This document shows positions 1 through 64,000 of a DNA stretch of 64,000 nt, piece by piece. The notes under the pieces are model-generated. The model saw only the letters and a program-made list of their open reading frames with translations, did not search any database and was not told the origin of the DNA. This DNA comes from Burkholderiales bacterium 8X (GTDB lineage: Bacteria; Pseudomonadota; Gammaproteobacteria; Burkholderiales; Burkholderiaceae_C): positions 3,186,916 through 3,250,915 of the forward strand of contig LR732703.1 of NCBI GenBank assembly GCA_902506565.1. The letters run 5' to 3'. The translations under genes and the position numbers were made by a program. Numbering within the stretch: the stretch's first letter is position 1; every line of letters begins with the position of its first letter.

Positions 1-560
1 ATGCTGTCCGACAGTGGCATCGCCACGGTCAGCTTGTCCAGCTGATCGAACGACTTGATGCCCCAGGCTTGCGCAGCCGCCATTTGCAGGACGACCGCTT
101 GCGTAGACACCTTTACACCGGAGACAACAATACGGTCAGCAGGGGTGAAGTCCTTGACTGATTTGATTGCCGGGCTGCGCGTCATCAGGAACATCGGCAT
201 CGTGTTCAACGATGCGATACCCACCACCTGGTTCTGGGTGCCTTGCGTTCGTGCCCACATAGTCAGGAAGGGCGGCGGGCCTACCACTGCGAAGTCTAGA
301 TTGCCGGACAACAGCGCATCGTTCATCACGGCGCCACCGGTGAACTGCTGCCAGACCACGTTGACATCCTTCACACCAAGCTGTGCGGCATGCTTCTCGA
401 TCAATTTCCGGTCTTGCATGATCATCAACGGGATGTAGGCCACGCCGTACTGGCGGGCGACGCGCACATCCACTGCGTGCGCGCTTCCGAGGTGTGCGGC
501 GGCGCCGGCCATTACCAGAGCGAGGCCGCAGAGCCGACGAAGGGTGACTGATGTGTTCAT
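1..560 (-). CDS. ABC transporter substrate-binding protein, NrtA/SsuA/TauA-like (3' end outside window)
   Basis: Periplasmic receptor that would deliver a small anion or organic ligand to an ABC importer. The visible 186 residues begin with a Sec-type signal peptide (hydrophobic LCGLALVMAGAAAHLG, cleavage near AHA), followed by VRVARQYGVAYIPLMIM and later LDFAVVGPPPFLTMW and VSGVKVSTQAVVLQMA. This order is typical of the NMT1/SsuA-like fold. The reading frame runs off the left edge, so the C-terminal lobe and any permease or ATPase partners are unseen. It is transcribed away from the LacI-type gene that starts 202 bp upstream, with a palindrome between them, which suggests control by that regulator. 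The ligand cannot be told from sequence. Confidence 0.85.
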   Translation of the reverse strand, partial: MNTSVTLRRLCGLALVMAGAAAHLGSAHAVDVRVARQYGVAYIPLMIMQDRKLIEKHAAQLGVKDVNVVWQQFTGGAVMNDALLSGNLDFAVVGPPPFLTMWARTQGTQNQVVGIASLNTMPMFLMTRSPAIKSVKDFTPADRIVVSGVKVSTQAVVLQMAAAQAWGIKSFDQLDKLTVAMPLSDS

Positions 561-620
561 GCTGACCGTCTCCTAAGAAGGGTTAATGCAGGCGAGCACG
601 AGAGGGCAGGCTATTTTCCT

Positions 621-648
621 ATCCGTGCAAGCGTTTGCAGACACGGAT
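621..648. promoter_or_regulatory. Nested palindrome, probable LacI-family operator
   Basis: The outer arms ATCCGTG (621-627) and CACGGAT (642-648) are perfect inverted repeats. Inside them lies TGCAAGCGTTTGCA (626-639), an almost perfect palindrome of the kind bound by LacI/GalR regulators (alternating purine/pyrimidine centre with TGCAA/TTGCA flanks). It lies between the divergent ABC receptor gene (start 560) and the LacI-type gene (start 762), so one bound dimer could control both. A second palindrome, GCGCATGCGC, lies at 708-717, closer to the regulator start. Confidence 0.6.
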
Positions 649-761
649 GATCCTTCGACCTTTCGCTGAGTAGTATTAGGGCAAGCCCCATAGAGCCGCA
701 ACCTTTTGCGCATGCGCTTGCTTTACGATTCCAGCCACCTCTCGCCGACTCACCGTCCACC

Positions 762-1871
762 ATGCCGCGCCACCCTGCTCCGACGTCCCACCCTTTGGCG
801 GAGCGCTCACAGCGAAGCACTTCGCTAGCGGATGTCGCGGCGCTGGCCGGCGTCTCCACCGGCACCGTGTCCCGTGTGCTATCCCGCCCCGAGCTGATCA
901 GTACGGCGACTTGTGCTCGCGTGATGGCGGCTGTCGAGCGGCTCGGCTATGTCGCCAATGGCGCGGCGCGTGCTCTAGCCATGCGCCGCACCATGACGGT
1001 CGGTGCGATCGTGCCCAGGTTCGGCGGGTCTTCCTTCCCGACCATGATCCAAGCGCTGGAGACCGAACTCTCAGCACACGGCTACACCTTGCTGCTGTCT
1101 GCGCCGGAGCACCACCTGAGCAAGGAGCCGACCATTCTTCGAGCCTTGCTCGAACGTGGCGTCGATGCGGTCGCACTGCTCGGCGAAGAGCAACTCGCGC
1201 ATGTTGTTCCCATGCTCTCGGCTTCGCGCACGCCGTTCGTCATGATGTGGGCCCCGCCGCTGTCCACTGGCCACGCCGCGGTGGGATTCGACGAGCAGGA
1301 AGCCGCCGCATTGGTGGTGAAGCATCTCTCGGCGCTGGGTCATCGTCGCCTCGGTTTCATTGGAGGGCTCACCGCCGACAACGCACGCGCGTTGCGGCGC
1401 TTTCACGGCTTCACGGCCGAAGTCGCAAAGCGCGGCATGACGATCAGCGAAACCGCGATGATCGAGACGAACTACGGCTTTGAACAAGGCTACGCGGCTA
1501 TGGAACGGGTCATCCAGGTCCTGGGCACCTCCGACGGCCCCACGGCGGTCGTGTGCGGCAACGACTACCTGGCAGCTGGCGCGTTGTCTGCATTGGATCG
1601 CGCAGGTGTCAAGGTGCCGAGTGAGCTGTCGATCATCAGTTTCAACGACAACGACTTCGCCCCCTACCTGCATCCACCGCTCACCACAGTCCGGCTGCCG
1701 ATCCGTGAAATTGGCGAGCAGGCTGGCGTCTACCTAATCGCCAGGATGCGCGGCCTCGAGCCACCCGAAAGGTCCCCGCTACATGTGGAACTCGTCGTTC
1801 GGCAAAGTACCGGCAAGGTCCCTACGAACTCAAGCAGGCGGCGACGAGCCGCACGCAGGATTACGCGGTAG
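762..1871 (+). CDS. LacI/GalR-family transcriptional regulator
   Basis: A 369-residue DNA-binding regulator. The N-terminal helix-turn-helix (about residues 21-40, SLADVAALAGVSTGTVSRVL) is followed by the hinge motif RVMAAVERLGYVANGAARAL. After that comes a periplasmic-binding-protein-like effector domain with typical segments (HRRLGFIGG, TAVVCGNDYLAAGAL, SIISFNDNDFAPYLHPPLTTV). The length is about 30 residues above the family norm, accounted for by a basic C-terminal tail (SSRRRRAARRITR) and about 20 extra N-terminal residues. A start nearer residue 15-20 is possible. It is divergent from the ABC receptor gene and has palindromic sites in the shared promoter region, so autoregulation and control of transport are likely. 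The effector is unknown. Confidence 0.9.
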   Translation: MPRHPAPTSHPLAERSQRSTSLADVAALAGVSTGTVSRVLSRPELISTATCARVMAAVERLGYVANGAARALAMRRTMTVGAIVPRFGGSSFPTMIQALETELSAHGYTLLLSAPEHHLSKEPTILRALLERGVDAVALLGEEQLAHVVPMLSASRTPFVMMWAPPLSTGHAAVGFDEQEAAALVVKHLSALGHRRLGFIGGLTADNARALRRFHGFTAEVAKRGMTISETAMIETNYGFEQGYAAMERVIQVLGTSDGPTAVVCGNDYLAAGALSALDRAGVKVPSELSIISFNDNDFAPYLHPPLTTVRLPIREIGEQAGVYLIARMRGLEPPERSPLHVELVVRQSTGKVPTNSSRRRRAARRITR

Positions 1872-2208
1872 GGTCGCGCCTTCATCTCATGTGCACAGGA
1901 ACTCTTCTAAGAGGATTGCCAGGTCATTCCGCTCTCAAATTCATTGAGACTGACTGCAGTTCGCCGTGGCTCACCATCCATGGCGCCTCTTATGGATAGT
2001 TAGGGTTGTTATGAGAGTAGGGGGGCCTGGCCGATCGGCGGCTAAGCAAGAAGAAGCCGACTTAGCGGCTCAGATTCGAGTTCCGCTGCCGGCCAGGAGC
2101 GGACATCCAGCCAGAATTGCGAGTCCGTTTCTGGCGAGTACTCGTCTTCGTCTTTGCATATCTTCCGGTCCCCGGCCTACCAAGCCGTCAACATGACTGG
2201 AATAGAAA
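1872..2208. other. Intergenic region without a recognisable gene
   Basis: No convincing coding region on either strand. A short hairpin (CTCTT at 1902-1906, AAGAG at 1909-1913) lies 30 bp after the LacI-type gene, but no T-run follows it, so it is at best a weak terminator. The stretch just before the SDR gene has no strong ribosome-binding site. Confidence 0.4.
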
Positions 2209-2958
2209 ATGGACAGGCTCAAAGGCAAACGCGCTCTCATCACTGGTGGAACAACTGGCATCGGCTTCGCAACGGCGAAGCGTTTCCTAGCGGAAGGAGC
2301 ACAAGTACTGGTGACCGGTTGGGATGAAGAAAATCTCGCACGCGCGAGAACTGAACTCGGCAAAGCGGTGCAGATCATCCGGTCCGACGCCGGCGATGCA
2401 GCAGCCCAACGACATCTAGCAGCTGTGGCCGTTGAAGCATTCGGCCAAATCGACTTAGCCGTGTTGAATGCCGGAATCGGCGTTTTCAAGCCTCTGGATG
2501 CATGGGACGAAGTGGCTTTTGACGAGTCGGTGGCTGTCAACCTGAAGGGGCCGTTTTTCCTGATGCAGGCATTGTTGCCACATCTTGCCAATCCCTCCTC
2601 AATCATCTTTGTAGGATCGGTCAACGCGCACATTGGCATGCCCACCTCAAGCGACTATTCCGCTACCAAGGCGGCCTTGCGGTCCCTGGCACGTACCTTG
2701 TCCGGCGAATTGATTGCCCGGGGCGTTCGCTTGAATACTGTCAGCCCGGGACCGGTCACTACACCAATCTATGGCAAGCTAGGTCTACCGGCCGAGGCAC
2801 TGCAGCAGATGACCGACTCGCTCATTTCCCGCTCCCCCGCACAGCGCTTCGGAACTACTGAAGAGATCTCGGCGGGTATTGCATTTCTGGCGGCGACAGA
2901 ATCCGCATATTGCATCGGCAGTGAGCTTGTTATGGACGGTGGGTTCACGACGATTTAG
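2209..2958 (+). CDS. SDR-family NAD(P)-dependent oxidoreductase
   Basis: A 249-residue classical short-chain dehydrogenase, reducing or oxidising an unknown alcohol/ketone in the cytoplasm. The Rossmann motif GGTTGIGFA lies near residues 12-20, NAGIGVF marks the middle of the cofactor site, and the catalytic Ser (GSVNAHIG) and Tyr-Lys (YSATKAA) are present, followed by the SPGPVTTP segment and the C-terminal MDGG. Length is normal for the family. It stands alone on the plus strand, with the degenerate recombinase remnant downstream on the other strand, so context gives no substrate. An Asp-rather-than-Arg preference at the end of beta-2 was not assessed, so NAD versus NADP is open. Confidence 0.9.
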   Translation: MDRLKGKRALITGGTTGIGFATAKRFLAEGAQVLVTGWDEENLARARTELGKAVQIIRSDAGDAAAQRHLAAVAVEAFGQIDLAVLNAGIGVFKPLDAWDEVAFDESVAVNLKGPFFLMQALLPHLANPSSIIFVGSVNAHIGMPTSSDYSATKAALRSLARTLSGELIARGVRLNTVSPGPVTTPIYGKLGLPAEALQQMTDSLISRSPAQRFGTTEEISAGIAFLAATESAYCIGSELVMDGGFTTI

Positions 2959-3074
2959 GAGTGGCATGACAGCGGGCCCACTCTGGCCGCTGTCGGCCAA
3001 TTGCAGAAGTCGCGCTCCTTTCCGATCCCGCCCACGGCGCAGGAGACTCAGGAGAGCACTTTCATCTTCAGTTA

Positions 3075-3430
3075 CTCGTAGACAGTGGGCCCGCAATATG
3101 CCGAGGTTGGCGGCGATATCGCCCTTCGGGATGCCCTGCTCAGCCACCTAACGCAACGCTTTTGCGGCGCTAGCATCGAGCGGGGGCTTGCGACCCTTGT
3201 ACGCGCCAGCCCTCTTGGCAACGACGATGACCTACCTTTGTCGCTCATTGATCATGGCTCGCTCAAATCGAACGACAGCGCCGAGAAGCTCGCGCATCAG
3301 AGTCGCCATGGTGCCTTCTTTTCCAAGTGAAGGTCATTCCCTCCTTCACGAACGACACCGACATTCCTCGACTCGTCGGGTCCTCGACAACAGCCTGCAA
3401 GTCCTTCAAAGAGCGCAAGAGGCGGTCCAT
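3075..3430 (-). pseudogene. Serine recombinase (Tn3-type resolvase/invertase) remnant
   Basis: The fragment MDRLLRSLKDLQAVVED...GMSVSFVKEGMTFT (3430 to about 3325) matches the middle of resolvases. The reading frame then shifts and continues as MATLMRELLGAVVRFERAM, a TAG stop (3232-3234), AKRAGAYKGRKPPLDASAAK, a second TAG (3148-3150), and the helix-turn-helix-like AEQGIPKGDIAANLG. The N-terminal catalytic Ser segment is not recognisable. At least one frameshift and two nonsense codons make it inactive. It sits between two catabolic blocks and marks an old transposon or integron-like insertion. Ends are approximate. Confidence 0.8.
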
Positions 3431-3559
3431 GGCGTGTACATAGCGGTCTGGATAGTCGCGGCGGATTGCGACGCTTCTAATGACAATCAATTTCAGGTAC
3501 AGCTGCCACAACTTGCACTTGTGCAGCTTGAATCAGCGCCTAGTCAGAGTCCGCTTAGA

Positions 3560-5125
3560 TCAACAGAAAAGCGCTAAGTCCATTTCACGCAGGTCAGGAG
3601 CAACACGTACGGTCAGTCCGTTCATCAAGTCAAGCACTTGGATTTGTAGATCGATCCCAGGTGCAAGTTCCGTCAGTACGAGGCCGTCGGGATGAACGTC
3701 AAAGACTGCACGCTCGGTGATGATTTTGGCCTGTTGACCGCGCTCTGCCACATTGCGCCGTACTGGGTAGGTGATGTGGTCTGCGGCCTGCACGAACTTC
3801 TTGACCTTCCCTTCCTTAACAATGATCAGTTTGCCCTCCCTGAAATCGACTTCAAGGCCGCCTGTTGTGAACGTACCGGTGAAGAGCAGTTCCTGAGCGT
3901 TATAGGCGATGTCGATGAAGCCGCCTGCACCCGGATTAGCGACGCCGAAGCGCGAGACATTGACGTTGCCCGCATCGTCGAATTGAGCAAAGGCCAAGGC
4001 CGCAAATGGGCAACCGCCACCATCGATGAAATCGAACTGACTAACACCATCCAGCAGTGCCTCAGGGTACTTGTTGGCCGAGAACTGCCACCCGCTCATC
4101 ACTAAGCCGCCGAAAGGGCCGTGCTCCGTGGTGAATTGGTAGTTGCGGTGGGCACCATTGCTGAAATGTCCATCTTCCAGCAATATGGTGGGCACGTCGG
4201 AAGATGCACCAAAACCAAAGATGGAAGTCACACCTGGTCGCACTTCAAGTGCCGCGCGCCGCGCAATGATCTTATCTGTGCCAAGGGGGAGACGGTCATT
4301 GGTCTGGCCGTCCCAGGGTACACCGCCCAAATAGCTTTTGTCATATGCCACTTGGGTAGTCATCATCTGATGCTCGTCTACCACAACCTTGTCGACCAGC
4401 ACGCCTGGGATCTTGACCATAGTCGCAGGGCGGCTGCCGCGTTCCACAATCCGCCGGACCTGGGCGATGACAGTGCCGCCGCATGCTTTGACCGCTAGAG
4501 CAATTTGAAGCGATGCGGAATGAATGGGTTCATCCTCGAATGACAGGTTGCCGAATTCGTCAGCCGTGGAGGCCCGAATGAACCCCACGTTAAGCGGCCA
4601 GCTCGGGTAGAACAGGTAATCTTCTCCCTCAAATTTGACTCGCTTGATCAGATCGTCTTTTGCGAGCGCCGTGAACTTTCCGCCGGTCTGCAGGGGATCG
4701 GCATAGGTGTCCAAACCTATTCTTGTTAAGTAGCCCGGGCTGCGCCGCGCTACTTCACGCAACCAGTGCATGCTGGCCCCGATGGGCCAGCTATAGGCTT
4801 CAATGCGGTTCTCCCGGATCAGACGCATCAGTTCAGGGCGCTTTCCAGTCGCAGGATCGATTGGATTCACGTATGAACCGGACACGATGCGTTTCATGAG
4901 GCCTTCGATCGCCACGTGGTCCATGCCCCGGATGGCCATCGCATCCCCGGTACCACAGGGAAAATAGAAAGTCACATCGCGCGGTTCGGCCGACACCTTA
5001 AAACGGTCCGCCAAGGCTTCGAGCAGCGCATCCGGGGTGATCCATCCGATCACGCCAACACTCGCTACCGCATCGCCATTTTTGATGTCCGCAACCGCGT
5101 CTTGCGCCGAGCAAATCTTGCTCAT
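3560..5125 (-). CDS. Family I acyl-CoA:carboxylate CoA-transferase (YdiF/propionate CoA-transferase type)
   Basis: Transfers CoA between an acyl-CoA (often acetyl-CoA) and a carboxylic acid, activating or releasing an acid during catabolism. The 521 residues carry both halves of a fused alpha/beta CoA-transferase. The probable catalytic glutamate is E334 in the segment TTEHGPFGG, matching the family pattern of T-x-E-x-G-x-x-G-G. GGGCPFAALAFAQFD and NPGAGGFIDIAY are family-typical regions. Its start codon overlaps the stop of the upstream enoyl-CoA hydratase gene by four bases (5122-5125), so the two are translationally coupled as the last genes of the GntR-TRAP operon. The acid used is unknown. 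Confidence 0.88.
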   Translation of the reverse strand: MSKICSAQDAVADIKNGDAVASVGVIGWITPDALLEALADRFKVSAEPRDVTFYFPCGTGDAMAIRGMDHVAIEGLMKRIVSGSYVNPIDPATGKRPELMRLIRENRIEAYSWPIGASMHWLREVARRSPGYLTRIGLDTYADPLQTGGKFTALAKDDLIKRVKFEGEDYLFYPSWPLNVGFIRASTADEFGNLSFEDEPIHSASLQIALAVKACGGTVIAQVRRIVERGSRPATMVKIPGVLVDKVVVDEHQMMTTQVAYDKSYLGGVPWDGQTNDRLPLGTDKIIARRAALEVRPGVTSIFGFGASSDVPTILLEDGHFSNGAHRNYQFTTEHGPFGGLVMSGWQFSANKYPEALLDGVSQFDFIDGGGCPFAALAFAQFDDAGNVNVSRFGVANPGAGGFIDIAYNAQELLFTGTFTTGGLEVDFREGKLIIVKEGKVKKFVQAADHITYPVRRNVAERGQQAKIITERAVFDVHPDGLVLTELAPGIDLQIQVLDLMNGLTVRVAPDLREMDLALFC

Positions 5126-5892
5126 ACTTTCACTCCAAATTTCTTGAGGGTCGCTTGGGCGGTAGCATGGCGACAGTTGTCCTTGAAAAGGTGCGACGCA
5201 AGTAGGTCGCCACCTTCACCATCGGGGGCGCCATGGGAAGCAAAATACAGCTTCGTCGCGGCGATCGCTTCTTGCGGAAGGCGGGCATAGGAAGCCGCGA
5301 CCTCGATCGCACGATCTAGAGCTGCACCGTCTTCCGCAAGGTGATCGGCCAGCCCAACGCGCACCGCCTCATCTCCATGGAACGGTGTGCCGCCCCAAAC
5401 TAGTTGACGGGCCCGTGTGCGGCCCACCCGATTAATCACCGATTCAATCCCCCATGGAGGAATCCATCCAATCTCTACCTCGGGCAGGTTCCAGCGAGCG
5501 GAGCGTGCCGTAACCACCACGTCGCAACTGGCCGCCAACACAAAGCCGCCGCCGAGCGCAAAGCCCTCCACGGCGGCAACAACGGGCTTTCGACGCAAGG
5601 CGATCTCGCGGCAAAAAAGTGCGGTTCGAGCTTCGTGGGCGCACATCTCGTCCAAAGACATGGATCCGAGTTCCTTAAGGTCGCTGCCTGCGCAGAAACC
5701 AGGCGCCCCGCCGGTGAGGACGAGAGCTCCCACTTCCTCTTTGGTATCAAGCTGGGCCATGAGTTCACGCAGTCGCGCGATCAGCGCGTCGCCTAGTGCG
5801 TTGCGCCGAGCCGGACGATTGATGGTCAGCACGGCAACACGGCCGTGCATATTCAGGTTGAGTTCCTCGCTATGCATCAAGTTGGGCTCCAT
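5122..5892 (-). CDS. Enoyl-CoA hydratase/isomerase family protein (crotonase fold)
   Basis: A 256-residue crotonase-superfamily enzyme acting on a CoA thioester in the cytoplasm. Seen are VAVLTINRPARRNAL (strand and CoA-binding start), the oxyanion-hole segments GFCAGSDLKEL and GFALGGGFVLAASCD, and LPEVEIGWIPPWG at the position of the second catalytic acid. The start used overlaps the upstream FAD oxidoreductase by 23 bases. A second ATG five codons later (5877) is possible. Members hydrate, isomerise, dehalogenate or cleave CoA esters, so the exact reaction is not fixed. The partner CoA-transferase suggests the substrate acid is first thioesterified and then processed here. Confidence 0.88.
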   Translation of the reverse strand: MEPNLMHSEELNLNMHGRVAVLTINRPARRNALGDALIARLRELMAQLDTKEEVGALVLTGGAPGFCAGSDLKELGSMSLDEMCAHEARTALFCREIALRRKPVVAAVEGFALGGGFVLAASCDVVVTARSARWNLPEVEIGWIPPWGIESVINRVGRTRARQLVWGGTPFHGDEAVRVGLADHLAEDGAALDRAIEVAASYARLPQEAIAATKLYFASHGAPDGEGGDLLASHLFKDNCRHATAQATLKKFGVKV

Positions 5893-7222
5893 CTTCGTTC
5901 AAAAGAGTTCTGACATCAGAAGCACGCAGGCTGCGCACTTCAATTTTTTCCTTGACGCTCAGGGCGGCAGCATGGCCTATAGCGTGTCCGTAGCTGAAGC
6001 ATTGCGCGGTCACGCGCGCGGAAGCCATTGCTTCGTGCTGTGCGCTGAGACAGCGGCCCGTGGCTAGCAGGGACTCGGACTGAAGCGGGATAAAACAGCC
6101 CAGTGGGATGTCGTAGTAGTTCTCATACAACCACGACAGCCGGGGCTTGATTCCGCTGTGCAATTCGATAGGCCAAGCCGAACGGGCAATGGCGTCGGAG
6201 CGCTTGCGTCCAGTTTCCACGTCTTGGTTTTGCAAAGTGTCAATGCCCACGATCTGGCGGGTCTGGCGCACTCCGACCTGCACGCCCGTGTCGTTGAGCG
6301 TGGCGTTTTCGCAGCCGGCAAGATTGGCCTGGAAGAATGCCCAGTACTGCCGTGCCTGCCGGCGGCCCTCGATTTCGGCTTCTGTGAGGTCGGCCGCCAC
6401 CAGTGGGTTGAGTTCGCGTCCATCGCGCCCGATGATTCGCGTGCAGTTGCAAAGCAACTCGTTGTCACGCGGCGTTGGAAAAAGGAAAGCCTTGGCGCGA
6501 GGTAGCTTGTAGGTGCCTGCGGCATTTGCCGCCATGATGGCTTTGGACACCGAGTCGGGCATGATCGCGTCGCTGCCGTAAGCTGCGAGGAAACGATCTA
6601 CATCCACGTTTCCCATGCGAAAAATCATGGTGGGGTTCTGCACCTTCCCGTGCGCACCCACACTTGTCGGAAGACCGGCCATGGCAAACAGGTCGGCATC
6701 ACCGCTGGCGTCGATAGTGACCTGCGCGCGGATGTCGATGGCGCCCTGCTTGGTGAACGCTCGTACGCCTGCAACGCGTTCACCGCCGTCCAGTTGCACA
6801 CCGATCACAGTCGCGTGATAGATCACCTGGACACCATGTCGCTGCACCAGCTCATCAGCGGTTTCCCGCCAAGCCAGCGGCTCATGCACAAGCGTATATG
6901 TGTCCCCATAGCGCACTGGCTCTGTCAGCCCGTCTCTGCTCTTCATAGCTGCGATGAATTCATCGACGAAGCCGAAGACGATCTTCTCTGGCTTGCCAGC
7001 CGCGTCTGGGCGTGCAAGGTACAGGCCGCAGATCGTGCCCGACAGGCCGGCCACCGCGGCGCCGCCGCAAAAGCCGTAGCGTTCGAGCAGGGTAACTTTC
7101 AGCCCTTGTCTCGCTGCCGTGCAAGCCGCAGCCAAGCCGGCCGCACCACCGCCCACCACCAGAATGTCGGTCGTGACCATTTCTGTGGGACGCCTGTCCA
7201 GCAATTGCATTTGATTCGTCAT
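5870..7222 (-). CDS. FAD-dependent oxidoreductase (FAD_oxidored family)
   Basis: A 450-residue flavoprotein. The dinucleotide-binding motif GGGAAGLAAACTAARQG starts at about residue 24, then LLERYGFCGGAAVAG, a second FAD-contacting segment VTIDASGDADLFAMAG, and near the end LLATGRCLSAQHEAMASAR followed by GHAIGHAAALS. This layout is typical of secreted or cytosolic FAD-dependent oxidoreductases of unassigned substrate often found in acid-catabolic operons. No signal peptide is seen. It lies 9 bp downstream of the TRAP large permease and overlaps the enoyl-CoA hydratase, so it probably oxidises or reduces the imported acid before CoA activation. It could instead be a thiosulfate-like or succinate-dehydrogenase-like enzyme, but the iron-sulphur partners are absent. 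Confidence 0.82.
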   Translation of the reverse strand: MTNQMQLLDRRPTEMVTTDILVVGGGAAGLAAACTAARQGLKVTLLERYGFCGGAAVAGLSGTICGLYLARPDAAGKPEKIVFGFVDEFIAAMKSRDGLTEPVRYGDTYTLVHEPLAWRETADELVQRHGVQVIYHATVIGVQLDGGERVAGVRAFTKQGAIDIRAQVTIDASGDADLFAMAGLPTSVGAHGKVQNPTMIFRMGNVDVDRFLAAYGSDAIMPDSVSKAIMAANAAGTYKLPRAKAFLFPTPRDNELLCNCTRIIGRDGRELNPLVAADLTEAEIEGRRQARQYWAFFQANLAGCENATLNDTGVQVGVRQTRQIVGIDTLQNQDVETGRKRSDAIARSAWPIELHSGIKPRLSWLYENYYDIPLGCFIPLQSESLLATGRCLSAQHEAMASARVTAQCFSYGHAIGHAAALSVKEKIEVRSLRASDVRTLLNEDGAQLDA

Positions 7223-7231
7223 GGTGTTTCC

Positions 7232-8551
7232 TTACTTATCGAGCATGGTGCGCGGCAGCCACAGCGCGATGTCAGGGAAGGCGACTAGCAACAACAGCGC
7301 CAATACCTGGATGCCGATGAAGGGCCAGACCGATTTAAAGATGTCGCCAATCGAGATCCCAGGCGGCGCAGCTCCCTTGAGGTAAAAGGCAGCTGGGCCG
7401 AATGGCGGGGAGATGTAGGAGATCTGCATGTTCATGCAGAACAGCACACCAATCCAGATTGGGTCGAACCCGAGTGCGACCAGCACCGGCACAAAAATTG
7501 GCGCGGTCAGCAGCAGGATTCCGATCCAGTCAATGATGCAGCCAAGGACGATCCACACCAGATTGACGACCAGCAGAATGCCCCACTTGCCAATGGGCAG
7601 CCCTGCGACCAAGTCCTTAAGGTACTGCGTGCCGCCGGCGATGGTGTAGATGCCGATCAACGCAGAGGCGCCGAAGAACAACCAGTACAGCATGCAAGTG
7701 ACTTTGGTGGTTTCTGCCACCGCGCTGGCCATGCCGGCCCAGGTCAGACGCCGGTTCACAGCTGCCGCTATCACCGCGCCGGCGACACCGATGCCTGCCG
7801 CTTCGGTCGGTGTAGCAATGCCCATATACAGGGAGCCAAGCACGCCGAACGCCACGGCTCCTGGCAAAATCAATTTCTTTAGGTAGCCGATTTTTTCCCT
7901 CAACGAAACGTTGATCTCCTCCGGTGGAGCAGCGGGAGCGATCTCGGGTTTCAGATAGGAGATCGTGATCACATAGATGATGTAGAGCCCTGCCAACATA
8001 GCGCCTGGCAGGATGCCCGCCATGTAGAGCTGTCCAATAGAAGTGCCGGTGGTCAATGCGTACATAATCAAAACCACGCTGGGAGGAATAAGCGTCGCAA
8101 GTCCACCGCCGGCGCATATGGAACCCAGCGCGAGTGACTTTCCGTACCCCCGCTTGAGCATGGCTGGCAGTGCCACGACTCCCATCGTCACGATTTCCGC
8201 GCCGATCACGCCGACCATTGCGGCCATCAGCGCGCACGAAATGATCACAGCGACCGCGAGTCCCCCACGGATCCGCCCAGACCACACGTAGGCAGCCTTG
8301 AAGATGTCTTCCGCGATGCCCGCTTTTTCCAGCACCATTGCCATGAGGATGAAGAGTGGTACCGAGACCAGGATCTGGTTGCCCATTAAGGTGAAGACGC
8401 GGCTGACGATCAAGTTCAACGTATTGATGTCAAACAACCAGACGCCGAACACCACGGCGATGGCGCCGGTCGCGAATGCGATGGGTACACCGACCACCAG
8501 GGCCGAGACCAGCGCCAGAAACAGGAGAAGGGTCAGGGTATCAACGGCCAT
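7232..8551 (-). CDS. dctM: TRAP transporter large permease subunit
   Basis: Main membrane subunit of a tripartite ATP-independent periplasmic transporter, importing an organic acid with Na+ or H+. The start MAVDTLTLLLFLALVSALVV at 8551 is preferred over an upstream in-frame ATG at 8608, giving 439 residues, the usual size. About 12 hydrophobic segments are visible, with the conserved GGLATLIPPSVVLIMYALTT region (two-part TRAP motif) and a late ISPPFGPAAFYLKG. It overlaps the small permease gene by 11 bases (8541-8551), a common coupling in TRAP operons. Substrate is defined by the receptor, not by this subunit. Confidence 0.93.
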   Translation of the reverse strand: MAVDTLTLLLFLALVSALVVGVPIAFATGAIAVVFGVWLFDINTLNLIVSRVFTLMGNQILVSVPLFILMAMVLEKAGIAEDIFKAAYVWSGRIRGGLAVAVIISCALMAAMVGVIGAEIVTMGVVALPAMLKRGYGKSLALGSICAGGGLATLIPPSVVLIMYALTTGTSIGQLYMAGILPGAMLAGLYIIYVITISYLKPEIAPAAPPEEINVSLREKIGYLKKLILPGAVAFGVLGSLYMGIATPTEAAGIGVAGAVIAAAVNRRLTWAGMASAVAETTKVTCMLYWLFFGASALIGIYTIAGGTQYLKDLVAGLPIGKWGILLVVNLVWIVLGCIIDWIGILLLTAPIFVPVLVALGFDPIWIGVLFCMNMQISYISPPFGPAAFYLKGAAPPGISIGDIFKSVWPFIGIQVLALLLLVAFPDIALWLPRTMLDK

Positions 8552-9065
8552 AGGTCGCTTCCGTAGCGGGATTGGGGGCAAGCCCGAGATCGACCAGCAA
8601 GTTGGCAAAGCCCTGCAACAGCAGCAAAATTCCGGCGACTGGAATGGCGACCTTCACAGGCCACAAAGCCGGATTCCACAAGGTGCCGCTTCCCTCGTGC
8701 TCACGAATCGACGCAAGGGAGAGTTCCGCACCGAAGTAAATCAGCGTCAGGCAGTAAATTGAGAACAGGCTGAACGCAATGACGTCAACGATCTTTTTCA
8801 GATGGCCACCCCGGTCAGCGATAGGCTGGTACACCAGGTCGACAATCACATGCTTGCGGTGCAGCAGCGTGAAGCCACCGCCGAGTGCATAGGCCATGCC
8901 GGCCAAGTAGGTCATGGATTCATCGGCCCAGAGGGACGGAGCGTTGAACACTCCTCGGCCAATGACTTCCTTGAGAATGATCAAGACGACTGCCACGATG
9001 AGTAGGCCGGCAACCCGGCCAACCCACTCGTTCACATGTCCCACGAAGCGGACGTAATGACTCAT
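8541..9065 (-). CDS. dctQ: TRAP transporter small permease subunit
   Basis: A 174-residue four-helix membrane protein with hydrophobic segments at about residues 15-32, 43-65 (after the polar GRGVFNAPSLWADESMTYLA), 85-110 and 130-155. ADESMTYLAGMAYALGGGFTL with the HRKHVIVDLVYQ segment is characteristic of the DctQ family, in which it bridges the receptor and the large permease. Its start lies 5 bp after the receptor stop codon and its end overlaps dctM, so the three TRAP genes form a compact unit. Confidence 0.9.
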   Translation of the reverse strand: MSHYVRFVGHVNEWVGRVAGLLIVAVVLIILKEVIGRGVFNAPSLWADESMTYLAGMAYALGGGFTLLHRKHVIVDLVYQPIADRGGHLKKIVDVIAFSLFSIYCLTLIYFGAELSLASIREHEGSGTLWNPALWPVKVAIPVAGILLLLQGFANLLVDLGLAPNPATEATYGR

Positions 9066-9070
9066 GCTTG

Positions 9071-10111
9071 TCAGGCCAGCAGTTTCAGTTCACGCAGGAA
9101 TGCGCGTTGGGATTCCGCCGCCTGTTTGGCGAGCGCGCCCTTAGCGGCCCATTCGTCGACCACGCCTTGGGCGATCTGGCGTGCGCGAGTCAGGTCAGTC
9201 TCCGACCACGCCACCAGTTCAACACCCTTCTTCTGAACTTCTGCGGCGACTCGCTTGTCGTTTTCCGCTATGCGATTCACCTGGGTTGTCGAAAACTCGC
9301 GCCAGGTGCGCTCCAGTATCTGTTTAACATCTTCGGGCAGGCCCTTCCAGGCACTGGCATTGACCGTGAAATCCTGGATGGGCATTGAGTGAAAGCCGGG
9401 GAAAGTCGCGAACTTGGCAACCTCGAAGAAGCCAACTTTGGCATTCACTGAGATCGTGGACCAATCGACGCTGTCGACAATGCCTTTTTCAATGGCAGAG
9501 TAAGCCTCTCCTCCTGGCAAGACGACGATGGATGCGCCCATCTTGGCAATGGTTTCTGCAGCGATGCCCTGGGCGCCGCGATGTTTGATGCCCTTGAAAT
9601 CTTCAGGACGTCGAATGGGTTTTTTCGACGTGAGGGATTCCACGCCCCACCAGGTCGCGCCCACGGTGTAGGCGTTGAAACGCTGGTACGCCTTGCGCAG
9701 CATCTCCAAGCCGCCTTTTTCGTATAACCATCGGTTTTGTTGCTCCGGCGTGCGGTAGCCGAAAGCGAAGTCCCCGATGACTGCCAGCGCTGGCTCCTTA
9801 CCCGCCCAATAGCCGGGGTAAGTAGATTGCCCTTGGAGCACGTTTTGGTTGACTGCATCCAGAGTTTCGAAGGCGCCCACCACGGCTCCGGCGGCAAAGG
9901 TCTGAATTTCGAGCCGACCGCCTGTGTTCACTTTCACCTTCTCGGCGAACTCCTCAAAGTATTTGAAGGTGTCTTCGCCCGCGCCCCAGAGGGTCTGAAC
10001 CCGCCACCTGGTCGCCTTCTGGCCAAGCACGATCGCGGGCATTCCGGCGATCAATGCGGTAGACGATGCGGCGACGGCCTGCAGAACTCGGCGTCGGTGA
10101 AAAGTTGTCAT
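9071..10111 (-). CDS. dctP: TRAP transporter substrate-binding protein
   Basis: Periplasmic receptor of the TRAP importer, 346 residues. The N-terminus MTTFHRRRVLQAVAASSTAL resembles a twin-arginine-like export signal (HRRRVLQ followed by a hydrophobic stretch ending near AGMPAIVLGQ). The receptor domain shows VQTLWGAGEDTFKYFEEFAE, the conserved IKHRGAQGIAAETIAKMGA with the ligand-pairing Arg, and GGEAYSAIEKGIVDSVDW. The last motif is typical of the DctP group that binds mannitol/chloroaromatic or keto acids, so a bulky acid is as likely as a C4-dicarboxylate. It is the first structural gene after the GntR regulator, separated by a 93 bp gap with a palindrome. Confidence 0.9.
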   Translation of the reverse strand: MTTFHRRRVLQAVAASSTALIAGMPAIVLGQKATRWRVQTLWGAGEDTFKYFEEFAEKVKVNTGGRLEIQTFAAGAVVGAFETLDAVNQNVLQGQSTYPGYWAGKEPALAVIGDFAFGYRTPEQQNRWLYEKGGLEMLRKAYQRFNAYTVGATWWGVESLTSKKPIRRPEDFKGIKHRGAQGIAAETIAKMGASIVVLPGGEAYSAIEKGIVDSVDWSTISVNAKVGFFEVAKFATFPGFHSMPIQDFTVNASAWKGLPEDVKQILERTWREFSTTQVNRIAENDKRVAAEVQKKGVELVAWSETDLTRARQIAQGVVDEWAAKGALAKQAAESQRAFLRELKLLA

Positions 10112-10141
10112 TTTGTCTCCGGGTTAAAAGTGTAGATCCTC

Positions 10142-10160
10142 TGGCATATTTGAAATACCA
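10142..10160. promoter_or_regulatory. Inverted repeat, possible GntR operator upstream of dctP
   Basis: TGGCATATTTGAAATACCA has arms TGGCAT/ATACCA with one mismatch, in the TGGTAT/ATACCA style of many FCD-type GntR sites. It lies 31 bp before the dctP start. The right half, GAAATACCA, recurs at 10905-10913, just upstream of the gntR gene itself, which is what an autoregulated local regulator would show. Confidence 0.5.
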
Positions 10161-10182
10161 GCAGTAATATATTAGATAGGCT

Positions 10183-10201
10183 AAAAAAAACCATCGGGTT
10201 T
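10183..10201 (-). terminator. Weak hairpin with T-run after the GntR gene
   Basis: Read on the minus strand, the stem AAACC-CGAT-GGTTT is followed by more T residues (a run of eight A on the plus strand, 10183-10190). It lies 4 bp beyond the end of the GntR gene and before dctP. The stem is short and AT-rich, so termination is likely partial, letting some transcription reach the TRAP operon. Confidence 0.4.
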
Positions 10202-10204
10202 CCC

Positions 10205-10885
10205 CTACCTACCAGTCATGTGGCTGCTGCCTAGTAAGTTTCTGGTGAATTGCTCGGCGATGTCACTGACGTTGTCGCAGTGCAGCGCAACCTGCGCTTC
10301 ATCGCGGGCGACGATCGCGCGTGTGAGTGCGGCATGTGCCGGACCAACCACAGGGAGGTTATTGAATGCGCGGTGATGGGCAAAGTAGAACCGCTGTGAC
10401 ATCGTGTGCAGCGGGCGCAGTGCACGAGCAGCAAACCTGTTCCGCGCACACTGTGCAACAAACCGTTTGATTTGAAAGTGAAACTGCAGGTAAGACTCAG
10501 CCTGCTGTGACTCACCGGCATGTTGGATGCCATCTGCCATTTCCAGGAGCTGTCTACGTTCGCTGTCCGTACATCGTACGGATGCACGCGCCGACACCAA
10601 TTTTTCCAACACCCGGCGCGCGTCCAGTACCGCCATTTGATCTTCAACGGAGATTTCGCTCACCACGATCCCTGCGCGTCGAATTACGGTTACGAGGCCG
10701 TCCAACGCCATGCTTGCAACCGCTTCGCGAACCGGCGTGCGGCCTATGTCAAGAAGCTCGCTAAGAGAGCCTTCGGTCCAGACGGAACCCGGAGCTAGGA
10801 CTAGTGTTACGAACCGCGCTTCCAATTCCCTGCGCGCCTTGTCGACCAAGGACGTAGCTGGATTGAAGTGGAGATCCTCACGCAT
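10205..10885 (-). CDS. GntR-family transcriptional regulator (FadR/FCD subfamily)
   Basis: A 226-residue regulator. The winged helix-turn-helix spans roughly residues 25-75 (LSELLDIGRTPVREAVASMA, then LDGLVTVIRRAGIVVSEIS), followed by an all-helical FCD ligand-binding domain with DARRVLEKLVSARASVRCTD, HFQIKRFVAQCARN and a late HAALTRAIVARDEAQVALHCDN. The His and Asp/Glu residues of the FCD metal site are plausible at these positions. It is the most upstream gene of the TRAP-catabolic operon, with the same GAAATACCA half-site upstream of itself and of dctP, so it probably represses the operon until the imported acid binds. Confidence 0.9.
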   Translation of the reverse strand: MREDLHFNPATSLVDKARRELEARFVTLVLAPGSVWTEGSLSELLDIGRTPVREAVASMALDGLVTVIRRAGIVVSEISVEDQMAVLDARRVLEKLVSARASVRCTDSERRQLLEMADGIQHAGESQQAESYLQFHFQIKRFVAQCARNRFAARALRPLHTMSQRFYFAHHRAFNNLPVVGPAHAALTRAIVARDEAQVALHCDNVSDIAEQFTRNLLGSSHMTGR

Positions 10886-10904
10886 ATATCTTTAACGTTC
10901 TTGT

Positions 10905-10913
10905 GAAATACCA
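10905..10913. promoter_or_regulatory. Repeat of the GAAATACCA half-site upstream of gntR
   Basis: GAAATACCA here matches exactly the right arm of the inverted repeat before dctP (10152-10160). It lies 20 bp upstream of the GntR gene start, between a candidate AT-rich promoter and the coding region. A nine-base match in a short promoter is only suggestive. Confidence 0.35.
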
Positions 10914-10925
10914 CCGAGGATACTT

Positions 10926-11576
10926 CAAGCGAAGAAAACTAGCAGGTGCGACACAGTTGTTAGTTCTCCCGGCGAGGCGCAGATGAGCTTGGATGGAAAT
11001 CCGGACTCTCGTTCTCCGACTGCTCTCCGCTTGACTACGGCGTTCGGTAACCTAATCTTTGCTGGACCTATTCTTTGCTCGGGGGTAGCTCGCCGTGCTG
11101 TGCTGCCCGTCTGCACTGGCGCCTTTGTCTGCCGCGCCGTCGGACTGCTGGCCGGAAGAGGCCGCGCGCCCACTTGGTCTTGCTTAAGCGGCTCTGGCCG
11201 CTAGGTGTTGTGTAAGTGGTTGCGCTCTTCGACAGCGACGGCTGATGATGCACTACGCCGCCAAAGGCGATGTGCCAGCAACTGCCAACGTCTAGATTCT
11301 TAAGGCGACCGGCAGCTAAGGGCCCAAGCGGACTTGCGTTCACACAGCCACTTTTCAGCGTTCTAGCCTAAACAACGCCTTACGCCGGTCTACGAAGGTT
11401 TCGCGAAAACCCGCACTCTGCTCCCTTCCCCAGTGTCTGAGGAGCAACTTCCTGGCGCGTAGATTCCGTTGTGGGCCCATCGATCAACGGGGCTTTCGTC
11501 CCGCACTCTGAATCTGTGCCGTACGTCGACCCTCGGGCGATTTCTTCAACTAAGAACGACTCGAGCATGCGTACCG
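10926..11576. other. Gene-poor stretch of about 650 bp
   Basis: Only short open frames occur on either strand, and none shows a recognisable domain, good ribosome-binding site or neighbour coupling. It separates the TRAP operon from the recombinase cassette and probably holds decayed sequence. A palindromic CGGCTCTGGCCG-like stretch at about 11190-11201 has no T-run. Confidence 0.4.
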
Positions 11577-11924
11577 TCAAGGCAAGCTGTCGAGTTCCCC
11601 AATCAACAGGTGCATACGATCAAGGTCGCGAAGCGCTTCCGCAAACTGTTCTTTGGTAGTCCCACTCATCGTCAATGAGACGAGAATGAACTCTTCGAAC
11701 TGAGCACCAACTGGACCTTCAAGGAAGCCGTGCTCTTCCAAGATCATGTTGCCGCGAACATGGAGATCGGCAAGCGCACGGACTAGCGGAGCGTGTGCTC
11801 TTTCGAATGCTTCGACAACGCGCTGAAACTCGTCGGGGGTCGCGGCCATAGCGACAGTATGCCCGGCCAGTGTGGAGCGAACCAGACCTGCAGGAATGGT
11901 GCACGCGGTCTCAAGGGATGCCAT
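11577..11924 (-). CDS. Hypothetical protein, 115 residues
   Basis: Not recognised. The frame starts MASLETACTIPAGLVRSTLA and continues through a mainly helical, acidic protein (PDEFQRVVEAFERAHAPLVR, LHVRGNMILEEHGFL, FEEFILVSLTMSGTTKEQFA). Composition and absence of rare-codon runs make it look like a real gene rather than a shadow. A TTG four codons earlier (11936) is an alternative start. It is divergent from the recombinase cassette, sharing a 170 bp upstream region that contains short palindromes, so it may belong to the same mobile element. No signal peptide or membrane segment. Confidence 0.5.
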   Translation of the reverse strand: MASLETACTIPAGLVRSTLAGHTVAMAATPDEFQRVVEAFERAHAPLVRALADLHVRGNMILEEHGFLEGPVGAQFEEFILVSLTMSGTTKEQFAEALRDLDRMHLLIGELDSLP

Positions 11925-12038
11925 AAGCCCCAGCAATCGGTGATCCCGTGTTGAATGGCGGGCTTTAGAGCCAGCAAGGGTAATTTGGACGGGGCTGCGG
12001 CTGCGTCGCAGTGCTTCTATTCAAAAGCAGCCACTGTT

Positions 12039-12076
12039 TGCTTTCAAAGCTTGAGGCTTGATCTGGATTTTCGAAA
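12039..12076. promoter_or_regulatory. Short palindromes upstream of the recombinase-ParB cassette
   Basis: GCTTTCAAAGC and, about 20 bp later, TTTCGAAA are perfect palindromes in the 60 bp before the first cassette gene (start 12098). They could be operators or centromere-like sites for the ParB/RepB-like proteins encoded downstream. Such short AT-rich palindromes also occur by chance. Coordinates of the region are approximate. Confidence 0.3.
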
Positions 12077-12097
12077 CTCGAAATACAGGAGGGTTCC

Positions 12098-12499
12098 ATG
12101 ACGGTGTGCGTATTCTGCGGAATCAAATTCGCTCCTCGTGTTCAGAGCCGTAATCAATCGTACTGCGGAAGCGACGCTTGCCAGCGGGAAAGAAGAAGAG
12201 CTTGGCAACAGAGAAAGCGTGAGCTCGACCCTGATTACGGGGAGAACCAAGCGAAAGCTCAGCAACAGTGGACGCTAAAGAATCCGGACTACTGGAAGCA
12301 CTACAGAAAGCGCCAAGCAGAGCAAAGCAAACAGACCCAATCAAACCGGCGGACACATAAAAAGAGTGACTCCTGCAATATTGGCGCACCCCCCAGCGGG
12401 TTATATCTGTTAGTGCCATATTCCGCTGATGGCGCCGGAACCTCGTGGATAGTTCACCTCTCTCTGATCGAGCCTTCGACCGTCACTCTTGAGCGATAA
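12098..12499 (+). CDS. Small Cys-rich, basic protein (possible zinc-binding), first gene of the recombinase cassette
   Basis: A 133-residue protein opening with C4-x2-C7 and C23-x4-C28 (VCVFCG... and SYCGSDACQ), a pattern suited to one zinc ion. A strongly basic, aromatic stretch follows (RRRAWQQRKREL, DPDYGENQAKAQQQW, NPDYWKHYRKRQ) that could contact DNA. A good ribosome-binding site (AGGAGGG) lies 6 bases before the ATG. The last 40 residues are of different composition. It precedes the serine recombinase gene by 68 bp or overlaps it, depending on the recombinase start. From memory, proteins of this kind accompany recombinase-ParB pairs in other bacteria; its role there is not established to my knowledge. 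Confidence 0.75.
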   Translation: MTVCVFCGIKFAPRVQSRNQSYCGSDACQRERRRAWQQRKRELDPDYGENQAKAQQQWTLKNPDYWKHYRKRQAEQSKQTQSNRRTHKKSDSCNIGAPPSGLYLLVPYSADGAGTSWIVHLSLIEPSTVTLER

Positions 12500-12566
12500 G
12501 AGAGGATGCGATGGGAAGCAGCCTGTTGCCCTGCTACCGTTCGGATTCCACCGAATCTGGCGTGCT

Positions 12567-14129
12567 ATGACAGACGAGACTCACGGATTGCAAGCAACCC
12601 TTCACGCGAAGCCGCGCGCGGTGGCCTACGTGCGGATGTCTACAGAACACCAGCAATATTCAACCGAGAACCAGCTTGATCGCATTAAAGAGTATGCCCT
12701 TAAACGAGGTGTTGAGCTTGTGCAAACCTTCACCGATGCCGGCAAGAGCGGCTTGCGCATTGACGGCCGGACTGGTCTGCAGAAGCTTTTGAGCATCGTC
12801 CAATCTGGGCAGGCCGACTTCTCGATGATTCTCGCGTACGACGTGAGTCGATGGGGTCGCTTTCAAGATGCTGACGAAAGTGCGTATTACGAGTACATTT
12901 GCCGAAAAGCCGGAATTCAGGTCGCATACTGCGCGGAGCAATTTGAGAACGATGGCTCTCCGATTTCAACCATTGTTAAGGGCGTTAAGCGTGCAATGGC
13001 CGGCGAGTACAGCCGAGAACTTTCGGCGAAGGTTTTTGCAGGACAGTGCCGCTTGGTTGAACTCGGTTTTCGCCAAGGAGGGCTGGCTGGTTATGGATTC
13101 AGGCGGATGTTGCTTGATCAAGCCGGCCAGGAGAAAGGGCAGTTGTCGACTGGTCAGATGAAAAGTCTGCAAACAGATCGAGTTGTGCTCGTTTCCGGGC
13201 CGGACGATGAAGTAGCAGTAATAAAAGAAATTTATGACTTGTTTATCGATAAGTCGATGAGTGAACATTCGATCGCCGAGTTCTTGAATAGTTCAGGCAG
13301 ACGTACCCAACTTGGACGTAAGTGGTCGCGCGGCACCGTTCATGAAGTTCTCACAAATGAGAAGTACATCGGCAGCAACGTTTATAACCGCGTCTCGTTC
13401 AAACTAAAAAAAGCTCGGATCGAAAACGACCCGGAAATGTGGATACGTCGACCAGAGGCGTTTCCCGCTTTGGTTCCGTCTGCGAGGTTTTATCTTGCGC
13501 AGGGTATTATTCGCGCTCGTTCCCGACGGCTTACGGACGCCGATCTGATTGAGCACCTGAAGGCCTTGTACGAAAGGCGCGGATATCTTTCGGGCTTAGT
13601 GATCGACGAGGCAGAAGGCATGCCGTCTTCTACGGTTTACGCTAACCGGTTCGGCAGCTTGCTACGTGCATATCACGCGGTCGGCTTCTTGCCAAGTCGA
13701 AACTACGCCTATATCGAAATCAATCGGGTGTTACGACGCATGCATCCAAACGTTGTGCAAGAAGTCGAAGCCGGCATGAGCGCAGGAGGGTCTAATTTAA
13801 TGCAGGACCCGTCTTCAGATTTAATCTCGGTTAACGGCGAATTCACTACATCCATTACACTTGCGCGATCACGCCGAACCTCCACTGGCGCGCTGCGGTG
13901 GCGACTGAGGTTTGATACAGGGCTAAGACCAGATGTCACCGTCGCCGTTCGCATGAACGAAGCCAACTCGGCAGCACGCGACTACTACCTGTTTCCTCGA
14001 GTAGTCATGGAGCCAGGAAACGTGAACCTTGCTGAACAAAATGCAATAGAGCTTGAATCGTTTCGCTTGGACAGTCTTGATTACTTTTATAAGCTTGCCG
14101 CCCGTACGCGGTGGAGGAAAGTAGCATGA
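12567..14129 (+). CDS. Serine recombinase (resolvase/large-serine-integrase type)
   Basis: A 520-residue site-specific recombinase acting by serine-linked strand exchange. The catalytic serine is in AVAYVRMSTEHQQYSTENQ (S25 from the chosen start). Active-site arginines are plausible in LAYDVSRWGRFQD and KGVKRAMAGEYSRELSAKVF, followed by the recombinase domain (GYGFRRML...) and a segment NEKYIGSNVYNRVSFKLKKA typical of the Recombinase Pfam domain. The zinc-ribbon Cys set of large integrases is not evident. Instead the C-terminus (LRWRLRFDTGLRPDVTVAVR) is unusual. An in-frame TTG at 12489 would add 26 residues. The stop overlaps the next gene as ATGA, so expression is coupled to the ParB-like genes. 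Confidence 0.88.
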   Translation: MTDETHGLQATLHAKPRAVAYVRMSTEHQQYSTENQLDRIKEYALKRGVELVQTFTDAGKSGLRIDGRTGLQKLLSIVQSGQADFSMILAYDVSRWGRFQDADESAYYEYICRKAGIQVAYCAEQFENDGSPISTIVKGVKRAMAGEYSRELSAKVFAGQCRLVELGFRQGGLAGYGFRRMLLDQAGQEKGQLSTGQMKSLQTDRVVLVSGPDDEVAVIKEIYDLFIDKSMSEHSIAEFLNSSGRRTQLGRKWSRGTVHEVLTNEKYIGSNVYNRVSFKLKKARIENDPEMWIRRPEAFPALVPSARFYLAQGIIRARSRRLTDADLIEHLKALYERRGYLSGLVIDEAEGMPSSTVYANRFGSLLRAYHAVGFLPSRNYAYIEINRVLRRMHPNVVQEVEAGMSAGGSNLMQDPSSDLISVNGEFTTSITLARSRRTSTGALRWRLRFDTGLRPDVTVAVRMNEANSAARDYYLFPRVVMEPGNVNLAEQNAIELESFRLDSLDYFYKLAARTRWRKVA

Positions 14130-15025
14130 GGAACGCCACTGAGATCCGGGTAATTCAAGTAAGTCTAGTCGACGTCTTAAACCCTCGCTCCCGAAACGCC
14201 GATGCTTTCAATGGAATTATAGAAAACATTCGTTTAGTTGGATTGAAAAAGCCCATCAGCGTCACGCCCAGAACGGTCGACGGGGTTCCGCGTTTTACGC
14301 TAATTTGCGGTGAAGGGAGGCTACTGGCATTCAAAGCTTTGGGTCAAAGGGAAATCCCCGCTAGAATTATTGACGCGACCGACGAAGAGTCATTTGTGAT
14401 GAGCCTAGTCGAGAACATTGCGCGAAGAAAATACACTCCGCTAGAGCTGCTTGACGGTGTTAAGCGCCTTCTAATCGCAGGTAAATCGCTAGAAGACATC
14501 GCAGCGAAGACCGGCTTAACTTATTCATATGTCCGAGATATCAATTTCCTCCTAAACAAGGGCGAAGAGCGCTTGGTGTCTGCAGTCAAGAGCGGCACCC
14601 TTCCGATCAAAGCGGCGATCGACATCGTTTCTGCTGGGGAAGACAGCAAAGCGATTCAGAACAGCCTTCAACAAGCCTACGACACCGGTCAGCTCAGGGG
14701 GAGACAACTTTTTGACGCGCGCCGGCTTATTGAGAAGCGGAGGCACATGGGCAAGTCATTCTCTGCGCATGGCGGCCCGCACAACAGTTCAGACCACATT
14801 TCGGCAAATAGCCTCGTCCGTGCTTTCCGCAAAGAGGTAGCAAGGCAAGAATCCCTCGTACGACGCGCGCACGCAGTGCAAAGGGATTTATTATTCATCG
14901 TTGGGGCATTGCGAACTTTAGCAGGTGATGATAATTTTTGCACTCTGCTTAGAGCTGAAGGTCTCGATACCTTGCCAAAATTCTTAGCTGATCGGCTTTT
15001 GGCGGCAATTGAGGTTCGATCATGA
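14126..15025 (+). CDS. ParB N-terminal-domain protein (RepB-like), first of two
   Basis: A 299-residue ParB/RepB-type DNA-binding protein. The ATG at 14126 overlaps the recombinase stop and follows a strong GGAGGAAA site. ParB elements in order: GLKKPISVTPR, the CTP-motif region CGEGRLLAFKALG (canonical GERR is GEGR here), SLVENIARRKYTPLELLDG, and a helix-turn-helix KSLEDIAAKTGLTYSYVRDI. The C-terminal half (helical, SLVRAFRKEVARQESLV) resembles plasmid RepB C-terminal domains. No ParA partner is present, so it is unlikely to act in ordinary partition. With the recombinase it may control recombination direction, site pairing or element maintenance. Confidence 0.82.
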   Translation: MRNATEIRVIQVSLVDVLNPRSRNADAFNGIIENIRLVGLKKPISVTPRTVDGVPRFTLICGEGRLLAFKALGQREIPARIIDATDEESFVMSLVENIARRKYTPLELLDGVKRLLIAGKSLEDIAAKTGLTYSYVRDINFLLNKGEERLVSAVKSGTLPIKAAIDIVSAGEDSKAIQNSLQQAYDTGQLRGRQLFDARRLIEKRRHMGKSFSAHGGPHNSSDHISANSLVRAFRKEVARQESLVRRAHAVQRDLLFIVGALRTLAGDDNFCTLLRAEGLDTLPKFLADRLLAAIEVRS

Positions 15026-15882
15026 AAGTCGCAATAGGTTTCAGTCTCGAGCCCGTCGACTTGCCACTCAACAAGTTGCTGCCCACGAAAAAGATTATTA
15101 GGCGTCTTGAAGAGACGTCGAAGTTCGCACAAATTCGAGCGTCAATTCAAGAGATTGACTTGATTGAACCGTTGACGATTACTGCAGAAGATCCGACGAC
15201 TGGTGCACATCATCTGCTTGATGGCCACATTCGTTTGCTTGTATTGCGCGAGCTTGGTCGGACTTCAGCTCCATGTTTGATCGCCGTCGACGACGAAAGC
15301 TACACATACAACAACCAAATAAATCGTATAACTGCGATCCAAGAGCACTACATGATTCGCCGGGCGATCGAACGAGGTGTGTCGCCTGAACGGCTGGCAA
15401 GCACGTTGAACGTAAACGTAAACCTCATTAAGGCGAAGAAAGCCCTCTTAGACGGCATCTGTGCAGAAGCGGTTCAAGCTTTACAGGACAGGCAATTCTC
15501 TCCGCAAGTCGCCTCCACACTTCGACAAATGAAGCCTATGCGACAGCTTGAATGTATTGATTTGATGATTGCGGCGAACAACCTTACGGTCAATTATGCA
15601 AAAGCCTTGTTGCTTGCCTCCTCGGAAGATGCGCTACTCACAATCAAGAAAAAGCCGAGAGCGATTGGGAGTGATCAAGTTGGGCTCATGGAGCGTGAGA
15701 TGTCTAACGTTCACGAGCAATACCGCTTGGCAGAGGAGTCATATGGGGAGGACGTACTGCACTTAGTATTTGCACAGGGCTATCTATCGAAGCTGGTTGG
15801 TAACGAAGCCGTGTTCAGCTACTTACGCGCCAACCATTCCGATGTTGTTGAACATATCGCGCGGATCTTAAAGAGGATCTAG
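15022..15882 (+). CDS. Second ParB/RepB-like protein
   Basis: A 286-residue relative of the preceding gene, its ATG overlapping that stop codon (ATGA, 15022-15025). It has the ParB fold order LIEPLTITAEDPTTG, LLDGHIRLLVLRELG (the GERR CTP motif is replaced by DGHIR, so CTP binding is doubtful), NRITAIQEHYMIRRAIERG, then a helix-turn-helix-like SPERLASTLNVNVNLIKAKK and the RepB-like helical part (LRQMKPMRQLECIDLMIAAN). Two unequal ParB paralogs after a serine recombinase suggest a heterodimer or division of labour, one with and one without an intact nucleotide motif. No terminator is evident after it. Confidence 0.8.
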   Translation: MKVAIGFSLEPVDLPLNKLLPTKKIIRRLEETSKFAQIRASIQEIDLIEPLTITAEDPTTGAHHLLDGHIRLLVLRELGRTSAPCLIAVDDESYTYNNQINRITAIQEHYMIRRAIERGVSPERLASTLNVNVNLIKAKKALLDGICAEAVQALQDRQFSPQVASTLRQMKPMRQLECIDLMIAANNLTVNYAKALLLASSEDALLTIKKKPRAIGSDQVGLMEREMSNVHEQYRLAEESYGEDVLHLVFAQGYLSKLVGNEAVFSYLRANHSDVVEHIARILKRI

Positions 15883-16288
15883 TAAATACGTGGGAGCATA
15901 CAGAGGGTGAACGTCCGGTTCTGGCCGGTTGCAGACGAAGCATGGCTTGCTGCGCCGCTGATAGCAAGCTTCGCTGCTACAGCAACACTCACCACCACAT
16001 GAGCCCAGCAAGCAACCATGGCAGTCCGTGGCCTACGGCCTCCCGACCATGTGAACTCGCGTGTACGACGGCGCTTCGCGGAGTTCAAGATTGGTCTGTT
16101 AATCCGTACGGCCCTGGGCCGAGGGTCAAGGAGCCAAATCTGGCCGCATGGCCACTGGATGTCTTGCTATAAGTTGGTAGCGGGACATTTCCTTGGTTGA
16201 TCGTCTAGGCGCCCGTGAAGGCGTCGAGGCAGCGAGGACATGGCTACACAGAGATTCACTGTCACTCCGCTGTACCCGCCAAGCATCG
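15883..16288. other. Intergenic stretch after the recombinase cassette
   Basis: No supported gene. It contains GAACGTCCGGTTCTGGCCGG at 15908-15927 and, at 16179-16193, TAGCGGGACATTTCC, which recurs with one change at 42526-42540. This could be the right flank of the cassette, but I found no inverted copy at its left side. Confidence 0.35.
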
Positions 16289-16567
16289 TCAATGCCCTTC
16301 TTCAGCCGTTTCGGATTTGGGATTTAGCTGCGCCATGCGCCATGCGCCATAGGCTGGGTTGACCGTGTCGGCCGCCTCGCCTTTCAGGAAGCTGTAGGGC
16401 TTCATGCTTCGCGACGGTGTCGCGCCGCTGTCGGCCGCGATATGGGCGTCGGGCAGAGTCGCGATGAATCCGCGTTGGGCGTCGTCGTAGTCGAGCCGGT
16501 CGGAGAAGTCGAGTTCGGCGCGCACGCGCGCGTGGGATTCCAGGGTACTGGGATGGGCGGGTTTCAT
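16289..16567 (-). pseudogene. Alkyl sulfatase (MBL-fold) N-terminal fragment
   Basis: The 92-residue frame reads LDFSDRLDYDDAQRGFIATL, then MKPYSFLKGEAADTVNPAYG and MAQLN, the start of alkyl/aryl-sulfatases of the BDS1 type (family form: FxNxxDFxDAxRGFIA ... YxFLxGxAPDTVNPSLWRQAQLN). The sequence breaks into unrelated residues (NPKSETAEEGH) and stops, so about 550 residues including the metal-binding HxHxDH are absent. At 16332-16352 the sequence GCGCCAT is tandemly duplicated and one base is missing in the AACCC run. Together these are a compensated +6 change relative to the expected NPSLWR. It is a decayed remnant, not a functional enzyme. Confidence 0.75.
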
Positions 16568-16692
16568 GCAGATACCTTTCGTTCGCCGGCAGGCGGTTCG
16601 GCGCGGAAAGGGGTCCTAGGTTTTTGGACGGGGGCGGAGAACCGATTTGCTGCAAAGCAAGTCTGCAGAGGTCGCATTCCACTCGCGCGAGC

Positions 16693-17697
16693 TCACTGAA
16701 CCGGCTTGTAGTTGATGGTCTTCGCGATCTGCTTCCAGCGCGCGGAATCTTCGGTCATGTAGCTGGCGAAGGCTTGCGGCCCGAGCGGCATCAGCACGCT
16801 GCCCTGACGCATCAAAGCGTCTTGCACGGCCGGCATCTTCATGATCTTCAACAAGCTGGCGGAAAGCTTGGCAACGATCGGGGCTGGCGTGCCGGCTGGT
16901 GCAAGAACACCATTCCAGAAACCGATCTGGAAATCTGCCTGGCCGGATTGCGCCATGGTCGGCACGCTGTCGAGCGCAGGCAAGCGCTCTCGCGAGGTGA
17001 CGGCCAACACCTTGAGGCGCTGCGTGTTGGCATAGGGCATCAGCGGAACCGGGTTGCTGAACATCACCTGCACGCGGTCGGCGGTCAGGTCGGTCAAGGC
17101 GGCCGCCCCGCCTTGGTAAGGCACTTCTTGCCAATCGAGGCCGGCCTTGGTCTTCATCAACTCGCTGACGAGGTTCTGCGGCGAGCCGGGTCCGGTGGAC
17201 GCGTAATTGACCTTGCCAGGGTTGGCTTTGCTGTAAGCCACCAGTTCAGCCACCGAGTTGACCGGCACCTGCGCGTTCACAGCCAAGGCCACGGGCGACT
17301 CGGTCAGCAAGGCGATGGGCGCGAAGTCCTTCGGCTTGAACGGAGTGGATGGCTCGATCGCCGGACGAAGCGTGACGTTGCCCGTGTCGATCAGCAGCGT
17401 GTAGCCATCGGGAGCCGCGCGAGCGACGGCTTGGGTGCCGATCAGGCCGGAAGCGCCGGGCTTGTTGACGACCACGAAAGACTGGCCGAAGTCCTTGCCC
17501 AGCTCGACCGTGATCAGGCGCGCCAGGGTGTCGGTTCCACCGCCCGCCGGATACGCGACCACGACCTGCACCGCACGCGCGGGATAGTCGCCTTGCGCTG
17601 TCGCGGGACATGCCATGAGGCCGCAAGCCGCAGCAACGAATAAGCTCTTGATGCGGCCGGGCGGGCGAAGGGCTCCGACATGATCCTGGTTACTCAT
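16693..17697 (-). CDS. Bug-family (tripartite tricarboxylate transporter) substrate-binding protein
   Basis: A 334-residue periplasmic receptor. Signal peptide SLFVAAACGLMACPATAQ, then the Bug fold: YPARAVQVVVAYPAGGGTDT (carboxylate-binding loop), NKPGASGLIGTQAVARAAPD, GYTLLIDTGN, and NPGKVNYASTGPGSPQNLVS. No TctA/TctB membrane genes are nearby, which is common for orphan Bug proteins in this group; they may share permeases encoded elsewhere. It is the last intact gene of the TauD-MR/MLE-Bug-Bug operon, 48 bp after the other Bug gene. Ligand unknown. Confidence 0.92.
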   Translation of the reverse strand: MSNQDHVGALRPPGRIKSLFVAAACGLMACPATAQGDYPARAVQVVVAYPAGGGTDTLARLITVELGKDFGQSFVVVNKPGASGLIGTQAVARAAPDGYTLLIDTGNVTLRPAIEPSTPFKPKDFAPIALLTESPVALAVNAQVPVNSVAELVAYSKANPGKVNYASTGPGSPQNLVSELMKTKAGLDWQEVPYQGGAAALTDLTADRVQVMFSNPVPLMPYANTQRLKVLAVTSRERLPALDSVPTMAQSGQADFQIGFWNGVLAPAGTPAPIVAKLSASLLKIMKMPAVQDALMRQGSVLMPLGPQAFASYMTEDSARWKQIAKTINYKPVQ

Positions 17698-17745
17698 GAG
17701 ATGTCCTTGTCTCTTCGGTGAGGTTCTTGTTTCGCGTTCTTGCAG

Positions 17746-18735
17746 CTACTCGGCGCTGACGCCCAGCCGCTGCACCACGCCGGCCCACTTCTCGACCTCG
17801 TCCTTCACGAACCGCGTGAAGGTAGGCGACGATGCGTCGCTCGCAGGCTCCAGGTACATGGCCTCGAACTTGGCTCGAATGTCGGGTTTCGCGATGGCTT
17901 CGTTCATGCGGGTACTGAGCGCCTGCACCACAGCCGCCGGTGTGCGGGCCGGCGCAAAGACGCCGAACCAACCGGTCTCCTCGACCGATGGAAACCCAAG
18001 CTCGACCACCGTCGGCACATCCGGGAAGAAGCGGTTGCGTTCACGCGATGTCACTGCGATTGCCTTCAACTGCCCCGACTTCAGGAAGGGCACCGCCGCA
18101 CCGGGCGTGACGAACATCATCGAGACCTGCCCTCCGACCAGGTCGACCAGGGCGGGCGCGCTGCCGCGATAGGGTATGTGCTGCATTGGCACATTCGAGG
18201 CCTTGGACAAGGCGAAGCCCGCAATGTGCTGCGGCAGCCCGACGCCAGGTGAGGCGTAGGTCAGGGTTTCGCCGCGCTTGCCCTTGGCCAGCAGGTCCGC
18301 CAGGTTCTGGATGCCGCTCTTGGCCGAAACCACCAGGAGGTCCGGCGCGGTGCCGACCAGGCCCACCGGGATGAAGTCGTTCAAGGGGTCGTAGGGCTTG
18401 GGCTTGATGAGGGCCGGCACGATCGCGTTAGTTGCGACATGACCCATCAACAGGGTATGGCCGTCGGCCGCTGCGCCTGCCACGAACTTGGTGCCGATGA
18501 TCCCGCCAGCGCCTGCCCGATTGTCCACCACCACGCTCTGCCCGAGGGCGGCAGAAAGGTCGTTGGCCAGGATGCGTGCAATGGCGTCCGTACCACCGGC
18601 AGGCGGGCCGGCGACCACCATCACCACCGGCTTGATCGGATAGTCGGCCGCGTGCGATGCCTGCAGCGCAGTAAAGGCAGTCATCGCCAACATCATGAAC
18701 ACCGATACAACCGAACGTCTCGCCGCATTTCTCAT
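17746..18735 (-). CDS. Bug-family substrate-binding protein
   Basis: A 329-residue periplasmic receptor paralogous to the next gene. Signal peptide ends near ALQASHAA. Characteristic segments are YPIKPVVMVVAGPPAGGTDA, DNRAGAGGIIGTKFVAGA, DGHTLLMGHVATNAI, and TLTYASPGVGLPQHIAG. The ligand loop has PPAGG in place of the PAGGG of its neighbour, so the two are likely to bind different acids or act as a scavenging pair. It lies 46 bp after the enolase-superfamily gene in the same operon. Confidence 0.92.
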   Translation of the reverse strand: MRNAARRSVVSVFMMLAMTAFTALQASHAADYPIKPVVMVVAGPPAGGTDAIARILANDLSAALGQSVVVDNRAGAGGIIGTKFVAGAAADGHTLLMGHVATNAIVPALIKPKPYDPLNDFIPVGLVGTAPDLLVVSAKSGIQNLADLLAKGKRGETLTYASPGVGLPQHIAGFALSKASNVPMQHIPYRGSAPALVDLVGGQVSMMFVTPGAAVPFLKSGQLKAIAVTSRERNRFFPDVPTVVELGFPSVEETGWFGVFAPARTPAAVVQALSTRMNEAIAKPDIRAKFEAMYLEPASDASSPTFTRFVKDEVEKWAGVVQRLGVSAE

Positions 18736-18781
18736 GTTGTCTCCTGTTGCGCGCGGGCAGGTGCCCCGGCTGTCTTAAAGG

Positions 18782-19882
18782 TTACGCTGTCACGGACCGC
18801 GCGCTGAAGTGCGATTCGCGCAAGGTGCAGCGTTCAAGAACTTCGCGGTCGATGACGGGTGCATAGCCGGCGGGAATGGCGATGCCGCCTTCCTTGAAGC
18901 AAAGCGGATTCTGGAACAGGCGCTCCCGCGTCTTCAGGAACCCGTTCATCTCGCCGGCGTTGTCGATCGACTGGGCGGCAACGCAGGCCTCGGCCCAGCA
19001 ACCGACCTCCAGCGATACGCCATCGCCGAGAACCGGTATGAGTCCGTTGCTGCGGATGCGAGCCAGTGCATCGACCAGCATGTCGACGCTGCCGATCTTC
19101 TTGAGCTTGAGCTTCACGAAGCCGACGCCTTCGATGGTGGCGGCCCGATCGATATCGGAAACGTCGTAGATCGACTCGTCGAGCATGACCGGTACGGTCG
19201 ATTGCGCTGCCACGGTGGCATTGGCCGCCCAGTCGTCGAGCAGGCAAGGCTGCTCGAAGAGCTCGATGCCCTCGGCCGCCAGGCGACTTGCAAAGGCCAC
19301 GCCATCGTTGGCATCGAATCCCTGGTTGGCATCGAGTCGCAGACTCGCGCGGCCAGAGACCAGGCGTTGAATGCGCTCGACATAGGCAAGGTCACGCTTC
19401 CATTCGAAACCAACCTTGACCTTGAGGGTGCGGAAACCCCGTGCCAGCGCGAGCTCGATCTCGTCTGCCAGGGCGTCAGGCTCCTCGCTGTGCAGCGGCG
19501 CCAGCAACGGAACCTTGAGATTGCTTGTCGGGCAGAGCAGTTCGTTGCCGTCCAGCATGTCCAGTGCGGCCAGGACGGCGCTCGCCGCGCCGACTCCAGC
19601 GGCAACCTCGCTCCGCGCGATGGCACGGGCCTCCTCGATGCGCGTCCCCGCCAGCCGCTCGGCCAGGCTGCAGCACAGTTGCCAGCTGCCTTCGACCGTC
19701 TCGGTGGTGTAGCCGGGGATGATCAAGGCCTCCCCGAAACCGCTCCTGCCATCGGCATCCTGCAACTCGACCACGAAGGGATCGAACTCGCGCAGGGTGA
19801 GCAACGACACCTTGTAAGGTGTCGTGAGCGGCATGTTGAGCTGACGGACAGAGGTGCGCTCGATGCGGGTCCCGGAAATCAT
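18782..19882 (-). CDS. Mandelate racemase/muconate-lactonizing (enolase superfamily) enzyme
   Basis: A 366-residue TIM-barrel enzyme that abstracts a proton next to a carboxylate with Mg2+. Start MISGTRIERTSVRQLNMPL (19882) is chosen because its ATG overlaps the TauD stop by four bases; a longer frame to 20044 is out of context. Visible active-site set: KVK in FRTLKVKVGF, metal-binding D in LRLDANQGFD, E in ELFEQPCL, D/E in VMLDESIYD, and the second Lys in GFVKLKLKKIG. This is the muconate-cycloisomerase/NSAR/dipeptide-epimerase subgroup pattern. The TauD dioxygenase beside it suggests sulfonate or aromatic acid use; substrate not decidable. Confidence 0.9.
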   Translation of the reverse strand: MISGTRIERTSVRQLNMPLTTPYKVSLLTLREFDPFVVELQDADGRSGFGEALIIPGYTTETVEGSWQLCCSLAERLAGTRIEEARAIARSEVAAGVGAASAVLAALDMLDGNELLCPTSNLKVPLLAPLHSEEPDALADEIELALARGFRTLKVKVGFEWKRDLAYVERIQRLVSGRASLRLDANQGFDANDGVAFASRLAAEGIELFEQPCLLDDWAANATVAAQSTVPVMLDESIYDVSDIDRAATIEGVGFVKLKLKKIGSVDMLVDALARIRSNGLIPVLGDGVSLEVGCWAEACVAAQSIDNAGEMNGFLKTRERLFQNPLCFKEGGIAIPAGYAPVIDREVLERCTLRESHFSARSVTA

Positions 19883-20763
19883 GGCGCGACGCGGCCCGCG
19901 ATCTGGGTGCGATACATCAGTCGCCGCGTGGCGGGATCGAACGAATCGCGGCGGTGCATGGTGCAGCTGTTGTCCCACAGCATGACATCCCCGACCTGCC
20001 AGACCTGAGTCCAGGTCAGAGCGGGGTTCGCCGCGTGCGCCCAAAGGCGATCGAGGATGGCCTCGCTTTCATCGAGCGGCAGGCCGACGATGTAGGCATT
20101 GCGACGCCGGCCGAGCAGCAGGCAGCGTCGACCGGTCGACGCGTGGGTAGCCACCAACGGATGGGTTGCGCCCACGGTCTGGCGCGGGTCGGTGTGATCG
20201 GAAAAGCCGAGGCGAAGCTCGCCTGCGCTGTTGCGGCTCGCATCGTGGATGCAGCGCAAGCCCTCGATGCGTTGCTTCAGATCGCCGTCGAGCGTTTCAT
20301 ACGCCAGATACATGCTGGCGAAGTGGGTGTTGCCTCCAGAAGGTGGCACCTCGACCGCGTACAGCGCAGCACCCTTGGGCGGACGCTCGTTGTAAGTCAT
20401 GTCGGCATGCCACACGGCCTCGCCGTCGCCGAGGGCCCCGAGCGGTTTGCCCTCGACCTTGACATTCGAGATCACCGTGATCTCAGGGGGCAACGCGTCG
20501 TGCGCGCTGCTCATGCCGCCACTTGCAGTCGGCCGCTTGTCGAGCGCGCCGAGATGTCGGGAAAACGCGGCCAAGCCTTCGACGGTCAAGCTCGTCTGGC
20601 CGCGAAACCGCAACACCAGGTGCTGTTCCCAGGCATGGACGATCTCCTTCACCTGCTCCGGCGAAATCGGCTGGTTCATGTCCAGGCCCTCGATGTCGGC
20701 GCCCAGTGCCGCGCCGCTGGGTCGAACCCGGATCGCAGTTGCAGTGTCTGTCACGGTATCCAT
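19879..20763 (-). CDS. TauD/TfdA-family Fe(II)/2-oxoglutarate dioxygenase
   Basis: A 294-residue oxygenase of the taurine/2,4-D type: 2-oxoglutarate and O2 are used to hydroxylate a substrate, often releasing sulfite or an aldehyde. Metal ligands are visible as WHADMTY (H-x-D) and CTMHRRDSFDP (distal His), with the 2-oxoglutarate-binding Arg in RLMYRTQIAG. ATG at 20763 with GGAGA just upstream is preferred over a TTG at 20799. It opens the operon with the enolase-superfamily enzyme and the two Bug receptors and is divergent from the LysR gene, which probably regulates it. Confidence 0.9.
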   Translation of the reverse strand: MDTVTDTATAIRVRPSGAALGADIEGLDMNQPISPEQVKEIVHAWEQHLVLRFRGQTSLTVEGLAAFSRHLGALDKRPTASGGMSSAHDALPPEITVISNVKVEGKPLGALGDGEAVWHADMTYNERPPKGAALYAVEVPPSGGNTHFASMYLAYETLDGDLKQRIEGLRCIHDASRNSAGELRLGFSDHTDPRQTVGATHPLVATHASTGRRCLLLGRRRNAYIVGLPLDESEAILDRLWAHAANPALTWTQVWQVGDVMLWDNSCTMHRRDSFDPATRRLMYRTQIAGRVAP

Positions 20764-20861
20764 TGGGTCTCCGATGATTTCCGATGTTCGAAGAGCCAAA
20801 GATAATGCCGAGGATCCTGTGGGTCCAATCCCATTTTTCGATGTATTTATCCATTTGACTG

Positions 20862-21785
20862 ATGAATATCTCCTTGCGACAGATCGAGGTCTTCCTGGCC
20901 GTCGCCGACACCCTGAGCTTCAGCAAGGCAGCGAGGCAATGCCATCTGTCACAGCCAGCCTTGAGCGCCAACGTGAAGCGGCTCGAGGCGGTCCTCGAAG
21001 CCCGCCTGTTCGACCGACACACTCGCAAGGTTTCCCTGACCGCGGTCGGGCGGGAGTTCCTTCAGGTGGCAAAGACATTGACGGAGAACATGAATGCCTC
21101 GCTCGAAAGGGTGCAGGACTTCGTGGCCGGCAAACGGGGTCGCTTGGTGGTGGCTGCGGCCCCTTCGATGGCGGCAAGCTTCGTGCCGGAAGTGATCGCC
21201 GCCTTCTCGAAGCTTCACCCGAACGTTGATGTGCGGCTTCATGACGAGCTGTCCGACGTGTGCATTCAGATGCTGAGAAGCGGCAGCGCCGATGTCGCGA
21301 TCGCGCCGCAAACACCGAATACGCAAGATCTGCAGCAAGTGGCGCTCTTCCGCGATCACTTGGGCGTGATCTGCCGAAGCGACCATCCGCTCGCCCTCCC
21401 TTCGGCCGTGGGCTGGCGGGCGATTCAGCCCTTCGCGCATGTGGTGATGAACAAGGACAGCGGTGTTCGCCAATTCGTCGATGCGCAGTACGCTAGGCAC
21501 GGCGTCAGGCTGAGGCCTGCCTTCGAGGTGACCCACGTCGGAACGATGCTCGGCTTGATTGCAGCCAACCTCGCCATCGGCGAGCTGCCCGAGTCGCTGC
21601 TGCAGAACATCGACATGACAGGCCTTGCCTTCCGCCGGATCAGCAGCGCGGCGGCATACCGCACAATTTGTGCCGTCACCCTACGCGCTAGCAGTCCGAC
21701 ACCTGCGGTGGCACCTTTCATGACCATTTGCAAGCAATTTGCAGCCTTGCGTGTGGCTGCCCCGCTTGTCCATCTTCCGACCTGA
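20862..21785 (+). CDS. LysR-family transcriptional regulator
   Basis: A 307-residue regulator with the N-terminal winged helix-turn-helix LRQIEVFLAVADTLSFSKAA / RQCHLSQPALSANVKRLEAV, then linker and effector domain (VVAAAPSMAASFVPEVIAAF, DVRLHDELSDVCIQML, NMLGLIAANLAIGELP-like VGTMLGLIAANLAIGELPES). It is divergent from the TauD-enolase-Bug operon with a 98 bp shared upstream region that contains the palindrome AGGATCCT, the classical LysR layout. Inducer unknown. Confidence 0.92.
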   Translation: MNISLRQIEVFLAVADTLSFSKAARQCHLSQPALSANVKRLEAVLEARLFDRHTRKVSLTAVGREFLQVAKTLTENMNASLERVQDFVAGKRGRLVVAAAPSMAASFVPEVIAAFSKLHPNVDVRLHDELSDVCIQMLRSGSADVAIAPQTPNTQDLQQVALFRDHLGVICRSDHPLALPSAVGWRAIQPFAHVVMNKDSGVRQFVDAQYARHGVRLRPAFEVTHVGTMLGLIAANLAIGELPESLLQNIDMTGLAFRRISSAAAYRTICAVTLRASSPTPAVAPFMTICKQFAALRVAAPLVHLPT

Positions 21786-21843
21786 CCACCATATCCGCCT
21801 CCCCACGCCAACCCGAGCTTTGCGCGGCGTCCCTGGCGTAGAT

Positions 21844-22117
21844 CGCGCAGCGCGCCCTGCCCAGCGTCGAGACCATCACCGCGGTCGTCGAGAAGCGCGT
21901 CAAGCAAGGCTACGAACCTGCCCACGAAGCCTGGCTCAAGAAGGTGGTGCTGATCGGGGCCCGCCTTCCCGGGCACCGCGGGGTCAACGTGCTGCATCCG
22001 CGGCCTGCAGTACGTCAGCATCATCCACTTTGACTCGCTCGCCGATGCGCAGGACTGGTTCGACTCAGACGCCCGCCGGGAGCCGTTCTCAAAGCCACCT
22101 TGCCGGGCGAAAACTTG
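21844..22117 (+). pseudogene. Antibiotic-biosynthesis-monooxygenase (ABM) domain gene, frameshifted
   Basis: The first frame reads ITAVVEKRVKQGYEPAHEAW then LPGHRGVNVLHPRP, the usual start of small ABM proteins. After about 21999 it must shift to read YVSIIHFDSLADAQDWFDSD and ARREPF, the usual second half. The frameshift and an early in-frame stop (CTT TGA near 22031) make it inactive. No start codon with a ribosome-binding site is evident. It may have been a companion of the LysR gene just upstream. Confidence 0.7.
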
Positions 22118-22683
22118 ACTCTGAAGTGCAGCGTGCCAGGTGCCTTCGGTCAGTATCCAGAGGGGAAACAGCGCCTGCGCTGATCAGGCCTTCTGAGTTT
22201 CAAACCAAGTCGTTTTGCAAATTCGGGCGGGCTCTGTCCAACCGCGGGGCCTAGCGCTCGCTCGCAGGTCCACGCGGCGCTGGATCCCCGGGCCGCCCTC
22301 CTTCTGCTCGGGCACGAGGTCGTGAGACCTTCTTCCGGATGTCTGCTTCTGGCCGTTTGCTGTCGTTGGCGAAACACCGCTGAGGTACAAATCCGAAGTT
22401 CATAGGGCCAAGTGGTACGCCTCGCATCCATCCAAGGCAAAGCGATCAGGGTTCCGGCTTTGCGGGCTTGCGTGGTACTGGTACAGGTGAGCTGCATTGC
22501 GTCCACCGGTGAAGTCCGTCCCGCAACGATGGATCAAGACTAATCAGATCGCCACCTTGTCCATGCGGGCAAGCTTCGCGCGGCACTTCACCGGCCGCAA
22601 CAAAGGAGCTTCGGTCCTTCAAAGCGTCACTGCGTGGAGCCCAGCCCGTTTTGCTATCCGTCAGCCGCAGGGCGTCAGCTCCA
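22118..22683. other. Gene-poor stretch between the ABM remnant and the acyl-CoA ligase
   Basis: Only short open frames. A minus-strand one (about 22184-22390) reads VDLRASARPRGWTEPARICK and has no recognisable domain. Nothing here can be supported as a gene. Confidence 0.35.
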
Positions 22684-24327
22684 TCAGCCCGCGTCAATCG
22701 CAGAGCCCGAACCCGCCCGCTTTCGCAGCTCGTACTTTTGGATCTTTCCGGTCGAGGTCTTGGGCAGTTCGCAGAACACGACGGCGCTCGGCACTTTGAA
22801 GCCTGCCAAGTGGAGCCGGCAGTGGGCCACGATGTCCTGCGGCGTCAAGGTCGCGCCAGGTTTGAGCTCGACGAAGGCGCAGGGCGTCTCGCCCCAGCGA
22901 GGGTGCGGTTTTGCCACCACTGCCACTGCTACCACCGCCGGATGGCGGTAAAGCACATCCTCAACCTCGATGGACGAAATGTTCTCGCCGCCTGAGATAA
23001 TGATGTCCTTGCTTCGGTCCTTGATTTTGATGTAGCCGTCAGGGTGCTGCACCGCCAGGTCGCCGGTGTGGAACCAGCCGCCGGCGAAAGCCTCGCGCGT
23101 GGCCTTCGGGTTCTTCAGGTATCCCTTCATCATGACGTTGCCGCGGAACATGATCTCGCCCATCGTCTCACCATCCCAAGGCACGGGCCTCATCGTTTCC
23201 GGGTCCATCACGCGTGCATCGCGCTGCAGGTGATATCGAACGCCCTGCCGGGCATTGAGGCGCGCGCGCTGGCCGATGTCCACTTCATCCCACGCCTCAT
23301 GCTTGGCGCACACGGACGCAGGGCCGTACACCTCGGTCAAGCCGTAGACATGCGTCAGCTCGAAGCCGAGGCGCTCCATGCCTTCGATCATCGATGCGGG
23401 CGGGGCAGCGCCTGCGACCATGGCCTTCACGCCGCGTGGCAGGCCTTCCTTCAGTTCCTCGGGCGCGTTGACGAGCAAGCCGTGGACGATCGGTGCGCCG
23501 CAGTAGTGCATGACGCCATGCGCCTTGATCGCATCGATCATCGTCTTCGCTTCGACTCGCCGCAGGCAGACGTTCACGCCCGCGCGTGCCGCCAGGGTCC
23601 ACGGGAAGCACCATCCGTTGCAATGGAACATGGGCAGCGTCCACAGGTAGACCGGATGCTTCGGCATGTCCCATTCGAGAATGTTCGAGATCGCGTTGAT
23701 CGCCGCGCCACGATGGTGATAGACCACGCCTTTGGGATCGCCGGTCGTCCCGCTGGTGTAGTTCAGTGCGATCGCATCCCACTCGTCCTGCGGCAGCTGC
23801 CATTCGAAATGCGGATCGCCCGTCGCAACGAACGTTTCGTAGGCCATGCCGATCGTTTCCGCCGGTCCGTTGAAGAGCGCATCTTCGGTATCGATCACGA
23901 CCAACTTGTCGTTCGATTGCCGCAAGGCGATTGCCTTCTTCAGCACGCCTGTGAACTCCGGGTCGACGATCACGGCCTTGGCCTCCCCGTGATCGAGCAT
24001 GAACGCGATCGTTTCCGAGTCGAGCCGCGTATTGAGCGTATTCAGCACGGCGCCGGCCATCGGAACACCGAAGGCGGCCTCCACCATCGGGGGCGTGTTC
24101 GGCAGCATGACGGCAACTGTGTCGCCCTTGCCGATGCCGACGCGCTGGAGCGCGCTCGCGAGCTGGCGGCAGCGCGAGTACACCTGTGCCCAGCTGCGGC
24201 GCAGTTCGCCATGGACGATCGCCACTTTCGAGGGATAGACCTCCGCCGCTCGTTCGATGAACGACAGCGGCGTCAGCGCGGCGAAGTTCGCCTCGGTGCG
24301 CCCGAGGTCATGATCGTGAATACCCAT
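22684..24327 (-). CDS. AMP-dependent acyl-CoA synthetase/ligase
   Basis: A 547-residue enzyme that forms an acyl-adenylate and then an acyl-CoA from a carboxylic acid, ATP and CoA. Motifs in order: P-loop YTSGTTGDPKGVVYHHRGA, LPMFHCNGWCFPW, VYGLTEVYGPASVC (A5), GWFHTGDLAV, KDRSKDIIISGGENISSIEV (A8), and the C-terminal catalytic Lys in LPKTSTGKIQKYELRK. The combination FHCNGW and HTGDLAV with a 550-residue length resembles DmdB-type (methylthiopropionate) and medium-chain ligases. ATG at 24327 with GGAAA upstream is preferred over GTG at 24348. It is the last gene of a minus-strand catabolic run. Confidence 0.92.
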   Translation of the reverse strand: MGIHDHDLGRTEANFAALTPLSFIERAAEVYPSKVAIVHGELRRSWAQVYSRCRQLASALQRVGIGKGDTVAVMLPNTPPMVEAAFGVPMAGAVLNTLNTRLDSETIAFMLDHGEAKAVIVDPEFTGVLKKAIALRQSNDKLVVIDTEDALFNGPAETIGMAYETFVATGDPHFEWQLPQDEWDAIALNYTSGTTGDPKGVVYHHRGAAINAISNILEWDMPKHPVYLWTLPMFHCNGWCFPWTLAARAGVNVCLRRVEAKTMIDAIKAHGVMHYCGAPIVHGLLVNAPEELKEGLPRGVKAMVAGAAPPASMIEGMERLGFELTHVYGLTEVYGPASVCAKHEAWDEVDIGQRARLNARQGVRYHLQRDARVMDPETMRPVPWDGETMGEIMFRGNVMMKGYLKNPKATREAFAGGWFHTGDLAVQHPDGYIKIKDRSKDIIISGGENISSIEVEDVLYRHPAVVAVAVVAKPHPRWGETPCAFVELKPGATLTPQDIVAHCRLHLAGFKVPSAVVFCELPKTSTGKIQKYELRKRAGSGSAIDAG

Positions 24328-24391
24328 GGGTTTCCAATCTTTCTGCACCAGGTCCCGGGTTCGTCCGCGTCGGACGGATGAACGTTCGAGG

Positions 24392-25561
24392 TTAGCTGCC
24401 CTTCCACGGTTCGATCAAGACCTTCTTTCCTGTCGCCGGACGGGCGCAACTCCGCAACACCTCGGGTGAGAGGATCTCTGCCAGCGACACGCTTCGCGTG
24501 TACCGGCTCGCGAAGGTCGTCCCGATCTCGGCAGCAACCCGGGCTTTGAGCTGGTCGAGGATCTGCGGCTGCGTCACCTTGAGGTATCGAAGGAGAAGCC
24601 AGCCGTCCGCCGCCCAGGCCATGCCGATGTCGCGCGGAATCTCGACCGGGCGAGGATCGAGACTGCCATAGACATACAGTTGCTTGAAGACATCGGAGCC
24701 GTAGCGGGAGGCCGGCTGGCCCGAACGCCGGGCGATGGCGGCTTCCATGCACCGAAGGATCTGACTGCCGCTGCTTCCGCCGATGGGGTCGAGGACGACC
24801 GTCGCTCCGGTGGCTGCTATGGCGCTGGTCAGTTCTTCCGTGAAATCGTCGGAGCTCGAATTGCAGACGAAGCGTGCACCCTGCTCGCGCAGCAGTTGTG
24901 CCTGTTGCTCCGATCGCACGACGCTGACCAGCGGAATGTCGTCGGCAAGACAGACCCTCGACAGGATCTGCCCGAGATTGGACGCGGCAGCGGTTTGAAC
25001 GATCGCGGTGTGGCCCTCGCGGCGAGCCGTCTCGACCATGCCCAGTGCAGCCAGCGGATTGACGAAGCACGAGGCCGCCTGCGCAGCGGTCGTGCCCTCG
25101 GGCAGGACGAGGCATTCGGCTGCCGGCACAGAGCGATAGCGGGCGTACATGCCCCCGGCCATCACGGCGACCGTGCGCCCGATCAGCGATTGCGCGGCCG
25201 GCGCACTTCCCGCGGCCACGACCGTCCCGGCCCCTTCGAGACCGACCGGCGTCGAAACATCCCTGCGCGATGCCATCGCCTTCAAGGATGCCGCAGGCAG
25301 GGGCACGACGAGTTCCGGTCCGCCGGCGCCGTCCCGAGCGCTCGCCAGGGCAAGGTCCGCCGGGCCGAGCATGAGGCCGATGTCGGAGGGATTGACCGGC
25401 GTGGCCTCGACGCGAATCAGCACGTCCTGCGCCTTCAGCACCGGAATGGGCTCGTTGGCAAGCGAGAGCACGACCTGTCCATCGGAAGTCACGACGGAGC
25501 GGAGTTGAAGCGACGTTCCGTCCTGAATCTGATCGTGCACGGTGGGTTCCTGGTTATCCAT
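24392..25561 (-). CDS. MDR-superfamily zinc-type alcohol/enoyl dehydrogenase
   Basis: A 389-residue medium-chain dehydrogenase/reductase. The GroES-like N-terminal domain shows VLIRVEATPVNPSDIGLMLG and TPVGLEGAGTVVAAG; the Rossmann part has IVQTAAASNLGQILSRVC and VVLDPIGGSSGSQ. The catalytic zinc Cys/His set of true alcohol dehydrogenases is not seen, so it is closer to quinone-reductase/enoyl-reductase-like members. A roughly 40-residue insertion in the N-terminal domain (ADLALASARDGAGGPELVVP) is unusual. It lies 28 bp downstream of the Bug receptor gene in the same operon. Confidence 0.8.
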   Translation of the reverse strand: MDNQEPTVHDQIQDGTSLQLRSVVTSDGQVVLSLANEPIPVLKAQDVLIRVEATPVNPSDIGLMLGPADLALASARDGAGGPELVVPLPAASLKAMASRRDVSTPVGLEGAGTVVAAGSAPAAQSLIGRTVAVMAGGMYARYRSVPAAECLVLPEGTTAAQAASCFVNPLAALGMVETARREGHTAIVQTAAASNLGQILSRVCLADDIPLVSVVRSEQQAQLLREQGARFVCNSSSDDFTEELTSAIAATGATVVLDPIGGSSGSQILRCMEAAIARRSGQPASRYGSDVFKQLYVYGSLDPRPVEIPRDIGMAWAADGWLLLRYLKVTQPQILDQLKARVAAEIGTTFASRYTRSVSLAEILSPEVLRSCARPATGKKVLIEPWKGS

Positions 25562-25589
25562 TTAAAGGGCCGTGAGGGATGCGCGGCCT

Positions 25590-26558
25590 TCAGGTCTGAA
25601 TGTTCAGTGACTTGATCAGAGGGCGCCATTGCGCCTCGTCCGCGGCGACCTGGCGGCCGAATTCCTGCGGTGTGCTCGGAATGGGTTCGATGCCTCTCGC
25701 AAGCATCTTCGAACGCACATCCGCGTCCCGGGCATAGTCGCTCGCGTACATCGCCCATTGATCCAGCAACGGCCGGGGCGTTCCCTTGGGCGCGAACAGC
25801 CCCAGCCACACACCGAGCACGAGATCCAGGCCAGTCTCCTTCAAGGTCGGAACGTTGGGCAGCTGGATCAGGCGCTTGTTGCTTGCCACGGCAAGCGCGC
25901 GGACCTTGCCGGCATCGATGAGGCCGCCGGATGACGCCACGCTATCGGAGAGGAAGTCGATTTCTCCGGCGATCAGCGCCTGCACGGCCTGCGGCGTTCC
26001 CTTGTACGCGACAGGCGTCCCCGTTGCGCCGACGGTCCGCAGGTAGAGCTCACCGATCAGATGCGACATCGAGCCCGGGCCGATCGTGCCGTAGTTCAAC
26101 TTGCCCGGATTGGCCTTGAGCGCGTCGGCAAGCTCCTGTGCGCTGCGGTACTTGGAATTGGCCGGCACGATCAGCACACCGTCGATGCGCCCGATGCCCG
26201 TGATCGGCTCGAGGTCGGCGGTGCCGCTGTAGGGGGTCTTCATGATGACCGCGGGCCCGGTCACGATCGAGGTGGTGGAGCCGTACAGCAACGTGTACCC
26301 GTCCGGCGCGGCACGCTGGGCAAGCTGGGTGCCGATGGTGCCGCTGGCACCGGGGCGGTAGTCGATGACGAGCGGATGACCGGTGACCTTCTGCATCGAG
26401 TTGCCGAGGTCTCGCACCTCTGCGTCGCCCGGCGAACCGGGCGGAAAGGGAAAGATGAGCGTGACCGGGCGTGCCGGATAGTGGTTGCCGCCCTGTGCGT
26501 GCACATGGGCAGCCAGCATCGACGCGATCGATGCTGCGATCAGGTTTCTTCTATTCAT
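25590..26558 (-). CDS. Bug-family substrate-binding protein
   Basis: A 322-residue periplasmic receptor: signal peptide NLIAASIASMLAAHVHAQ, then YPARPVTLIFPFPPGSPGDA, IDYRPGASGTIGTQLAQRAA, PDGYTLLYGSTTSIVTGP and NPGKLNYGTIGPGSMSHLIG. It is the third Bug gene in this part of the window without TctAB permease genes. The ligand loop (FPFPPGSPGDA) differs from the other two. It lies between the IOR-like fusion gene and the MDR dehydrogenase, all on the minus strand. Confidence 0.92.
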   Translation of the reverse strand: MNRRNLIAASIASMLAAHVHAQGGNHYPARPVTLIFPFPPGSPGDAEVRDLGNSMQKVTGHPLVIDYRPGASGTIGTQLAQRAAPDGYTLLYGSTTSIVTGPAVIMKTPYSGTADLEPITGIGRIDGVLIVPANSKYRSAQELADALKANPGKLNYGTIGPGSMSHLIGELYLRTVGATGTPVAYKGTPQAVQALIAGEIDFLSDSVASSGGLIDAGKVRALAVASNKRLIQLPNVPTLKETGLDLVLGVWLGLFAPKGTPRPLLDQWAMYASDYARDADVRSKMLARGIEPIPSTPQEFGRQVAADEAQWRPLIKSLNIQT

Positions 26559-26678
26559 CCAGCTGTCTCCGTCAGTGTTGTTCGATCCGGTGCCACCGTA
26601 GCAATCGCCCGATCACAGCGGGAAATGCTTTCTTGGCATGGAGGCGATGCCGATCCGGGTGTCGTGAGGTGATTCGGG

Positions 26679-29600
26679 TCAGGCCGCTTGGCGCCCCTCG
26701 GGCAAGGGAGCCGCGTCGAACCGGGCCAGCAGGCGTGCCTGCTCGGTCCGCAGGGTCGCGATCGCCTTCTCCTTCACGTGGCCGAAGCCGCGCACCTGTT
26801 CGGGCAGCGAGGCCAACGCGATCGCGTCGCCGTGATTACCGGCATGGAGCCCGTGCAGGATGTGGCGGACGAGTCGTTCGTAGTCCGCAATCAACCGGCG
26901 TTCCTCGTGCCGTTCCGCGGTGTAGCCAAACACGTCGAAGGCCGTCCCGCGCAACCCCTTCAGGCGCGCCAGCAGCGGGAAGAGAGAAGCGACCCACGGG
27001 CCGAATTCGCGCTTGCGCAGGTGGCCCTGCGCATCGCGGCCGGCCAGCAGCGGCGGAGCCAGGTTGAAGGTGAGACGCCAGTCGCCTTCGAACGCAGCGT
27101 CGAGCTGCTGGCGGAACTTCGGGTCGACATACAGCCGCGCGACCTCGTATTCGTCCTTGTATGCGAGAAGCTTCGCGTAGGAACGGGCCACGCTTTCGGC
27201 AAGTCGTTGGCCGGTCCCCAGTGCCGACTCGGCTTGTGCGACACGGTCGACGAAGACGCGGTAGCGTGCCGCGAGCGCAGGCGACTGATACGCCTCTAGG
27301 TGGCCCGCACGTTGCTCGACCAGCTGCTCCAGGTCCTGCAGGCGTCGTGGTACGAACTGGATCACCTGCGCGGGCCGGACGGCGGCTTGCACCGAACGCA
27401 GGTCCGCGGCGGCCGCGCGCCCCCAGCGAAAGGCCTGGAGGCTCATCTCGACGGCCACCGCATTCAGCTCGATGGCGCGCTCGATCGAGGCCGCCGCCAG
27501 CGGGATCAGCCCTTTCTGCCACGCGAATCCCAGCAAGAATGGGTTGGCGGCGATGGCGTCTCCTAGCAGGGCAGTTGCGAGCGATGCGGCCGGCAGGCTG
27601 GCGACATGATCTTCCCCTGCGATCTGCTTGATCGCCTCCAGCAGCTGGTCGCCCGGCAAACGCCAATTAGCGTCGCGGGTGAAGGCGCCCGTCGGCGGCG
27701 AGTCGGTGTTCACGACCACGCGGGTGTCGCCTCTCCGAAGCCTGGAGAGCACGTCGCTGCCAGCGGTCACCAGCAGGTCGCAGCCGATTACCGCGTCGGC
27801 CGACGCGGCCGCGAGCTTCGGCGAATGCAGGAGTTCGCGCGAGAGCGCGATTTGCACGTGGCTCGTGACGGCGCCGCCCTTCTGCGCCAGCCCCGTCATG
27901 TCCAGCACGTTCACGGCCTTGCCTTCCAGGTGCGCGGCCATGCCGAGCAGCTGCCCGACGGTGATGACGCCGGTTCCGCCCACTCCTGTCACGAGCAGGC
28001 CGTAGCGCGCCGCGATGGTGGGCACCTCCCTGTCCGGCAACGCCGGCATGGGCTTGCCCGCATCGGCGGCGCTGCCAAGTTCCTTGCGCGGCTTGCCACC
28101 CGTGACGGTCACGAAGCTCGGGCAGAAGCCCTGCACGCACGACAGGTCCTGGTTGCAGGAGGACTGGTTGATGCGGCGCTTGCGACCGAGCTCGGTCTCC
28201 AGCGGCTCGATCGACACGCAGTTGGACTGCACGCCGCAATCGCCGCAGCCTTCGCATACCCCGGAATGGATGAAGGCTCGCCGCTGCTCCTGCGGCATCG
28301 TGGCCTTCTTGCGGCGGCGCCGCTTTTCGGCCGCGCAGGTCTGGTCGAAGATGAGCACCGTGACCTGCGGTACCTCGCGCAGCCGGCGCTGCACGAGGTC
28401 GAGCTCGGTGCGAGAGTGCACCTGAACGCCGGCGGGGAAGGAGCCCCGCGGGTACTTGGAAGGATCGTCCGTCACGACCACGACCTCGCGCACGCCTTCG
28501 GCCAGCACCTGCCGGGCGATCGATGCCGGCGTGAGGCGGCCGTCGTGCGCCTGCCCTCCTGTCATGGCGACGGCGTCGTTGAACAGGATCTTGTAGGTCA
28601 TGGACGTGCCGGCGGCGACGGCCTGGCGGATCGCAAGGTGGCCGGAATGGAAGTACGTGCCGTCGCCCAGGTTCTGGAACACGTGGCCGTCGCTCACGTA
28701 GCGAGACTGGCCGACCCAGTTCGCGCCCTCGCCGCCCATCTGCGTGAAGGTCTCGGTCTCGCGGTCCATCCACTGCGCCATGTAGTGGCAGCCGATGCCC
28801 GCGAGCGCGCGGGAACCGGCCGGCACCTTGGTCGAGGTGTTGTGGGGGCAGCCGGAGCAGAAATAGGGCGTTCGCGACTCTGCGGGCCTGTGCACGTCGG
28901 CGGCGAGCGCCGCCTCGTCGATGGCAGCGATGCGTCGGGTGGCGAGAGGCCCCGCGAGCCCGAGCCACTTCGCGATCACGCGGGCCACGATCGCGGGATC
29001 GATCTCGCCCGCGGCGGGCAGCAGGGGCTGGCCATCGGCGCCGGTCTTGCCGAGCACGCGCGGCGCGGCCGGGCGCCCGTAGAGCACCTGCTTGACCTGG
29101 CCCTCGAGCAGGTCCCGCTTCTCCTCGACGACCAGCAGTTCCTCGCAGCCCTTGGCGAACGCCGCGAGCCCTTCGGGTTCCAGCGGCCAGGGCATCGTCA
29201 CCTGGTAGACCTTGAGGCCGAGTTCCCGCGCGGCGGCGGCATCGATGCCGAGATCCTCCAGGGCCTGCATCACGTCCAGCCACGACTTGCCGGAGGTCAC
29301 GATGCCGCGGCTCGCGCGCGGCGAATCGAAGTGCGCCCGGTCGAGGCGGTTGGTGCGTGCATAGGCCAAGGCGGCGGGCAGCTTGTGCTGCACGAGCCGC
29401 TGCTCCATCGCCACGAATCCCTCCTCCGGCCAGCGGATGTTCAGCCCTGACAGCGGGAGCTCACTCGTCGGCGGTAGCGCCGGACGCACCCTGTCGGGCG
29501 ACACGTCGACGATGCCAGAGCTCTCCACGCAATCCGTGACGCACTTCATGCCGACCCACAGGCCGGTGAACCGGGACATCGCGATGCCATGCAGGCCGAG

Positions 29601-30140
29601 ATCGATGAAGTCCTGCAGGGTGGCCGGCGCAAGCACCGGCATCCCCACTGCCTGAAACAGGTGGTCGGTCTGCGCCGCCATCGTCGAGGACTTCGCGCTG
29701 TGGTCGTCGCCCGCCAGTGCCAGCACGCCCCCGTGCGCCGAAGTGCCGGCCTGGTTGGCATGCCGAAACACGTCCGCGCTGCGGTCCACGCCCGGGCCCT
29801 TGCCGTACCAGATGCCGAACACACCGTCGACCTTTGCACCTGGCCGGAGGTTCGCCTGCTGCGTTCCCCACACGGCCGTCGCCGCAAGCTCCTCGTTGAC
29901 CCCCGGCACAAAGTCGATCTGGTGGCGTTCCAAGTGCTGCTTCGCCTTCTGCAGCGCCTGGTCATAGCCGCCCAGCGGCGAGCCGCGGTAGCCGCTGATG
30001 AAACCCGCCGTGCGGAGGCCCGCGGCTGCATCGCGCTGCCGTTGCAGCATGGGCAGGCGCACCAGCGCATGCGTGCCGCTCATGTAGACCAGGCCCGAGG
30101 CGGCCGTGTACTTGTCGTCGAGACTGATCGCGGTATTCAT
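26679..30140 (-). CDS. Indolepyruvate ferredoxin oxidoreductase-family fusion protein (alpha plus gamma in one chain)
   Basis: An 1153-residue thiamine-diphosphate/iron-sulfur 2-oxoacid:acceptor oxidoreductase. Early in the chain: YRGSPLGGYDQAL and pyruvate-ferredoxin-like HGGVLALAGDDHSAKS. The middle has the ThDP region NLGDGTYFHSGHLAIRQAVA and FNDAVAMTGGQ. Next come ferredoxin-like cysteines (HSGVCEGCGDCGVQSNCVSI, then SSCNQDLSCVQGFC) for iron-sulfur clusters. The C-terminal gamma domain shows VTGVGGTGVITVGQLLGMAA and MTGLAQKGGAVTSHVQIA. The length is that of the aerobic IorAB-like fused enzymes of proteobacteria that decarboxylate aryl-pyruvates to aryl-acetyl-CoA. In this cluster it may process a keto acid from an aromatic or branched substrate. 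Confidence 0.92.
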   Translation of the reverse strand: MNTAISLDDKYTAASGLVYMSGTHALVRLPMLQRQRDAAAGLRTAGFISGYRGSPLGGYDQALQKAKQHLERHQIDFVPGVNEELAATAVWGTQQANLRPGAKVDGVFGIWYGKGPGVDRSADVFRHANQAGTSAHGGVLALAGDDHSAKSSTMAAQTDHLFQAVGMPVLAPATLQDFIDLGLHGIAMSRFTGLWVGMKCVTDCVESSGIVDVSPDRVRPALPPTSELPLSGLNIRWPEEGFVAMEQRLVQHKLPAALAYARTNRLDRAHFDSPRASRGIVTSGKSWLDVMQALEDLGIDAAAARELGLKVYQVTMPWPLEPEGLAAFAKGCEELLVVEEKRDLLEGQVKQVLYGRPAAPRVLGKTGADGQPLLPAAGEIDPAIVARVIAKWLGLAGPLATRRIAAIDEAALAADVHRPAESRTPYFCSGCPHNTSTKVPAGSRALAGIGCHYMAQWMDRETETFTQMGGEGANWVGQSRYVSDGHVFQNLGDGTYFHSGHLAIRQAVAAGTSMTYKILFNDAVAMTGGQAHDGRLTPASIARQVLAEGVREVVVVTDDPSKYPRGSFPAGVQVHSRTELDLVQRRLREVPQVTVLIFDQTCAAEKRRRRKKATMPQEQRRAFIHSGVCEGCGDCGVQSNCVSIEPLETELGRKRRINQSSCNQDLSCVQGFCPSFVTVTGGKPRKELGSAADAGKPMPALPDREVPTIAARYGLLVTGVGGTGVITVGQLLGMAAHLEGKAVNVLDMTGLAQKGGAVTSHVQIALSRELLHSPKLAAASADAVIGCDLLVTAGSDVLSRLRRGDTRVVVNTDSPPTGAFTRDANWRLPGDQLLEAIKQIAGEDHVASLPAASLATALLGDAIAANPFLLGFAWQKGLIPLAAASIERAIELNAVAVEMSLQAFRWGRAAAADLRSVQAAVRPAQVIQFVPRRLQDLEQLVEQRAGHLEAYQSPALAARYRVFVDRVAQAESALGTGQRLAESVARSYAKLLAYKDEYEVARLYVDPKFRQQLDAAFEGDWRLTFNLAPPLLAGRDAQGHLRKREFGPWVASLFPLLARLKGLRGTAFDVFGYTAERHEERRLIADYERLVRHILHGLHAGNHGDAIALASLPEQVRGFGHVKEKAIATLRTEQARLLARFDAAPLPEGRQAA

Positions 30141-30197
30141 CGTTGAGGCTTGTGTGAAGAGAGGCGGAGGATGCCGCGGGCGCGACGACGACGGGCT

Positions 30198-30491
30198 TCA
30201 GGGAATGAAGCCTTCCACGAACACCACCTCGGAGTGCGCGCCTTCGCGTCGGCCTCCGACGATTGCTTGGTACGCCGGTGACCGGTACCAAGCCTGCAGA
30301 TCGTCCATTGAGGGGAATTCGATGATCACGAGCCTCGCGGGTTGCCAGGACCCTTCGACGACTTGGGTTTTGCCTCCACGGACGAGGAAACGTCCGCCGA
30401 ACGGTGGCAACGTGCCGGCCGTGTGACGGCGATAGGACTCGTACGTTTCGGGCGTGTGGACTTCGATGTTGGCGATGCAGTAGGCGGACAT
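30198..30491 (-). CDS. DUF1330 (EthD-like ferredoxin fold) small protein
   Basis: A 97-residue protein starting MSAYCIANIEVHTPETYESY, with GTLPPFGGRFLVRGGKTQVV and RLVIIEFPSMDDLQAWYRSP, all diagnostic of DUF1330. These dimeric alpha-beta barrel proteins are often encoded beside catabolic genes but have no general assigned reaction. It lies 57 bp upstream of the IOR-like gene start on the same strand. Confidence 0.9.
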   Translation of the reverse strand: MSAYCIANIEVHTPETYESYRRHTAGTLPPFGGRFLVRGGKTQVVEGSWQPARLVIIEFPSMDDLQAWYRSPAYQAIVGGRREGAHSEVVFVEGFIP

Positions 30492-30673
30492 GGTGGCTCG
30501 GTGCAATTGCAGTGAGCTTAGAAGCCGTCGCCGTGCGCGCGGAAATGCCGCATCGGCATGACCGCTATGCTGTCTCGATAGATCTCGCGATCGGCAGGGA
30601 ATGCTCGCGGCGGTGCACTCGTCGCTCCCTGGCTCGTGCTCGTGCACCGACCCTCGGCAGCCCTTCGTGGCCT

Positions 30674-31633
30674 TCAGCAGACGGCGGAAAGCTCCGGGGG
30701 CAGGAAGCCCTTGAGCCTGGCCAAGGGCCATCGGCCGTCGAGAATGCGTTCATAGGCCAGTTCCCGAAGCGCAGCGCGCATTCGTTCGCCGACCTGGGAA
30801 AGGCCCTGCTCGCGACTTTTGATGAGCAGCCACGACACCATCAGGCCCTCGATCGGCGCCATTGCGACCTTGCCTTGCTCCAGCAGCTCGCAGCCCGAGC
30901 AGACCGCCAGCGTGGCATATCCCAGGCCCGCTTGCGCAGCACTCAACGCCAGCTGACGCGCGTTGACCTCCAGGGCGATGTTCAACGAAGCTCCCCGTTC
31001 GGCGAGGGCGCTCTCGATGGCCATCCGTCCCACGTTAGGTCGGCTCATGGCGATGATGGGCAGGGTCGACAGGCGTTCGAGGGCGACCGGTGTCGACAGG
31101 TCCAGGCCGCAACCCGGCGGCCCGATCAGGCACATGGGCTCTTCGACGAAGGGGTAGGCCTCCAGACTGGCCAGCGGTTCGCCGGAGGCGACGACCGCCA
31201 GATCGGCCTTGCCTTGACCCACCATGGACCATGCATCCAGAACCCCGCTTGCCCCTTCGAACACGCGAAGTAGCACGTTCGGAAAGTCGGTCCTGAAGCG
31301 CTCGACCGCAGGGAACGTGAGCATCTCGAACATCGAGGGCGGCATGGCGATCGTGAGCTCTCCCCTTGGCGATCCCGAAAGGTCTCGCACCTCGGCCCGA
31401 ACACGGTCGAAATGGCGCAGCAGCCCCATGGCACTTGCCCGCAGGGATTCACCGGATTCGGTCAGGCGGATGCCGCGCTCCGAACGATGGAACAAGGTCG
31501 TGTCGAGGTCTTCTTCCAGCGAGCGAATCTGCCGGGAGAGCGCCGGCTGTGCGATGTGTAGGACTTCCGCGGCGCGGGTGACGCTGCCGAGTTCGGCCAC
31601 CTGAAGGAAGAATCGCAGTTGCCTGACGTTCAT
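30674..31633 (-). CDS. LysR-family transcriptional regulator
   Basis: A 319-residue regulator, start MNVRQLRFFLQVAELGSVTR (31633); a 26-codon upstream extension in the same frame is not supported by alignment. Helix-turn-helix: AAEVLHIAQPALSRQIRSLE. The effector domain has ELTIAMPPSMFEMLTFPAVE and FVEEPMCLIGPPGCGLDLST. This resembles the CbbR/NAC-like group in which the gene is embedded in the operon rather than divergent. It may control the flanking catabolic genes. Possible weak read-through links to DUF1330 downstream (182 bp gap). Confidence 0.92.
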   Translation of the reverse strand: MNVRQLRFFLQVAELGSVTRAAEVLHIAQPALSRQIRSLEEDLDTTLFHRSERGIRLTESGESLRASAMGLLRHFDRVRAEVRDLSGSPRGELTIAMPPSMFEMLTFPAVERFRTDFPNVLLRVFEGASGVLDAWSMVGQGKADLAVVASGEPLASLEAYPFVEEPMCLIGPPGCGLDLSTPVALERLSTLPIIAMSRPNVGRMAIESALAERGASLNIALEVNARQLALSAAQAGLGYATLAVCSGCELLEQGKVAMAPIEGLMVSWLLIKSREQGLSQVGERMRAALRELAYERILDGRWPLARLKGFLPPELSAVC

Positions 31634-31685
31634 TGAGTTCTGAAGCGCGAGCGACCAATCCTGGCCGTGCGATACGGGCTGCGCG

Positions 31686-32000
31686 CTAGGTCGCGCCCAT
31701 GAAGGGAGCATGCCGCATGAGTCTACTCTCCTGTCGCACGAACAGCGGCCCCACCTCCGCGACGTACGCCTGCCAGGCGGGCATCGCCGCGAGCGCGGCT
31801 CGCCGGCGGCTGCGCTCTTCGAACGACGTAAAACTCCAGATGAAGATCACCTGATCCAGCGCGCCGACTTCCGTTGTGAAACATGCGACCAGTTTGCCCA
31901 GGACCTCGCACTGCAGCGCCTTGCCCTTTGCCGCGTAGATCGCCAAGTAGTCCGAGAGCCGCGCCGGCGGCAGCTGGTAGGTGCGCATCTCGAACAGCAT
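31686..32000 (-). CDS. NIPSNAP-family protein
   Basis: A 104-residue alpha-beta barrel protein: MLFEMRTYQLPPARLSDYLA (the MRTYQL opening is typical), FIWSFTSFEERSRRRAALAA and AWQAYVAEVGPLFVRQESRL. Small NIPSNAP proteins are often beside SDR or CoA genes; a direct reaction is not established. Its start lies only 3 bp after the SDR stop codon, so the two are coupled. Confidence 0.88.
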   Translation of the reverse strand: MLFEMRTYQLPPARLSDYLAIYAAKGKALQCEVLGKLVACFTTEVGALDQVIFIWSFTSFEERSRRRAALAAMPAWQAYVAEVGPLFVRQESRLMRHAPFMGAT

Positions 32001-32002
32001 GC

Positions 32003-32755
32003 TCAGCGACCGCCAGAGATATCGACGACCGCGCCATGAACATAGCTCGACTCCTCCGACGCGAGCCAGAGAACTGCATCGGCGACTTCCTCCGCCGTCC
32101 CGGCGCGGCGCAGCGGGATCGTCGGAGCGATGCTGTCGATGAGCTTGGCACCACCGAACTCGTCGTGCATTTCTGTCGCGATGACACCGGGCCGAAGGCT
32201 GTTGACCCGCACGCCCAGCGGGCCCAGTTCCTTGGCGAGCGACACCGTCATGCCGTCCAGGGCGGCCTTGGTGGATGCGTAATGGGCCAGTTCCGGCATG
32301 CCCCCGTGGCGGGCGGCGGCCGATGAGATGTTCACGATGGAGCCGCCCTGGCCGCCTGTCGCGCGGCTCATGCGGCGTACTGCCTCGCGAGCGCAGTAAA
32401 AGGCGGAGAACACGTTCGTCTCGAAGATGCCGCGCAATCGCGCTTCGTCGAATTCGGTGATCGGGCAACGCCCCCCCGAGATGCCGGCGTTGTTGACGAG
32501 GACCGTCACCGCCCCGAGCTCCGCATCGACTTCGGCAAAGAGCTTCTCGGCACCTGCAAGCGTGGAGACATCGGCGCGGATGGCCACGGCCTTGCCACCG
32601 TTGCGCGAAATGTCGGCAACCAACGCGTCGGCGGCTTCAGGATCGCTGCGGTAGTTGACCGCGACCCGATAGGCCTGCTGCGCGGCCTTCCGAGCAATGG
32701 CGGCGCCGATGCCGCGGCCGGAACCAGTAACGACGAGGATTCGGGACACGGTCAT
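32003..32755 (-). CDS. SDR-family oxidoreductase (FabG-like)
   Basis: A 250-residue short-chain dehydrogenase: glycine motif VTGSGRGIGAAIARKAA, RSDPEAADALVADISRN, NNAGISGG, catalytic Ser region ISSAAARHGG, Tyr-Lys in YASTKAALDG and RPGVIATEM. MTVSR (32755) is preferred; MIRR at 32767 is an alternative. It lies between the BKACE and NIPSNAP genes on the same strand. FabG-like members act on hydroxyacyl groups, so a beta-hydroxy acid in the same pathway is plausible. Confidence 0.92.
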   Translation of the reverse strand: MTVSRILVVTGSGRGIGAAIARKAAQQAYRVAVNYRSDPEAADALVADISRNGGKAVAIRADVSTLAGAEKLFAEVDAELGAVTVLVNNAGISGGRCPITEFDEARLRGIFETNVFSAFYCAREAVRRMSRATGGQGGSIVNISSAAARHGGMPELAHYASTKAALDGMTVSLAKELGPLGVRVNSLRPGVIATEMHDEFGGAKLIDSIAPTIPLRRAGTAEEVADAVLWLASEESSYVHGAVVDISGGR

Positions 32756-32818
32756 CCTTCGGATCAATGGCCGTTGCCGGCCAGGGTTGGACGAAAGCGC
32801 AGGGATGTGCCTGCGAGG

Positions 32819-33748
32819 TCAGAACGCCGCGGCCGCCGCGCCCTTGAGCTGCAGGCGGTCGCGCGCTTCATCGGCAGATGCGATCTCGAGTCCGAGGCCT
32901 TCGATGATGGCTCGCACGGCCCGGACCTGTTGCGCGTTCGATTCGGCAAGCCGGTCCGGCCCGAGCCAGATCGAATCCTCCAGACCGACGCGCACGTTGC
33001 CACCCATCGTGGCGGCCAGCGCGGCCACCCGCAGCTGGGCCGAGCCGGCCCCGATCACGGACCAGTGATACCGGTCGCCGAAGAGCCTGTCGGCCGTGCG
33101 CTTCATGTGGACGACGTCCTCGGGATGCGTTCCGGCGCCCCCCAGGATGCCCAGCACGGATTGGATGAACAGCGGCCCCTCGAGCAGCCCGCGGTCGACG
33201 AAGTGCCTCAGGTTGTACAGGTGCGCACTGTCGTAGCACTCGAATTCGAAGCGGGTGCCCGACTCTTTCCCGAGCTGAAGGATCTGCTCGATGTCACGGA
33301 AGGTGTTCTTGAAGACCAGGTCCCGCGTACCCTCCAGGAACGATGCCTCCCAGTCGAACTTGAATTCCTTGAAGCGGTCGAGCATGTGGTACATGCCGAA
33401 GTTCATGGAGCCCATGTTCAGCGAGGCCAGCTCGGGCCTGAAACGGATGACCGGTTGGATTCGCTCCGTGACCTGCATCCCCGGTGCACCGCCTGTCGTG
33501 ATGTTGATAACGGCATCGCAACGCTCCTTGATCTGCGGCAGGAATTTGCCGAACGCCTCCGGCGTTTGATCCGGCCGCCCCGTGACGGGATCACGGGCGT
33601 GCAGGTGGATGATGGCCGCACCCGCATCGGCGGCCGCGACGGCGTCGTCCGCGATCTGCTGCGGCGTGATCGGCAGGTGCGGCGTCATGGAAGGCGTGTG
33701 GACAGCGCCCGTCACGGCGCAGCTGATGATGACTCGTCGTTGTTTCAT
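32819..33748 (-). CDS. 3-keto-5-aminohexanoate cleavage (BKACE) family enzyme
   Basis: A 309-residue (beta/alpha)8 enzyme that condenses a beta-keto acid with acetyl-CoA to give an acyl-CoA and acetoacetate. Start MKQRRVIISCAVTGAVHTPS at 33748 has a GGAG site 8-10 bases upstream. Zinc ligands are plausible in AAIIHLHARDPVTG (H-x-H) and SMNFGMYHML. The catalytic-loop segment FECYDSAHLYNLRHFVDRG and GAGTHPEDVVHMKRTADRLF are typical. RVGLEDSIWLG near the C-terminus is a family hallmark. It lies directly upstream of the SDR and after the hydrolase gene. Confidence 0.92.
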   Translation of the reverse strand: MKQRRVIISCAVTGAVHTPSMTPHLPITPQQIADDAVAAADAGAAIIHLHARDPVTGRPDQTPEAFGKFLPQIKERCDAVINITTGGAPGMQVTERIQPVIRFRPELASLNMGSMNFGMYHMLDRFKEFKFDWEASFLEGTRDLVFKNTFRDIEQILQLGKESGTRFEFECYDSAHLYNLRHFVDRGLLEGPLFIQSVLGILGGAGTHPEDVVHMKRTADRLFGDRYHWSVIGAGSAQLRVAALAATMGGNVRVGLEDSIWLGPDRLAESNAQQVRAVRAIIEGLGLEIASADEARDRLQLKGAAAAAF

Positions 33749-33771
33749 GCGAGGGTCTCCTGACAGGCGCT

Positions 33772-35556
33772 TCAAGCCCGGGGCGGGATTACGGGCAGAA
33801 GCAGGGAAGACGGATGCGCCGGACCGCTATGAATCGTGACGCGGCCACCGAACACGGACGGCGGACGATCTTGCTCGTCGTCATGGACGAACGCTCCACA
33901 GCCCCGCATCTCGTGCTGGGGGTGTTGCGCCATGACGGGTGGTCCGGCATATTCGAAGTCCTTGCCGCGAATGCTCAGGGCGAGCCGGTAGCCTGGTGGC
34001 ACCACGATGCTCGTCGGCCAGATCTCCACTTCGACCGGAACCACCTGGCCGGGAACGAGCGGGATGAGTTCGTCATGCGGATGCCAGGGCCGCCACGGCG
34101 TCGAGCGCGCGGCGTCCAGCTTCCGGTGCGATGCCCGGAGCCAACCTTGCGCGATCGGCGTATTCGGGTCGTTGGCGCCCTGGAAGGTCACTTCCTTCAT
34201 GTCGGGCGTGAACAGGCGAATCGTCAGGAACAGGTCCGCGTCGGCGGTGTCGGAGGAGATGTAGAGACGAGCCGACAGGGGTCCGGTGATCTCGAGTTCG
34301 TCGGTTGAGGGCGGCAGCATGAACACCAGACCCGGGCCGAGCGCCTCGTAGGTGACGGAAGCCGCATCCACCGGCACAGCGCTGCCAAGGCAGGCATGCG
34401 CCGCCCCCAGGTAATACCGGGTCCAGCGGGTATCCGGGATCGGCCATGCCTGCTCCTTGCGCGCCACGAACTTGTCGACATGCCGGATCTGCAGGTTGAC
34501 GGGAGGCTCTGCGTCCCAGCCGTTGTCCGCGCCCTTCAGGAAGTGATCGAAGAACCTTTTCTGCAATGCGACCGAACGGGATATGTAGAACGAAGACCAG
34601 TGGTCGCCGCCGTGCATCTCGAGCCACTTCTGGCGCGAAGCCGCTTGCATGAAGCCTTCGGTATTGCCCCGTAGATGCAAGCCGAGCCCGCCCCAGTTGC
34701 CAGCCGAAAGAAGCGGCACGTCCACCGCGTCCCATCGAGCCGCGCGGGCCTCGAAGTACGGGTCCGGAAGCGGCCGGCTCGTCAGCTCCTGCTCCAGGTT
34801 CACCCGGTTGGCTCGCAGCGTTTCATCATCCAGCGTCTCGGGACCCGCGACCCACTCTCCCGTCACGCGACTGCGCGGTCCCCGTTCACCGGCACCATGC
34901 TGCACGTGCACGACCTGCGGTTCGAACCACGACTTCCACAATGCCGTGCAGGCAATACCTCCATGTCGCACGGCGTCCCGGTAGAGGTCGGCGCCGCCTT
35001 CCCAGACACAGATCGCCGCGAGCGACGGGGGACGGCGCGATGCGGCAAACCACTGGTTCATGCCGTAGTAGGAGATCCCGTTCATGCCGACCTTGCCGTT
35101 GCTCCATAGCTGTGCGGCGGCCCAGGCGATCGCCTCGCAGATGTCCCGGCTCTCGCGCTCCGACCAGGGATCCAGGCGCCCGGGCGAGCGAGCCGCGCCG
35201 CGGCTGTCGACGCGAATGCAGACATAGCCATCGCACACCCATTTCTCGGGATCCACTGTTTCCCAGTTCTGGTAGCGGCCGCTGGACCCTTCCGCTACGT
35301 CGGGATGGCTGCGGACCATGCCTTCGAACGCCGCCGGATAGCCCTCCTGAAAGGCCAACCCCTTGCCGTAGGGGCCATAGCTGAGAATGACGGGATATCG
35401 ACCCTCCGCCACGGGTCGGAAGACGTCCGCCATGAGCGTCACGCCGTCGTCCATCACGATCGGCACGTCCCATTCGACGAGCAATGATTCCTGCTCGGAC
35501 TCGCGTCCAGCAATGTCCTCTTGGAAAGCGTCGGCGATGTTTGCAGCGTGATTCAT
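33772..35556 (-). CDS. CocE/NonD family hydrolase
   Basis: A 594-residue alpha/beta hydrolase of the X-Pro dipeptidyl-peptidase S15 type, used for esters (cocaine esterase), acylated amino compounds and beta-lactam precursors. The start MNHAANIADAFQEDIAGRES (35556) is preferred over a longer frame. Seen are the nucleophile elbow MNGISYYGMNQW (Ser in G-x-S-Y-x-G), IRVDSRGAARSPG, the likely acid region before it, and the catalytic His in EMHGGDHWSSFYIS. A jelly-roll C-terminal domain (LEITGPLSARLYISSDTADA) closes it. No signal peptide. It may release the acid metabolised by the genes downstream. Gap to BKACE is 23 bp. Confidence 0.9.
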   Translation of the reverse strand: MNHAANIADAFQEDIAGRESEQESLLVEWDVPIVMDDGVTLMADVFRPVAEGRYPVILSYGPYGKGLAFQEGYPAAFEGMVRSHPDVAEGSSGRYQNWETVDPEKWVCDGYVCIRVDSRGAARSPGRLDPWSERESRDICEAIAWAAAQLWSNGKVGMNGISYYGMNQWFAASRRPPSLAAICVWEGGADLYRDAVRHGGIACTALWKSWFEPQVVHVQHGAGERGPRSRVTGEWVAGPETLDDETLRANRVNLEQELTSRPLPDPYFEARAARWDAVDVPLLSAGNWGGLGLHLRGNTEGFMQAASRQKWLEMHGGDHWSSFYISRSVALQKRFFDHFLKGADNGWDAEPPVNLQIRHVDKFVARKEQAWPIPDTRWTRYYLGAAHACLGSAVPVDAASVTYEALGPGLVFMLPPSTDELEITGPLSARLYISSDTADADLFLTIRLFTPDMKEVTFQGANDPNTPIAQGWLRASHRKLDAARSTPWRPWHPHDELIPLVPGQVVPVEVEIWPTSIVVPPGYRLALSIRGKDFEYAGPPVMAQHPQHEMRGCGAFVHDDEQDRPPSVFGGRVTIHSGPAHPSSLLLPVIPPRA

Positions 35557-36663
35557 GAGCGTCCTGTCAGGTCTGTGGCCTGCGACTGTGAGTCGGGCAC
35601 GGGTCTGCCACGGAGGATAGGAAAGCTCGTCAAGCTTCGGAAATGCTCTCCGGGCATGGCAGCTATGCCATGGGCCGCTGTTGAAGCCAGCTCGCAAGAT
35701 TCCGCGAAGCCCGGTCGAGAATGCCTCAGGTTTAACAACCGCAAGCTCCAGCACTTACCTACGGCCTATGAATGCTATCCGAGCGCTATGCGGTCCGTTA
35801 ATCGACGGCCCAGAAGCACTGACTGCAAGAGCGACGCGAGCCCTCACCACTCGATGCTTGCCAGTGGCGCTCGAGGACTACGCGTGTCAACAGCGTTCAA
35901 CGCCATGCAATGAAGGTGCATGCGATTCATACCTTGCAAACCCTAACCTTTTCGGGAGAAAGACGAGTGCGTGCGCAACAGGATTCGCGGGCAAATGCCA
36001 CTTCCACTTGAGACCGCGCCAATTCTTACAGAGCAAAAGGTTTCACGTTCCGGCGTCTTCCTACCCCGCTGTCGCTCTCGTATCGGCATCACCGCAGATC
36101 ACCTGCGTAGAGCGAAGAGAAGCATGCTTAGCCCCTGGGAAACGCGAGGTTCTGGCGCGTACTCATGCATCGTGGGACGCAGAGCGGATCTCACGTGAGG
36201 TGGCTAGGCAGGAACCGCCCATGTAGGGTCTGCGGCGTGCTTTGCGTAGTTTTTTAGCCTTGACGGCGAGGCGCCGCAAATCGCACGGGCCATCCGCTAG
36301 GCACATGCAAGCTGCAGGTGCATCCTGCGGAAGCAGTGGCCTGATAGTCCGTTGTTCGTTAGAACGTCGGTGCAGCGGCAATGGACCTTCAAACGGTGTC
36401 TGCATTCCAGTTCAGTAAATAGCGAACCTTGTTAACGGTCCGCTTTGATCCGCCACGATAAAGGTGCCTTTCAGAGGACCATCACTTGATGCTGGAGTCT
36501 TGGCTGCGTAAGGCGAGTCTGTAACCAGGAAGTGCCTTCCAAAAGTGCTGGCGCTGCAGCTGCCGGAGGCATTGCACGGCAGTCCGCAAGAGCGAACCTC
36601 TGCGAGGGTGTGGTGCGGTGGCGCTGCCTGCTACGCTTGCAGCCTTTCAAGTTTCTGCGCCTA
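35557..36663. other. About 1.1 kb without a supported gene, left flank of the modification island
   Basis: Several short open frames, none with a recognisable domain, good ribosome-binding site or partner. One on the plus strand (about 35681-36226) ends ASWDAERISREVARQEPPM but lacks similarity that I recognise. Base composition drops relative to the catabolic genes upstream. This looks like decayed or horizontally acquired DNA flanking the GIY-YIG gene. Confidence 0.35.
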
Positions 36664-37659
36664 ATGACTTCAAATATTAAGAACCCTGGCGGTGTCCTAG
36701 TACGCGTGTTGCGAGCCATTGACGGCTTTCACCGAGCGCACGGCTTCTTTCCCAGCATCGTGGAAGCGCCGCAAGAGGTGATCGACGATGTCCTCAACTA
36801 CTACCTTGAGCCAAAAGGCGCCGAGTTGCTACGAGAGCGGGTTGAACTACGCCCTGTGCAGCAGAACACCGTGGTAGCTTTGGGCGGGTCAGCCTCGTTT
36901 GAATACTCGGCTGGTGCCGATCCACTAAGTACGCCAGCGGTTGCTCGCGCATGGATTGGACTGGATGACAGCCCGTGGGCTGAGGTGCCGATGCTCGCGC
37001 GGCCAGCGGTGCTGCCGCTCAAACCGCTTGAGGTCTCCTCCCAAATCGTTTACGTGCTCACCAACCCTGCGATGCCAGGTTTGGTGAAGGTTGGGAAGAC
37101 GACCCAAATGGAAGTCGAGGCGCGGATGAAGCAGCTTTTTGGTACTGGCGTACCAGTGCCCTTTGACTGTGCGTTCGCTTGCCAGGTGAAAGACGCGCAT
37201 GAAGTCGAAAAGGCGCTTCACTTCGCCTTCGGCAATGCTCGCATTAACCCGAATCGCGAGTTCTTCAAGATCGAGCCTGAGCGAGTAATTGCAGTGCTTA
37301 AATTGCTTAAGGTAGACGATGTGACCATGCAGGTGGAGCAGCAGATCGAAGCGGAGGTAACGACCGTCGACAAGCAATCCGCGCAGCAGATGAAGGATCG
37401 CCGACCGCACATGCGCTTCTACGAACTCGGCATTCCGCAAGGCTCCACCCTCTTGTTCAAGGACGGGGGGGCACAAGCGACCGTCGTTGAGGACCGCAAG
37501 GTGATATTTCAGGATGAAGTGCAGTCGCTGACTTCAGCCACGCGGAAAGTGCTCGGCCTCGCTGACGACTACCCCCTGCAGCCGTCGCCGTACTGGCTGT
37601 TCAACGGTACGAGCGTCAAGGCGCTGTACGAGGCATTCCACAATTCGGACCCAGAGTAG
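36664..37659 (+). CDS. GIY-YIG (T5orf172-type) nuclease with RAMA-like C-terminal domain
   Basis: A 331-residue protein, start MTSNIKNPGGVLVRVLRAID at 36664 (an upstream ATG at 36532 is less likely). In the middle is the GIY-YIG core: IVYVLTNPAMPGLVKVGKT (GIY and YIG equivalents), the catalytic Arg in VEARMKQLFGTG, and HFAFGNARINPNREFFKIEP with the His/Glu. The C-terminal segment (MRFYELGIPQGSTLLFKDGG, QATVVEDRKVIFQDE, then SATRKVLGL) resembles RAMA domains linked to restriction and adenine methylation. It is convergent with the D12 methyltransferase operon 600 bp away. A modification-dependent or modification-sensitive restriction role is an inference. Confidence 0.78.
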   Translation: MTSNIKNPGGVLVRVLRAIDGFHRAHGFFPSIVEAPQEVIDDVLNYYLEPKGAELLRERVELRPVQQNTVVALGGSASFEYSAGADPLSTPAVARAWIGLDDSPWAEVPMLARPAVLPLKPLEVSSQIVYVLTNPAMPGLVKVGKTTQMEVEARMKQLFGTGVPVPFDCAFACQVKDAHEVEKALHFAFGNARINPNREFFKIEPERVIAVLKLLKVDDVTMQVEQQIEAEVTTVDKQSAQQMKDRRPHMRFYELGIPQGSTLLFKDGGAQATVVEDRKVIFQDEVQSLTSATRKVLGLADDYPLQPSPYWLFNGTSVKALYEAFHNSDPE

Positions 37660-38274
37660 GCAACCAATCTGGATTGCCCCAAACTGTGCGGAGCTCCTGG
37701 TCCCTGGTAGCGCGCTTTGCACCGCCTTCAGCGTTGATCCTGGCGAACTTACAGCGGCTGTTCACTGAGCGGACTTCATAGACAAGTTCGCACTGCTGAT
37801 CGTGTTCCCGGCGGTCGAGTTTGAACAACGAAGAAATGCAGGTCGAGAGTGCCCGCGATGCAGCGATCGCGGTCCCTCGCCGATAGACGCGCGGTTCCTG
37901 GCCGGGGTTCAATTGCTGTCACTGCGGTCATTGCGCCGCCTTGACCTGCAAAAGCAAGAACGCTTGCAACGGAGCGGAGGCAGGCACATAGCGCGAGCTT
38001 GGGAACGCTTTGTCAAACGTGCCGAGCGTCCGGCAAATGCGGCAGATTAACTGGGCGCAATACTCGGCGCCCTCGACGGCTTAAAACGGGCTTAGCATCG
38101 CTTCCAGCTAAAGGAAGGGCGGTGACAGCATCGACGGTGGTGCGAACGGCAGCCCTGATCAAAGTCGTGGTAGCGCTCAGCGTCGCAAACGCTACTGTCG
38201 AGATGCTTAATTCACTGACGGCGAAATGAATACCGAGCAGTCAGCGACGCGGGCACAACTACTGCAGCGCGCGA
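37660..38274. other. Region between the GIY-YIG gene and the methyltransferase, no supported gene
   Basis: Short frames only. A plus-strand frame at 37802-38050 contains a single CPRC pair (ECPRCSDRGPSP) that hints at a zinc-ribbon of a decayed transposase, but the rest does not match anything I can name. Both genes on either side are convergent, so the region should hold their transcript ends; no strong terminator hairpin was seen. Confidence 0.3.
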
Positions 38275-39444
38275 TCAGACTCGGAAGCAAGCGATACTTT
38301 CGATGCAGGCCTTTCTTCCGCCTCTGCTCGCCGCCGAGCCACCAAGTGTGCTGAAGGTAGAGCTGACTTCATAAACTTCGATTGACGCGAATTTTCCAGT
38401 GCCTAGCCGAACGAAATCAGCGGTAGTTAAGCCATTACTCGCCCCCTCCGAAGGAAATGTAAGCACAAGACTGACCTGCTGGGTAGCACACCCATCAACT
38501 AGTGCGCGAGCAGCACTGTGGGCTTCGCCCTTCCGACTAAACGAAGATCCTGGCCGCTCAGACAGCGGCGGGTAACGTCCCACGCCAGTTACTGTCACCT
38601 CGAAGCCGCGGGCGAGAGTCTCCAAGACATGATAAAAGCGACTGTAATGAACATCAGAGTATGGAGGATCTGCAAACACTAGATCGCCCGGCTCTAGGTT
38701 TCGAATGCAATCTTGGTAGTCGCCGACCAAAGCTTTCCCTTTAGTCTGCGCATGAGCGCAAGCGACTGAGCGAAGCGCCTGAGCAGTCAAATCCCAAACG
38801 TCTCGATCCCAAGCTTCCACGATGAAACGAGCAGCAGTGTCCGTCGGCTGAAAAGGCTGGGCAGTGTGCCCAGGAGAGGCAGCGCAACGGCTCGCCGCTT
38901 CGACAAGAGCCGCGATGCACGCATTGCTCTCCGCAATCGAACTTGGGACTGTTTGGCGCAGGGCGTCGAGTTCAAGCGCCTGCATCGGCGAGAAATAGTG
39001 CCCCCCGTACGCTATGGTCATGGGGAATTCACCTCCGAGGTTATCGAGCAAAGATGGCAGGACAGAATGGCAAAACTTTCGAGACCGCACGACTAATGAC
39101 CGAATGCGCGTAGCGATCGTCAAATCGGGCTGAATAGACCGACTCGAATTAGGAAAGTGAACAACAATAGAATTGACGACTTTCCTCGCTGCCTGGAACC
39201 AAGTGCGAATGATCGAATCTGCATCAAGCACGATTGTTCGCTCCACGACGGCCGCAGCCCTTGCTGCAGCGAACGACTGAAGGTCACTGGAAAAGATTGC
39301 TTTGCTTGTCGACTGAGCTAGAAACCAAGACACTGCACCTGAGCCGCAAAATGGGTCAGCCACCCGACGAGCATTGACACTTTCGCATTTCAGGATCTCC
39401 CCAAGTACCGGCAGCAGCTTACCCTTGTGCCCCATGTACTTCAT
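38275..39444 (-). CDS. D12-class N6-adenine DNA methyltransferase
   Basis: A 389-residue DNA adenine methyltransferase that would protect or mark a recognition site. The N-terminal MKYMGHKGKLLPVLG matches the K-Y-x-G-x-K opening of D12 enzymes; SAM motif I is ADPFCGSGAVSWFLA (residues 29-43), and catalytic motif IV is DPPY at residues 259-262 (LVFADPPYSDVHYSRFYHVL). Between them is a target-recognition insert of about 200 residues. The ATG at 39444 overlaps the upstream stop codon by ATGA. It is the third gene of a coupled operon with the 441-residue and DGQHR proteins. The target site is unknown. Confidence 0.88.
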   Translation of the reverse strand: MKYMGHKGKLLPVLGEILKCESVNARRVADPFCGSGAVSWFLAQSTSKAIFSSDLQSFAAARAAAVVERTIVLDADSIIRTWFQAARKVVNSIVVHFPNSSRSIQPDLTIATRIRSLVVRSRKFCHSVLPSLLDNLGGEFPMTIAYGGHYFSPMQALELDALRQTVPSSIAESNACIAALVEAASRCAASPGHTAQPFQPTDTAARFIVEAWDRDVWDLTAQALRSVACAHAQTKGKALVGDYQDCIRNLEPGDLVFADPPYSDVHYSRFYHVLETLARGFEVTVTGVGRYPPLSERPGSSFSRKGEAHSAARALVDGCATQQVSLVLTFPSEGASNGLTTADFVRLGTGKFASIEVYEVSSTFSTLGGSAASRGGRKACIESIACFRV

Positions 39445-40766
39445 GCAACAAGTCCCCAAGCGATGCACGCGTCGGGCCGAGCGAGCCGTGCTGAGCGCGA
39501 GACGTTGGCGGCATCCCAAAAAGATTGAGGATACGGCGGATTCAAAGTGAATTCATCAACCGCAATGCGATAGTCTTCCTCTAAATCGAAAAGTGCTACC
39601 GCGGCAGTGGGTGACCAGATTCCTGCATGAGATAACCAGTTTTCCATCCATTGCTTTGCGGCGGTGTTTGTTGCAGCGCTAATGCTCATTTTAGAAGCGC
39701 TCATTGCCATACGCAGCAAGAAAAATCCGCGGCACACCACGTTTCCTACGTTGGTAGCCGAAGCGGCAGCAAGTGCGAAGGGAACGCTCGGATAGGCTGT
39801 GTGATTAAGCCGGCGCAGTATGTCGAACTCACTTGCTCCCGTATTTGCTGCAATGCTAATCGCGACGTCGTTGAGCTGCTCGTTAAAGGTTGGCTTTTCG
39901 GCAGCTTGGCTCTGAGAGATTAATTTTGGAACTGCGTCTGCAACAATGTAGTTGATAAGGGCTGCGTCGAATGCGAGGGAGGTACCATCGCTCAAGAAGA
40001 GCCTCCAGATGTCCAGGATCAGCTGAGCGTCTGGCGTCGTCATAGGCAAGAGAGGCTTTGCAGCCAACCCTGCTTCATAGCTCGCGTTATTACGCGCAAA
40101 GTGATCACGGGAAGGGTCCCATAAGTCGAGTCCCCAACTAGCGAGGGTCGCACTCGCGTTGACGTATTGTACGCTTGACAATACATGCCCCAAGTTTACC
40201 GAGGGGAGTAGCTTTATCTGCTCGTTGAAAAGCCTTTTGGCATCGGAGCGATGAACCCATTGATTCCATAGTCCCCAGACTGCATCATGGGTTTTTTGAG
40301 GGGACACCGCTTGCCTCAAGCCTTTGCTATCGAGATAATAAAACCCATTCCTCTTCACTCGGATCCCACTCCACGCGAACAAGGACATCGCCGCGCGTAG
40401 CTCCGCATAGTATGCGAGATGAAGAGCCTGACCATTTGCGTGATTCAGCATAGCGCTCGTAGCAGCGGCAGCATAGCGCCACCCTTCGATGAGATGCACC
40501 AACTGCTCTGCAGCCAACACCGCCTGAGGACTAGCCCCCGCAGCCGGTATCAGTAGATCGCTAATGTTGTTAATCGGACCGAGAGAGCTCAGGCCTCGGA
40601 GAGTCCCGGCCCCGTCCGACAAAGTGCATATATCCGTGCACCACTTAGTAAACGCGGCCTGGGTTGGCGTATGTCTATTCGCTCGCCGTGCTGAGTGGGC
40701 GGATTTGGGCGTAGATCCGCGCTTTGCGGATTTAGAAGCGCCGCCGCGCTGTTTTCCGATGTTCAT
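39441..40766 (-). CDS. Unrecognised 441-residue protein between a DGQHR protein and a DNA methyltransferase
   Basis: I do not recognise the family. The first 35 residues are basic and Ser/Gly/Thr-rich (MNIGKQRGGASKSAKRGSTP), suggesting nucleic-acid contact. The rest is mainly alpha-helical with many Ala and aromatic residues: AAEQLVHLIEGWRYAAAATS, AYYAELRAAMSLFAWSG, NQWVHRSDAKRLFNEQ and VKRNGFYYLDSKG. No nuclease, helicase or methylase motif is visible, and no signal or membrane segment. ATGA overlaps at both ends (with the DGQHR gene at 40763-40766 and with the methyltransferase at 39441-39444) indicate fixed stoichiometry or complex formation. Confidence 0.75.
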   Translation of the reverse strand: MNIGKQRGGASKSAKRGSTPKSAHSARRANRHTPTQAAFTKWCTDICTLSDGAGTLRGLSSLGPINNISDLLIPAAGASPQAVLAAEQLVHLIEGWRYAAAATSAMLNHANGQALHLAYYAELRAAMSLFAWSGIRVKRNGFYYLDSKGLRQAVSPQKTHDAVWGLWNQWVHRSDAKRLFNEQIKLLPSVNLGHVLSSVQYVNASATLASWGLDLWDPSRDHFARNNASYEAGLAAKPLLPMTTPDAQLILDIWRLFLSDGTSLAFDAALINYIVADAVPKLISQSQAAEKPTFNEQLNDVAISIAANTGASEFDILRRLNHTAYPSVPFALAAASATNVGNVVCRGFFLLRMAMSASKMSISAATNTAAKQWMENWLSHAGIWSPTAAVALFDLEEDYRIAVDEFTLNPPYPQSFWDAANVSRSARLARPDACIAWGLVA

Positions 40767-42397
40767 CGGCCAAGTAGCCCCGCGGCCAATTTTGCCGCTT
40801 CAGCAATTTGCTTGTTTTTTCCTTGCTGAAGTGATTCCAAGCACTTCGATTGAAGCATTGAATAACCACTGCTGCCGCGAAATGCAGCTTGCGCCTGCTT
40901 CTCATCATTCGAGAGGCTTCGCGAAGATGACGTGCGCCAGTCCACTCCATCAATTAGCCCAATCGCGACGGCCTGAAGAAACTTATTGGCACTGGACATT
41001 TCAGAAAATTCTTCCAGCGCATCAGAGACGTCTTCGTCTTCTGGCGAGTCGGAGACTCGATCCGATTCCCAGGTTTCAAGCTCGATATCGGAGTAGACCA
41101 CTTGGCAAAGTGCATTGAACACAACCAAAACCGATCTCGCCCCCTGATCGGTGCCAAGCAGAGTTGTGTTTCCCGCAAATGCAGCATGCAGACCGTGAGG
41201 ATTAGTTTGCCTTTGTTCCTGAAGCGGTTTGGATCGAAAGTCATTAGCACAACCTTTGATCCATTCGGCGTTGGAGTTTTCGACTGCGTCGTGCACATAC
41301 TTCCAACAAGCAATCAGGAAAGCAGCCTGCTGCGATCGCTTCCATGGAAGGATGCGCTCGGTAGCATCTCGATCAATAGATCCAAAAAGGCCGCCGATCC
41401 GATTTTCGCTGCCCCAGCGACGGACGAAGCTAGCCATAAGGGACCGAATGAACGCCGCATTTGATACATGGCCATCCACACGATTGCCGTGCAGCTCGAT
41501 ACGATCCCGCCAAGGACTCTGCTCATGGCGCCAGAGGACTTCGGTGAGCTCTTGCGCACGATGCTCTTGATAGACCTTTATTGTCTCGCCGCTTTCGAGC
41601 CAACTTTGGCTCCGAAGTTCGGGATACAGGTCATATGCAAGGCTGGGATTGATTTTCTTTGGTTCAACATTGATGACCCAGAACAGGTACGCCTGCCAAG
41701 ATTCAGTGAGACCGTTAAAAAATACCACTGGAACTTCGTAGTCTTCACCAAGGCCAAACATCCCCATTTCGTCAGTTGCAAACAGCCGGTGCTGGCCATC
41801 TATGATCTCAATGGGCTCCAAACTCGATTGAGGAATCTGAAAGTTGCTTTCGGTCGCGCCTGCAGGGATGCTTAGAAAGTAGCCCGACTTATCCTTCTCG
41901 ACGGATACCCCGTATCCGTCGCTAACGCCAAGGAGCTTGCCCGCTCGGCGACGCTTATCACTGGATCCGATGACATTAACCAAAATGGAGGTAGGCAGCC
42001 AGCCTGGATGAATCAGCTTAGGATGCTCCGATGCGTTCAGCGAAGGCTGGCTCGAAAGGGGATAGCCGTACTGTAAGTATCGAGCGATGCTTTTCGACCT
42101 ATCTGCTTGGTGAGCGCGCTGGTATCCCGCTCCACGGCCGCCATGCCTGCGTTCCTTCACTTGCCGACGGCTTACGCCCGCCAGACGGCGCAACGTGGAT
42201 AACGCAATGGACCCGATGAAGAACAGTTTAGACGGTTCGGGTAAGTCTGGCGGCGACCACTCCGCTTCGTCCCATGAGGGCAACCATTGAGAAACCTTCA
42301 AGAGTGGTATGCGGACGTGGTCGGTCATTTGTTCGTATGCTTTCAATGAATCCTGGGCGCGGCTGTACGGCATCCTCCAGCAGGCAGTGTGTAACAT
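40763..42397 (-). CDS. DGQHR-domain protein (DndB-like)
   Basis: A 544-residue protein with the defining motif IEIIDGQHRLFA (DGQHR at residues 200-204) preceded by AGYQRAHQADRSKSIARYLQ, the R/Y-x-I-x-x-Y-L element of DndB/DGQHR proteins. The centre (WQAYLFWVINVEPKKINPSL) is the conserved INxxxxxIxP-like segment. These proteins, ParB-fold relatives, regulate or take part in DNA modification systems such as phosphorothioation. No DndCDE or DpdA genes are present; instead it opens an operon with a 441-residue protein and a D12 methyltransferase. An ATG at 42328 (MTDHVRIPLLKVSQWLPSW) is an equally good start, giving 521 residues. Confidence 0.85.
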   Translation of the reverse strand: MLHTACWRMPYSRAQDSLKAYEQMTDHVRIPLLKVSQWLPSWDEAEWSPPDLPEPSKLFFIGSIALSTLRRLAGVSRRQVKERRHGGRGAGYQRAHQADRSKSIARYLQYGYPLSSQPSLNASEHPKLIHPGWLPTSILVNVIGSSDKRRRAGKLLGVSDGYGVSVEKDKSGYFLSIPAGATESNFQIPQSSLEPIEIIDGQHRLFATDEMGMFGLGEDYEVPVVFFNGLTESWQAYLFWVINVEPKKINPSLAYDLYPELRSQSWLESGETIKVYQEHRAQELTEVLWRHEQSPWRDRIELHGNRVDGHVSNAAFIRSLMASFVRRWGSENRIGGLFGSIDRDATERILPWKRSQQAAFLIACWKYVHDAVENSNAEWIKGCANDFRSKPLQEQRQTNPHGLHAAFAGNTTLLGTDQGARSVLVVFNALCQVVYSDIELETWESDRVSDSPEDEDVSDALEEFSEMSSANKFLQAVAIGLIDGVDWRTSSSRSLSNDEKQAQAAFRGSSGYSMLQSKCLESLQQGKNKQIAEAAKLAAGLLGR

Positions 42398-42525
42398 AGT
42401 ACATCGAGCCCCTCTCCGAAGGCTACTGCGGAGCCGAACCGCAGCCGCACGTGTGCACCTCGAAGCTCAAAGGTGTGCGTCCGATCTTGTGACCGTGCCG
42501 AAAGAACAGCCCTTGGATCTGAGCC

Positions 42526-42540
42526 TAGCGGGACACTTCC
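42526..42540. repeat. Copy of TAGCGGGACAYTTCC
   Basis: TAGCGGGACACTTCC here matches TAGCGGGACATTTCC at 16179-16193 with one mismatch, in the same orientation. The motif resembles ends of some IS elements, but no flanking target duplication or matching opposite end was identified. Confidence 0.3.
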
Positions 42541-42632
42541 CGTAGCTTGATTTTTGTCTCGTCTGCCGGTGGTGGGATCAGCCGTCGCAGTGCGGCGCGA
42601 TTGGCGGTGTCCCCGAGCCCGACGTAACAGAA

Positions 42633-42901
42633 TCAGCGATTGGCCAGGTTGAGATGCACTTTCTCGGAAAGCCGGCGCTCGGATCGAATGCCCATGCAGT
42701 GCCCGATCACGAGCATGCGAATCATGAGTTCGGGGGCGATGGATGGCCGGCCGGTGTGGCTGTAGAACGGCGCCAGATGTTGGCGCAGTTCTCCAAGGTC
42801 GAGGAACCGGTCCGCGCCTCGCAGGAGGTGATCGTGCGGACGTGATCTTCGAGGTTGAATGCGTACAACAGTTGATCCTGAACGATGCTCTGACTCCTCA
42901 T
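42633..42901 (-). pseudogene. IS1182/IS5-type transposase, N-terminal remnant
   Basis: Reading from the ATG at 42901: MRSQSIVQDQLLYAFNLEDHV, then after a one-base loss near 42838 PHDHLLRGADRFLDLGELRQ, HLAPFYSHTGRPSIAPELMI, and SERRLSEKVHLNLANR, the conserved start of a DDE transposase. A TGA replaces the Trp codon expected after LNLANR, and the frame continues only briefly (FCYVGLGD) before losing similarity. Frameshift, nonsense codon and truncation make it inactive. It sits between the modification island and the tRNA-Lys fragment. Confidence 0.82.
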
Positions 42902-43144
42902 GATGCGGACCTCCATTTTGATGAGGAGCGGCACGCAAACAGCGCGCCAGTTCCCAGGAACTTGGGCAGTTTTTCAACACAATCAGCCTGAAGCGAACAC
43001 CCGCGCTATCGCGGGCCCGATGCAAGGGGAAGGTTCCGTTCGCAACTGCGCACCTTGGCTCGCTTGGCCTATTCCGAGGTTGATCCGCGCACGACTCTCC
43101 TATACTCAAGGCTCCGCAAGAATACGCAGCGCCTCGGGAACGCT
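42902..43144. other. Short region between the IS remnant and the tRNA fragment
   Basis: No supported gene. A plus-strand frame at 43055 reads SEVDPRTTLLYSRLRKNTQR, faintly like the C-terminal tyrosine box of phage-type integrases, but too short to call. If real, it would be the decayed end of the integrase that used the adjacent tRNA site. Confidence 0.25.
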
Positions 43145-43189
43145 CTCTTAATCCGTAGGTCGAGTGTTCGAGTCACTCAGGGCCCACCA
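43145..43189 (+). tRNA. 3' part of tRNA-Lys(CTT), probable right attachment site of a genomic island
   Basis: From the anticodon loop CTCTTAA (43145-43151, anticodon CTT) the sequence continues as AATCCG, variable loop TAGGTC, T-arm GAGTG-TTCGAGT-CACTC (43162-43178), acceptor strand AGGGCCC and ACCA (to 43189). The 5' half (acceptor, D-arm and anticodon 5' strand) is missing: upstream bases do not pair with CCG or AGGGCCC. A tRNA cut exactly at the anticodon loop is the expected scar of integrase-mediated insertion, the intact copy lying at the other island end. A rho-independent terminator follows 22 bp downstream, consistent with this having been the native tRNA locus. Confidence 0.75.
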
Positions 43190-43210
43190 CCCAACACTCA
43201 GTGGTTCACG

Positions 43211-43246
43211 AAAAGCCCGCCATCTCAACGTTGGCGGGCTTTTTTG
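43211..43246 (+). terminator. Rho-independent terminator downstream of the tRNA-Lys locus
   Basis: The perfect stem AAAAGCCCGCC (43211-43221) / GGCGGGCTTTT (43233-43243) is followed by further T residues. An A-run also precedes it, so it can also stop transcription of the converging lipoprotein operon (end 43311) on the minus strand. Confidence 0.85.
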
Positions 43247-43310
43247 TTTCCGAAGAAATGTCGGCGTCGAACAAGGGCGTCGCTCGGGCTCGGACTTCAG
43301 GCTTGGCGAC

Positions 43311-43880
43311 TCAAAGCTCCTCGAGCTTCGCCCCGTCCACCGGCTTCTTCAGCCACTGCACGATATCGCTCCCCAGGTCCCAGGTCACCCAGCTGACCAT
43401 GGTGCAGGTTCCGCGTGGCGGGCCGAAGCGGATGAAGCGTTGACGCTGAGCCGTGAACTGCATCGGGGCAACGCCGGGGCGTTCGAGCACGCCGTGCAGC
43501 TCGACCATCTTGGGCCCGCTGAACCATCCGCCGGCATTGGCGAGGATGTCGGTCATGGTGATGCGCAGCGTGGGCGCGCCTTCGACTTCGGGCGAGGTCT
43601 TGGCCACGACGAACTCGTAGGGCGATCGCACCTGCTCCCGGATGCTCTGGCCGAGCGACCGGGGCACGTCGCAGATGTCGTGTTCCTTGCCGAGCTGCAA
43701 ACCCGTCGCGGTCTTGCCGTAGACGATGTCATGCACGATCAGCGTGTTGCGCGCATTGGCCGTGGGTTCGGGAGGCTCGGGCTCTTCGGCCGCATGGCGT
43801 CGGGAGCCGCAGGCCGTGAGCAGCGTGACCAACACGGTCAACGAGGCGATCATCAGGAATCGCTTGTCGATGGATTTCAT
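43311..43880 (-). CDS. Predicted lipoprotein, 189 residues
   Basis: Function unknown. A lipoprotein signal with lipobox LLTAC (residues about 20-24) is followed by a short low-complexity linker (RRHAAEEPEPPEPTANAR) and a folded domain with TLIVHDIVYGKTATGLQLGK, TLRITMTDILANAGGWFSGP and FTAQRQRFIRFGPP. Its ATG overlaps the upstream lipoprotein stop (ATGA, 43877-43880), making it the last of three coupled lipoprotein genes next to an MscS channel. An envelope role is inferred from context only. Confidence 0.8.
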   Translation of the reverse strand: MKSIDKRFLMIASLTVLVTLLTACGSRRHAAEEPEPPEPTANARNTLIVHDIVYGKTATGLQLGKEHDICDVPRSLGQSIREQVRSPYEFVVAKTSPEVEGAPTLRITMTDILANAGGWFSGPKMVELHGVLERPGVAPMQFTAQRQRFIRFGPPRGTCTMVSWVTWDLGSDIVQWLKKPVDGAKLEEL

Positions 43881-44311
43881 TCTTTCTTCCCTTCAGGATC
43901 TTGCCGAGGAATTTCGGCTGGAGTCGACTGGATGCTTGCCGTGGCAAACGGAGGCTGGCACCGGGCCGCGATCGGCATCCACCAACCGGCAACCCTGACC
44001 TTTCCTTCGGGCAGCCTCGCCACCTCGTAGCGCGCGATGAACCGGCCCTCGCGCATCAGCGAGACCACGCCGGCCTCGCTTGCACGATCCAGCTTCGGGT
44101 TCACCGTGGCGAACATTTCCCCCAAGTCGGTAAAGGTGCATCTGTTCAGCGAACGCGTGATGTCCCGGTAGACGAGGACCGGATCCGCCTCGATCTCGAA
44201 GACGACCTTGTGCCTGGCCTCGGACTTGAGGTCGTCCAGCTCGTAATAGCCGCGAACGGCGCATCCGGCCAGCAGAGCGAGCGGCAACAGCACGGCAACG
44301 GCGTGCCTCAC
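43877..44311 (-). CDS. Predicted lipoprotein, 144 residues
   Basis: Function unknown. The signal RHAVAVLLPLALLAGC ends in a good lipobox (LLAGC). The mature part includes KVVFEIEADPVLVYRDITRS and MREGRFIARYEVARLPEGKV, suggesting an alpha-beta domain of unknown type. It is the middle gene of a three-lipoprotein operon, overlapping both neighbours as ATGA. Confidence 0.8.
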   Translation of the reverse strand: MRHAVAVLLPLALLAGCAVRGYYELDDLKSEARHKVVFEIEADPVLVYRDITRSLNRCTFTDLGEMFATVNPKLDRASEAGVVSLMREGRFIARYEVARLPEGKVRVAGWWMPIAARCQPPFATASIQSTPAEIPRQDPEGKKE

Positions 44312-44910
44312 GGTCGGGCCGCCTTCATGTCGACGACATACGAGCTGCCGAGTTCGACCGCATCGCTGATGCGCTTGCCGATGACGTAGTAGTCCTGCTC
44401 GCTGGGAAGGAATCGCCGGTCGGGCTCGTACTCCGAGATGTGGACAGTGAGCGTTTCGTCCGGCGCCACTTCTTCGGAGATGACGTAGCGCTTGCCGGCC
44501 TCGAAGTTCACCTTGGAGAACTCGGTGAAGTAGCTGCGAACGCCGCCACCGGACACGTACAGGTCATGGGGACCCACAGGCACTTTCAGCTCCGAGAAAG
44601 CCAGTTGGCGCGGTAGCGGTCGGGCCGTGTTCCAGGTGACGCCGACCGGTCGCGCCACCCGCTTGCCGTCGAACTTGAGCAGCAGGTAGGCGCTGTACCT
44701 GACCACGGCGTCCATGGGCCTCGGCTGGGTCGACAGCACCGCATGCGGCTCGCCGGGGCGCACCAGCTGGTTGACGTATTCATCCACGCCCTCCTGCACT
44801 TCCGCCCGCGTCTTTGCAAGCGACAGGGCCCGTTGCTCGGCCGAGCAACCGAGAAGCAATCCGAGCAGCACGGCCATGCCGAGTGTCTTGATTGCGGATT
44901 CGCAATTCAT
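44308..44910 (-). CDS. Predicted lipoprotein, 200 residues
   Basis: Function unknown. Start MNCESAIKTLGMAVLLGLLL (44910) gives a lipoprotein signal with lipobox LLGC (GLLLGCSAEQ); the longer upstream frame is ignored because it lacks a signal. The mature domain has AVLSTQPRPMDAVVRYSAYL, ELKVPVGPHDLYVSGGGVRS and KRYVISEEVAPDETLTVHIS. It is divergent from the MscS gene and begins the three-lipoprotein operon. Confidence 0.8.
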   Translation of the reverse strand: MNCESAIKTLGMAVLLGLLLGCSAEQRALSLAKTRAEVQEGVDEYVNQLVRPGEPHAVLSTQPRPMDAVVRYSAYLLLKFDGKRVARPVGVTWNTARPLPRQLAFSELKVPVGPHDLYVSGGGVRSYFTEFSKVNFEAGKRYVISEEVAPDETLTVHISEYEPDRRFLPSEQDYYVIGKRISDAVELGSSYVVDMKAARP

Positions 44911-45149
44911 GAATGCATACCTTCTACGTAGTTGAAGCACTAAGAAAGACACCGCCGAGCCGAGCTGGAGACCGGGCGGAAGGCGAATGGATGGCGCCAG
45001 AAGCACTGCGGCCGACGGCGCAGCAGCTTTGGCCCGGCGGCATTCTGCAAGCCAAGTTCTGTTACGAATCTGGAGAATCCTCGCGGCAGGCATGCCCGTT
45101 GCCGGTTCGCCCGAATGAGCGCTCCACAGGAACCAGGGGACCCGTCTCG

Positions 45150-46352
45150 ATGAACGGGTTGCTGCAAGACTTTCACCAAGCCAGCTTCGCCGGGCTGCCC
45201 GCCGTCGACATCGCACTGGCGATCGCCGCAGCCCTCGCGGCTTACCTGGCGATGCGACTGGTGCTGCGCTACGCGACCGGCCGGATGCAGGTGATCGCGC
45301 GGCGCACCACCAACCGGGTGGACGACATGCTGGTGGACGTGCTCGGGCAGACCAACCGCGGCTTCCTGTTGCTGGCGGCGGTGCTGGTCGGCTTCGGCAT
45401 GCTCGACCTTTCGCCGCGATGGAATGCGCGCATCGAGCAACTCTGGTTCATCGCGCTGGCTTTCCAGGTCGGGCTCTGGCTGACCCGCGCCATCAGCCTC
45501 GGGCTGGTGCGCTACGAAGAGCGCCACGGCTCCGCCGGCATGACGCAGGTCAGCGCCTCCGCCACCCTCCTGTCATGGTCGCTGCGAACCCTGCTCTGGA
45601 CGGTGGTGCTGCTGGCGGTGCTGTCCAACCTGGGCGTCAACATCACCGCCTTCATCGCCAGCCTGGGCGTCGGCGGCATCGCGATCGCGTTGGCCGTGCA
45701 GAACATCCTCGGCGACCTGTTCGCGTCGCTCTCGATCGCGGTGGACAAGCCGTTCGAGGTGGGCGATGCGATCGGCATCGGCGATCTTTCGGGCACGGTG
45801 CAGCACATCGGGCTCAAGACGACGCGGCTGCGCAGCCTGAGCGGCGAACAGATCGTCATCAGCAACACCGACCTGCTGAAGCAGGTGGTGAAGAACTACC
45901 GCCGCATGGAAGAGCGCCGCGTCGCGTTCAAGTTCGGCGTGAGCTACGCCAGCACGCCCGAGCAGCTCGAAAAGGTTCCGGGCGTCGTCCGCAAGCTGAT
46001 CGAATCGCGGCCGGCGCTGCGTCTTGACCGGGTCCACTTCCAGGCGCTCGGCGAGAGCTCGCTCGACTTCGAAGTCGTGTATTACGTGACGAAGCCCGAC
46101 TACGGCCTCTACATGGACGAGCAGCAACGGCTCAATCTCCAATTGCTGCGCGAGCTTGCGGCACTCGGCGTCGAGTTCGCGTTTCCTTCGAGAACGATCT
46201 ATCTCGCTTTGAGCGGCGCCGCCAGCAGCGACATCGCCGCCATGCCGGCGACGGATCCGGATGCCGATGCAGGGGCAGCGGAGCTTTCCTCGGCCCCGGG
46301 CCGGGCGCCGATGCCGCCGCATGCGGGTCGAGGCGCCGAAGCCGCGCCCTGA
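45150..46352 (+). CDS. MscS-family mechanosensitive ion channel
   Basis: A 400-residue inner-membrane channel. ATG at 45150 (AGGGGA 12 bases upstream) is chosen over the 79-codon longer frame. Three to four N-terminal membrane segments, then the pore-lining and MscS signature SLGVGGIAIALAVQNILGDL, FASLSIAVDKPFEVGDAIGI and the beta-domain GTVQHIGLKTTRLRSLSGEQ. The cytoplasmic cage part follows (FKFGVSYASTPEQLEKVPGV), with an acidic/Ala-rich tail. It protects against osmotic downshift. No adjacent cargo or sensor domain gives it a special role. Confidence 0.9.
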   Translation: MNGLLQDFHQASFAGLPAVDIALAIAAALAAYLAMRLVLRYATGRMQVIARRTTNRVDDMLVDVLGQTNRGFLLLAAVLVGFGMLDLSPRWNARIEQLWFIALAFQVGLWLTRAISLGLVRYEERHGSAGMTQVSASATLLSWSLRTLLWTVVLLAVLSNLGVNITAFIASLGVGGIAIALAVQNILGDLFASLSIAVDKPFEVGDAIGIGDLSGTVQHIGLKTTRLRSLSGEQIVISNTDLLKQVVKNYRRMEERRVAFKFGVSYASTPEQLEKVPGVVRKLIESRPALRLDRVHFQALGESSLDFEVVYYVTKPDYGLYMDEQQRLNLQLLRELAALGVEFAFPSRTIYLALSGAASSDIAAMPATDPDADAGAAELSSAPGRAPMPPHAGRGAEAAP

Positions 46353-46439
46353 ATTCCACGCTCGACCGCCCCCGTCTTCATGCGAATCCACTTCAAGTCG
46401 AAGGTTCGCTCATCGTCCTCGTGCCACCCCCCGGAAAAC

Positions 46440-47150
46440 ATGCTCCAGCCCCTCGTCATTCAAGCCGTCGTCTTCGAGATGGACGGACTCCTCCTCAACA
46501 CCGAAGTGCTTGCCCGGCGATCGCTCGCGCGGGCCGGCCAGGAACTCGGCATGTTCGTGAGCGATGCTTTTTGCGCTTCGCTGATCGGCATCCCGGCTGA
46601 CGCCTCGCGGCGACTGATCGCGGAGCAGTTCGGCGGCGACGATGCGGCCGAGGCATTGCTGCGCCTGGCAACACGCTACCTCCGGCTGCAGATCGCGACG
46701 GGTGAGTTGAAGCTGCAGCCCGGCGCCGGCCAGTTGCTCGACCTGCTGGACGACCTCGAGATGAGCCGCGCGGTGGCGACCTCGTCGAGCCGCGAGAAGG
46801 CGCTGCATCATCTGGAGCACGCCGGCATCGCCCATCGATTCGATCGCATCGTCAGTCGCGACGACGTCGACCGCAGCAAGCCCGACCCCGACCTTCACCT
46901 GGCCGCCGCTCGTGCCTTGCGCAAACCGGTCGGCTCCTGCCTGGCGTTGGAAGACTCGTACAACGGCGTACGCGCAGCGAACGCCGCAGGAATGCCGGTC
47001 GCGATGGTCCCGGACCTGCTGCCGGCGACGCCCGAAATGCAGCAACTCAGTCTCGCCGTGCTGGGCAGCCTGCACGAGGTGCCACCGTTGATCGGCTTTG
47101 CCAGGAGCCGGCGCCGAAGCGCCTCGATGCAGCGCGCGGCGCGGGCCTGA
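46440..47150 (+). CDS. HAD-superfamily hydrolase-like protein with altered nucleophile
   Basis: A 236-residue HAD-fold protein like beta-phosphoglucomutase/phosphatases (start MLQPLVIQAVVFEMDGLLLN, 46440; a frame start at 46380 is possible). Motif I, normally DxDGxLxDTE, reads FEMDGLLLNTE: the phosphate-accepting Asp is Glu and the late Asp is Asn. The other motifs are intact: ATSSS (II), the Lys of KPDPDLHLAAARALRKP (III) and LALEDSYNGVRAA (IV). Asp to Glu at the nucleophile usually abolishes phosphotransfer. It may therefore be an inactive homologue or have a different chemistry. Confidence 0.85.
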   Translation: MLQPLVIQAVVFEMDGLLLNTEVLARRSLARAGQELGMFVSDAFCASLIGIPADASRRLIAEQFGGDDAAEALLRLATRYLRLQIATGELKLQPGAGQLLDLLDDLEMSRAVATSSSREKALHHLEHAGIAHRFDRIVSRDDVDRSKPDPDLHLAAARALRKPVGSCLALEDSYNGVRAANAAGMPVAMVPDLLPATPEMQQLSLAVLGSLHEVPPLIGFARSRRRSASMQRAARA

Positions 47151-47199
47151 CTGGCGGGCTGCGGCCGCCATGGCGGCGAGTCAGTCCGAACCGAGGGTC

Positions 47200-47520
47200 C
47201 TACCCAGCCCCACGCGGTTCGCGGCCGGCACCGCCGCCGCCCTTTCGTGCGGATACCTGGTTGTGCGGCCCGGCACCGAGCGTCTCGCGATCGTGCCGGC
47301 TCTCCGGCGTGCGCTGGCCCTGGTGGGTCTGTGTGGGCTCCTGGTTCCCCATCTTGTTGTGATCGTTCGCCACCTTGCCTTGCCCCGGCTCCTGCCGGTC
47401 GGCCGGACTCGTCGACTGCGTCGCCGCCTGGGACAACGCGGCGGGGCTTCCGACCTGGTCGCGCTCCGGGTGCTTGTCGCGGCTTTGTTCGTCGCGCAAA
47501 AAATCCTGCTTCTTGCTCAT
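47200..47520 (-). CDS. Small hydrophilic, low-complexity protein, 106 residues
   Basis: Not recognised. Start MSKKQDFLRDEQSRDKHPER (47520) has a GGAGCAAGAG site. The protein is Gln/Asn/Lys/Asp/Gly-rich (LSQAATQSTSPADRQEPGQG, TQTHQGQRTPESRHDRE) and probably disordered. It precedes the hibernation-factor-like gene with a short gap, so it may be co-expressed with stress or stationary-phase functions. No signal or membrane segment. Confidence 0.6.
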   Translation of the reverse strand: MSKKQDFLRDEQSRDKHPERDQVGSPAALSQAATQSTSPADRQEPGQGKVANDHNKMGNQEPTQTHQGQRTPESRHDRETLGAGPHNQVSARKGGGGAGREPRGAG

Positions 47521-47561
47521 GCTCTTGCTCCAAGGAATCGAATGGTTCTCCGGCCTCGTCG

Positions 47562-47915
47562 TCAGATGAGGTCCGGATCGGTGCGAATGGTGGTGCGGTC
47601 CCTGTGCTTCTTCTGCTTGCCGATCACGCTTTCCAAAGCGTGCAACGCCTTCGGCTCGGCACCACGAAAGGCTTCGTCGAGCGTGGGCGCCTGGTGCGAT
47701 ACCGCGATCGGTGCATGCTGCGGAAGATGGGCCTCGATCAGGCAGCGCTTGTCGTCGGCGCCTCCCTTGCTGCTGTTCACGTCCGACAGATGGACCTCCA
47801 CGCGCCTGATCTCGTGCGAATAGCGAGCCAGGGCTCGCCGGATCTCCGCATCGGCCCAACGCTCGAGCGCCTCGCGGTTGTCCATGCCGTTTCCGGTGTT
47901 GATGTGAATCTCCAC
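47562..47915 (-). CDS. Ribosome hibernation-promoting factor/RaiA-like protein
   Basis: A 117-residue S30AE-type protein: VEIHINTGNGMDNREALERW with ARYSHEIRRVEVHLSDVNSS and DDKRCLIEAHLPQHAPIAVS then GAEPKALHALESVIGK. The GTG at 47915, with GGAGAG before it, is the best start; no ATG is suitably placed. The protein is predicted to bind 30S subunits and stabilise inactive ribosomes. Lys/Arg at the C-terminus (KQKKHRDRTTIR) fits nucleic acid contact. Confidence 0.85.
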   Translation of the reverse strand: MEIHINTGNGMDNREALERWADAEIRRALARYSHEIRRVEVHLSDVNSSKGGADDKRCLIEAHLPQHAPIAVSHQAPTLDEAFRGAEPKALHALESVIGKQKKHRDRTTIRTDPDLI

Positions 47916-47940
47916 GTGTCTCTCCAGAATGGTTGAAGCC

Positions 47941-48870
47941 TTAACTTGCCCAAGGCTGGGCGGCATGGACGTAGGCCAACGGAGCAATGGCGGGATGGCG
48001 AGAGGCGGACGGCGGCTTTGCACGGGTCCAGGCAGCGCATGACGCCAGCCCGGCGAACCGGCTCGAGAACCAGGCGCCTTGCCGCGACAGCCCGTCGGTG
48101 GAAGCACCTGGCGGCAGATCGAGCGCCCATACGGTGCCGCTGGCATTGACCCACAGGATGCGCGCGTCGACCGCTTCGATGCCGCGAAGAATGGTGGCGC
48201 CGGGGACTCCCGGCGGATAGAAGACCAGCATCGTGGAGACATCGGCCGGCGGCCGGCCCGAAACGAAGCCCGCGCTGGCGACCAGCACGGCGATGGCCGC
48301 CCAGGCGGCGGCGCCCGCGCGCGAACGCTTCTTCCTGCTGGCGGCGGATGCCGAAGGCGGAGCCACCTCGCGCCGGCGCAGCCAGCGAGCGGCAGCGACC
48401 ATCGGCAGCAATCCGAACGCCACCAGCCAGAGGGTGTCCCAGAGCCACGGTCGAGGACTGTCCATGCGAAGTCGATGGATGCCGGCCAGCCAATGGAAGC
48501 CGACCACGTCGACGAGGTTCCAGAGCCCGAAGCCGAGCAGCATCCACGCCGGCACGCGCTGGCCGAGCACGAAGCCGCTGAGCGCCGCGCGTCCTCGCCA
48601 GAGGAGCCACAAGCCTGCAGCGGCGATCAGGTACATGAGGACGTGGAACAGCCCGTCCGCCAGGATCAGGCGGTCGATGCGCTGCACTTCCGGGTCCTCG
48701 ATCCCGCTCAGCAGGTGATGCCACTGAAGCACCTGATGAAGCAGGATGCCGTCGAAGAAGCCGCTGAGCGCGACGCCCAGAAGAATGGCGCCCCAGCGCG
48801 TGAACCGGAGCATGTGGGCCTGGGCCGGCGCCGGCGCGATCCGTTCGGTGAGTGTGTCGTTGGCGATCAT
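47941..48870 (-). CDS. DUF2243-family integral membrane protein
   Basis: A 309-residue membrane protein; start MIANDTLTERIAPAPAQAHM (48870), since the longer frame upstream lacks plausible content. DUF2243 features: ILLGVALSGFFDGILLHQVL, LWLLWRGRAALSG, WNLVDVVGFHWLAGIHRLR. A C-terminal soluble part of about 90 residues with LPPGASTDGLSR is outside the usual domain. Function is not established; some members are linked to cytochrome c oxidase assembly, but this gene is not next to an intact oxidase. Confidence 0.82.
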   Translation of the reverse strand: MIANDTLTERIAPAPAQAHMLRFTRWGAILLGVALSGFFDGILLHQVLQWHHLLSGIEDPEVQRIDRLILADGLFHVLMYLIAAAGLWLLWRGRAALSGFVLGQRVPAWMLLGFGLWNLVDVVGFHWLAGIHRLRMDSPRPWLWDTLWLVAFGLLPMVAAARWLRRREVAPPSASAASRKKRSRAGAAAWAAIAVLVASAGFVSGRPPADVSTMLVFYPPGVPGATILRGIEAVDARILWVNASGTVWALDLPPGASTDGLSRQGAWFSSRFAGLASCAAWTRAKPPSASRHPAIAPLAYVHAAQPWAS

Positions 48871-48985
48871 GGTCCCGAGATGCAACCTGCATGAAGAAGA
48901 GACCTCCGCCTCGGCAATGCACATGCCCGTACCTCGGTCTCCACAGGAACGCGGCTTGCCCCGGTCGGCGCAAAGGAGCGACACC

Positions 48986-49231
48986 GTGACCGCACCCAAC
49001 CCGAAAACCCTGGGCGGCTTCCGACAAGCCTCCTCGCTCCCGGCGCTGCCGCTGCGCGTCGCCATGCGCTTCGAGCCGAGGCTGTCGAACACCGCGCCCC
49101 TCCAGACGATGCTCGATGACGCCTACGCCAGGACCGAGGCCGCCGCCCTCTCGCGCCGCGCTCGACTCATCGCGTACTACTGCGAATGGCAGGACGAGCG
49201 TGTCGTTCTTGCCGCAATCCCGGCGCCTTGA
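48986..49231 (+). CDS. Small hypothetical protein, 81 residues
   Basis: Not recognised. A GTG at 48986 preceded by AAAGGAG (7 bases) is the best start; the frame contains GGFRQASSLPALPLRVAMRF, TMLDDAYARTEAAALSRRAR and CEWQDERVVLAAIPAP. An ATG at 49064 is an alternative. It ends 9 bp before the NDH-2 gene on the same strand, suggesting co-transcription. No signal peptide. Confidence 0.55.
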   Translation: MTAPNPKTLGGFRQASSLPALPLRVAMRFEPRLSNTAPLQTMLDDAYARTEAAALSRRARLIAYYCEWQDERVVLAAIPAP

Positions 49232-49240
49232 TCGAAGCTC

Positions 49241-50548
49241 ATGGATCGTTCACCCGAGCAAACCGGCCCGATCGTGGTCGTCGGCGGCGGTGCTGCCGGC
49301 CTGGAGTTCGTTACCCGCCTCTCGCGCCAGCCTCGTTATCGACGCCAGGGCGTGGTCCTCGTCGACCGGAGCCTCGGGCACATCTGGAAGCCGCGGCTGC
49401 ACGAGATCGCGACCGCCATGCAGAGCCAGGCTGGCGCGGAGAACTCGTTCGTCGGCCATGCCAGCGCGAACGGCTACCGCTTCGAGCCGGGTGTCTTGAT
49501 CGACGTCGACCCGGCCTCGCGCGAGATCGTGCTCGACCATCTGTTCGCGCCCGACGGCACGATGGTGTTGCCGCGGCGCCGGATCGGCTACGGCGCGCTG
49601 GTGCTGGCCGTCGGCAGCGAAGAGAACGACTTCGACACGCCCGGCGCGCGGGCGCATTGCCTGTTCCTCAATACGCCCGAGCAGGCAGGCCGCATCCGCG
49701 ATGCGCTGCTCGCCGGTGCCTTTCGGGTGGCGCGCGGGCAGCAGCAGGAACTCTCGGTCGCGGTGATCGGCGGCGGCGCGACAGGGGTCGAGCTCGCCGC
49801 AGAAATCAAGCACGCCATGGATGCATTCGCCCGGCACGAGCCGATGGATCCGGGCCGAGTGCGGATGGCGGTGGTCGAGGCGTCGGAGCGCCTCTTGAGC
49901 GCCAATCCGCCGGAAGTGTCCGAGTACGCCGCCGCGAGCCTTCGCGAGCGTGGCGTCGAACTCTTGACCGGCGAACGGGTGACGCTCGTCGACGAAGCCG
50001 GGCTTCAATTGGCGAGTGGCCGGCGGATCGAGGCGCAGCTTCGGTTGTGGACCGCCGGCATCCGCGGACCGGCCGCGTTCGAGGGGATCGCCGCCCTGCC
50101 GCGCAGCCGCTCGGGTCGGGTGCAGGTCGATGCGCAGCTGCGCTGCCAGGCGGTACCGGACGTGTACGCCATCGGCGATTGCGCCGAGTGGACCGACCCG
50201 GCCACCGGGCGACCGGCGCCCTATACCGCGCAGATCGCGTCGGCGCAGGCGCGCTATCTGGCGAAGGCTTTCGCCGAGCAGGCCCGGGGTCGACTGGCGC
50301 AGCCCTTTCGTTTCGAAGGTGCGGGCGCGATCGTGTCGCTGGCCGATCGAGGCGCCGCCGGCAACCTGACCCTGAGGGTCGGCCGCCGGAGCCGCGACCA
50401 TCTCATCCAGGGCTTGAGCGCACGCTGGCTGTATGCCCTTCTCTACCGCCGGCACGAGTTCGCGATCCTCGGCTGGCGACGAGGACTCGCGCGCGTGCTG
50501 GCGGATTGGCTCGAGGAAACCTACGAACCGACCATCAAGCTGCACTGA
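49241..50548 (+). CDS. ndh: Type II NADH:quinone oxidoreductase (NDH-2)
   Basis: A 435-residue single-subunit respiratory dehydrogenase: FAD-binding [19 protein letters not shown] near the start, [20 protein letters not shown], the NAD-binding [20 protein letters not shown], and [20 protein letters not shown] with [14 protein letters not shown]. The C-terminal segment ([18 protein letters not shown]) is the membrane-binding, quinone-proximal part. It oxidises NADH without proton pumping. It sits convergent with the broken ctaD gene. Confidence 0.9.
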
Positions 50549-50587
50549 CCAGCCGAAGCCACAGCCGCAGCACGGCGAGCGGACCGA

Positions 50588-52126
50588 TCATCCGATGACC
50601 TGCGTCGCCGTCGGATCGAGCCGGGGCGGCGTCTCGAAGGTATGGAAGGGTGCCGGCGAGGGCACTTCCCACTCGAGCCCCTGGGCGCCTTCCCAAGGCT
50701 TGGCCGGCGCCGGTGCGCCCTTCTCGCGCAAGGCAGGCAGCACCACGAACAGCGCGAAGTAGGCCTGGGCAAGGCCGAAGCAGAAGGCGCCGATGCTCGC
50801 GACCAGGTTGAAGTCGGCGAACTATCGGATAGTCCGCGTAGCGCCGCGGCATGCCCGCGAGCCCGAGGAAGTGCAGCGGGAAGAAGGCCACATTGAAGCT
50901 CACGAGCGACACCCAGAAATGGATCTGCCCGCGCCGCTCGCTGTACATCACGCCGGTCCACTTCGGCACCCAGTAGTAGTAGCCCGCGAACATCGCGAAC
51001 AGAGAACCTGCCACCAGCACGTAGTGGAAATGCGCGACCACGTAGTGGGTGTCGTGGAACTGGATGTCGATCGGCGCCACCGACAGGATGAGGCCCGTGA
51101 AGCCGCCCATGCTGAAGACGAAGATGAAGCCGACGGCCCACAGCATCGGCGTCTCCATCGAGATCGAGCCCTGCCACATGGTCGCCACCCAGTTGAACAC
51201 CTTGACCGCGGTCGGCACCGCGACCAGCATGGTGGCGTACATGAAGAAGAGCTGGCCGGTCACCGGCATGCCGGTGGTGAACATGTGGTGCGCCCAGACG
51301 ATGAACGACACGATCGCGATCGCGCCGAGCGCATACACCATCGAGGCATAGCCGAAGAGCGGCTTGCGCGAGAACGCCGGCACCACCTGGCTGACGATGC
51401 CGAAGGCCGGCAGGATCATGATGTACACCTCCGGATGCCCGAAGAACCAGAAGATGTGCTGGAACAGGACCGGGTCGCCGCCGCCCGATGGCACGAAGAA
51501 GGTGGTGCCGAAGTGCCGGTCGGTCAGGAGCATGGTCACCGCGCCGGCCAGCACCGGCATCACGGCGATCAGCAGGTAGGCGGTGATCAGCCACGACCAG
51601 CAGAACATCGGCATCTTCATGAGCGTCATCCCGGGCGCGCGCATGTTGAGGATGGTCACGATGATGTTGATCGCGCCCATGATCGAGCTGGCACCCATGA
51701 TGTGGATGGCGAAGATGCCGAAATCCATCGCCTAGCCCATCTGCAGGCTGAGCGGCGGGTAGAGCGTCCAGCCGGCGCCGATCGCACCATCCAGTTCGCG
51801 AAGCCGACAAAGGCCGGCATGATCGCGCCGAACACCATGATCAATCCGTGCATGGTGACGAACTGGTTGTAGAGCTCCGGATTGAAAAGCTGCAGCCCCG
51901 GCTGGAAAAGCTCGGCCCGGATCGCCAGCGCCAGGACGCCGCCGACCATCAGCATGGTCAGGCTGAAGAGCAGGTACAGGGTGCCGATGTCCTTGTGGTT
52001 GGTGGCCAGCATCCAGCGCCGCCAGCCGACGGGGGTGTCGTGATGCTCCTCGTGCGGATGATGCTCAAGTCCGGCAGGATGCGGTCCGGGCGGTGCGACG
52101 AGGATGTCGCTTGAAGAAGTGGTCAT
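50588..52126 (-). pseudogene. ctaD: Cytochrome c oxidase subunit I pseudogene
   Basis: A subunit I gene with at least three lesions. The N-terminus (start MTTSSSDILVAPPGPHPAGL, 52126) reads WRRWMLATNHKDIGTLYLLF to MPAFVGFANWMV, then lacks the helix-III region (about 45-50 residues against the family) around 51783, and resumes in another frame as GAGWTLYPPLSLQMG followed by a TAG (51732-51734) before [21 protein letters not shown] second frame loss near 50825 separates YADYPI from [20 protein letters not shown] and the C-terminus. Binuclear-centre His ([24 protein letters not shown]) remain readable, so decay is recent. No subunit II, III or assembly genes are next to it. Confidence 0.9.
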
Positions 52127-52180
52127 GGTGCTTCGGTTGTCGTGGATGCCGGCGACCAAGTGGCAAGCGAGGTGCCTTGT

Positions 52181-52699
52181 TCAGGTGCCTTGGTCGGGCA
52201 ACTCGGCAGCGTCCGCGTTCGGGTGCGGTGCGAAGCCGCGCCCCTGTGCCTGCGTCAGGGCTGCCGTCAATTCCTTGGCGAAGCGGCGTCGTTGCAGGTC
52301 GTTCGCGTGGCGGCCGAGCGGCAGGCGAACTCGGCCGCTGCAAAGCGTCAGATGCTCCCGCGAATCGCGCTCCAGTCGGACCCAGGCCGGATGGAGTTCG
52401 TAGGTCCGGACTTTGGCTCCGTCGAAGGTTTCGATCTGCAGCCGAGCGCCTTCGAGCTTCACGCGTTCGCCATCTGCCGCATGACGCGCATAGACCAGGG
52501 CTGCACCACAGAGCAGCAGCATCTCGGCCGCGCACCAGGTCATGACGCCCGGGTAGCCCAGCGCCCAGAACAATCCGCCGACGATGCCGCTGAATGCGAG
52601 CAGTGCGCCGATGTGGCATGCGAAGGCTGCCGGCCGAAGTGTGCAGTTGCGCGTCAACTTCCAGCGCTGTGTGTCGATGATGGTGGACCTGTCGCTCAT
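52181..52699 (-). CDS. DUF2244 membrane protein
   Basis: A 172-residue protein with two hydrophobic segments (AFACHIGALLAFSGIVGGLF and MTWCAAEMLLLCGAALVYA) then a cytoplasmic RLQIETFDGAKVRTYELHPA and HLTLCSGRVRLPLGRHAND. The family is common beside cytochrome c oxidase genes, fitting the neighbour ctaD pseudogene 55 bp downstream on the same strand. Its function is unassigned. It appears intact even though its partner is broken. Confidence 0.85.
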   Translation of the reverse strand: MSDRSTIIDTQRWKLTRNCTLRPAAFACHIGALLAFSGIVGGLFWALGYPGVMTWCAAEMLLLCGAALVYARHAADGERVKLEGARLQIETFDGAKVRTYELHPAWVRLERDSREHLTLCSGRVRLPLGRHANDLQRRRFAKELTAALTQAQGRGFAPHPNADAAELPDQGT

Positions 52700-52824
52700 C
52701 CGAGTTCTCCGCCCGATGGTTCAGGTTTGCACATCGCAGCTGGCAAGCCGGATGCCCGGATCCGTCGGCGTGTTGCAATGCGGGCCCTGCCACCACCCGA
52801 GCTCGAGCCGAACCTCCCGCGCGC

Positions 52825-53670
52825 ATGACGACGACCATCTTCCTGACCGTGCTGCTGGCCGCCGCGATCCACGCCGCCTGGAACGCAGTCGTGAAGAGCG
52901 GCAGCGACAAGCTCGCGACGACTGCCTTGGTGGCGGGTGCGGCCGGCTTGATGTCGGCCTTCGCCTTGCCGTTCCTTCCGCTGCCCGCGCCTGCCAGCTG
53001 GCCCTACATGGCGGCTTCGGTCTTCCTGCAGGTGTCGTACTACGTGCTGGTCGCCAAGGCCTACCAGCAGGCGGACATGAGCCAGGCCTATCCGCTGATG
53101 CGAGGAACGGCGGCGTTGCTGGTCGCCTTGTTCGGAGCGGTTGCGTTGCGCGAACGGGTGCCCACTTTGGCGATGGCCGGCATCTTCATGATCGGCGGAG
53201 GCATCGCCGGAATGGCTTTCATCGGCCGGAAAGCAGGCGGGCGGCGCGGCATGTTCCTCGCACTCGCGAATTCGGTGGTGATCGCGACCTATACCGTGGT
53301 CGACGGCATCGGCGTGCGGCATTCCGGCTCCGCCGCGAGCTACACCGCATGGTTGTTCGCGTTGAGTGCCTTGCCGCTGATCGGGGGACTGGCCGCCGTG
53401 CGAGGTGCGGCGCTTTGGCGCTACGCGCAGGCGCACTTCGGCAGCGGCTTGTGCGGCGGGGCGGGCACGCTGGCCTCGTACGGACTCGCCTTGTGGGCAA
53501 TGACGCTCGCCCCGGTCGCCATGGTCGCGGCCTTGCGCGAAACCTCGATCCTCTTCGGCATCGCGATCGCGGCATGGGTGTTGAAGGAGCGGGTCGATCG
53601 AGCGCGGGTCGCGCTGGCTGCCGCGGTCGCGCTGGGTGCCGTGCTGCTGCGGCTTTCGTCCTCCGCCTGA
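52825..53670 (+). CDS. EamA/DMT-family transporter
   Basis: A 281-residue drug/metabolite-type exporter with about ten membrane segments in two EamA repeats (LLAAAIHAAWNAVVKSGSD and AMSLAPVAMVAALRETSILF-like AMTLAPVAMVAALRETSILF). Conserved features are SQAYPLMRGTAALLVALFGA and FGIAIAAWVLKERVDRARV. ATG at 52825. It faces the acetolactate synthase operon end to end, with 27 bp between. Cargo unknown; amino acids and their derivatives are common for this family. Confidence 0.88.
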   Translation: MTTTIFLTVLLAAAIHAAWNAVVKSGSDKLATTALVAGAAGLMSAFALPFLPLPAPASWPYMAASVFLQVSYYVLVAKAYQQADMSQAYPLMRGTAALLVALFGAVALRERVPTLAMAGIFMIGGGIAGMAFIGRKAGGRRGMFLALANSVVIATYTVVDGIGVRHSGSAASYTAWLFALSALPLIGGLAAVRGAALWRYAQAHFGSGLCGGAGTLASYGLALWAMTLAPVAMVAALRETSILFGIAIAAWVLKERVDRARVALAAAVALGAVLLRLSSSA

Positions 53671-53697
53671 TCGTCGCTCGCTGTACCGGCAAGCCGA

Positions 53698-55521
53698 TCA
53701 ATCCTCTCCTTCGTACCACCGGTCCTTCGAAAGCATCACCCGGTGATGACCATGGCCGGAAGGCATCATCGGAAAGCAGTTCTCCTCGGCGACCACCTGC
53801 ACATCGAGAAAGAACGGCCGGTCGTAGGCAAGGCATTCCGCCAACGCGGCATCGAGCTCCGCCGGCCGGACGACCCGGCGCGCACCCCAGCCGAAGGCCT
53901 TGGCCAGGGCGACAAAATCGGGAAGCGCCTCGTTCCAGCTGTGGCTCAGGCGGTTGCCATGGTTGAGCTCCTGCCATTGGCGCACCATGCCCATGTAGCC
54001 GTTGTTCGACAGGACGAGCTTGACCGGCGTGCGGTGCTGGATGGCAGTCGACAGCTCCTGGATGTTCATCAGCACGGATGCGTCGCCGCTGACGCAGACC
54101 ACGCAGCGTCCGGGATGTGCGACCTGCGCACCGATCGCGGCGGGCAAGCCGTAGCCCATGGTGCCGGCGCCGCCGGAGGTCAGCCATCGACCAGGCTGCT
54201 CGAAGCGCAGGTACTGGGCGGCCCACATCTGGTGCTGGCCGACGTCGGTCGAGACGATCGCGTCGCGGCCTTCGATCTGCGCCTGCAGGCTGGCGAGCAA
54301 CTGCTGGGGCAGGATGGCGTGGTCGTTCGGCGTGAAGTGCAGGCAACGCTCGTTCCGCCACCGGTCGATGTGCCGCCACCACGAATCGAGTCGCGACGGA
54401 TCCAGACCTCGAAGCTCGGGCATGGCGAGCAGCGCATCGAGCACCGCGCCGCAGTCGCCCACCATCGGCACGTCGACCTTCACCACCTTGTTGATGCTGG
54501 CCGGATCGATGTCGATGTGGATCTTGCGGGCATGCGGGCAGAACTCGTCGAGCTTGCCGGTCACCCGGTCATCGAAGCGCGCGCCGACGCAGACCACTAG
54601 GTCGGCCTCGTGCATCGCCAGGTTGGCCTCGAGCGTTCCGTGCATGCCGAGCATGCCGACGAAGCGCTCGTCCGAAGCCGGAAATGCGCCGAGGCCCATC
54701 AGCGTCAGGGTGCAGGGCGCATGGAGCCGCCGCACCAGCTCGGCGAAGCGTTCGCAAGCAGCCGGCCCGGAGTTGACCAGGCCGCCCCCGCCATAGAGCA
54801 CCGGCCGACGCGCGGTCGACATCAGGTCCGCGGCGCGTTGCAGGCTGCCGCGCGGCGGCAGACCCGGAGCAGCTTCTCGCCGGGCACGGCGTTCGTCGCT
54901 TCGGTTCCGCCTCGCTGGCGAGTTGCTGCACGAAACACGGTCGACCAGGGCGAGCTGCACGTCCTTCGGGACATCGAGCAGCACCGGCCCCGGGCGCCCG
55001 GAGCTCGCGATGTCGAGTGCCTGCCGGACCAGCGATGGGATCTCGTCGGCGCTGCGTGCCTGCTGGTTCCACTTGGTCACCGGTCGCGACATGCCGAGCG
55101 CATCGCTCTCCTGGAACGCGTTGGTGCCGATGACGGCGGTTGCGACCTGTCCGCTGATGCACAACACGGGAATCGAGTCGCTCGAAGCATCGAGCAGGCC
55201 GGTGATGGTGTTGCCGATGCCGGGGCCGGATGTGACCAGCACCACGCCGACCTTGCCGGTGGTGCGCGCGTAGCCCTCGGCCGCGTGAACGGCTGCCTGC
55301 TCGTGCCGCACCAGGATGTGCCGCAGGCGCGGTTCGCCATGGAGGGCGTCGTAGAGCGGGAGCGCCGCGCCGCCGGGGTACCCGAACAAGGTGTCGACGC
55401 CGCATTCGGCCAAGGTGTCGAGCAAAGCTTCGGCGCCGTTGCGCACGCGGGCGCGAGCGCCGGCTGGGTCGCAGGAATCTTCGATGAGGGTGTCGTGATG
55501 GAGGGTAGCAAATGGAAGCAT
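53698..55521 (-). CDS. ilvB: Acetolactate synthase, large catalytic subunit (biosynthetic-type)
   Basis: A 607-residue ThDP- and FAD-dependent enzyme joining two pyruvates, or pyruvate plus 2-oxobutyrate, at the entry of Val/Leu/Ile synthesis. Catalytic Glu is in RHEQAAVHAAEGYARTTGKV, FAD-region GMLGMHGTLEANLAMHEAD and VCVGARFDDRVTGKLDEF, and the ThDP motif starts VSGDASVLMNIQELSTAIQH ending LSNNGYMGMV. ATG at 55521 with GGAAG upstream is preferred over a GTG at 55524. No small regulatory subunit gene follows, so it is a stand-alone paralogue, divergent from an Lrp-type regulator across a palindrome. Confidence 0.92.
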   Translation of the reverse strand: MLPFATLHHDTLIEDSCDPAGARARVRNGAEALLDTLAECGVDTLFGYPGGAALPLYDALHGEPRLRHILVRHEQAAVHAAEGYARTTGKVGVVLVTSGPGIGNTITGLLDASSDSIPVLCISGQVATAVIGTNAFQESDALGMSRPVTKWNQQARSADEIPSLVRQALDIASSGRPGPVLLDVPKDVQLALVDRVSCSNSPARRNRSDERRARREAAPGLPPRGSLQRAADLMSTARRPVLYGGGGLVNSGPAACERFAELVRRLHAPCTLTLMGLGAFPASDERFVGMLGMHGTLEANLAMHEADLVVCVGARFDDRVTGKLDEFCPHARKIHIDIDPASINKVVKVDVPMVGDCGAVLDALLAMPELRGLDPSRLDSWWRHIDRWRNERCLHFTPNDHAILPQQLLASLQAQIEGRDAIVSTDVGQHQMWAAQYLRFEQPGRWLTSGGAGTMGYGLPAAIGAQVAHPGRCVVCVSGDASVLMNIQELSTAIQHRTPVKLVLSNNGYMGMVRQWQELNHGNRLSHSWNEALPDFVALAKAFGWGARRVVRPAELDAALAECLAYDRPFFLDVQVVAEENCFPMMPSGHGHHRVMLSKDRWYEGED

Positions 55522-55526
55522 CACCC

Positions 55527-55552
55527 AATTCTTCCGGAACTGCGGCAGAATT
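55527..55552. promoter_or_regulatory. Inverted repeat between ilvB and the Lrp-type gene
   Basis: AATTCT (55527-55532) and AGAATT (55547-55552) are perfect 6-bp arms 14 bp apart, covering the region just upstream of the ilvB start. AT-ended dyads of this size suit Lrp/AsnC proteins, and one is encoded on the other side. Binding here would overlap the ilvB ribosome-binding region or promoter. Confidence 0.4.
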
Positions 55553-55585
55553 TGCTTCGTTCTTTAGGTCCAAGGACGCTTCATC

Positions 55586-56080
55586 TTGAAAACCATTCGA
55601 AAGAAAAGCAGCGAGGGCGAAGATTCTTTCGACCGACTCGATCTGTCGATCCTTCGCCTGCTGCTGGAAGACTCGCGACGAACGCTGCAGGAAATCAGCG
55701 GCCAGGTCGGCCTCTCGGCCACCACCTGTTGGAGCCGCATCAAGCGACTCGAGGCGCAAGGCGTCATCAAGCGCTACACCATCGACATCGACCCGGGAAG
55801 CCTCGGCTACCGCGATTCGGTGATCGTCCAGGTCACGCTCGAAAGCCACAGCGACGAAACGCTCTACGAATTCGGCCGGGTGCTGGCGACCATTCCGGAG
55901 ATCCAGGAGGCCTACCTGGTGTCCGGCGACTACGACTACTACATCCGCATCGCGGTGCGCGACACGCGAGACTACGAGCGGCTGCTGCGCGAGAAGCTCT
56001 ACAAGATCCCGGGCATACGGCACAGCCAGTCGCACTTCGTGCTGAGGGTGTTGAAGGAGGCCAGCGTTCCGCTGGGATGA
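55586..56080 (+). CDS. Lrp/AsnC-family transcriptional regulator
   Basis: A 164-residue regulator: helix-turn-helix LDLSILRLLLEDSRRTLQEI / SGQVGLSATTCWSRIKRLEA, then the RAM (ACT-like) domain YEFGRVLATIPEIQEAYLVS GDYDY-type signature (split here as shown, GDYDYYIRIAVRDTRDYERL). There is no ATG at a suitable place; a TTG at 55586 with AAGGACG about 10 bases upstream is used. It is divergent from ilvB and probably senses an amino acid to tune branched-chain synthesis. Confidence 0.88.
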   Translation: MKTIRKKSSEGEDSFDRLDLSILRLLLEDSRRTLQEISGQVGLSATTCWSRIKRLEAQGVIKRYTIDIDPGSLGYRDSVIVQVTLESHSDETLYEFGRVLATIPEIQEAYLVSGDYDYYIRIAVRDTRDYERLLREKLYKIPGIRHSQSHFVLRVLKEASVPLG

Positions 56081-56084
56081 CGAC

Positions 56085-56783
56085 ATGCGACGACACCTCC
56101 ACCGGGAACACCATCGCACCGATCGCACCGGATGGCTCCGCGCGGCCGTGCTCGGCGCGAACGACGGCATCGTCTCGACCGCCAGCCTGGTACTGGGCGT
56201 GGCTGCATCCGGCGCCGACCATGGCAGCGTGGTGACCGCCGGGCTTGCAGGTCTGGTTGCGGGCGCGATGTCGATGGCGGCCGGCGAGTACGTCTCGGTG
56301 CATTCGCAGGCGGACACCGAGAAGGCGGATCTGGCGCGCGAAGCCGAGGAGCTGCTTTCCGACCCGACCGGCGAGCTTCGGGAGCTCACGGCCATCTACG
56401 TCAAGCGCGGCCTGAAGCCGGCCCTGGCGCGGCAAGTGGCGGCCGAATTGATGAGCCATGACGCACTCGGCGCCCATGCGCGCGACGAACTGGGCATTGC
56501 GACCCATCGCCAAGCCGCTCCGCTGCAGGCGGCGGCGACTTCGGCAGCCAGCTTTGCAGTGGGCGCGCTGCTGCCGCTCGTCGTGGCGATGCTGACGCGT
56601 GGCAACATTTTGCTGATCGTGACCGCGGCGATGTCGATCGTCTTCCTCGCCATCCTGGGAGGTCTTGCTGCGCAGGCGGGCGGTGCGGGGCGGCGCCGGG
56701 GAGCATGGCGGGTCGCATCGTGGGGTGCGATCGCGATGCTGGCGACGGCAGGCGTCGGACGGCTTTTCGGAACGGTCGTCTAG
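56085..56783 (+). CDS. VIT1/CCC1-family membrane transporter (Fe2+/Mn2+)
   Basis: A 232-residue membrane protein: WLRAAVLGANDGIVSTASLV (first helix with the conserved ND), VAGAMSMAAGEYVSVHSQAD (second), then a cytosolic helical part (ADLAREAEELLSDPTGELRE, HDALGAHARDELGI) and three C-terminal segments (AASFAVGALLPLVVAMLTR etc.). The family moves iron or manganese out of the cytosol. ATG at 56085 lies 4 bp after the Lrp stop, suggesting co-transcription. The metal cannot be told from the sequence. Confidence 0.9.
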   Translation: MRRHLHREHHRTDRTGWLRAAVLGANDGIVSTASLVLGVAASGADHGSVVTAGLAGLVAGAMSMAAGEYVSVHSQADTEKADLAREAEELLSDPTGELRELTAIYVKRGLKPALARQVAAELMSHDALGAHARDELGIATHRQAAPLQAAATSAASFAVGALLPLVVAMLTRGNILLIVTAAMSIVFLAILGGLAAQAGGAGRRRGAWRVASWGAIAMLATAGVGRLFGTVV

Positions 56784-56800
56784 CCTTCGGGGGCTCAAAT

Positions 56801-56832
56801 AAAAAAGGCGCTTCGATCGAACGAAGCGCCTT
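56801..56832 (-). terminator. Rho-independent terminator of the rhlE gene
   Basis: Read on the minus strand, the stem AAGGCGCTTCG / CGAAGCGCCTT (11 bp perfect arms) is followed by a T-run (seven A on the plus strand just before the stem). It lies 46 bp past the rhlE stop codon and in front of the converging VIT1-type gene end. Confidence 0.85.
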
Positions 56833-56877
56833 GGTTGCATCAGCCGAGCAGCGCATGCCGCGCTGCCGGATGGGCGA

Positions 56878-58722
56878 TCAGCGTGCCGGCTTGAAGCCGC
56901 GCTTTTGCCCGTCGCGCGGCACGAAGGCCTTGCCGGCGCCTGCAGGATGGTGGGCACCACCAGCCGATGCGCGAGGAGCGCCATCGCCCCAACCCGGCTT
57001 GCGGCCGTAGCCACCGCCCTCTTCGCGCGCACCACCGAACGACGGCTTGCCACGAACCGGCGCGCCACGGCCTGCGAACGGTGCGCCCGGCGGGCGAGCA
57101 CCACGATCGTTGAAGCCGCTGGCACCGGCGTAACCGCTACCGCCGCCGCCGAAGCCGCCGCCACCGCCATGGTTTCCGCCGCGCGAAGCACCACCGCCGA
57201 ACTTGCGGTCACGCGAATGGTTGTCGCGGCTTTCGCGGCCGCGGTATTCGCCCTGCGGCGGACGCGACTGCGGGAAGCGCTGCTGCGGCTCGAGGCCGGG
57301 AAGGGTCTCGGCCTTGAACTGCTGGCGGCTGTAAGCCTCGATGTCGAAGATCTTTCGACGGTCGCGGAACTCGGCAAAGGTCACGGCAAGTCCGTCCCGC
57401 CCGGCACGGCCGGTCCGGCCGATGCGGTGGGTGTAATCCTCGGCCTTCATCGGCAAGCCGAAGTTGAAGACGTGCGTGATCGTGGGTACGTCGATGCCGC
57501 GGGCAGCCACGTCGGTCGCGACCAGGATCTGGACCTGGCCCTGGCGCAGCGCCATCAGTCGACGGTTGCGGAGGCCCTGGCTGAGCGCACCGTGCAGGGC
57601 CACGGCGCTGAAGCCGTCCTGCTGCAGATCGTTGGCAAGGCCGTCGCATTCGACCTGGGTGCTCGCGAACACGATCGCCTGGTTGATGGTGGTGTCGCGA
57701 AGCCAGTGGTCGAGCATCTTGCGCTTGTGCTGCACGTTGTCGGCCCAGAACAGCACCTGCTTGATGTTGGCGTGCTTTTCTTGCGGGCTGTCGATGGTGA
57801 CGCGCTGCGGCTCGCGCATGACGCGCTGGGCCAGCTGCTGGATGCGCGGCGCGAAGGTGGCGCTGAACATCATGGTCTGCTGGCGCTCGATGGTGAGCTG
57901 GTTGACTTCGGCCAGGTCGTCGGAGAAGCCGAGGTCGAGCATGCGGTCGGCCTCGTCGACCACCAGGAACTTGACCTGGTCCAGCTTGATCTGCATCGAG
58001 CGCTGGAGGTCGAGCAGGCGGCCCGGCGTGGCGACGACCAGGTCGGCGTTCTGGAGCCTTGCGATCTGCAACTGGTAAGGCATGCCGCCCACCACGTTGG
58101 CGATGCGAAGACCGCGGCAATGGCGGACCAGCTCGATGGCGTCGTGCGCGACCTGCTGGGCGAGTTCGCGGGTCGGGCACAGGATCAGGGCGCCGGGCGT
58201 GGCGGCCTTGAAATTGCGCGAGTTGGTCGGATCCTTGCGCTTGTTCTTCTTGGGTGCCGGCTCGCCGCGCGCAGCGGCTTCGGCAGCCAGGCGCTGGAAC
58301 TCGGCCTTGGCTTGCGCCTCGGCCGCCGCCTGCCGCTGGAGCAGCGTGTGCAGCACGGGCAGCAGGAAGGCCGCGGTCTTGCCGCTGCCGGTCTGGCTGG
58401 ACACCATCAGGTCGGTGAAACGGGTACGGCCTTCGGCATCGCCGCCGGCGACCATGGCGCGCGGGATGACGTTTTCCTGGACGGTGGTCGGCTGGGTGAA
58501 GCCAAGGTCGACGACCGCGGCAATCAGTTCGGGCGCGAGGCCGAGCTTAATGAAGCCGTTGGGCGCCTTCGGGGCCTCGGCGGCATCCGAAGCGGTGTCG
58601 GATTCAAGGATTTCGGGCACGTCGGTTTGCGCATCGACGGCGGTGAAGGTTTCGCGCTCGTCGGCGAAGTCGGAAGTTTGCACAGGCGCGAAGTCGCCCT
58701 GTGCTTCGAAAGCATCGGTCAT
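56878..58722 (-). CDS. rhlE: DEAD-box RNA helicase
   Basis: A 614-residue ATP-dependent RNA helicase used in ribosome assembly and RNA turnover. Q-motif FIKLGLAPELIAAVVDLGFT then QPTTVQENVIP, Walker A SSQTGSGKTAAFLLPVLHT, Ia PTRELAQQ, DEAD box VVDEADRMLDLGF, SAT in MMFSATFAPRIQQ, and VI HRIGRTGRAGRDGLAV. A 36-residue Lys/Ala-rich insert (KAEFQRLAAEAAARGEPAPK) follows motif I. The tail is Gly/Arg-rich (SRGGNHGGGGGFGGGGSGYA) as in cold-adapted and CsdA-like members. ATG at 58722. Confidence 0.92.
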   Translation of the reverse strand: MTDAFEAQGDFAPVQTSDFADERETFTAVDAQTDVPEILESDTASDAAEAPKAPNGFIKLGLAPELIAAVVDLGFTQPTTVQENVIPRAMVAGGDAEGRTRFTDLMVSSQTGSGKTAAFLLPVLHTLLQRQAAAEAQAKAEFQRLAAEAAARGEPAPKKNKRKDPTNSRNFKAATPGALILCPTRELAQQVAHDAIELVRHCRGLRIANVVGGMPYQLQIARLQNADLVVATPGRLLDLQRSMQIKLDQVKFLVVDEADRMLDLGFSDDLAEVNQLTIERQQTMMFSATFAPRIQQLAQRVMREPQRVTIDSPQEKHANIKQVLFWADNVQHKRKMLDHWLRDTTINQAIVFASTQVECDGLANDLQQDGFSAVALHGALSQGLRNRRLMALRQGQVQILVATDVAARGIDVPTITHVFNFGLPMKAEDYTHRIGRTGRAGRDGLAVTFAEFRDRRKIFDIEAYSRQQFKAETLPGLEPQQRFPQSRPPQGEYRGRESRDNHSRDRKFGGGASRGGNHGGGGGFGGGGSGYAGASGFNDRGARPPGAPFAGRGAPVRGKPSFGGAREEGGGYGRKPGWGDGAPRASAGGAHHPAGAGKAFVPRDGQKRGFKPAR

Positions 58723-58949
58723 GTCGTGAACTCATACGCGAGCGACGCCGTGGGCGGCGCTCCGTCGGGTGGTGAAAACATCAACCATCCAACGACTTCA
58801 ACAGGACTTTCGTCGCTGCTGCGGCCCGTTCGTCGGGCGCGGTGTGCAAGATAGGGAGATGCGAGAACCGCTGAAAGAGCATCGACCTTTCGGTCTGGTT
58901 GATCCCTCGCAGCGAAGCCGTCGATTATCGCATGGATTGGGGTTCCTAC

Positions 58950-59555
58950 CTAGTCTTCCAATCGCAAAAAGGTCTTTCGGTAGTGATCCAGTTCATCGAT
59001 GGATTCATACACGTCGGCCAGTGCGGTGTGTGCCTGCTGCTTCTTGAAACTCGCATACGCAGAAGGCTTCCAGCGCTTGGCAAGTTCCTTCAAGGTGCTC
59101 ACGTCGAGATTGCGGTAGTGGAAGTAGGCCTCCAGCCGGGGCATGAACTTGACCAGGAACCGCCGATCCTGCCCGATGGTGTTGCCGCACATCGGCGACC
59201 CCGTCCTCGGCACGTAGCGCGAGATGAAATCCAGCAATTGCTGCTCGGCTGTGGGCTCGTCGAGCGTCGACGCCCTCACCTTGTCGATCAAGCCGCTGCG
59301 GCCATGGGTTCCCTTGTTCCAGTTGTCCATGGCATCCAGCACGGCGTCGCTCTGGTGAATGACCAGGACGGGGCCTTCGATCCGAGGGCTCAGATCGGGG
59401 CCGGTGACCACCACGGCAATTTCAAGCAGCCGCTCTTTCTCGGGATCGAGCCCGCTCATCTCGCAGTCGAGCCAGACGAGGTTCTGGTCGCTTTTCTTGA
59501 GCGAAGGAACGGAGGCGTCGGCGGAAGAGTCGGGGGTTGCTGAGGGTTCGGACAT
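58950..59555 (-). CDS. orn: Oligoribonuclease
   Basis: A 201-residue 3'-5' exonuclease that destroys 2-5 nt RNA, finishing mRNA decay and c-di-GMP (pGpG) breakdown. DEDDh residues are visible in [40 protein letters not shown] and [23 protein letters not shown] at 59555 with AAGGAC upstream is chosen over a TTG at 59573. A 26-residue N-terminal extension ([20 protein letters not shown]) precedes the core. It is divergent from the M48 peptidase gene. Confidence 0.93.
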
Positions 59556-59627
59556 CGCCGAATTGTCCTTCAACGAGCGATGCCTCCCCGGCTGCGAGCC
59601 CAGGTGGGAGGACTAAACTCGCTCGCC

Positions 59628-60896
59628 ATGCCCTTCGATTCGCCCGCCCTGGTCTTCACGTTTGCATTCGCGGCTGCGCTATTGATCGGACTGCTGGTCA
59701 AGTTCTGGCTGGCCACGCGGCAGATGCGGCACGTATCGCGGCATCGCGACCGAGTGCCGTCGCCGTTCGAATCGGCAATTTCGCTCGAGGCGCATCAGAA
59801 AGCCGCCGACTACACCATCGCCAAGACCAGCTTCGGCATCGTCGAGATGGCGTGGGGAGCCGCGGTGCTGATCGCATGGACGCTGCTCGGCGGCCTCGAC
59901 TTCATGAACAAGGCACTGCTTGGATGGATCGGCGGCGGCTTGCTCCAGCAACTGGCCTTGTTGTCGGCCTTTGCACTCGTGAGCGGGTTGCTCGACCTGC
60001 CCTTCACCCTGTGGCAGACCTTCAGGCTGGAGGAGCGGTTCGGCTTCAACAAGATGACCTTGAGGCTGTGGTTGCTCGACGGCATCAAGTCCACCGTGGT
60101 CGGCGCTCTCATCGGCCTTCCGATCGCCGCATTGATCCTGTGGGTGATGGGCGCCACCGGCGCGTTCTGGTGGCTGTGGGCCTGGGGCGTCTGGATGGCC
60201 TTTAACCTGCTGCTGATGTCGATCTATCCGACCTTCATCGCGCCGCTCTTCAACAAGTTCAAGCCGCTGGACGATGCCGGCTTGGCTGCGCGGGTCAACA
60301 CCCTGATGCAGCGCTGCGGCTTCGCATCGAAAGGCCTCTTCGTCATGGACGGCAGTCGACGCAGCGCCCATGCGAACGCCTATTTCACCGGCTTCGGCGC
60401 CAGCAAGCGGGTCGTGTTCTACGACACGCTGCTGCGTCAATTGAGCCCGCCCGAAGTCGAAGCCGTGCTGGCACACGAACTCGGCCATTTCAAGCATCGC
60501 CACATCGTGAAGCGGATGGGCGCGCTCTTCGGCTTGAGCCTGCTCGGCTTTGCGCTTTTGGGCTGGCTTTCCCAGCAAAGCTGGTTCTACGGGGGACTCG
60601 GCGTCCAGCCGAACATGAATGCGCCCAACGACGCACTCGCACTGCTGCTGTTCATGCTCGCGATGCCGGTGTTCGGCTTCTTCGTGGCGCCGCTTTCGGT
60701 GCGTCTGTCGCGCAAGCACGAATTCGAAGCCGACGCCTACGCGGCCGCGCAGACCAGCAGCGGCGATCTGAAGGCCGCCTTGCTGAAGCTCTACAAGGAC
60801 AATGCTTCGACGCTGACGCCGGACCCGGTTTTCGTCAGCTTCTACTATTCGCATCCCCCGGCTTCGGAGCGACTCGCGCGCCTCGGGTCGAGTTGA
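59628..60896 (+). CDS. M48 (Ste24/CAAX-type) zinc metallopeptidase
   Basis: A 422-residue membrane protease. Start ATG at 59628 (MPFDSPALVFTFAFAAALLI). Zinc site HExxH in VEAVLAHELGHFKHRHIVKR and the third ligand in KHEFEADAYAAAQTSSGDLK. Several membrane segments precede (WLWAWGVWMAFNLLLMSIYP). This full-length architecture, with MTLRLWLLDG and RVVFYDTLLRQLSPPEVEA, matches Ste24-type membrane peptidases more than HtpX. It may take part in membrane-protein quality control. It is the first gene of the phhB-rsgA direction run. Confidence 0.9.
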   Translation: MPFDSPALVFTFAFAAALLIGLLVKFWLATRQMRHVSRHRDRVPSPFESAISLEAHQKAADYTIAKTSFGIVEMAWGAAVLIAWTLLGGLDFMNKALLGWIGGGLLQQLALLSAFALVSGLLDLPFTLWQTFRLEERFGFNKMTLRLWLLDGIKSTVVGALIGLPIAALILWVMGATGAFWWLWAWGVWMAFNLLLMSIYPTFIAPLFNKFKPLDDAGLAARVNTLMQRCGFASKGLFVMDGSRRSAHANAYFTGFGASKRVVFYDTLLRQLSPPEVEAVLAHELGHFKHRHIVKRMGALFGLSLLGFALLGWLSQQSWFYGGLGVQPNMNAPNDALALLLFMLAMPVFGFFVAPLSVRLSRKHEFEADAYAAAQTSSGDLKAALLKLYKDNASTLTPDPVFVSFYYSHPPASERLARLGSS

Positions 60897-60912
60897 GCCA
60901 TCGGAGTGAGCC

Positions 60913-61251
60913 ATGACGAGCATGTTGAAGATCAAGCAATGGAAAGGCGTGGAGCGCCGTGCGCTGAACGGCACGGAGATCGTGGCCGGCCTCGCTCGGC
61001 TGGAGGGATGGAGGCTGACCGGCGACGGCGCCGACGTCGCCATCGAGAAGACCTATCGCTTCGCCAATTACTTCGAGACCATCGCCTTCGTGAATGCCTT
61101 GGCCATGGTCGCTCACCGGCAGGATCACCACCCCGATCTCTCTGTTCACTACGATCGCTGCGTCGTCCGCTTCAACACCCACGATGTGCAGGGCGTGTCC
61201 TCGACCGACCTGGACTGCGCGACGCAGGCCGACGCGTTGCTCGCGAGCTGA
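60913..61251 (+). CDS. phhB: Pterin-4a-carbinolamine dehydratase
   Basis: A 112-residue enzyme recycling tetrahydrobiopterin-type cofactors after aromatic hydroxylation; its relatives also act as cofactors for other functions. Features: EGWRLTGDGADVAIEKTYRF, AHRQDHHPDLSVHYDRCVVR (the H-x-x-H-H-P-D-L signature), FNTHDVQGVSSTDLDCATQA. ATG at 60913; another at 60922 is possible. It lies 16 bp after the M48 gene and 23 bp before rsgA on the same strand. No phenylalanine hydroxylase gene is adjacent. Confidence 0.92.
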   Translation: MTSMLKIKQWKGVERRALNGTEIVAGLARLEGWRLTGDGADVAIEKTYRFANYFETIAFVNALAMVAHRQDHHPDLSVHYDRCVVRFNTHDVQGVSSTDLDCATQADALLAS

Positions 61252-61274
61252 GCCGATGTCGACGGGGCGGTCTC

Positions 61275-62228
61275 TTGGCTAGGGCTGCCCGCGGCAGCGG
61301 CAGCGGCAGCGCCGCGCTGCCCCTCCTTCACGATGGCTTGGTGGTTGCCAGCCACGGGCGTCATGTTCTGGTCGAGACGCCGGAGGGTGAACGCCGAATC
61401 TGCCATCCACGCGGCAAGAAGAGCCAGGCGGTCGTCGGCGATCGGGTGAAGTGGCAGGCCAGCGAGGATGAAGGCACGATCGAGAAGGTGCTCGAACGCC
61501 GCAACCTGTTCTATCGGCAGGACGAGCTTCGCACCAAGTCCTTCGCAGCCAACCTCGATCAGGTCCTGATCCTGGTGGCCGCCGAGCCGGAGTTTTCCGA
61601 AACTCAGCTCGCCCGCGCGCTCATCGCGGCCGAGGCGGCGCATATCGCGCCGCGGATCGCATTGAACAAGAGCGATGTCGCGGCTCCGTTCGCCCGCGCC
61701 TGGTCGAGGCTCGCGCCCTATCGCGCGATGACGTACGAGGTGATGCCACTTTCGCTCAAGGCATCGCCGGAGGCCGATCGCGTTGCGCTGATGCAGGTGC
61801 TGGGAGGCAAGACGACGTTGGTGCTCGGTCCTTCCGGCGCCGGCAAGAGCACCTTGACCAATCTGCTGGTTCCGAGCGCATCGGCATTGACGGCAGAGAT
61901 CTCGCAGGCGCTCAATTCGGGCAAGCACACGACGACCAGCACTTCCTGGTACTGGATCGATGCCGAGCGCAGCACGGCGATCATCGATTCGCCTGGATTC
62001 CAGGAGTTCGGGCTCCACCACGTGGAGCCGATGCAGCTGGCCCACCTCATGCCCGACATCGCCGCGCATGCAACGGCGTGCAAGTTCTACAACTGCACCC
62101 ACCTTCACGAGCCGGGCTGCGGTGTGATCGCGGCGGTGTCGACGCCCGGGCAGCCGTGCGCGATCGATGCTTCTCGCTATCGCATCTACCGGGAGATCTT
62201 CGACGAGTTGAGCCAGAGCCGCTATTGA
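61275..62228 (+). CDS. rsgA: Ribosome small-subunit GTPase A
   Basis: A 317-residue GTPase that acts late in 30S maturation, removing RbfA. It has an OB-fold start GLVVASHGRHVLVETPEGER, circularly permuted GTPase motifs (LNKSDVAAPF, LVLGPSGAGKSTLTNLLVPS, IDSPGFQEFGLHHVEP) and the zinc-binding tail CKFYNCTHLHEPGCGVIAAV. No ATG is in frame near the start; TTG at 61275 (MARAARGSGSGSAALPLLHD) is the best start, close after phhB. Confidence 0.92.
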   Translation: MARAARGSGSGSAALPLLHDGLVVASHGRHVLVETPEGERRICHPRGKKSQAVVGDRVKWQASEDEGTIEKVLERRNLFYRQDELRTKSFAANLDQVLILVAAEPEFSETQLARALIAAEAAHIAPRIALNKSDVAAPFARAWSRLAPYRAMTYEVMPLSLKASPEADRVALMQVLGGKTTLVLGPSGAGKSTLTNLLVPSASALTAEISQALNSGKHTTTSTSWYWIDAERSTAIIDSPGFQEFGLHHVEPMQLAHLMPDIAAHATACKFYNCTHLHEPGCGVIAAVSTPGQPCAIDASRYRIYREIFDELSQSRY

Positions 62229-62286
62229 CCGGGCGCGGACCTCGCGGTTGAAGAGCGGAGCGACTCGTCCGTTTGCAAGAAGGCAC

Positions 62287-63291
62287 TCAGCCCAGCAAAC
62301 GCGCCAGGGTCAGCAGGGCCAGCAGCACCATCCACATCACGACCGATCGCCACACCAGCCCGACCACGCTTCGAAGGTGCGCCGGTTCGGGTTCCCGGCC
62401 AGGCGTGCTCCCGCTGCCGCCCAAGCCTTGCATCCGGGCGAACGAGTCACCCGCTTCCGCTCGCGCCAACGGATCGACCGCGGCAAGGCTACCGAGCGTG
62501 CCGCCGCCCAAGCGCACGTTGACCGCACCCGAGGTCGCGGCAAGGATCACGCCATCGTTCTCGTTCGGGAACCGTTTCGCATCGTTGCGCCAGCAGTCGA
62601 TCGCTTCCTCGAAGCTTCCGACGACCGCGAAACCCAGCGCCGTGATCCGCGCCGGCAGCCAGTCGATGACGTGCCATGCCCGCGCCGCGGCAAGCTGGAC
62701 CCAGGCGCTGGACGGTTGCACCGAGGCATTGTGTTTGTGCGCCCAGTAACGAGACACGAATTCGCTCATGCGGTAGAACACCGCGCCTGCCGGCCCCAGC
62801 CCGATCGCAGCAAGGATCGAGAACCAGGCCAGCACCCCGAACACGTGCCGATGGGCCGCAACGACCGAATATTCGATGACATGCCGCACCACTTCGCTCC
62901 TCGGCAGATCGGCTGCATCGACACGGCGCCAGTGCGCGAGGAGCGAGCGGGCAAGCGCTTCGTCGCCTTCGTCCAACGCGTCGCGGATACCGGTGAAGTG
63001 GTGACTGAACTGCCGAAAGCCGAGCGTGACGTAGAGGAGCGCGGCGCTCCAGATCATCGCGAAGGGAAGCCCGAGCGTGAGCACGAGCAGCCAGTAGATC
63101 GCGAGCGACAGCAGGGTCGGCACCATCACCGCCAGGAACCATGCCACCCAACCATGATGCGGCTTGCCCGCATCGAAATTGCGACTCGTCCACCGCGTCC
63201 ATGCCAGCACGCCCGCGTAGACCGGGTTGTGATAGGCCAGCGGTCTCACCTGCTCGATGAGCAAGGCGCAGAGGATCGCAAAGAAGCTCAT
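62287..63291 (-). CDS. CobD/CbiB-family membrane protein
   Basis: A 334-residue integral membrane protein related to adenosylcobinamide-phosphate synthase: MSFFAILCALLIEQVRPLAY start (63291), WSAALLYVTLGFRQFSHHFT, DALDEGDEALARSLLAHWRR and DLPRSEVVRHVIEYSVVAAH with SRYWAHKHNASVQP. In beta-proteobacteria this family is often encoded away from other cobalamin genes, so a true CbiB role is uncertain. The gene is convergent with rsgA and has the Nudix gene 62 bp upstream. Confidence 0.8.
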   Translation of the reverse strand: MSFFAILCALLIEQVRPLAYHNPVYAGVLAWTRWTSRNFDAGKPHHGWVAWFLAVMVPTLLSLAIYWLLVLTLGLPFAMIWSAALLYVTLGFRQFSHHFTGIRDALDEGDEALARSLLAHWRRVDAADLPRSEVVRHVIEYSVVAAHRHVFGVLAWFSILAAIGLGPAGAVFYRMSEFVSRYWAHKHNASVQPSSAWVQLAAARAWHVIDWLPARITALGFAVVGSFEEAIDCWRNDAKRFPNENDGVILAATSGAVNVRLGGGTLGSLAAVDPLARAEAGDSFARMQGLGGSGSTPGREPEPAHLRSVVGLVWRSVVMWMVLLALLTLARLLG

Positions 63292-63353
63292 CGCCGGATG
63301 ATAGCGACAGGGATCAAAGGCATCCCGGGCTACAACAGTGCCGCAGGCATTGC

Positions 63354-63992
63354 CTAGGCGACGAGGAATCGGTACAGGTTGCGCAGCATGCCGGCCGTGG
63401 CGCCCCATACGAAACGCTCGTTCTGTCCGTCCTGGTAAGGCATGGACAGCCACTCGCGGCGGCGTCCTTGCGCGTCGACCATTGCGTGCCGACGATGATT
63501 CGCAGGATTCATCAGGAACGCAAGCGGCACTTCGAAGGCTGCTGCCACTTCATGCGGATTGATCGCAAGCTCGAAAGACGGATGGACCATGGCGACCACG
63601 GGTGTGACGACGAATGACGTCACGGTGGTGTAAGTCGGCAAGCTCCCCAAAACTTCGACATGGTCGGCCGAAAGCCCGACCTCTTCCCAGGCTTCTCGCA
63701 AGGCTGCTGCTGCGAGATTCGCATCTTCCGGATCGACCCGTCCGCCAGGGAACGCGACCTGCCCCGAGTGATTGGAAAGGTGTGCCGTCCGCTCGGTCAA
63801 AAGCACCGTCGGCTGCGCACGCATGACGATCGGCACCAGCACTGCCGCCTCGGCCGGGATGCGATTGCCCCATTGGGGCTCGAGTCGAAATTCCGGCGCC
63901 CAGGTGGGCGGCTGGGCGAATCGCTCGCGCAGTGCGTCGACCGAAAGGACGGATGCGTTGACCGGCGGCAAATGCGCGTCGACGCCGATCAC
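63354..63992 (-). CDS. Nudix hydrolase, CoA-pyrophosphatase-like
   Basis: A 212-residue protein with a full Nudix box: GGRVDPEDANLAAAALREAW then EEVGL (pattern G-x5-E-x7-R-E-U-x-E-E-x-G-U). The NuCoA segment just before, LLTERTAHLSNHSGQVAFPG, and WEEVGLSADHVEVLGSLPTY favour a CoA diphosphatase. The GTG at 63992 starts the frame inside the window; the frame stays open to the right edge, so the true start may be upstream. Confidence 0.88.
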   Translation of the reverse strand: MIGVDAHLPPVNASVLSVDALRERFAQPPTWAPEFRLEPQWGNRIPAEAAVLVPIVMRAQPTVLLTERTAHLSNHSGQVAFPGGRVDPEDANLAAAALREAWEEVGLSADHVEVLGSLPTYTTVTSFVVTPVVAMVHPSFELAINPHEVAAAFEVPLAFLMNPANHRRHAMVDAQGRRREWLSMPYQDGQNERFVWGATAGMLRNLYRFLVA

Positions 63993-64000
63993 GTCGACCG

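Follow-up and report, generated by a model that had tools for sequence, protein, structure and literature searches.

A recurrent three-gene cassette that looks like an undescribed type of anti-virus alarm silenced by self-marking of DNA

Introduction

Which function is encoded by three overlapping genes for a DGQHR protein, an unrecognised helical protein and a DNA methyltransferase, and does a nuclease gene that converges on them take part in it? These questions are raised by a locus of Burkholderiales bacterium 8X, which we analysed in a stretch of 64,000 nucleotides (the window). The first-pass annotation had proposed that all four genes form one modification-restriction system. The three genes look to us like an undescribed type of anti-virus alarm, which stays silent as long as the DNA carries the marks of the cell itself. 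A description of the three-gene set was not found in one library of open-licence papers, but may exist elsewhere, for instance in subscription papers or on bioRxiv.

Organization of the cassette

All three cassette genes are intact in the window and lie on the minus strand. The first gene (40763-42328) encodes the DGQHR protein, which is ParB/sulfiredoxin-fold and NTPase-like. Its longest open reading frame (P0001) covers 40763-42397, but the gene probably starts with the ATG at 42328, because the first residue of its relatives corresponds to M24 of the long frame. Residues 1-10 of P0001 have pLDDT values below 50 in the predicted structure. The second gene (39441-40766) encodes a helical protein of 441 amino acids (P0002, here MID), probably a HEPN-like effector as judged from sequence and model. 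The third gene (38275-39444) encodes a D12-class N6-adenine DNA methyltransferase (P0003) with intact DPFCGSG and DPPY motifs. ATGA stop/start overlaps join genes 1 and 2 (40763-40766) and genes 2 and 3 (39441-39444), both on the minus strand and visible as TCAT on the plus strand, so that reading frames and sequence agree with the arrangement described in the first-pass annotation.

The identities assigned there to the outer genes were also confirmed. P0001 exceeds the cut-off of the DGQHR family TIGR03187 (76.7 bits, cut-off 58.85) and thus belongs to the DGQHR / ParB-Srx superfamily, and P0003 matches MethyltransfD12 (PF02086) with 55.8 bits (cut-off 22, E 7e-15), which together with both motifs makes it a D12 enzyme. 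For P0002, nothing was detected at E<=1 in any of the three collections Pfam, PADLOC and NCBIfam. Membership in a housekeeping family, named in advance as an argument against the proposal, was not found.

The convergent gene on the plus strand (36664-37659) encodes a GIY-YIG protein of the expected T5orf172 type (Pfam T5orf172 4e-17, PADLOC PDC-S57 3e-79). A RAMA domain was not detected in its supposed RAMA-like tail by Pfam (E<=1). No homologue of this protein (P0004) except itself was detected at E<=0.01 among the 3,338 open reading frames of loci with the three genes. In plasmids it has 15 relatives (E<=1e-10), all located in records other than the 5 which hold the DGQHR and MID genes. The gene was therefore rejected as a fourth component and is regarded as a neighbour. 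What remains of the proposed four-gene system is a modification-linked unit of three genes, whose order recurs and is therefore not accidental.

The cassette is located at the end of an island of about 63 kb in a tRNA-Lys gene. The right end of the island is formed by an att-like repeat (43145-43189, plus strand), in which the last 45 nt of tRNA-Lys(CTT) at its 3' end are duplicated. The intact tRNA-Lys(CTT) gene, with an integrase gene beside it, is found at positions 3167191-3167266 of the same genome (G000:C1). A transposase remnant (PF05598 DUF772; 42636-43109, minus strand) separates the cassette from this end of the island. In four viral contigs that were checked, integrase genes are present beside or near the cassette. 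These features support a mobile cassette.

Recurrence of the gene order

Searches with the DGQHR protein only, covering 84,980 species with a single genome per species as well as IMG/VR, yielded at least 89 loci, which are distributed over many bacterial phyla and one methanogen genus; 80 of 97 matches were kept in the first of these searches. Among these loci, MID follows directly 3' of DGQHR on the same strand in 87 of the 87 whose contig continues for more than 65 nt, and in 85 of them the two genes are -200 to +50 nt apart. This adjacency is not circular, since the HMM used to find MID was built from three sequences only (window, L002 and L003). Conversely, DGQHR adjoins MID in 7 of 8 loci from MID-anchored searches, the eighth having a truncated MID, and a methyltransferase-anchored search returned all three genes in 4 of 4 loci. 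Among 72,556 plasmid records, MID and DGQHR match the same 5. DGQHR and MID are a near-obligate pair of adjacent genes.

The order of the three genes was found in plasmids, prophage-like contigs and many bacterial phyla, and the archaeal methanogen genus carries the DGQHR-MID pair. Conservation of the gene order, on which the first-pass annotation had staked its proposal, was therefore observed. The system is rare, with 2/369 and 2/398 sampled genomes (the genome of the window counted in each), and a single-sequence MID search in 250 genomes of the order matched the genome of the window alone. In viral contigs, MID was found zero times by a single-sequence scan and 6 times by a later profile scan, and a Rhizobium DGQHR protein had no match in 50,697 phage records. 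The alignments used below omit the loci L002 and L003. The MID alignment also omits L012, L067 and L075, where MID is missing or incomplete, and the short L032, and the DGQHR alignment omits L012, L064, L069, L074, L077, L082 and L091 (too short, too long or broken).

The location on a tRNA island, on plasmids and on predicted viral contigs would also fit an addiction module of the toxin-antitoxin kind, in which MID acts as a HEPN toxin kept inactive as long as the modification persists, and which serves the maintenance of the mobile element more than phage defence. HEPN domains are reported to be common as toxins (PMC3710099). We consider such a module quite unlikely, as a modification enzyme in nearly every locus would be superfluous for a toxin pair of two genes. 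It is hard to separate by sequence from the defence cassette proposed below, because the anatomy of both is identical.

Exchange of DNA modification genes

Of the 89 loci, 84 are informative as to DNA modification genes, five with a contig end beside the pair (L012, L019, L059, L067 and L075) being left out; more loci may exist, as 89 is a minimum. In 82 of these 84 the pair occurs together with such a gene. The other two (L013 and L039) contain no recognised modification gene. The 84 loci include 71 with D12 methyltransferases, 6 with N6/N4 enzymes, 1 with MT-A70 and 4 of phosphorothioation type, 2 of these being weak assignments (L065, a partial IscS-like cysteine desulfurase; L079, matches below the NCBIfam cut-offs). 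All 74 D12 reading frames detected in these loci, two plasmid loci and the window are located not more than 100 nt from the pair. D12 genes are not exclusive to the cassette, because the viral contig L146 carries a further one at a distance of about 4 kb from it.

In Pseudanabaena (L022), the pair is found among genes for DndC, DndD, dnd_assoc_4 and dnd_restrict_1. In this locus and in L021, assigned to phosphorothioation by its similarity to L022, DndC lies 0.5-3.7 kb from the pair, and a dnd_assoc_4-type gene adjoins it. The earlier statement that the usual Dnd partners are missing holds for DndC in the genome of the window, where TIGR03183 has no match at E<=0.001, but not for these loci, where the pair sits among phosphorothioation genes.

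On the DGQHR tree, the modification class changed at least 15 times when its position was ignored (5 times with the two D12 forms merged), and 16 times when position was counted, compared to a mean of 32 after shuffling. L091 (broken DGQHR) was left out of the trees, and loci lacking a modification gene were given no state. L033 was treated as "none" in the position-counted tree and later reassigned to N6/N4; L067, a doubtful N6/N4 case with the gene 2.5 kb upstream, was included in this tree and omitted from the position-ignored one. With about 15 changes of class, the modification enzyme is an exchangeable part of the cassette and the pair its constant core. The modification gene was swapped repeatedly while the DGQHR-MID pair stayed.

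This exchange bears on a more familiar explanation, a restriction-modification system with either MID or the ParB-fold DGQHR protein as the nuclease for unmodified DNA, and with the methyltransferase as protection for the DNA of the cell. The operon of a methyltransferase with two conserved partners would be in line with it, nuclease activity has been reported for members of the ParB superfamily (PMC10853773), and DndI, which has a related NTPase domain, is described to nick DNA (PMC11662687). However, a cleaving partner would have to follow each new specificity of several methyltransferase classes. Furthermore, P0001 and P0002 have no match to an endonuclease family (Pfam, PADLOC, NCBIfam; E<=1), no such family recurs among 86 aligned MID members in Pfam, and the HEPN-like fold and residues of MID described below would point to RNA as substrate. 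DNA cleavage by the cassette thus appears unlikely.

Properties of the DGQHR protein

The DGQHR motif occupies residues 200-204 of the long reading frame and is invariant in all 83 aligned sequences. The predicted structure of P0001 resembles the ParB/CTPase fold: the first ten structural matches are all ParB-fold proteins (Z 5.4-6.6), several of them nucleotide-bound, and SspE reaches Z 3.5, values at which, according to the warning of the tool (Z below 8, or below about 13 for helical proteins), a match can reflect a common arrangement. Foldseek gave no PDB match for the DGQHR and MID models at E<=0.001, and PDB sequence searches with both profiles gave none at E<=1. GmrSD_N (DUF262) and HNH domains were not detected in P0001, P0002 and P0003 (Pfam, E<=1). 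An assignment of the DGQHR protein to DUF262 was rejected, since the hhalign result was not significant and the DGQHR-like motif alone was aligned.

P0001 resembles DndB (PF14072, 27.2 bits, just under the cut-off of 29.1) and DGQHR_dnd_1 (TIGR04172, 54.2 bits, cut-off 450), both below cut-off. DndB, to which the DGQHR protein is related, reportedly acts as an ATP-dependent transcriptional repressor (PMC10853773, PMC12704722), and therefore a purely regulatory role is possible, in which the DGQHR protein represses or tunes the modification operon, MID is an accessory and the outcome is epigenetic control instead of defence. This explanation is very unlikely in our view, because it leaves unexplained why MID has invariant residues that look catalytic, why several classes of modification enzymes replace each other and why the cassette is carried by mobile elements.

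MID as a putative HEPN protein

MID is probably a HEPN domain carrying large inserts, as suggested by its predicted fold and its conserved residues. The best structural match of the model is the HEPN protein AF_0298 (2hsb; Z 9.1, rmsd 2.9, 121 of 126 residues), followed by a match with Z 4.4. As MID is helical, the warning of the tool for Z below about 13 applies to these values as well. R225 and H160 are each present in 86/86 aligned members, E122 in 79/86 and N226 in 83/86. The stretch R225-N226-x-x-S-Y230 near the end of helix 218-230 differs from the motif with which helix 3 ends in HEPN proteins, R[NDH]x4-6H, as it has Y where H is expected. A review of HEPN proteins names families which have lost the motif H, and describes for the AF0298/AbiV type a retained R, an absent motif H and an alternative conserved H in the insert between helices 2 and 3 (PMC3710099). 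MID shows this pattern: R225 is kept, H160 is located in the segment 133-217 between helices 111-132 and 218-230, and E122 falls within helix 111-132. In alignment and model, and with helices numbered by us, R225, H160 and E122 appear to be placed like key residues of the AF0298 subtype. A TH pair resembling T159-H160 of MID was seen in 11 of 13 compared PF05168 stretches. Clean stretches were obtained from 15 of 25 loci fetched, and the comparison excludes two of these, L136, which is nearly identical to L133, and L143, which is partial.

Comparisons of sequence profiles gave no confirmation of MID as a HEPN protein. Alignment of the whole protein to PF05168-type HEPN by hhalign was not significant (0.1%). 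One construct from which the inserts had been removed reached a score of 18.3 (probability 2%), which is not taken as proof because the segments were chosen by us, and two core constructs keeping more of the inserts scored about 10, not above four controls (9.9-11.9). Membership in the MAE_28990 HEPN family was rejected, as P0002 has no PF18737 match and hhalign gave 0.1%. No HEPN family occurs among the Pfam matches listed for the 86 members. A PADLOC scan of these members gave four families with a single member each (E 7e-4 or worse), PHROGs gave no match at E<=0.01, and no viral structure matched the MID fold at E<=0.001.

Proposed mechanism

We propose, with a probability of about 55%, that the cassette is a mobile, modification-coupled defence system in which the DGQHR NTPase senses a DNA mark and controls the HEPN effector MID, while the methyltransferase marks self. 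The methyltransferase would mark the cell's own DNA. The DGQHR protein would bind and hydrolyse a nucleoside triphosphate and thereby distinguish marked from unmarked DNA. On marked DNA it would silence MID, a putative HEPN-type nuclease and probably an RNase. Unmarked invading DNA, or a failure of self-marking, would release MID, and infected cells would stop growing or die before phage release.

More tentatively, and with clearly less than an even chance, DGQHR and HEPN may represent a new class of immunity, a general alarm for unmarked DNA, in which a ParB-type NTPase reads the modification and triggers a growth stop by RNA cutting, and which plugs into any modification enzyme. Candidate enzymes are those for D12, N6/N4 and MT-A70 methylation and even phosphorothioation. 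If the proposed mechanism is right, a nucleotide switch would couple the self-marking of DNA with an RNase effector, and it would be explained how one sensor-effector pair serves many modification enzymes. A function is thereby proposed for MID, a conserved family without recurrent Pfam, PADLOC or PHROGs match. The role of DGQHR proteins becomes directly testable, as the three-gene system fits on one plasmid.

Comparison with known systems

Type II restriction-modification systems can likewise contain a D12 enzyme in an operon with conserved partners, but the cassette has no recognisable restriction endonuclease and instead a two-protein partner of new composition. The DGQHR domain is shared with DpdB of the Dpd deazaguanine modification, whose equivalog model (NF041060) P0001 hits with 31.4 bits at a cut-off of 300. 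It is also shared with DndB of the Dnd systems, and in L022 the pair sits among Dnd genes, whereas P0001 stays under the cut-offs of DndB and DGQHR_dnd_1 and the genome of the window lacks DndC.

Operons of DUF262 and MAE_28990-family HEPN genes, partly with a DNA methylase, were described by Anantharaman et al., 2013 (PMC3710099). They are similar in that a ParB-like gene adjoins a HEPN gene, sometimes together with a methyltransferase. In all 5 loci above cut-off that we examined, the GmrSD_N (DUF262) gene is located directly 5' of the MAE_28990-type HEPN gene, and one of them has an adjacent C5 methyltransferase. The cassette differs by DGQHR in place of DUF262 and by a MID that is not PF18737, and the profiles show no similarity.

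DndI, SspE and GmrSD share with the cassette a ParB-like NTPase with a DGQxR motif which is tied to DNA modification. DndI can serve as a template for the proposed mechanism: with its DGQQR ATPase it is reported to recognise self-DNA by the phosphorothioate mark and to spare it, and to harm cells which lack this mark (PMC11662687). These proteins combine a DUF262 "DGQQR" NTPase with an HNH nuclease, whereas P0001 matches neither GmrSD_N nor HNH. In the cassette, the effector would instead be a separate HEPN-like protein, and the mark is usually that of an adenine methyltransferase and not phosphorothioation.

Recurrence of the DGQHR-MID pair

The DGQHR protein and MID, the 441-residue protein encoded directly 3' of it, form a pair which recurs in other genomes, plasmids and viral contigs. 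A set of 84,980 species, each represented by one genome, was scanned with an alignment of three DGQHR proteins; of 97 confirmed loci, 80 were kept. The same alignment gave at least nine loci in IMG/VR, MID and the methyltransferase forming no part of the query in either scan. A MID homologue lies 3' of the DGQHR gene on the same strand in all 87 loci whose contig reaches more than 65 nt past the DGQHR gene; the gene order seen in the first-pass annotation is conserved elsewhere. In L075 the homologue is cut by the contig end. The gap between the two genes is -200 to +50 nt in 85 loci, most commonly -4 and -1; it is 234 nt in L032 and 2,236 nt in L091, where the DGQHR gene is broken. Two broken copies were seen, L091:6626-10357 with an interrupted DGQHR gene and about 2.2 kb before MID, and L112:6332-7851 with DGQHR split across two frames.

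Bacterial hosts include Pseudomonadota, Actinomycetota, Bacteroidota, Chloroflexota, Cyanobacteriota, Verrucomicrobiota, Planctomycetota, Spirochaetota, Campylobacterota and others, and two archaeal loci come from Methanoregula; many of the host genomes are metagenome-assembled. A tblastn of 72,556 plasmids with P0002 (the MID of the window) found matches in one record from Rhizobium tumorigenes, in four from Zymomonas and in no other, and a DGQHR query returned the identical five. The two plasmid loci opened are annotated in the order DGQHR, hypothetical protein, adenine methyltransferase.

Searches with a MID profile found six viral loci (four of the contigs already in the IMG/VR scan) and two genomes outside the window. 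DGQHR adjoins MID in seven of these eight, once split between frames; in the eighth, MID is truncated and a D12 gene is adjacent. A scan anchored on the methyltransferase gave four viral loci, all with the whole trio and one on a new contig. The family is rare: two carriers turned up in a sample of 369 genomes and two in a sample of 398, the window's own genome counted each time.

Cassette genes in the window

The ATGA overlaps at both joints of the three minus-strand genes were borne out in the sequence. The DGQHR motif is intact at residues 200-204 of the DGQHR protein (P0001, 40763-42328), whose gene, compared with its relatives, probably starts at 42328. Both DPFCGSG and DPPY are intact in the D12 methyltransferase (P0003, 38275-39444).

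The DGQHR model (pLDDT 90.2) gave ParB, PadC and Noc structures in the first ten rows of a fold search (Z 5.4-6.6), several of the ParB-fold matches with bound nucleotide, and SspE at Z 3.5; Foldseek gave no significant match with this model. The predicted fold aligns best with a ParB-like one: Z below 8 is modest, yet the list is uniform and agrees with the DGQHR family. A DndB-like protein of ParB fold binds ATP/GTP, as shown in PMC12704722.

MID is a candidate HEPN protein

MID (39441-40766) had been called unrecognised, and P0002 indeed has no family match at E<=1 in Pfam, PADLOC or NCBIfam. No single Pfam family matched more than 2 of 86 MID sequences, and a recurrent match was absent from the profile libraries searched (Pfam, PADLOC and, for P0002 only, NCBIfam among them). 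The predicted model (pLDDT 90.7) matches the HEPN protein AF_0298 (2hsb) at rank 1 with Z 9.1 over 121 of 126 residues (rmsd 2.9), the next row scoring 4.4.

A review of HEPN proteins (PMC3710099) places the Rx4-6H motif at the end of helix 3 and the conserved acid, when present, in helix 2; in AF0298-type proteins the R is kept, the motif H is typically lost and an alternative conserved H lies in the helix 2-3 insert. By our own reading of the helix numbering, R225 of MID (86/86) lies near the end of helix 218-230 and is followed by N226 (83/86), and Y230 stands in place of the motif H. H160 (86/86) falls between helices 111-132 and 218-230, and E122 (79/86) in helix 111-132. A TH pair in the helix 2-3 insert occurs in 11 of 13 PF05168 stretches compared; MID has T159-H160. 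Evidence on the other side is that neither hhalign of MID against HEPN profiles nor Foldseek with the MID model gave a significant match. We rate MID as likely to be a HEPN protein (probability about 0.8).

The modification gene is exchanged

Five of the 89 loci were set aside because their contig breaks off right beside the pair, which left 84 to be scored for the modification gene. D12 methyltransferases occur in 71 (47 large 3', 14 small 3', 4 small convergent, 6 on the 5' side), N6_N4 methyltransferases in six, MT-A70 in one and phosphorothioation-type genes in four; two have no recognised modification gene. In L022 both DndC and DndD pass their NCBIfam cut-offs, and L021 is classed by resemblance to it; the assignments of L079 and L065 are weak. 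A second MT-A70 case comes from a further genome. Across L002-L092 and the window, every one of the 74 D12 ORFs detected is found within 100 nt of the pair; 73 of these ORFs belong to the 1,094 that were selected from the loci. A further D12 gene (L146:9653-10426) was seen about 4 kb from the cassette in a longer stretch of one viral contig.

On a quick DGQHR tree of 91 rows, built with a simpler model and with two long branches meeting, the modification class changes at least 15 times (position ignored, L033 as N6_N4, L067 left out). Dropping the two weakly assigned phosphorothioation loci lowers the count to 14, and merging large and small D12 lowers it to 5. A separate count, in which D12 on the upstream side formed a state by itself, came to 16, where shuffling gave a mean of 32; in that count the well-supported branches by themselves require 8 changes for large D12 and 7 for small D12. 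The modification gene of the cassette is thus exchanged.

Upstream of the pair, L039, one of the two loci without a recognised modification gene, carries genes for a PRTase-CE/wHTH protein and a reverse transcriptase (790-5021). In five Bacteroidota loci (L064, L069, L074, L077, L082) DGQHR is extended at the N-terminus by about 200 residues, and the methyltransferase gene is found upstream. Large DndB/DGQHR proteins are encoded beside the D12 gene in two Bacteroidota (L064:2725-5028, L066:10681-13053). Their N-terminus weakly matches an Hjc-like nuclease, and an RRxxxH or RNxxxH motif stands near the C-terminus. Judged solely by this motif, the C-terminus looks like a fused HEPN; a Pfam HEPN match is absent in both.

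Genomic context

Positions 43145-43189 (45 nt) exactly repeat the 3' end of tRNA-Lys(CTT), whose intact gene lies about 63 kb upstream on the same contig and is adjoined by a phage-type integrase gene; the cassette therefore sits at the right end of an apparent tRNA-Lys genomic island. Between cassette and island edge only a transposase remnant was recognised. Four viral contigs were checked for integrase genes (L086, L095, L096, L147), and all have them next to the cassette or close by. Elsewhere in the island, a low-G+C block (12489-15882) that encodes a large serine recombinase and two proteins of RepB/ParB type is possibly a second integrated element. On the Zymomonas plasmid L003 a DUF4433 and macro-domain gene pair, by annotation, lies 3' of the cassette (11857-13580), which we take to resemble the DarTG toxin-antitoxin.

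The convergent GIY-YIG gene (36664-37659), earlier taken as a fourth member, matches the PADLOC candidate family PDC-S57. Since the other trio loci have no homologue and its plasmid relatives lie in different records, it is probably a separate gene of the same island, perhaps with a role in defence.

Comparison with known systems

No description of the DGQHR-MID-methyltransferase gene set was found in one open-licence library of papers; its parts and general logic have precedents. The nearest worked example is DndI. According to PMC11662687, phosphorothioate self-DNA is sensed by its DGQQR ATPase domain and its release is favoured by ATP hydrolysis, and DndI is harmful to cells without the mark. 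By analogy, the DGQHR protein would act as sensor-switch, with MID as the effector and the methyltransferase as the source of the self-mark; what we say of the mark's chemistry, of the nucleotide, of an RNA target and of protection against phage is inference. A parallel is offered by the MAE_28990 HEPN family, named in a single paper of that library, the 2013 review PMC3710099, which notes that its genes share operons with those for ParB and methylases. GmrSD_N (DUF262) lies directly 5' of the HEPN gene in all five over-cut-off MAE_28990 loci (L114-L118), one of which has an adjacent C5 methyltransferase. There a DUF262 gene stands beside a HEPN gene, as the DGQHR gene stands beside MID in the cassette.
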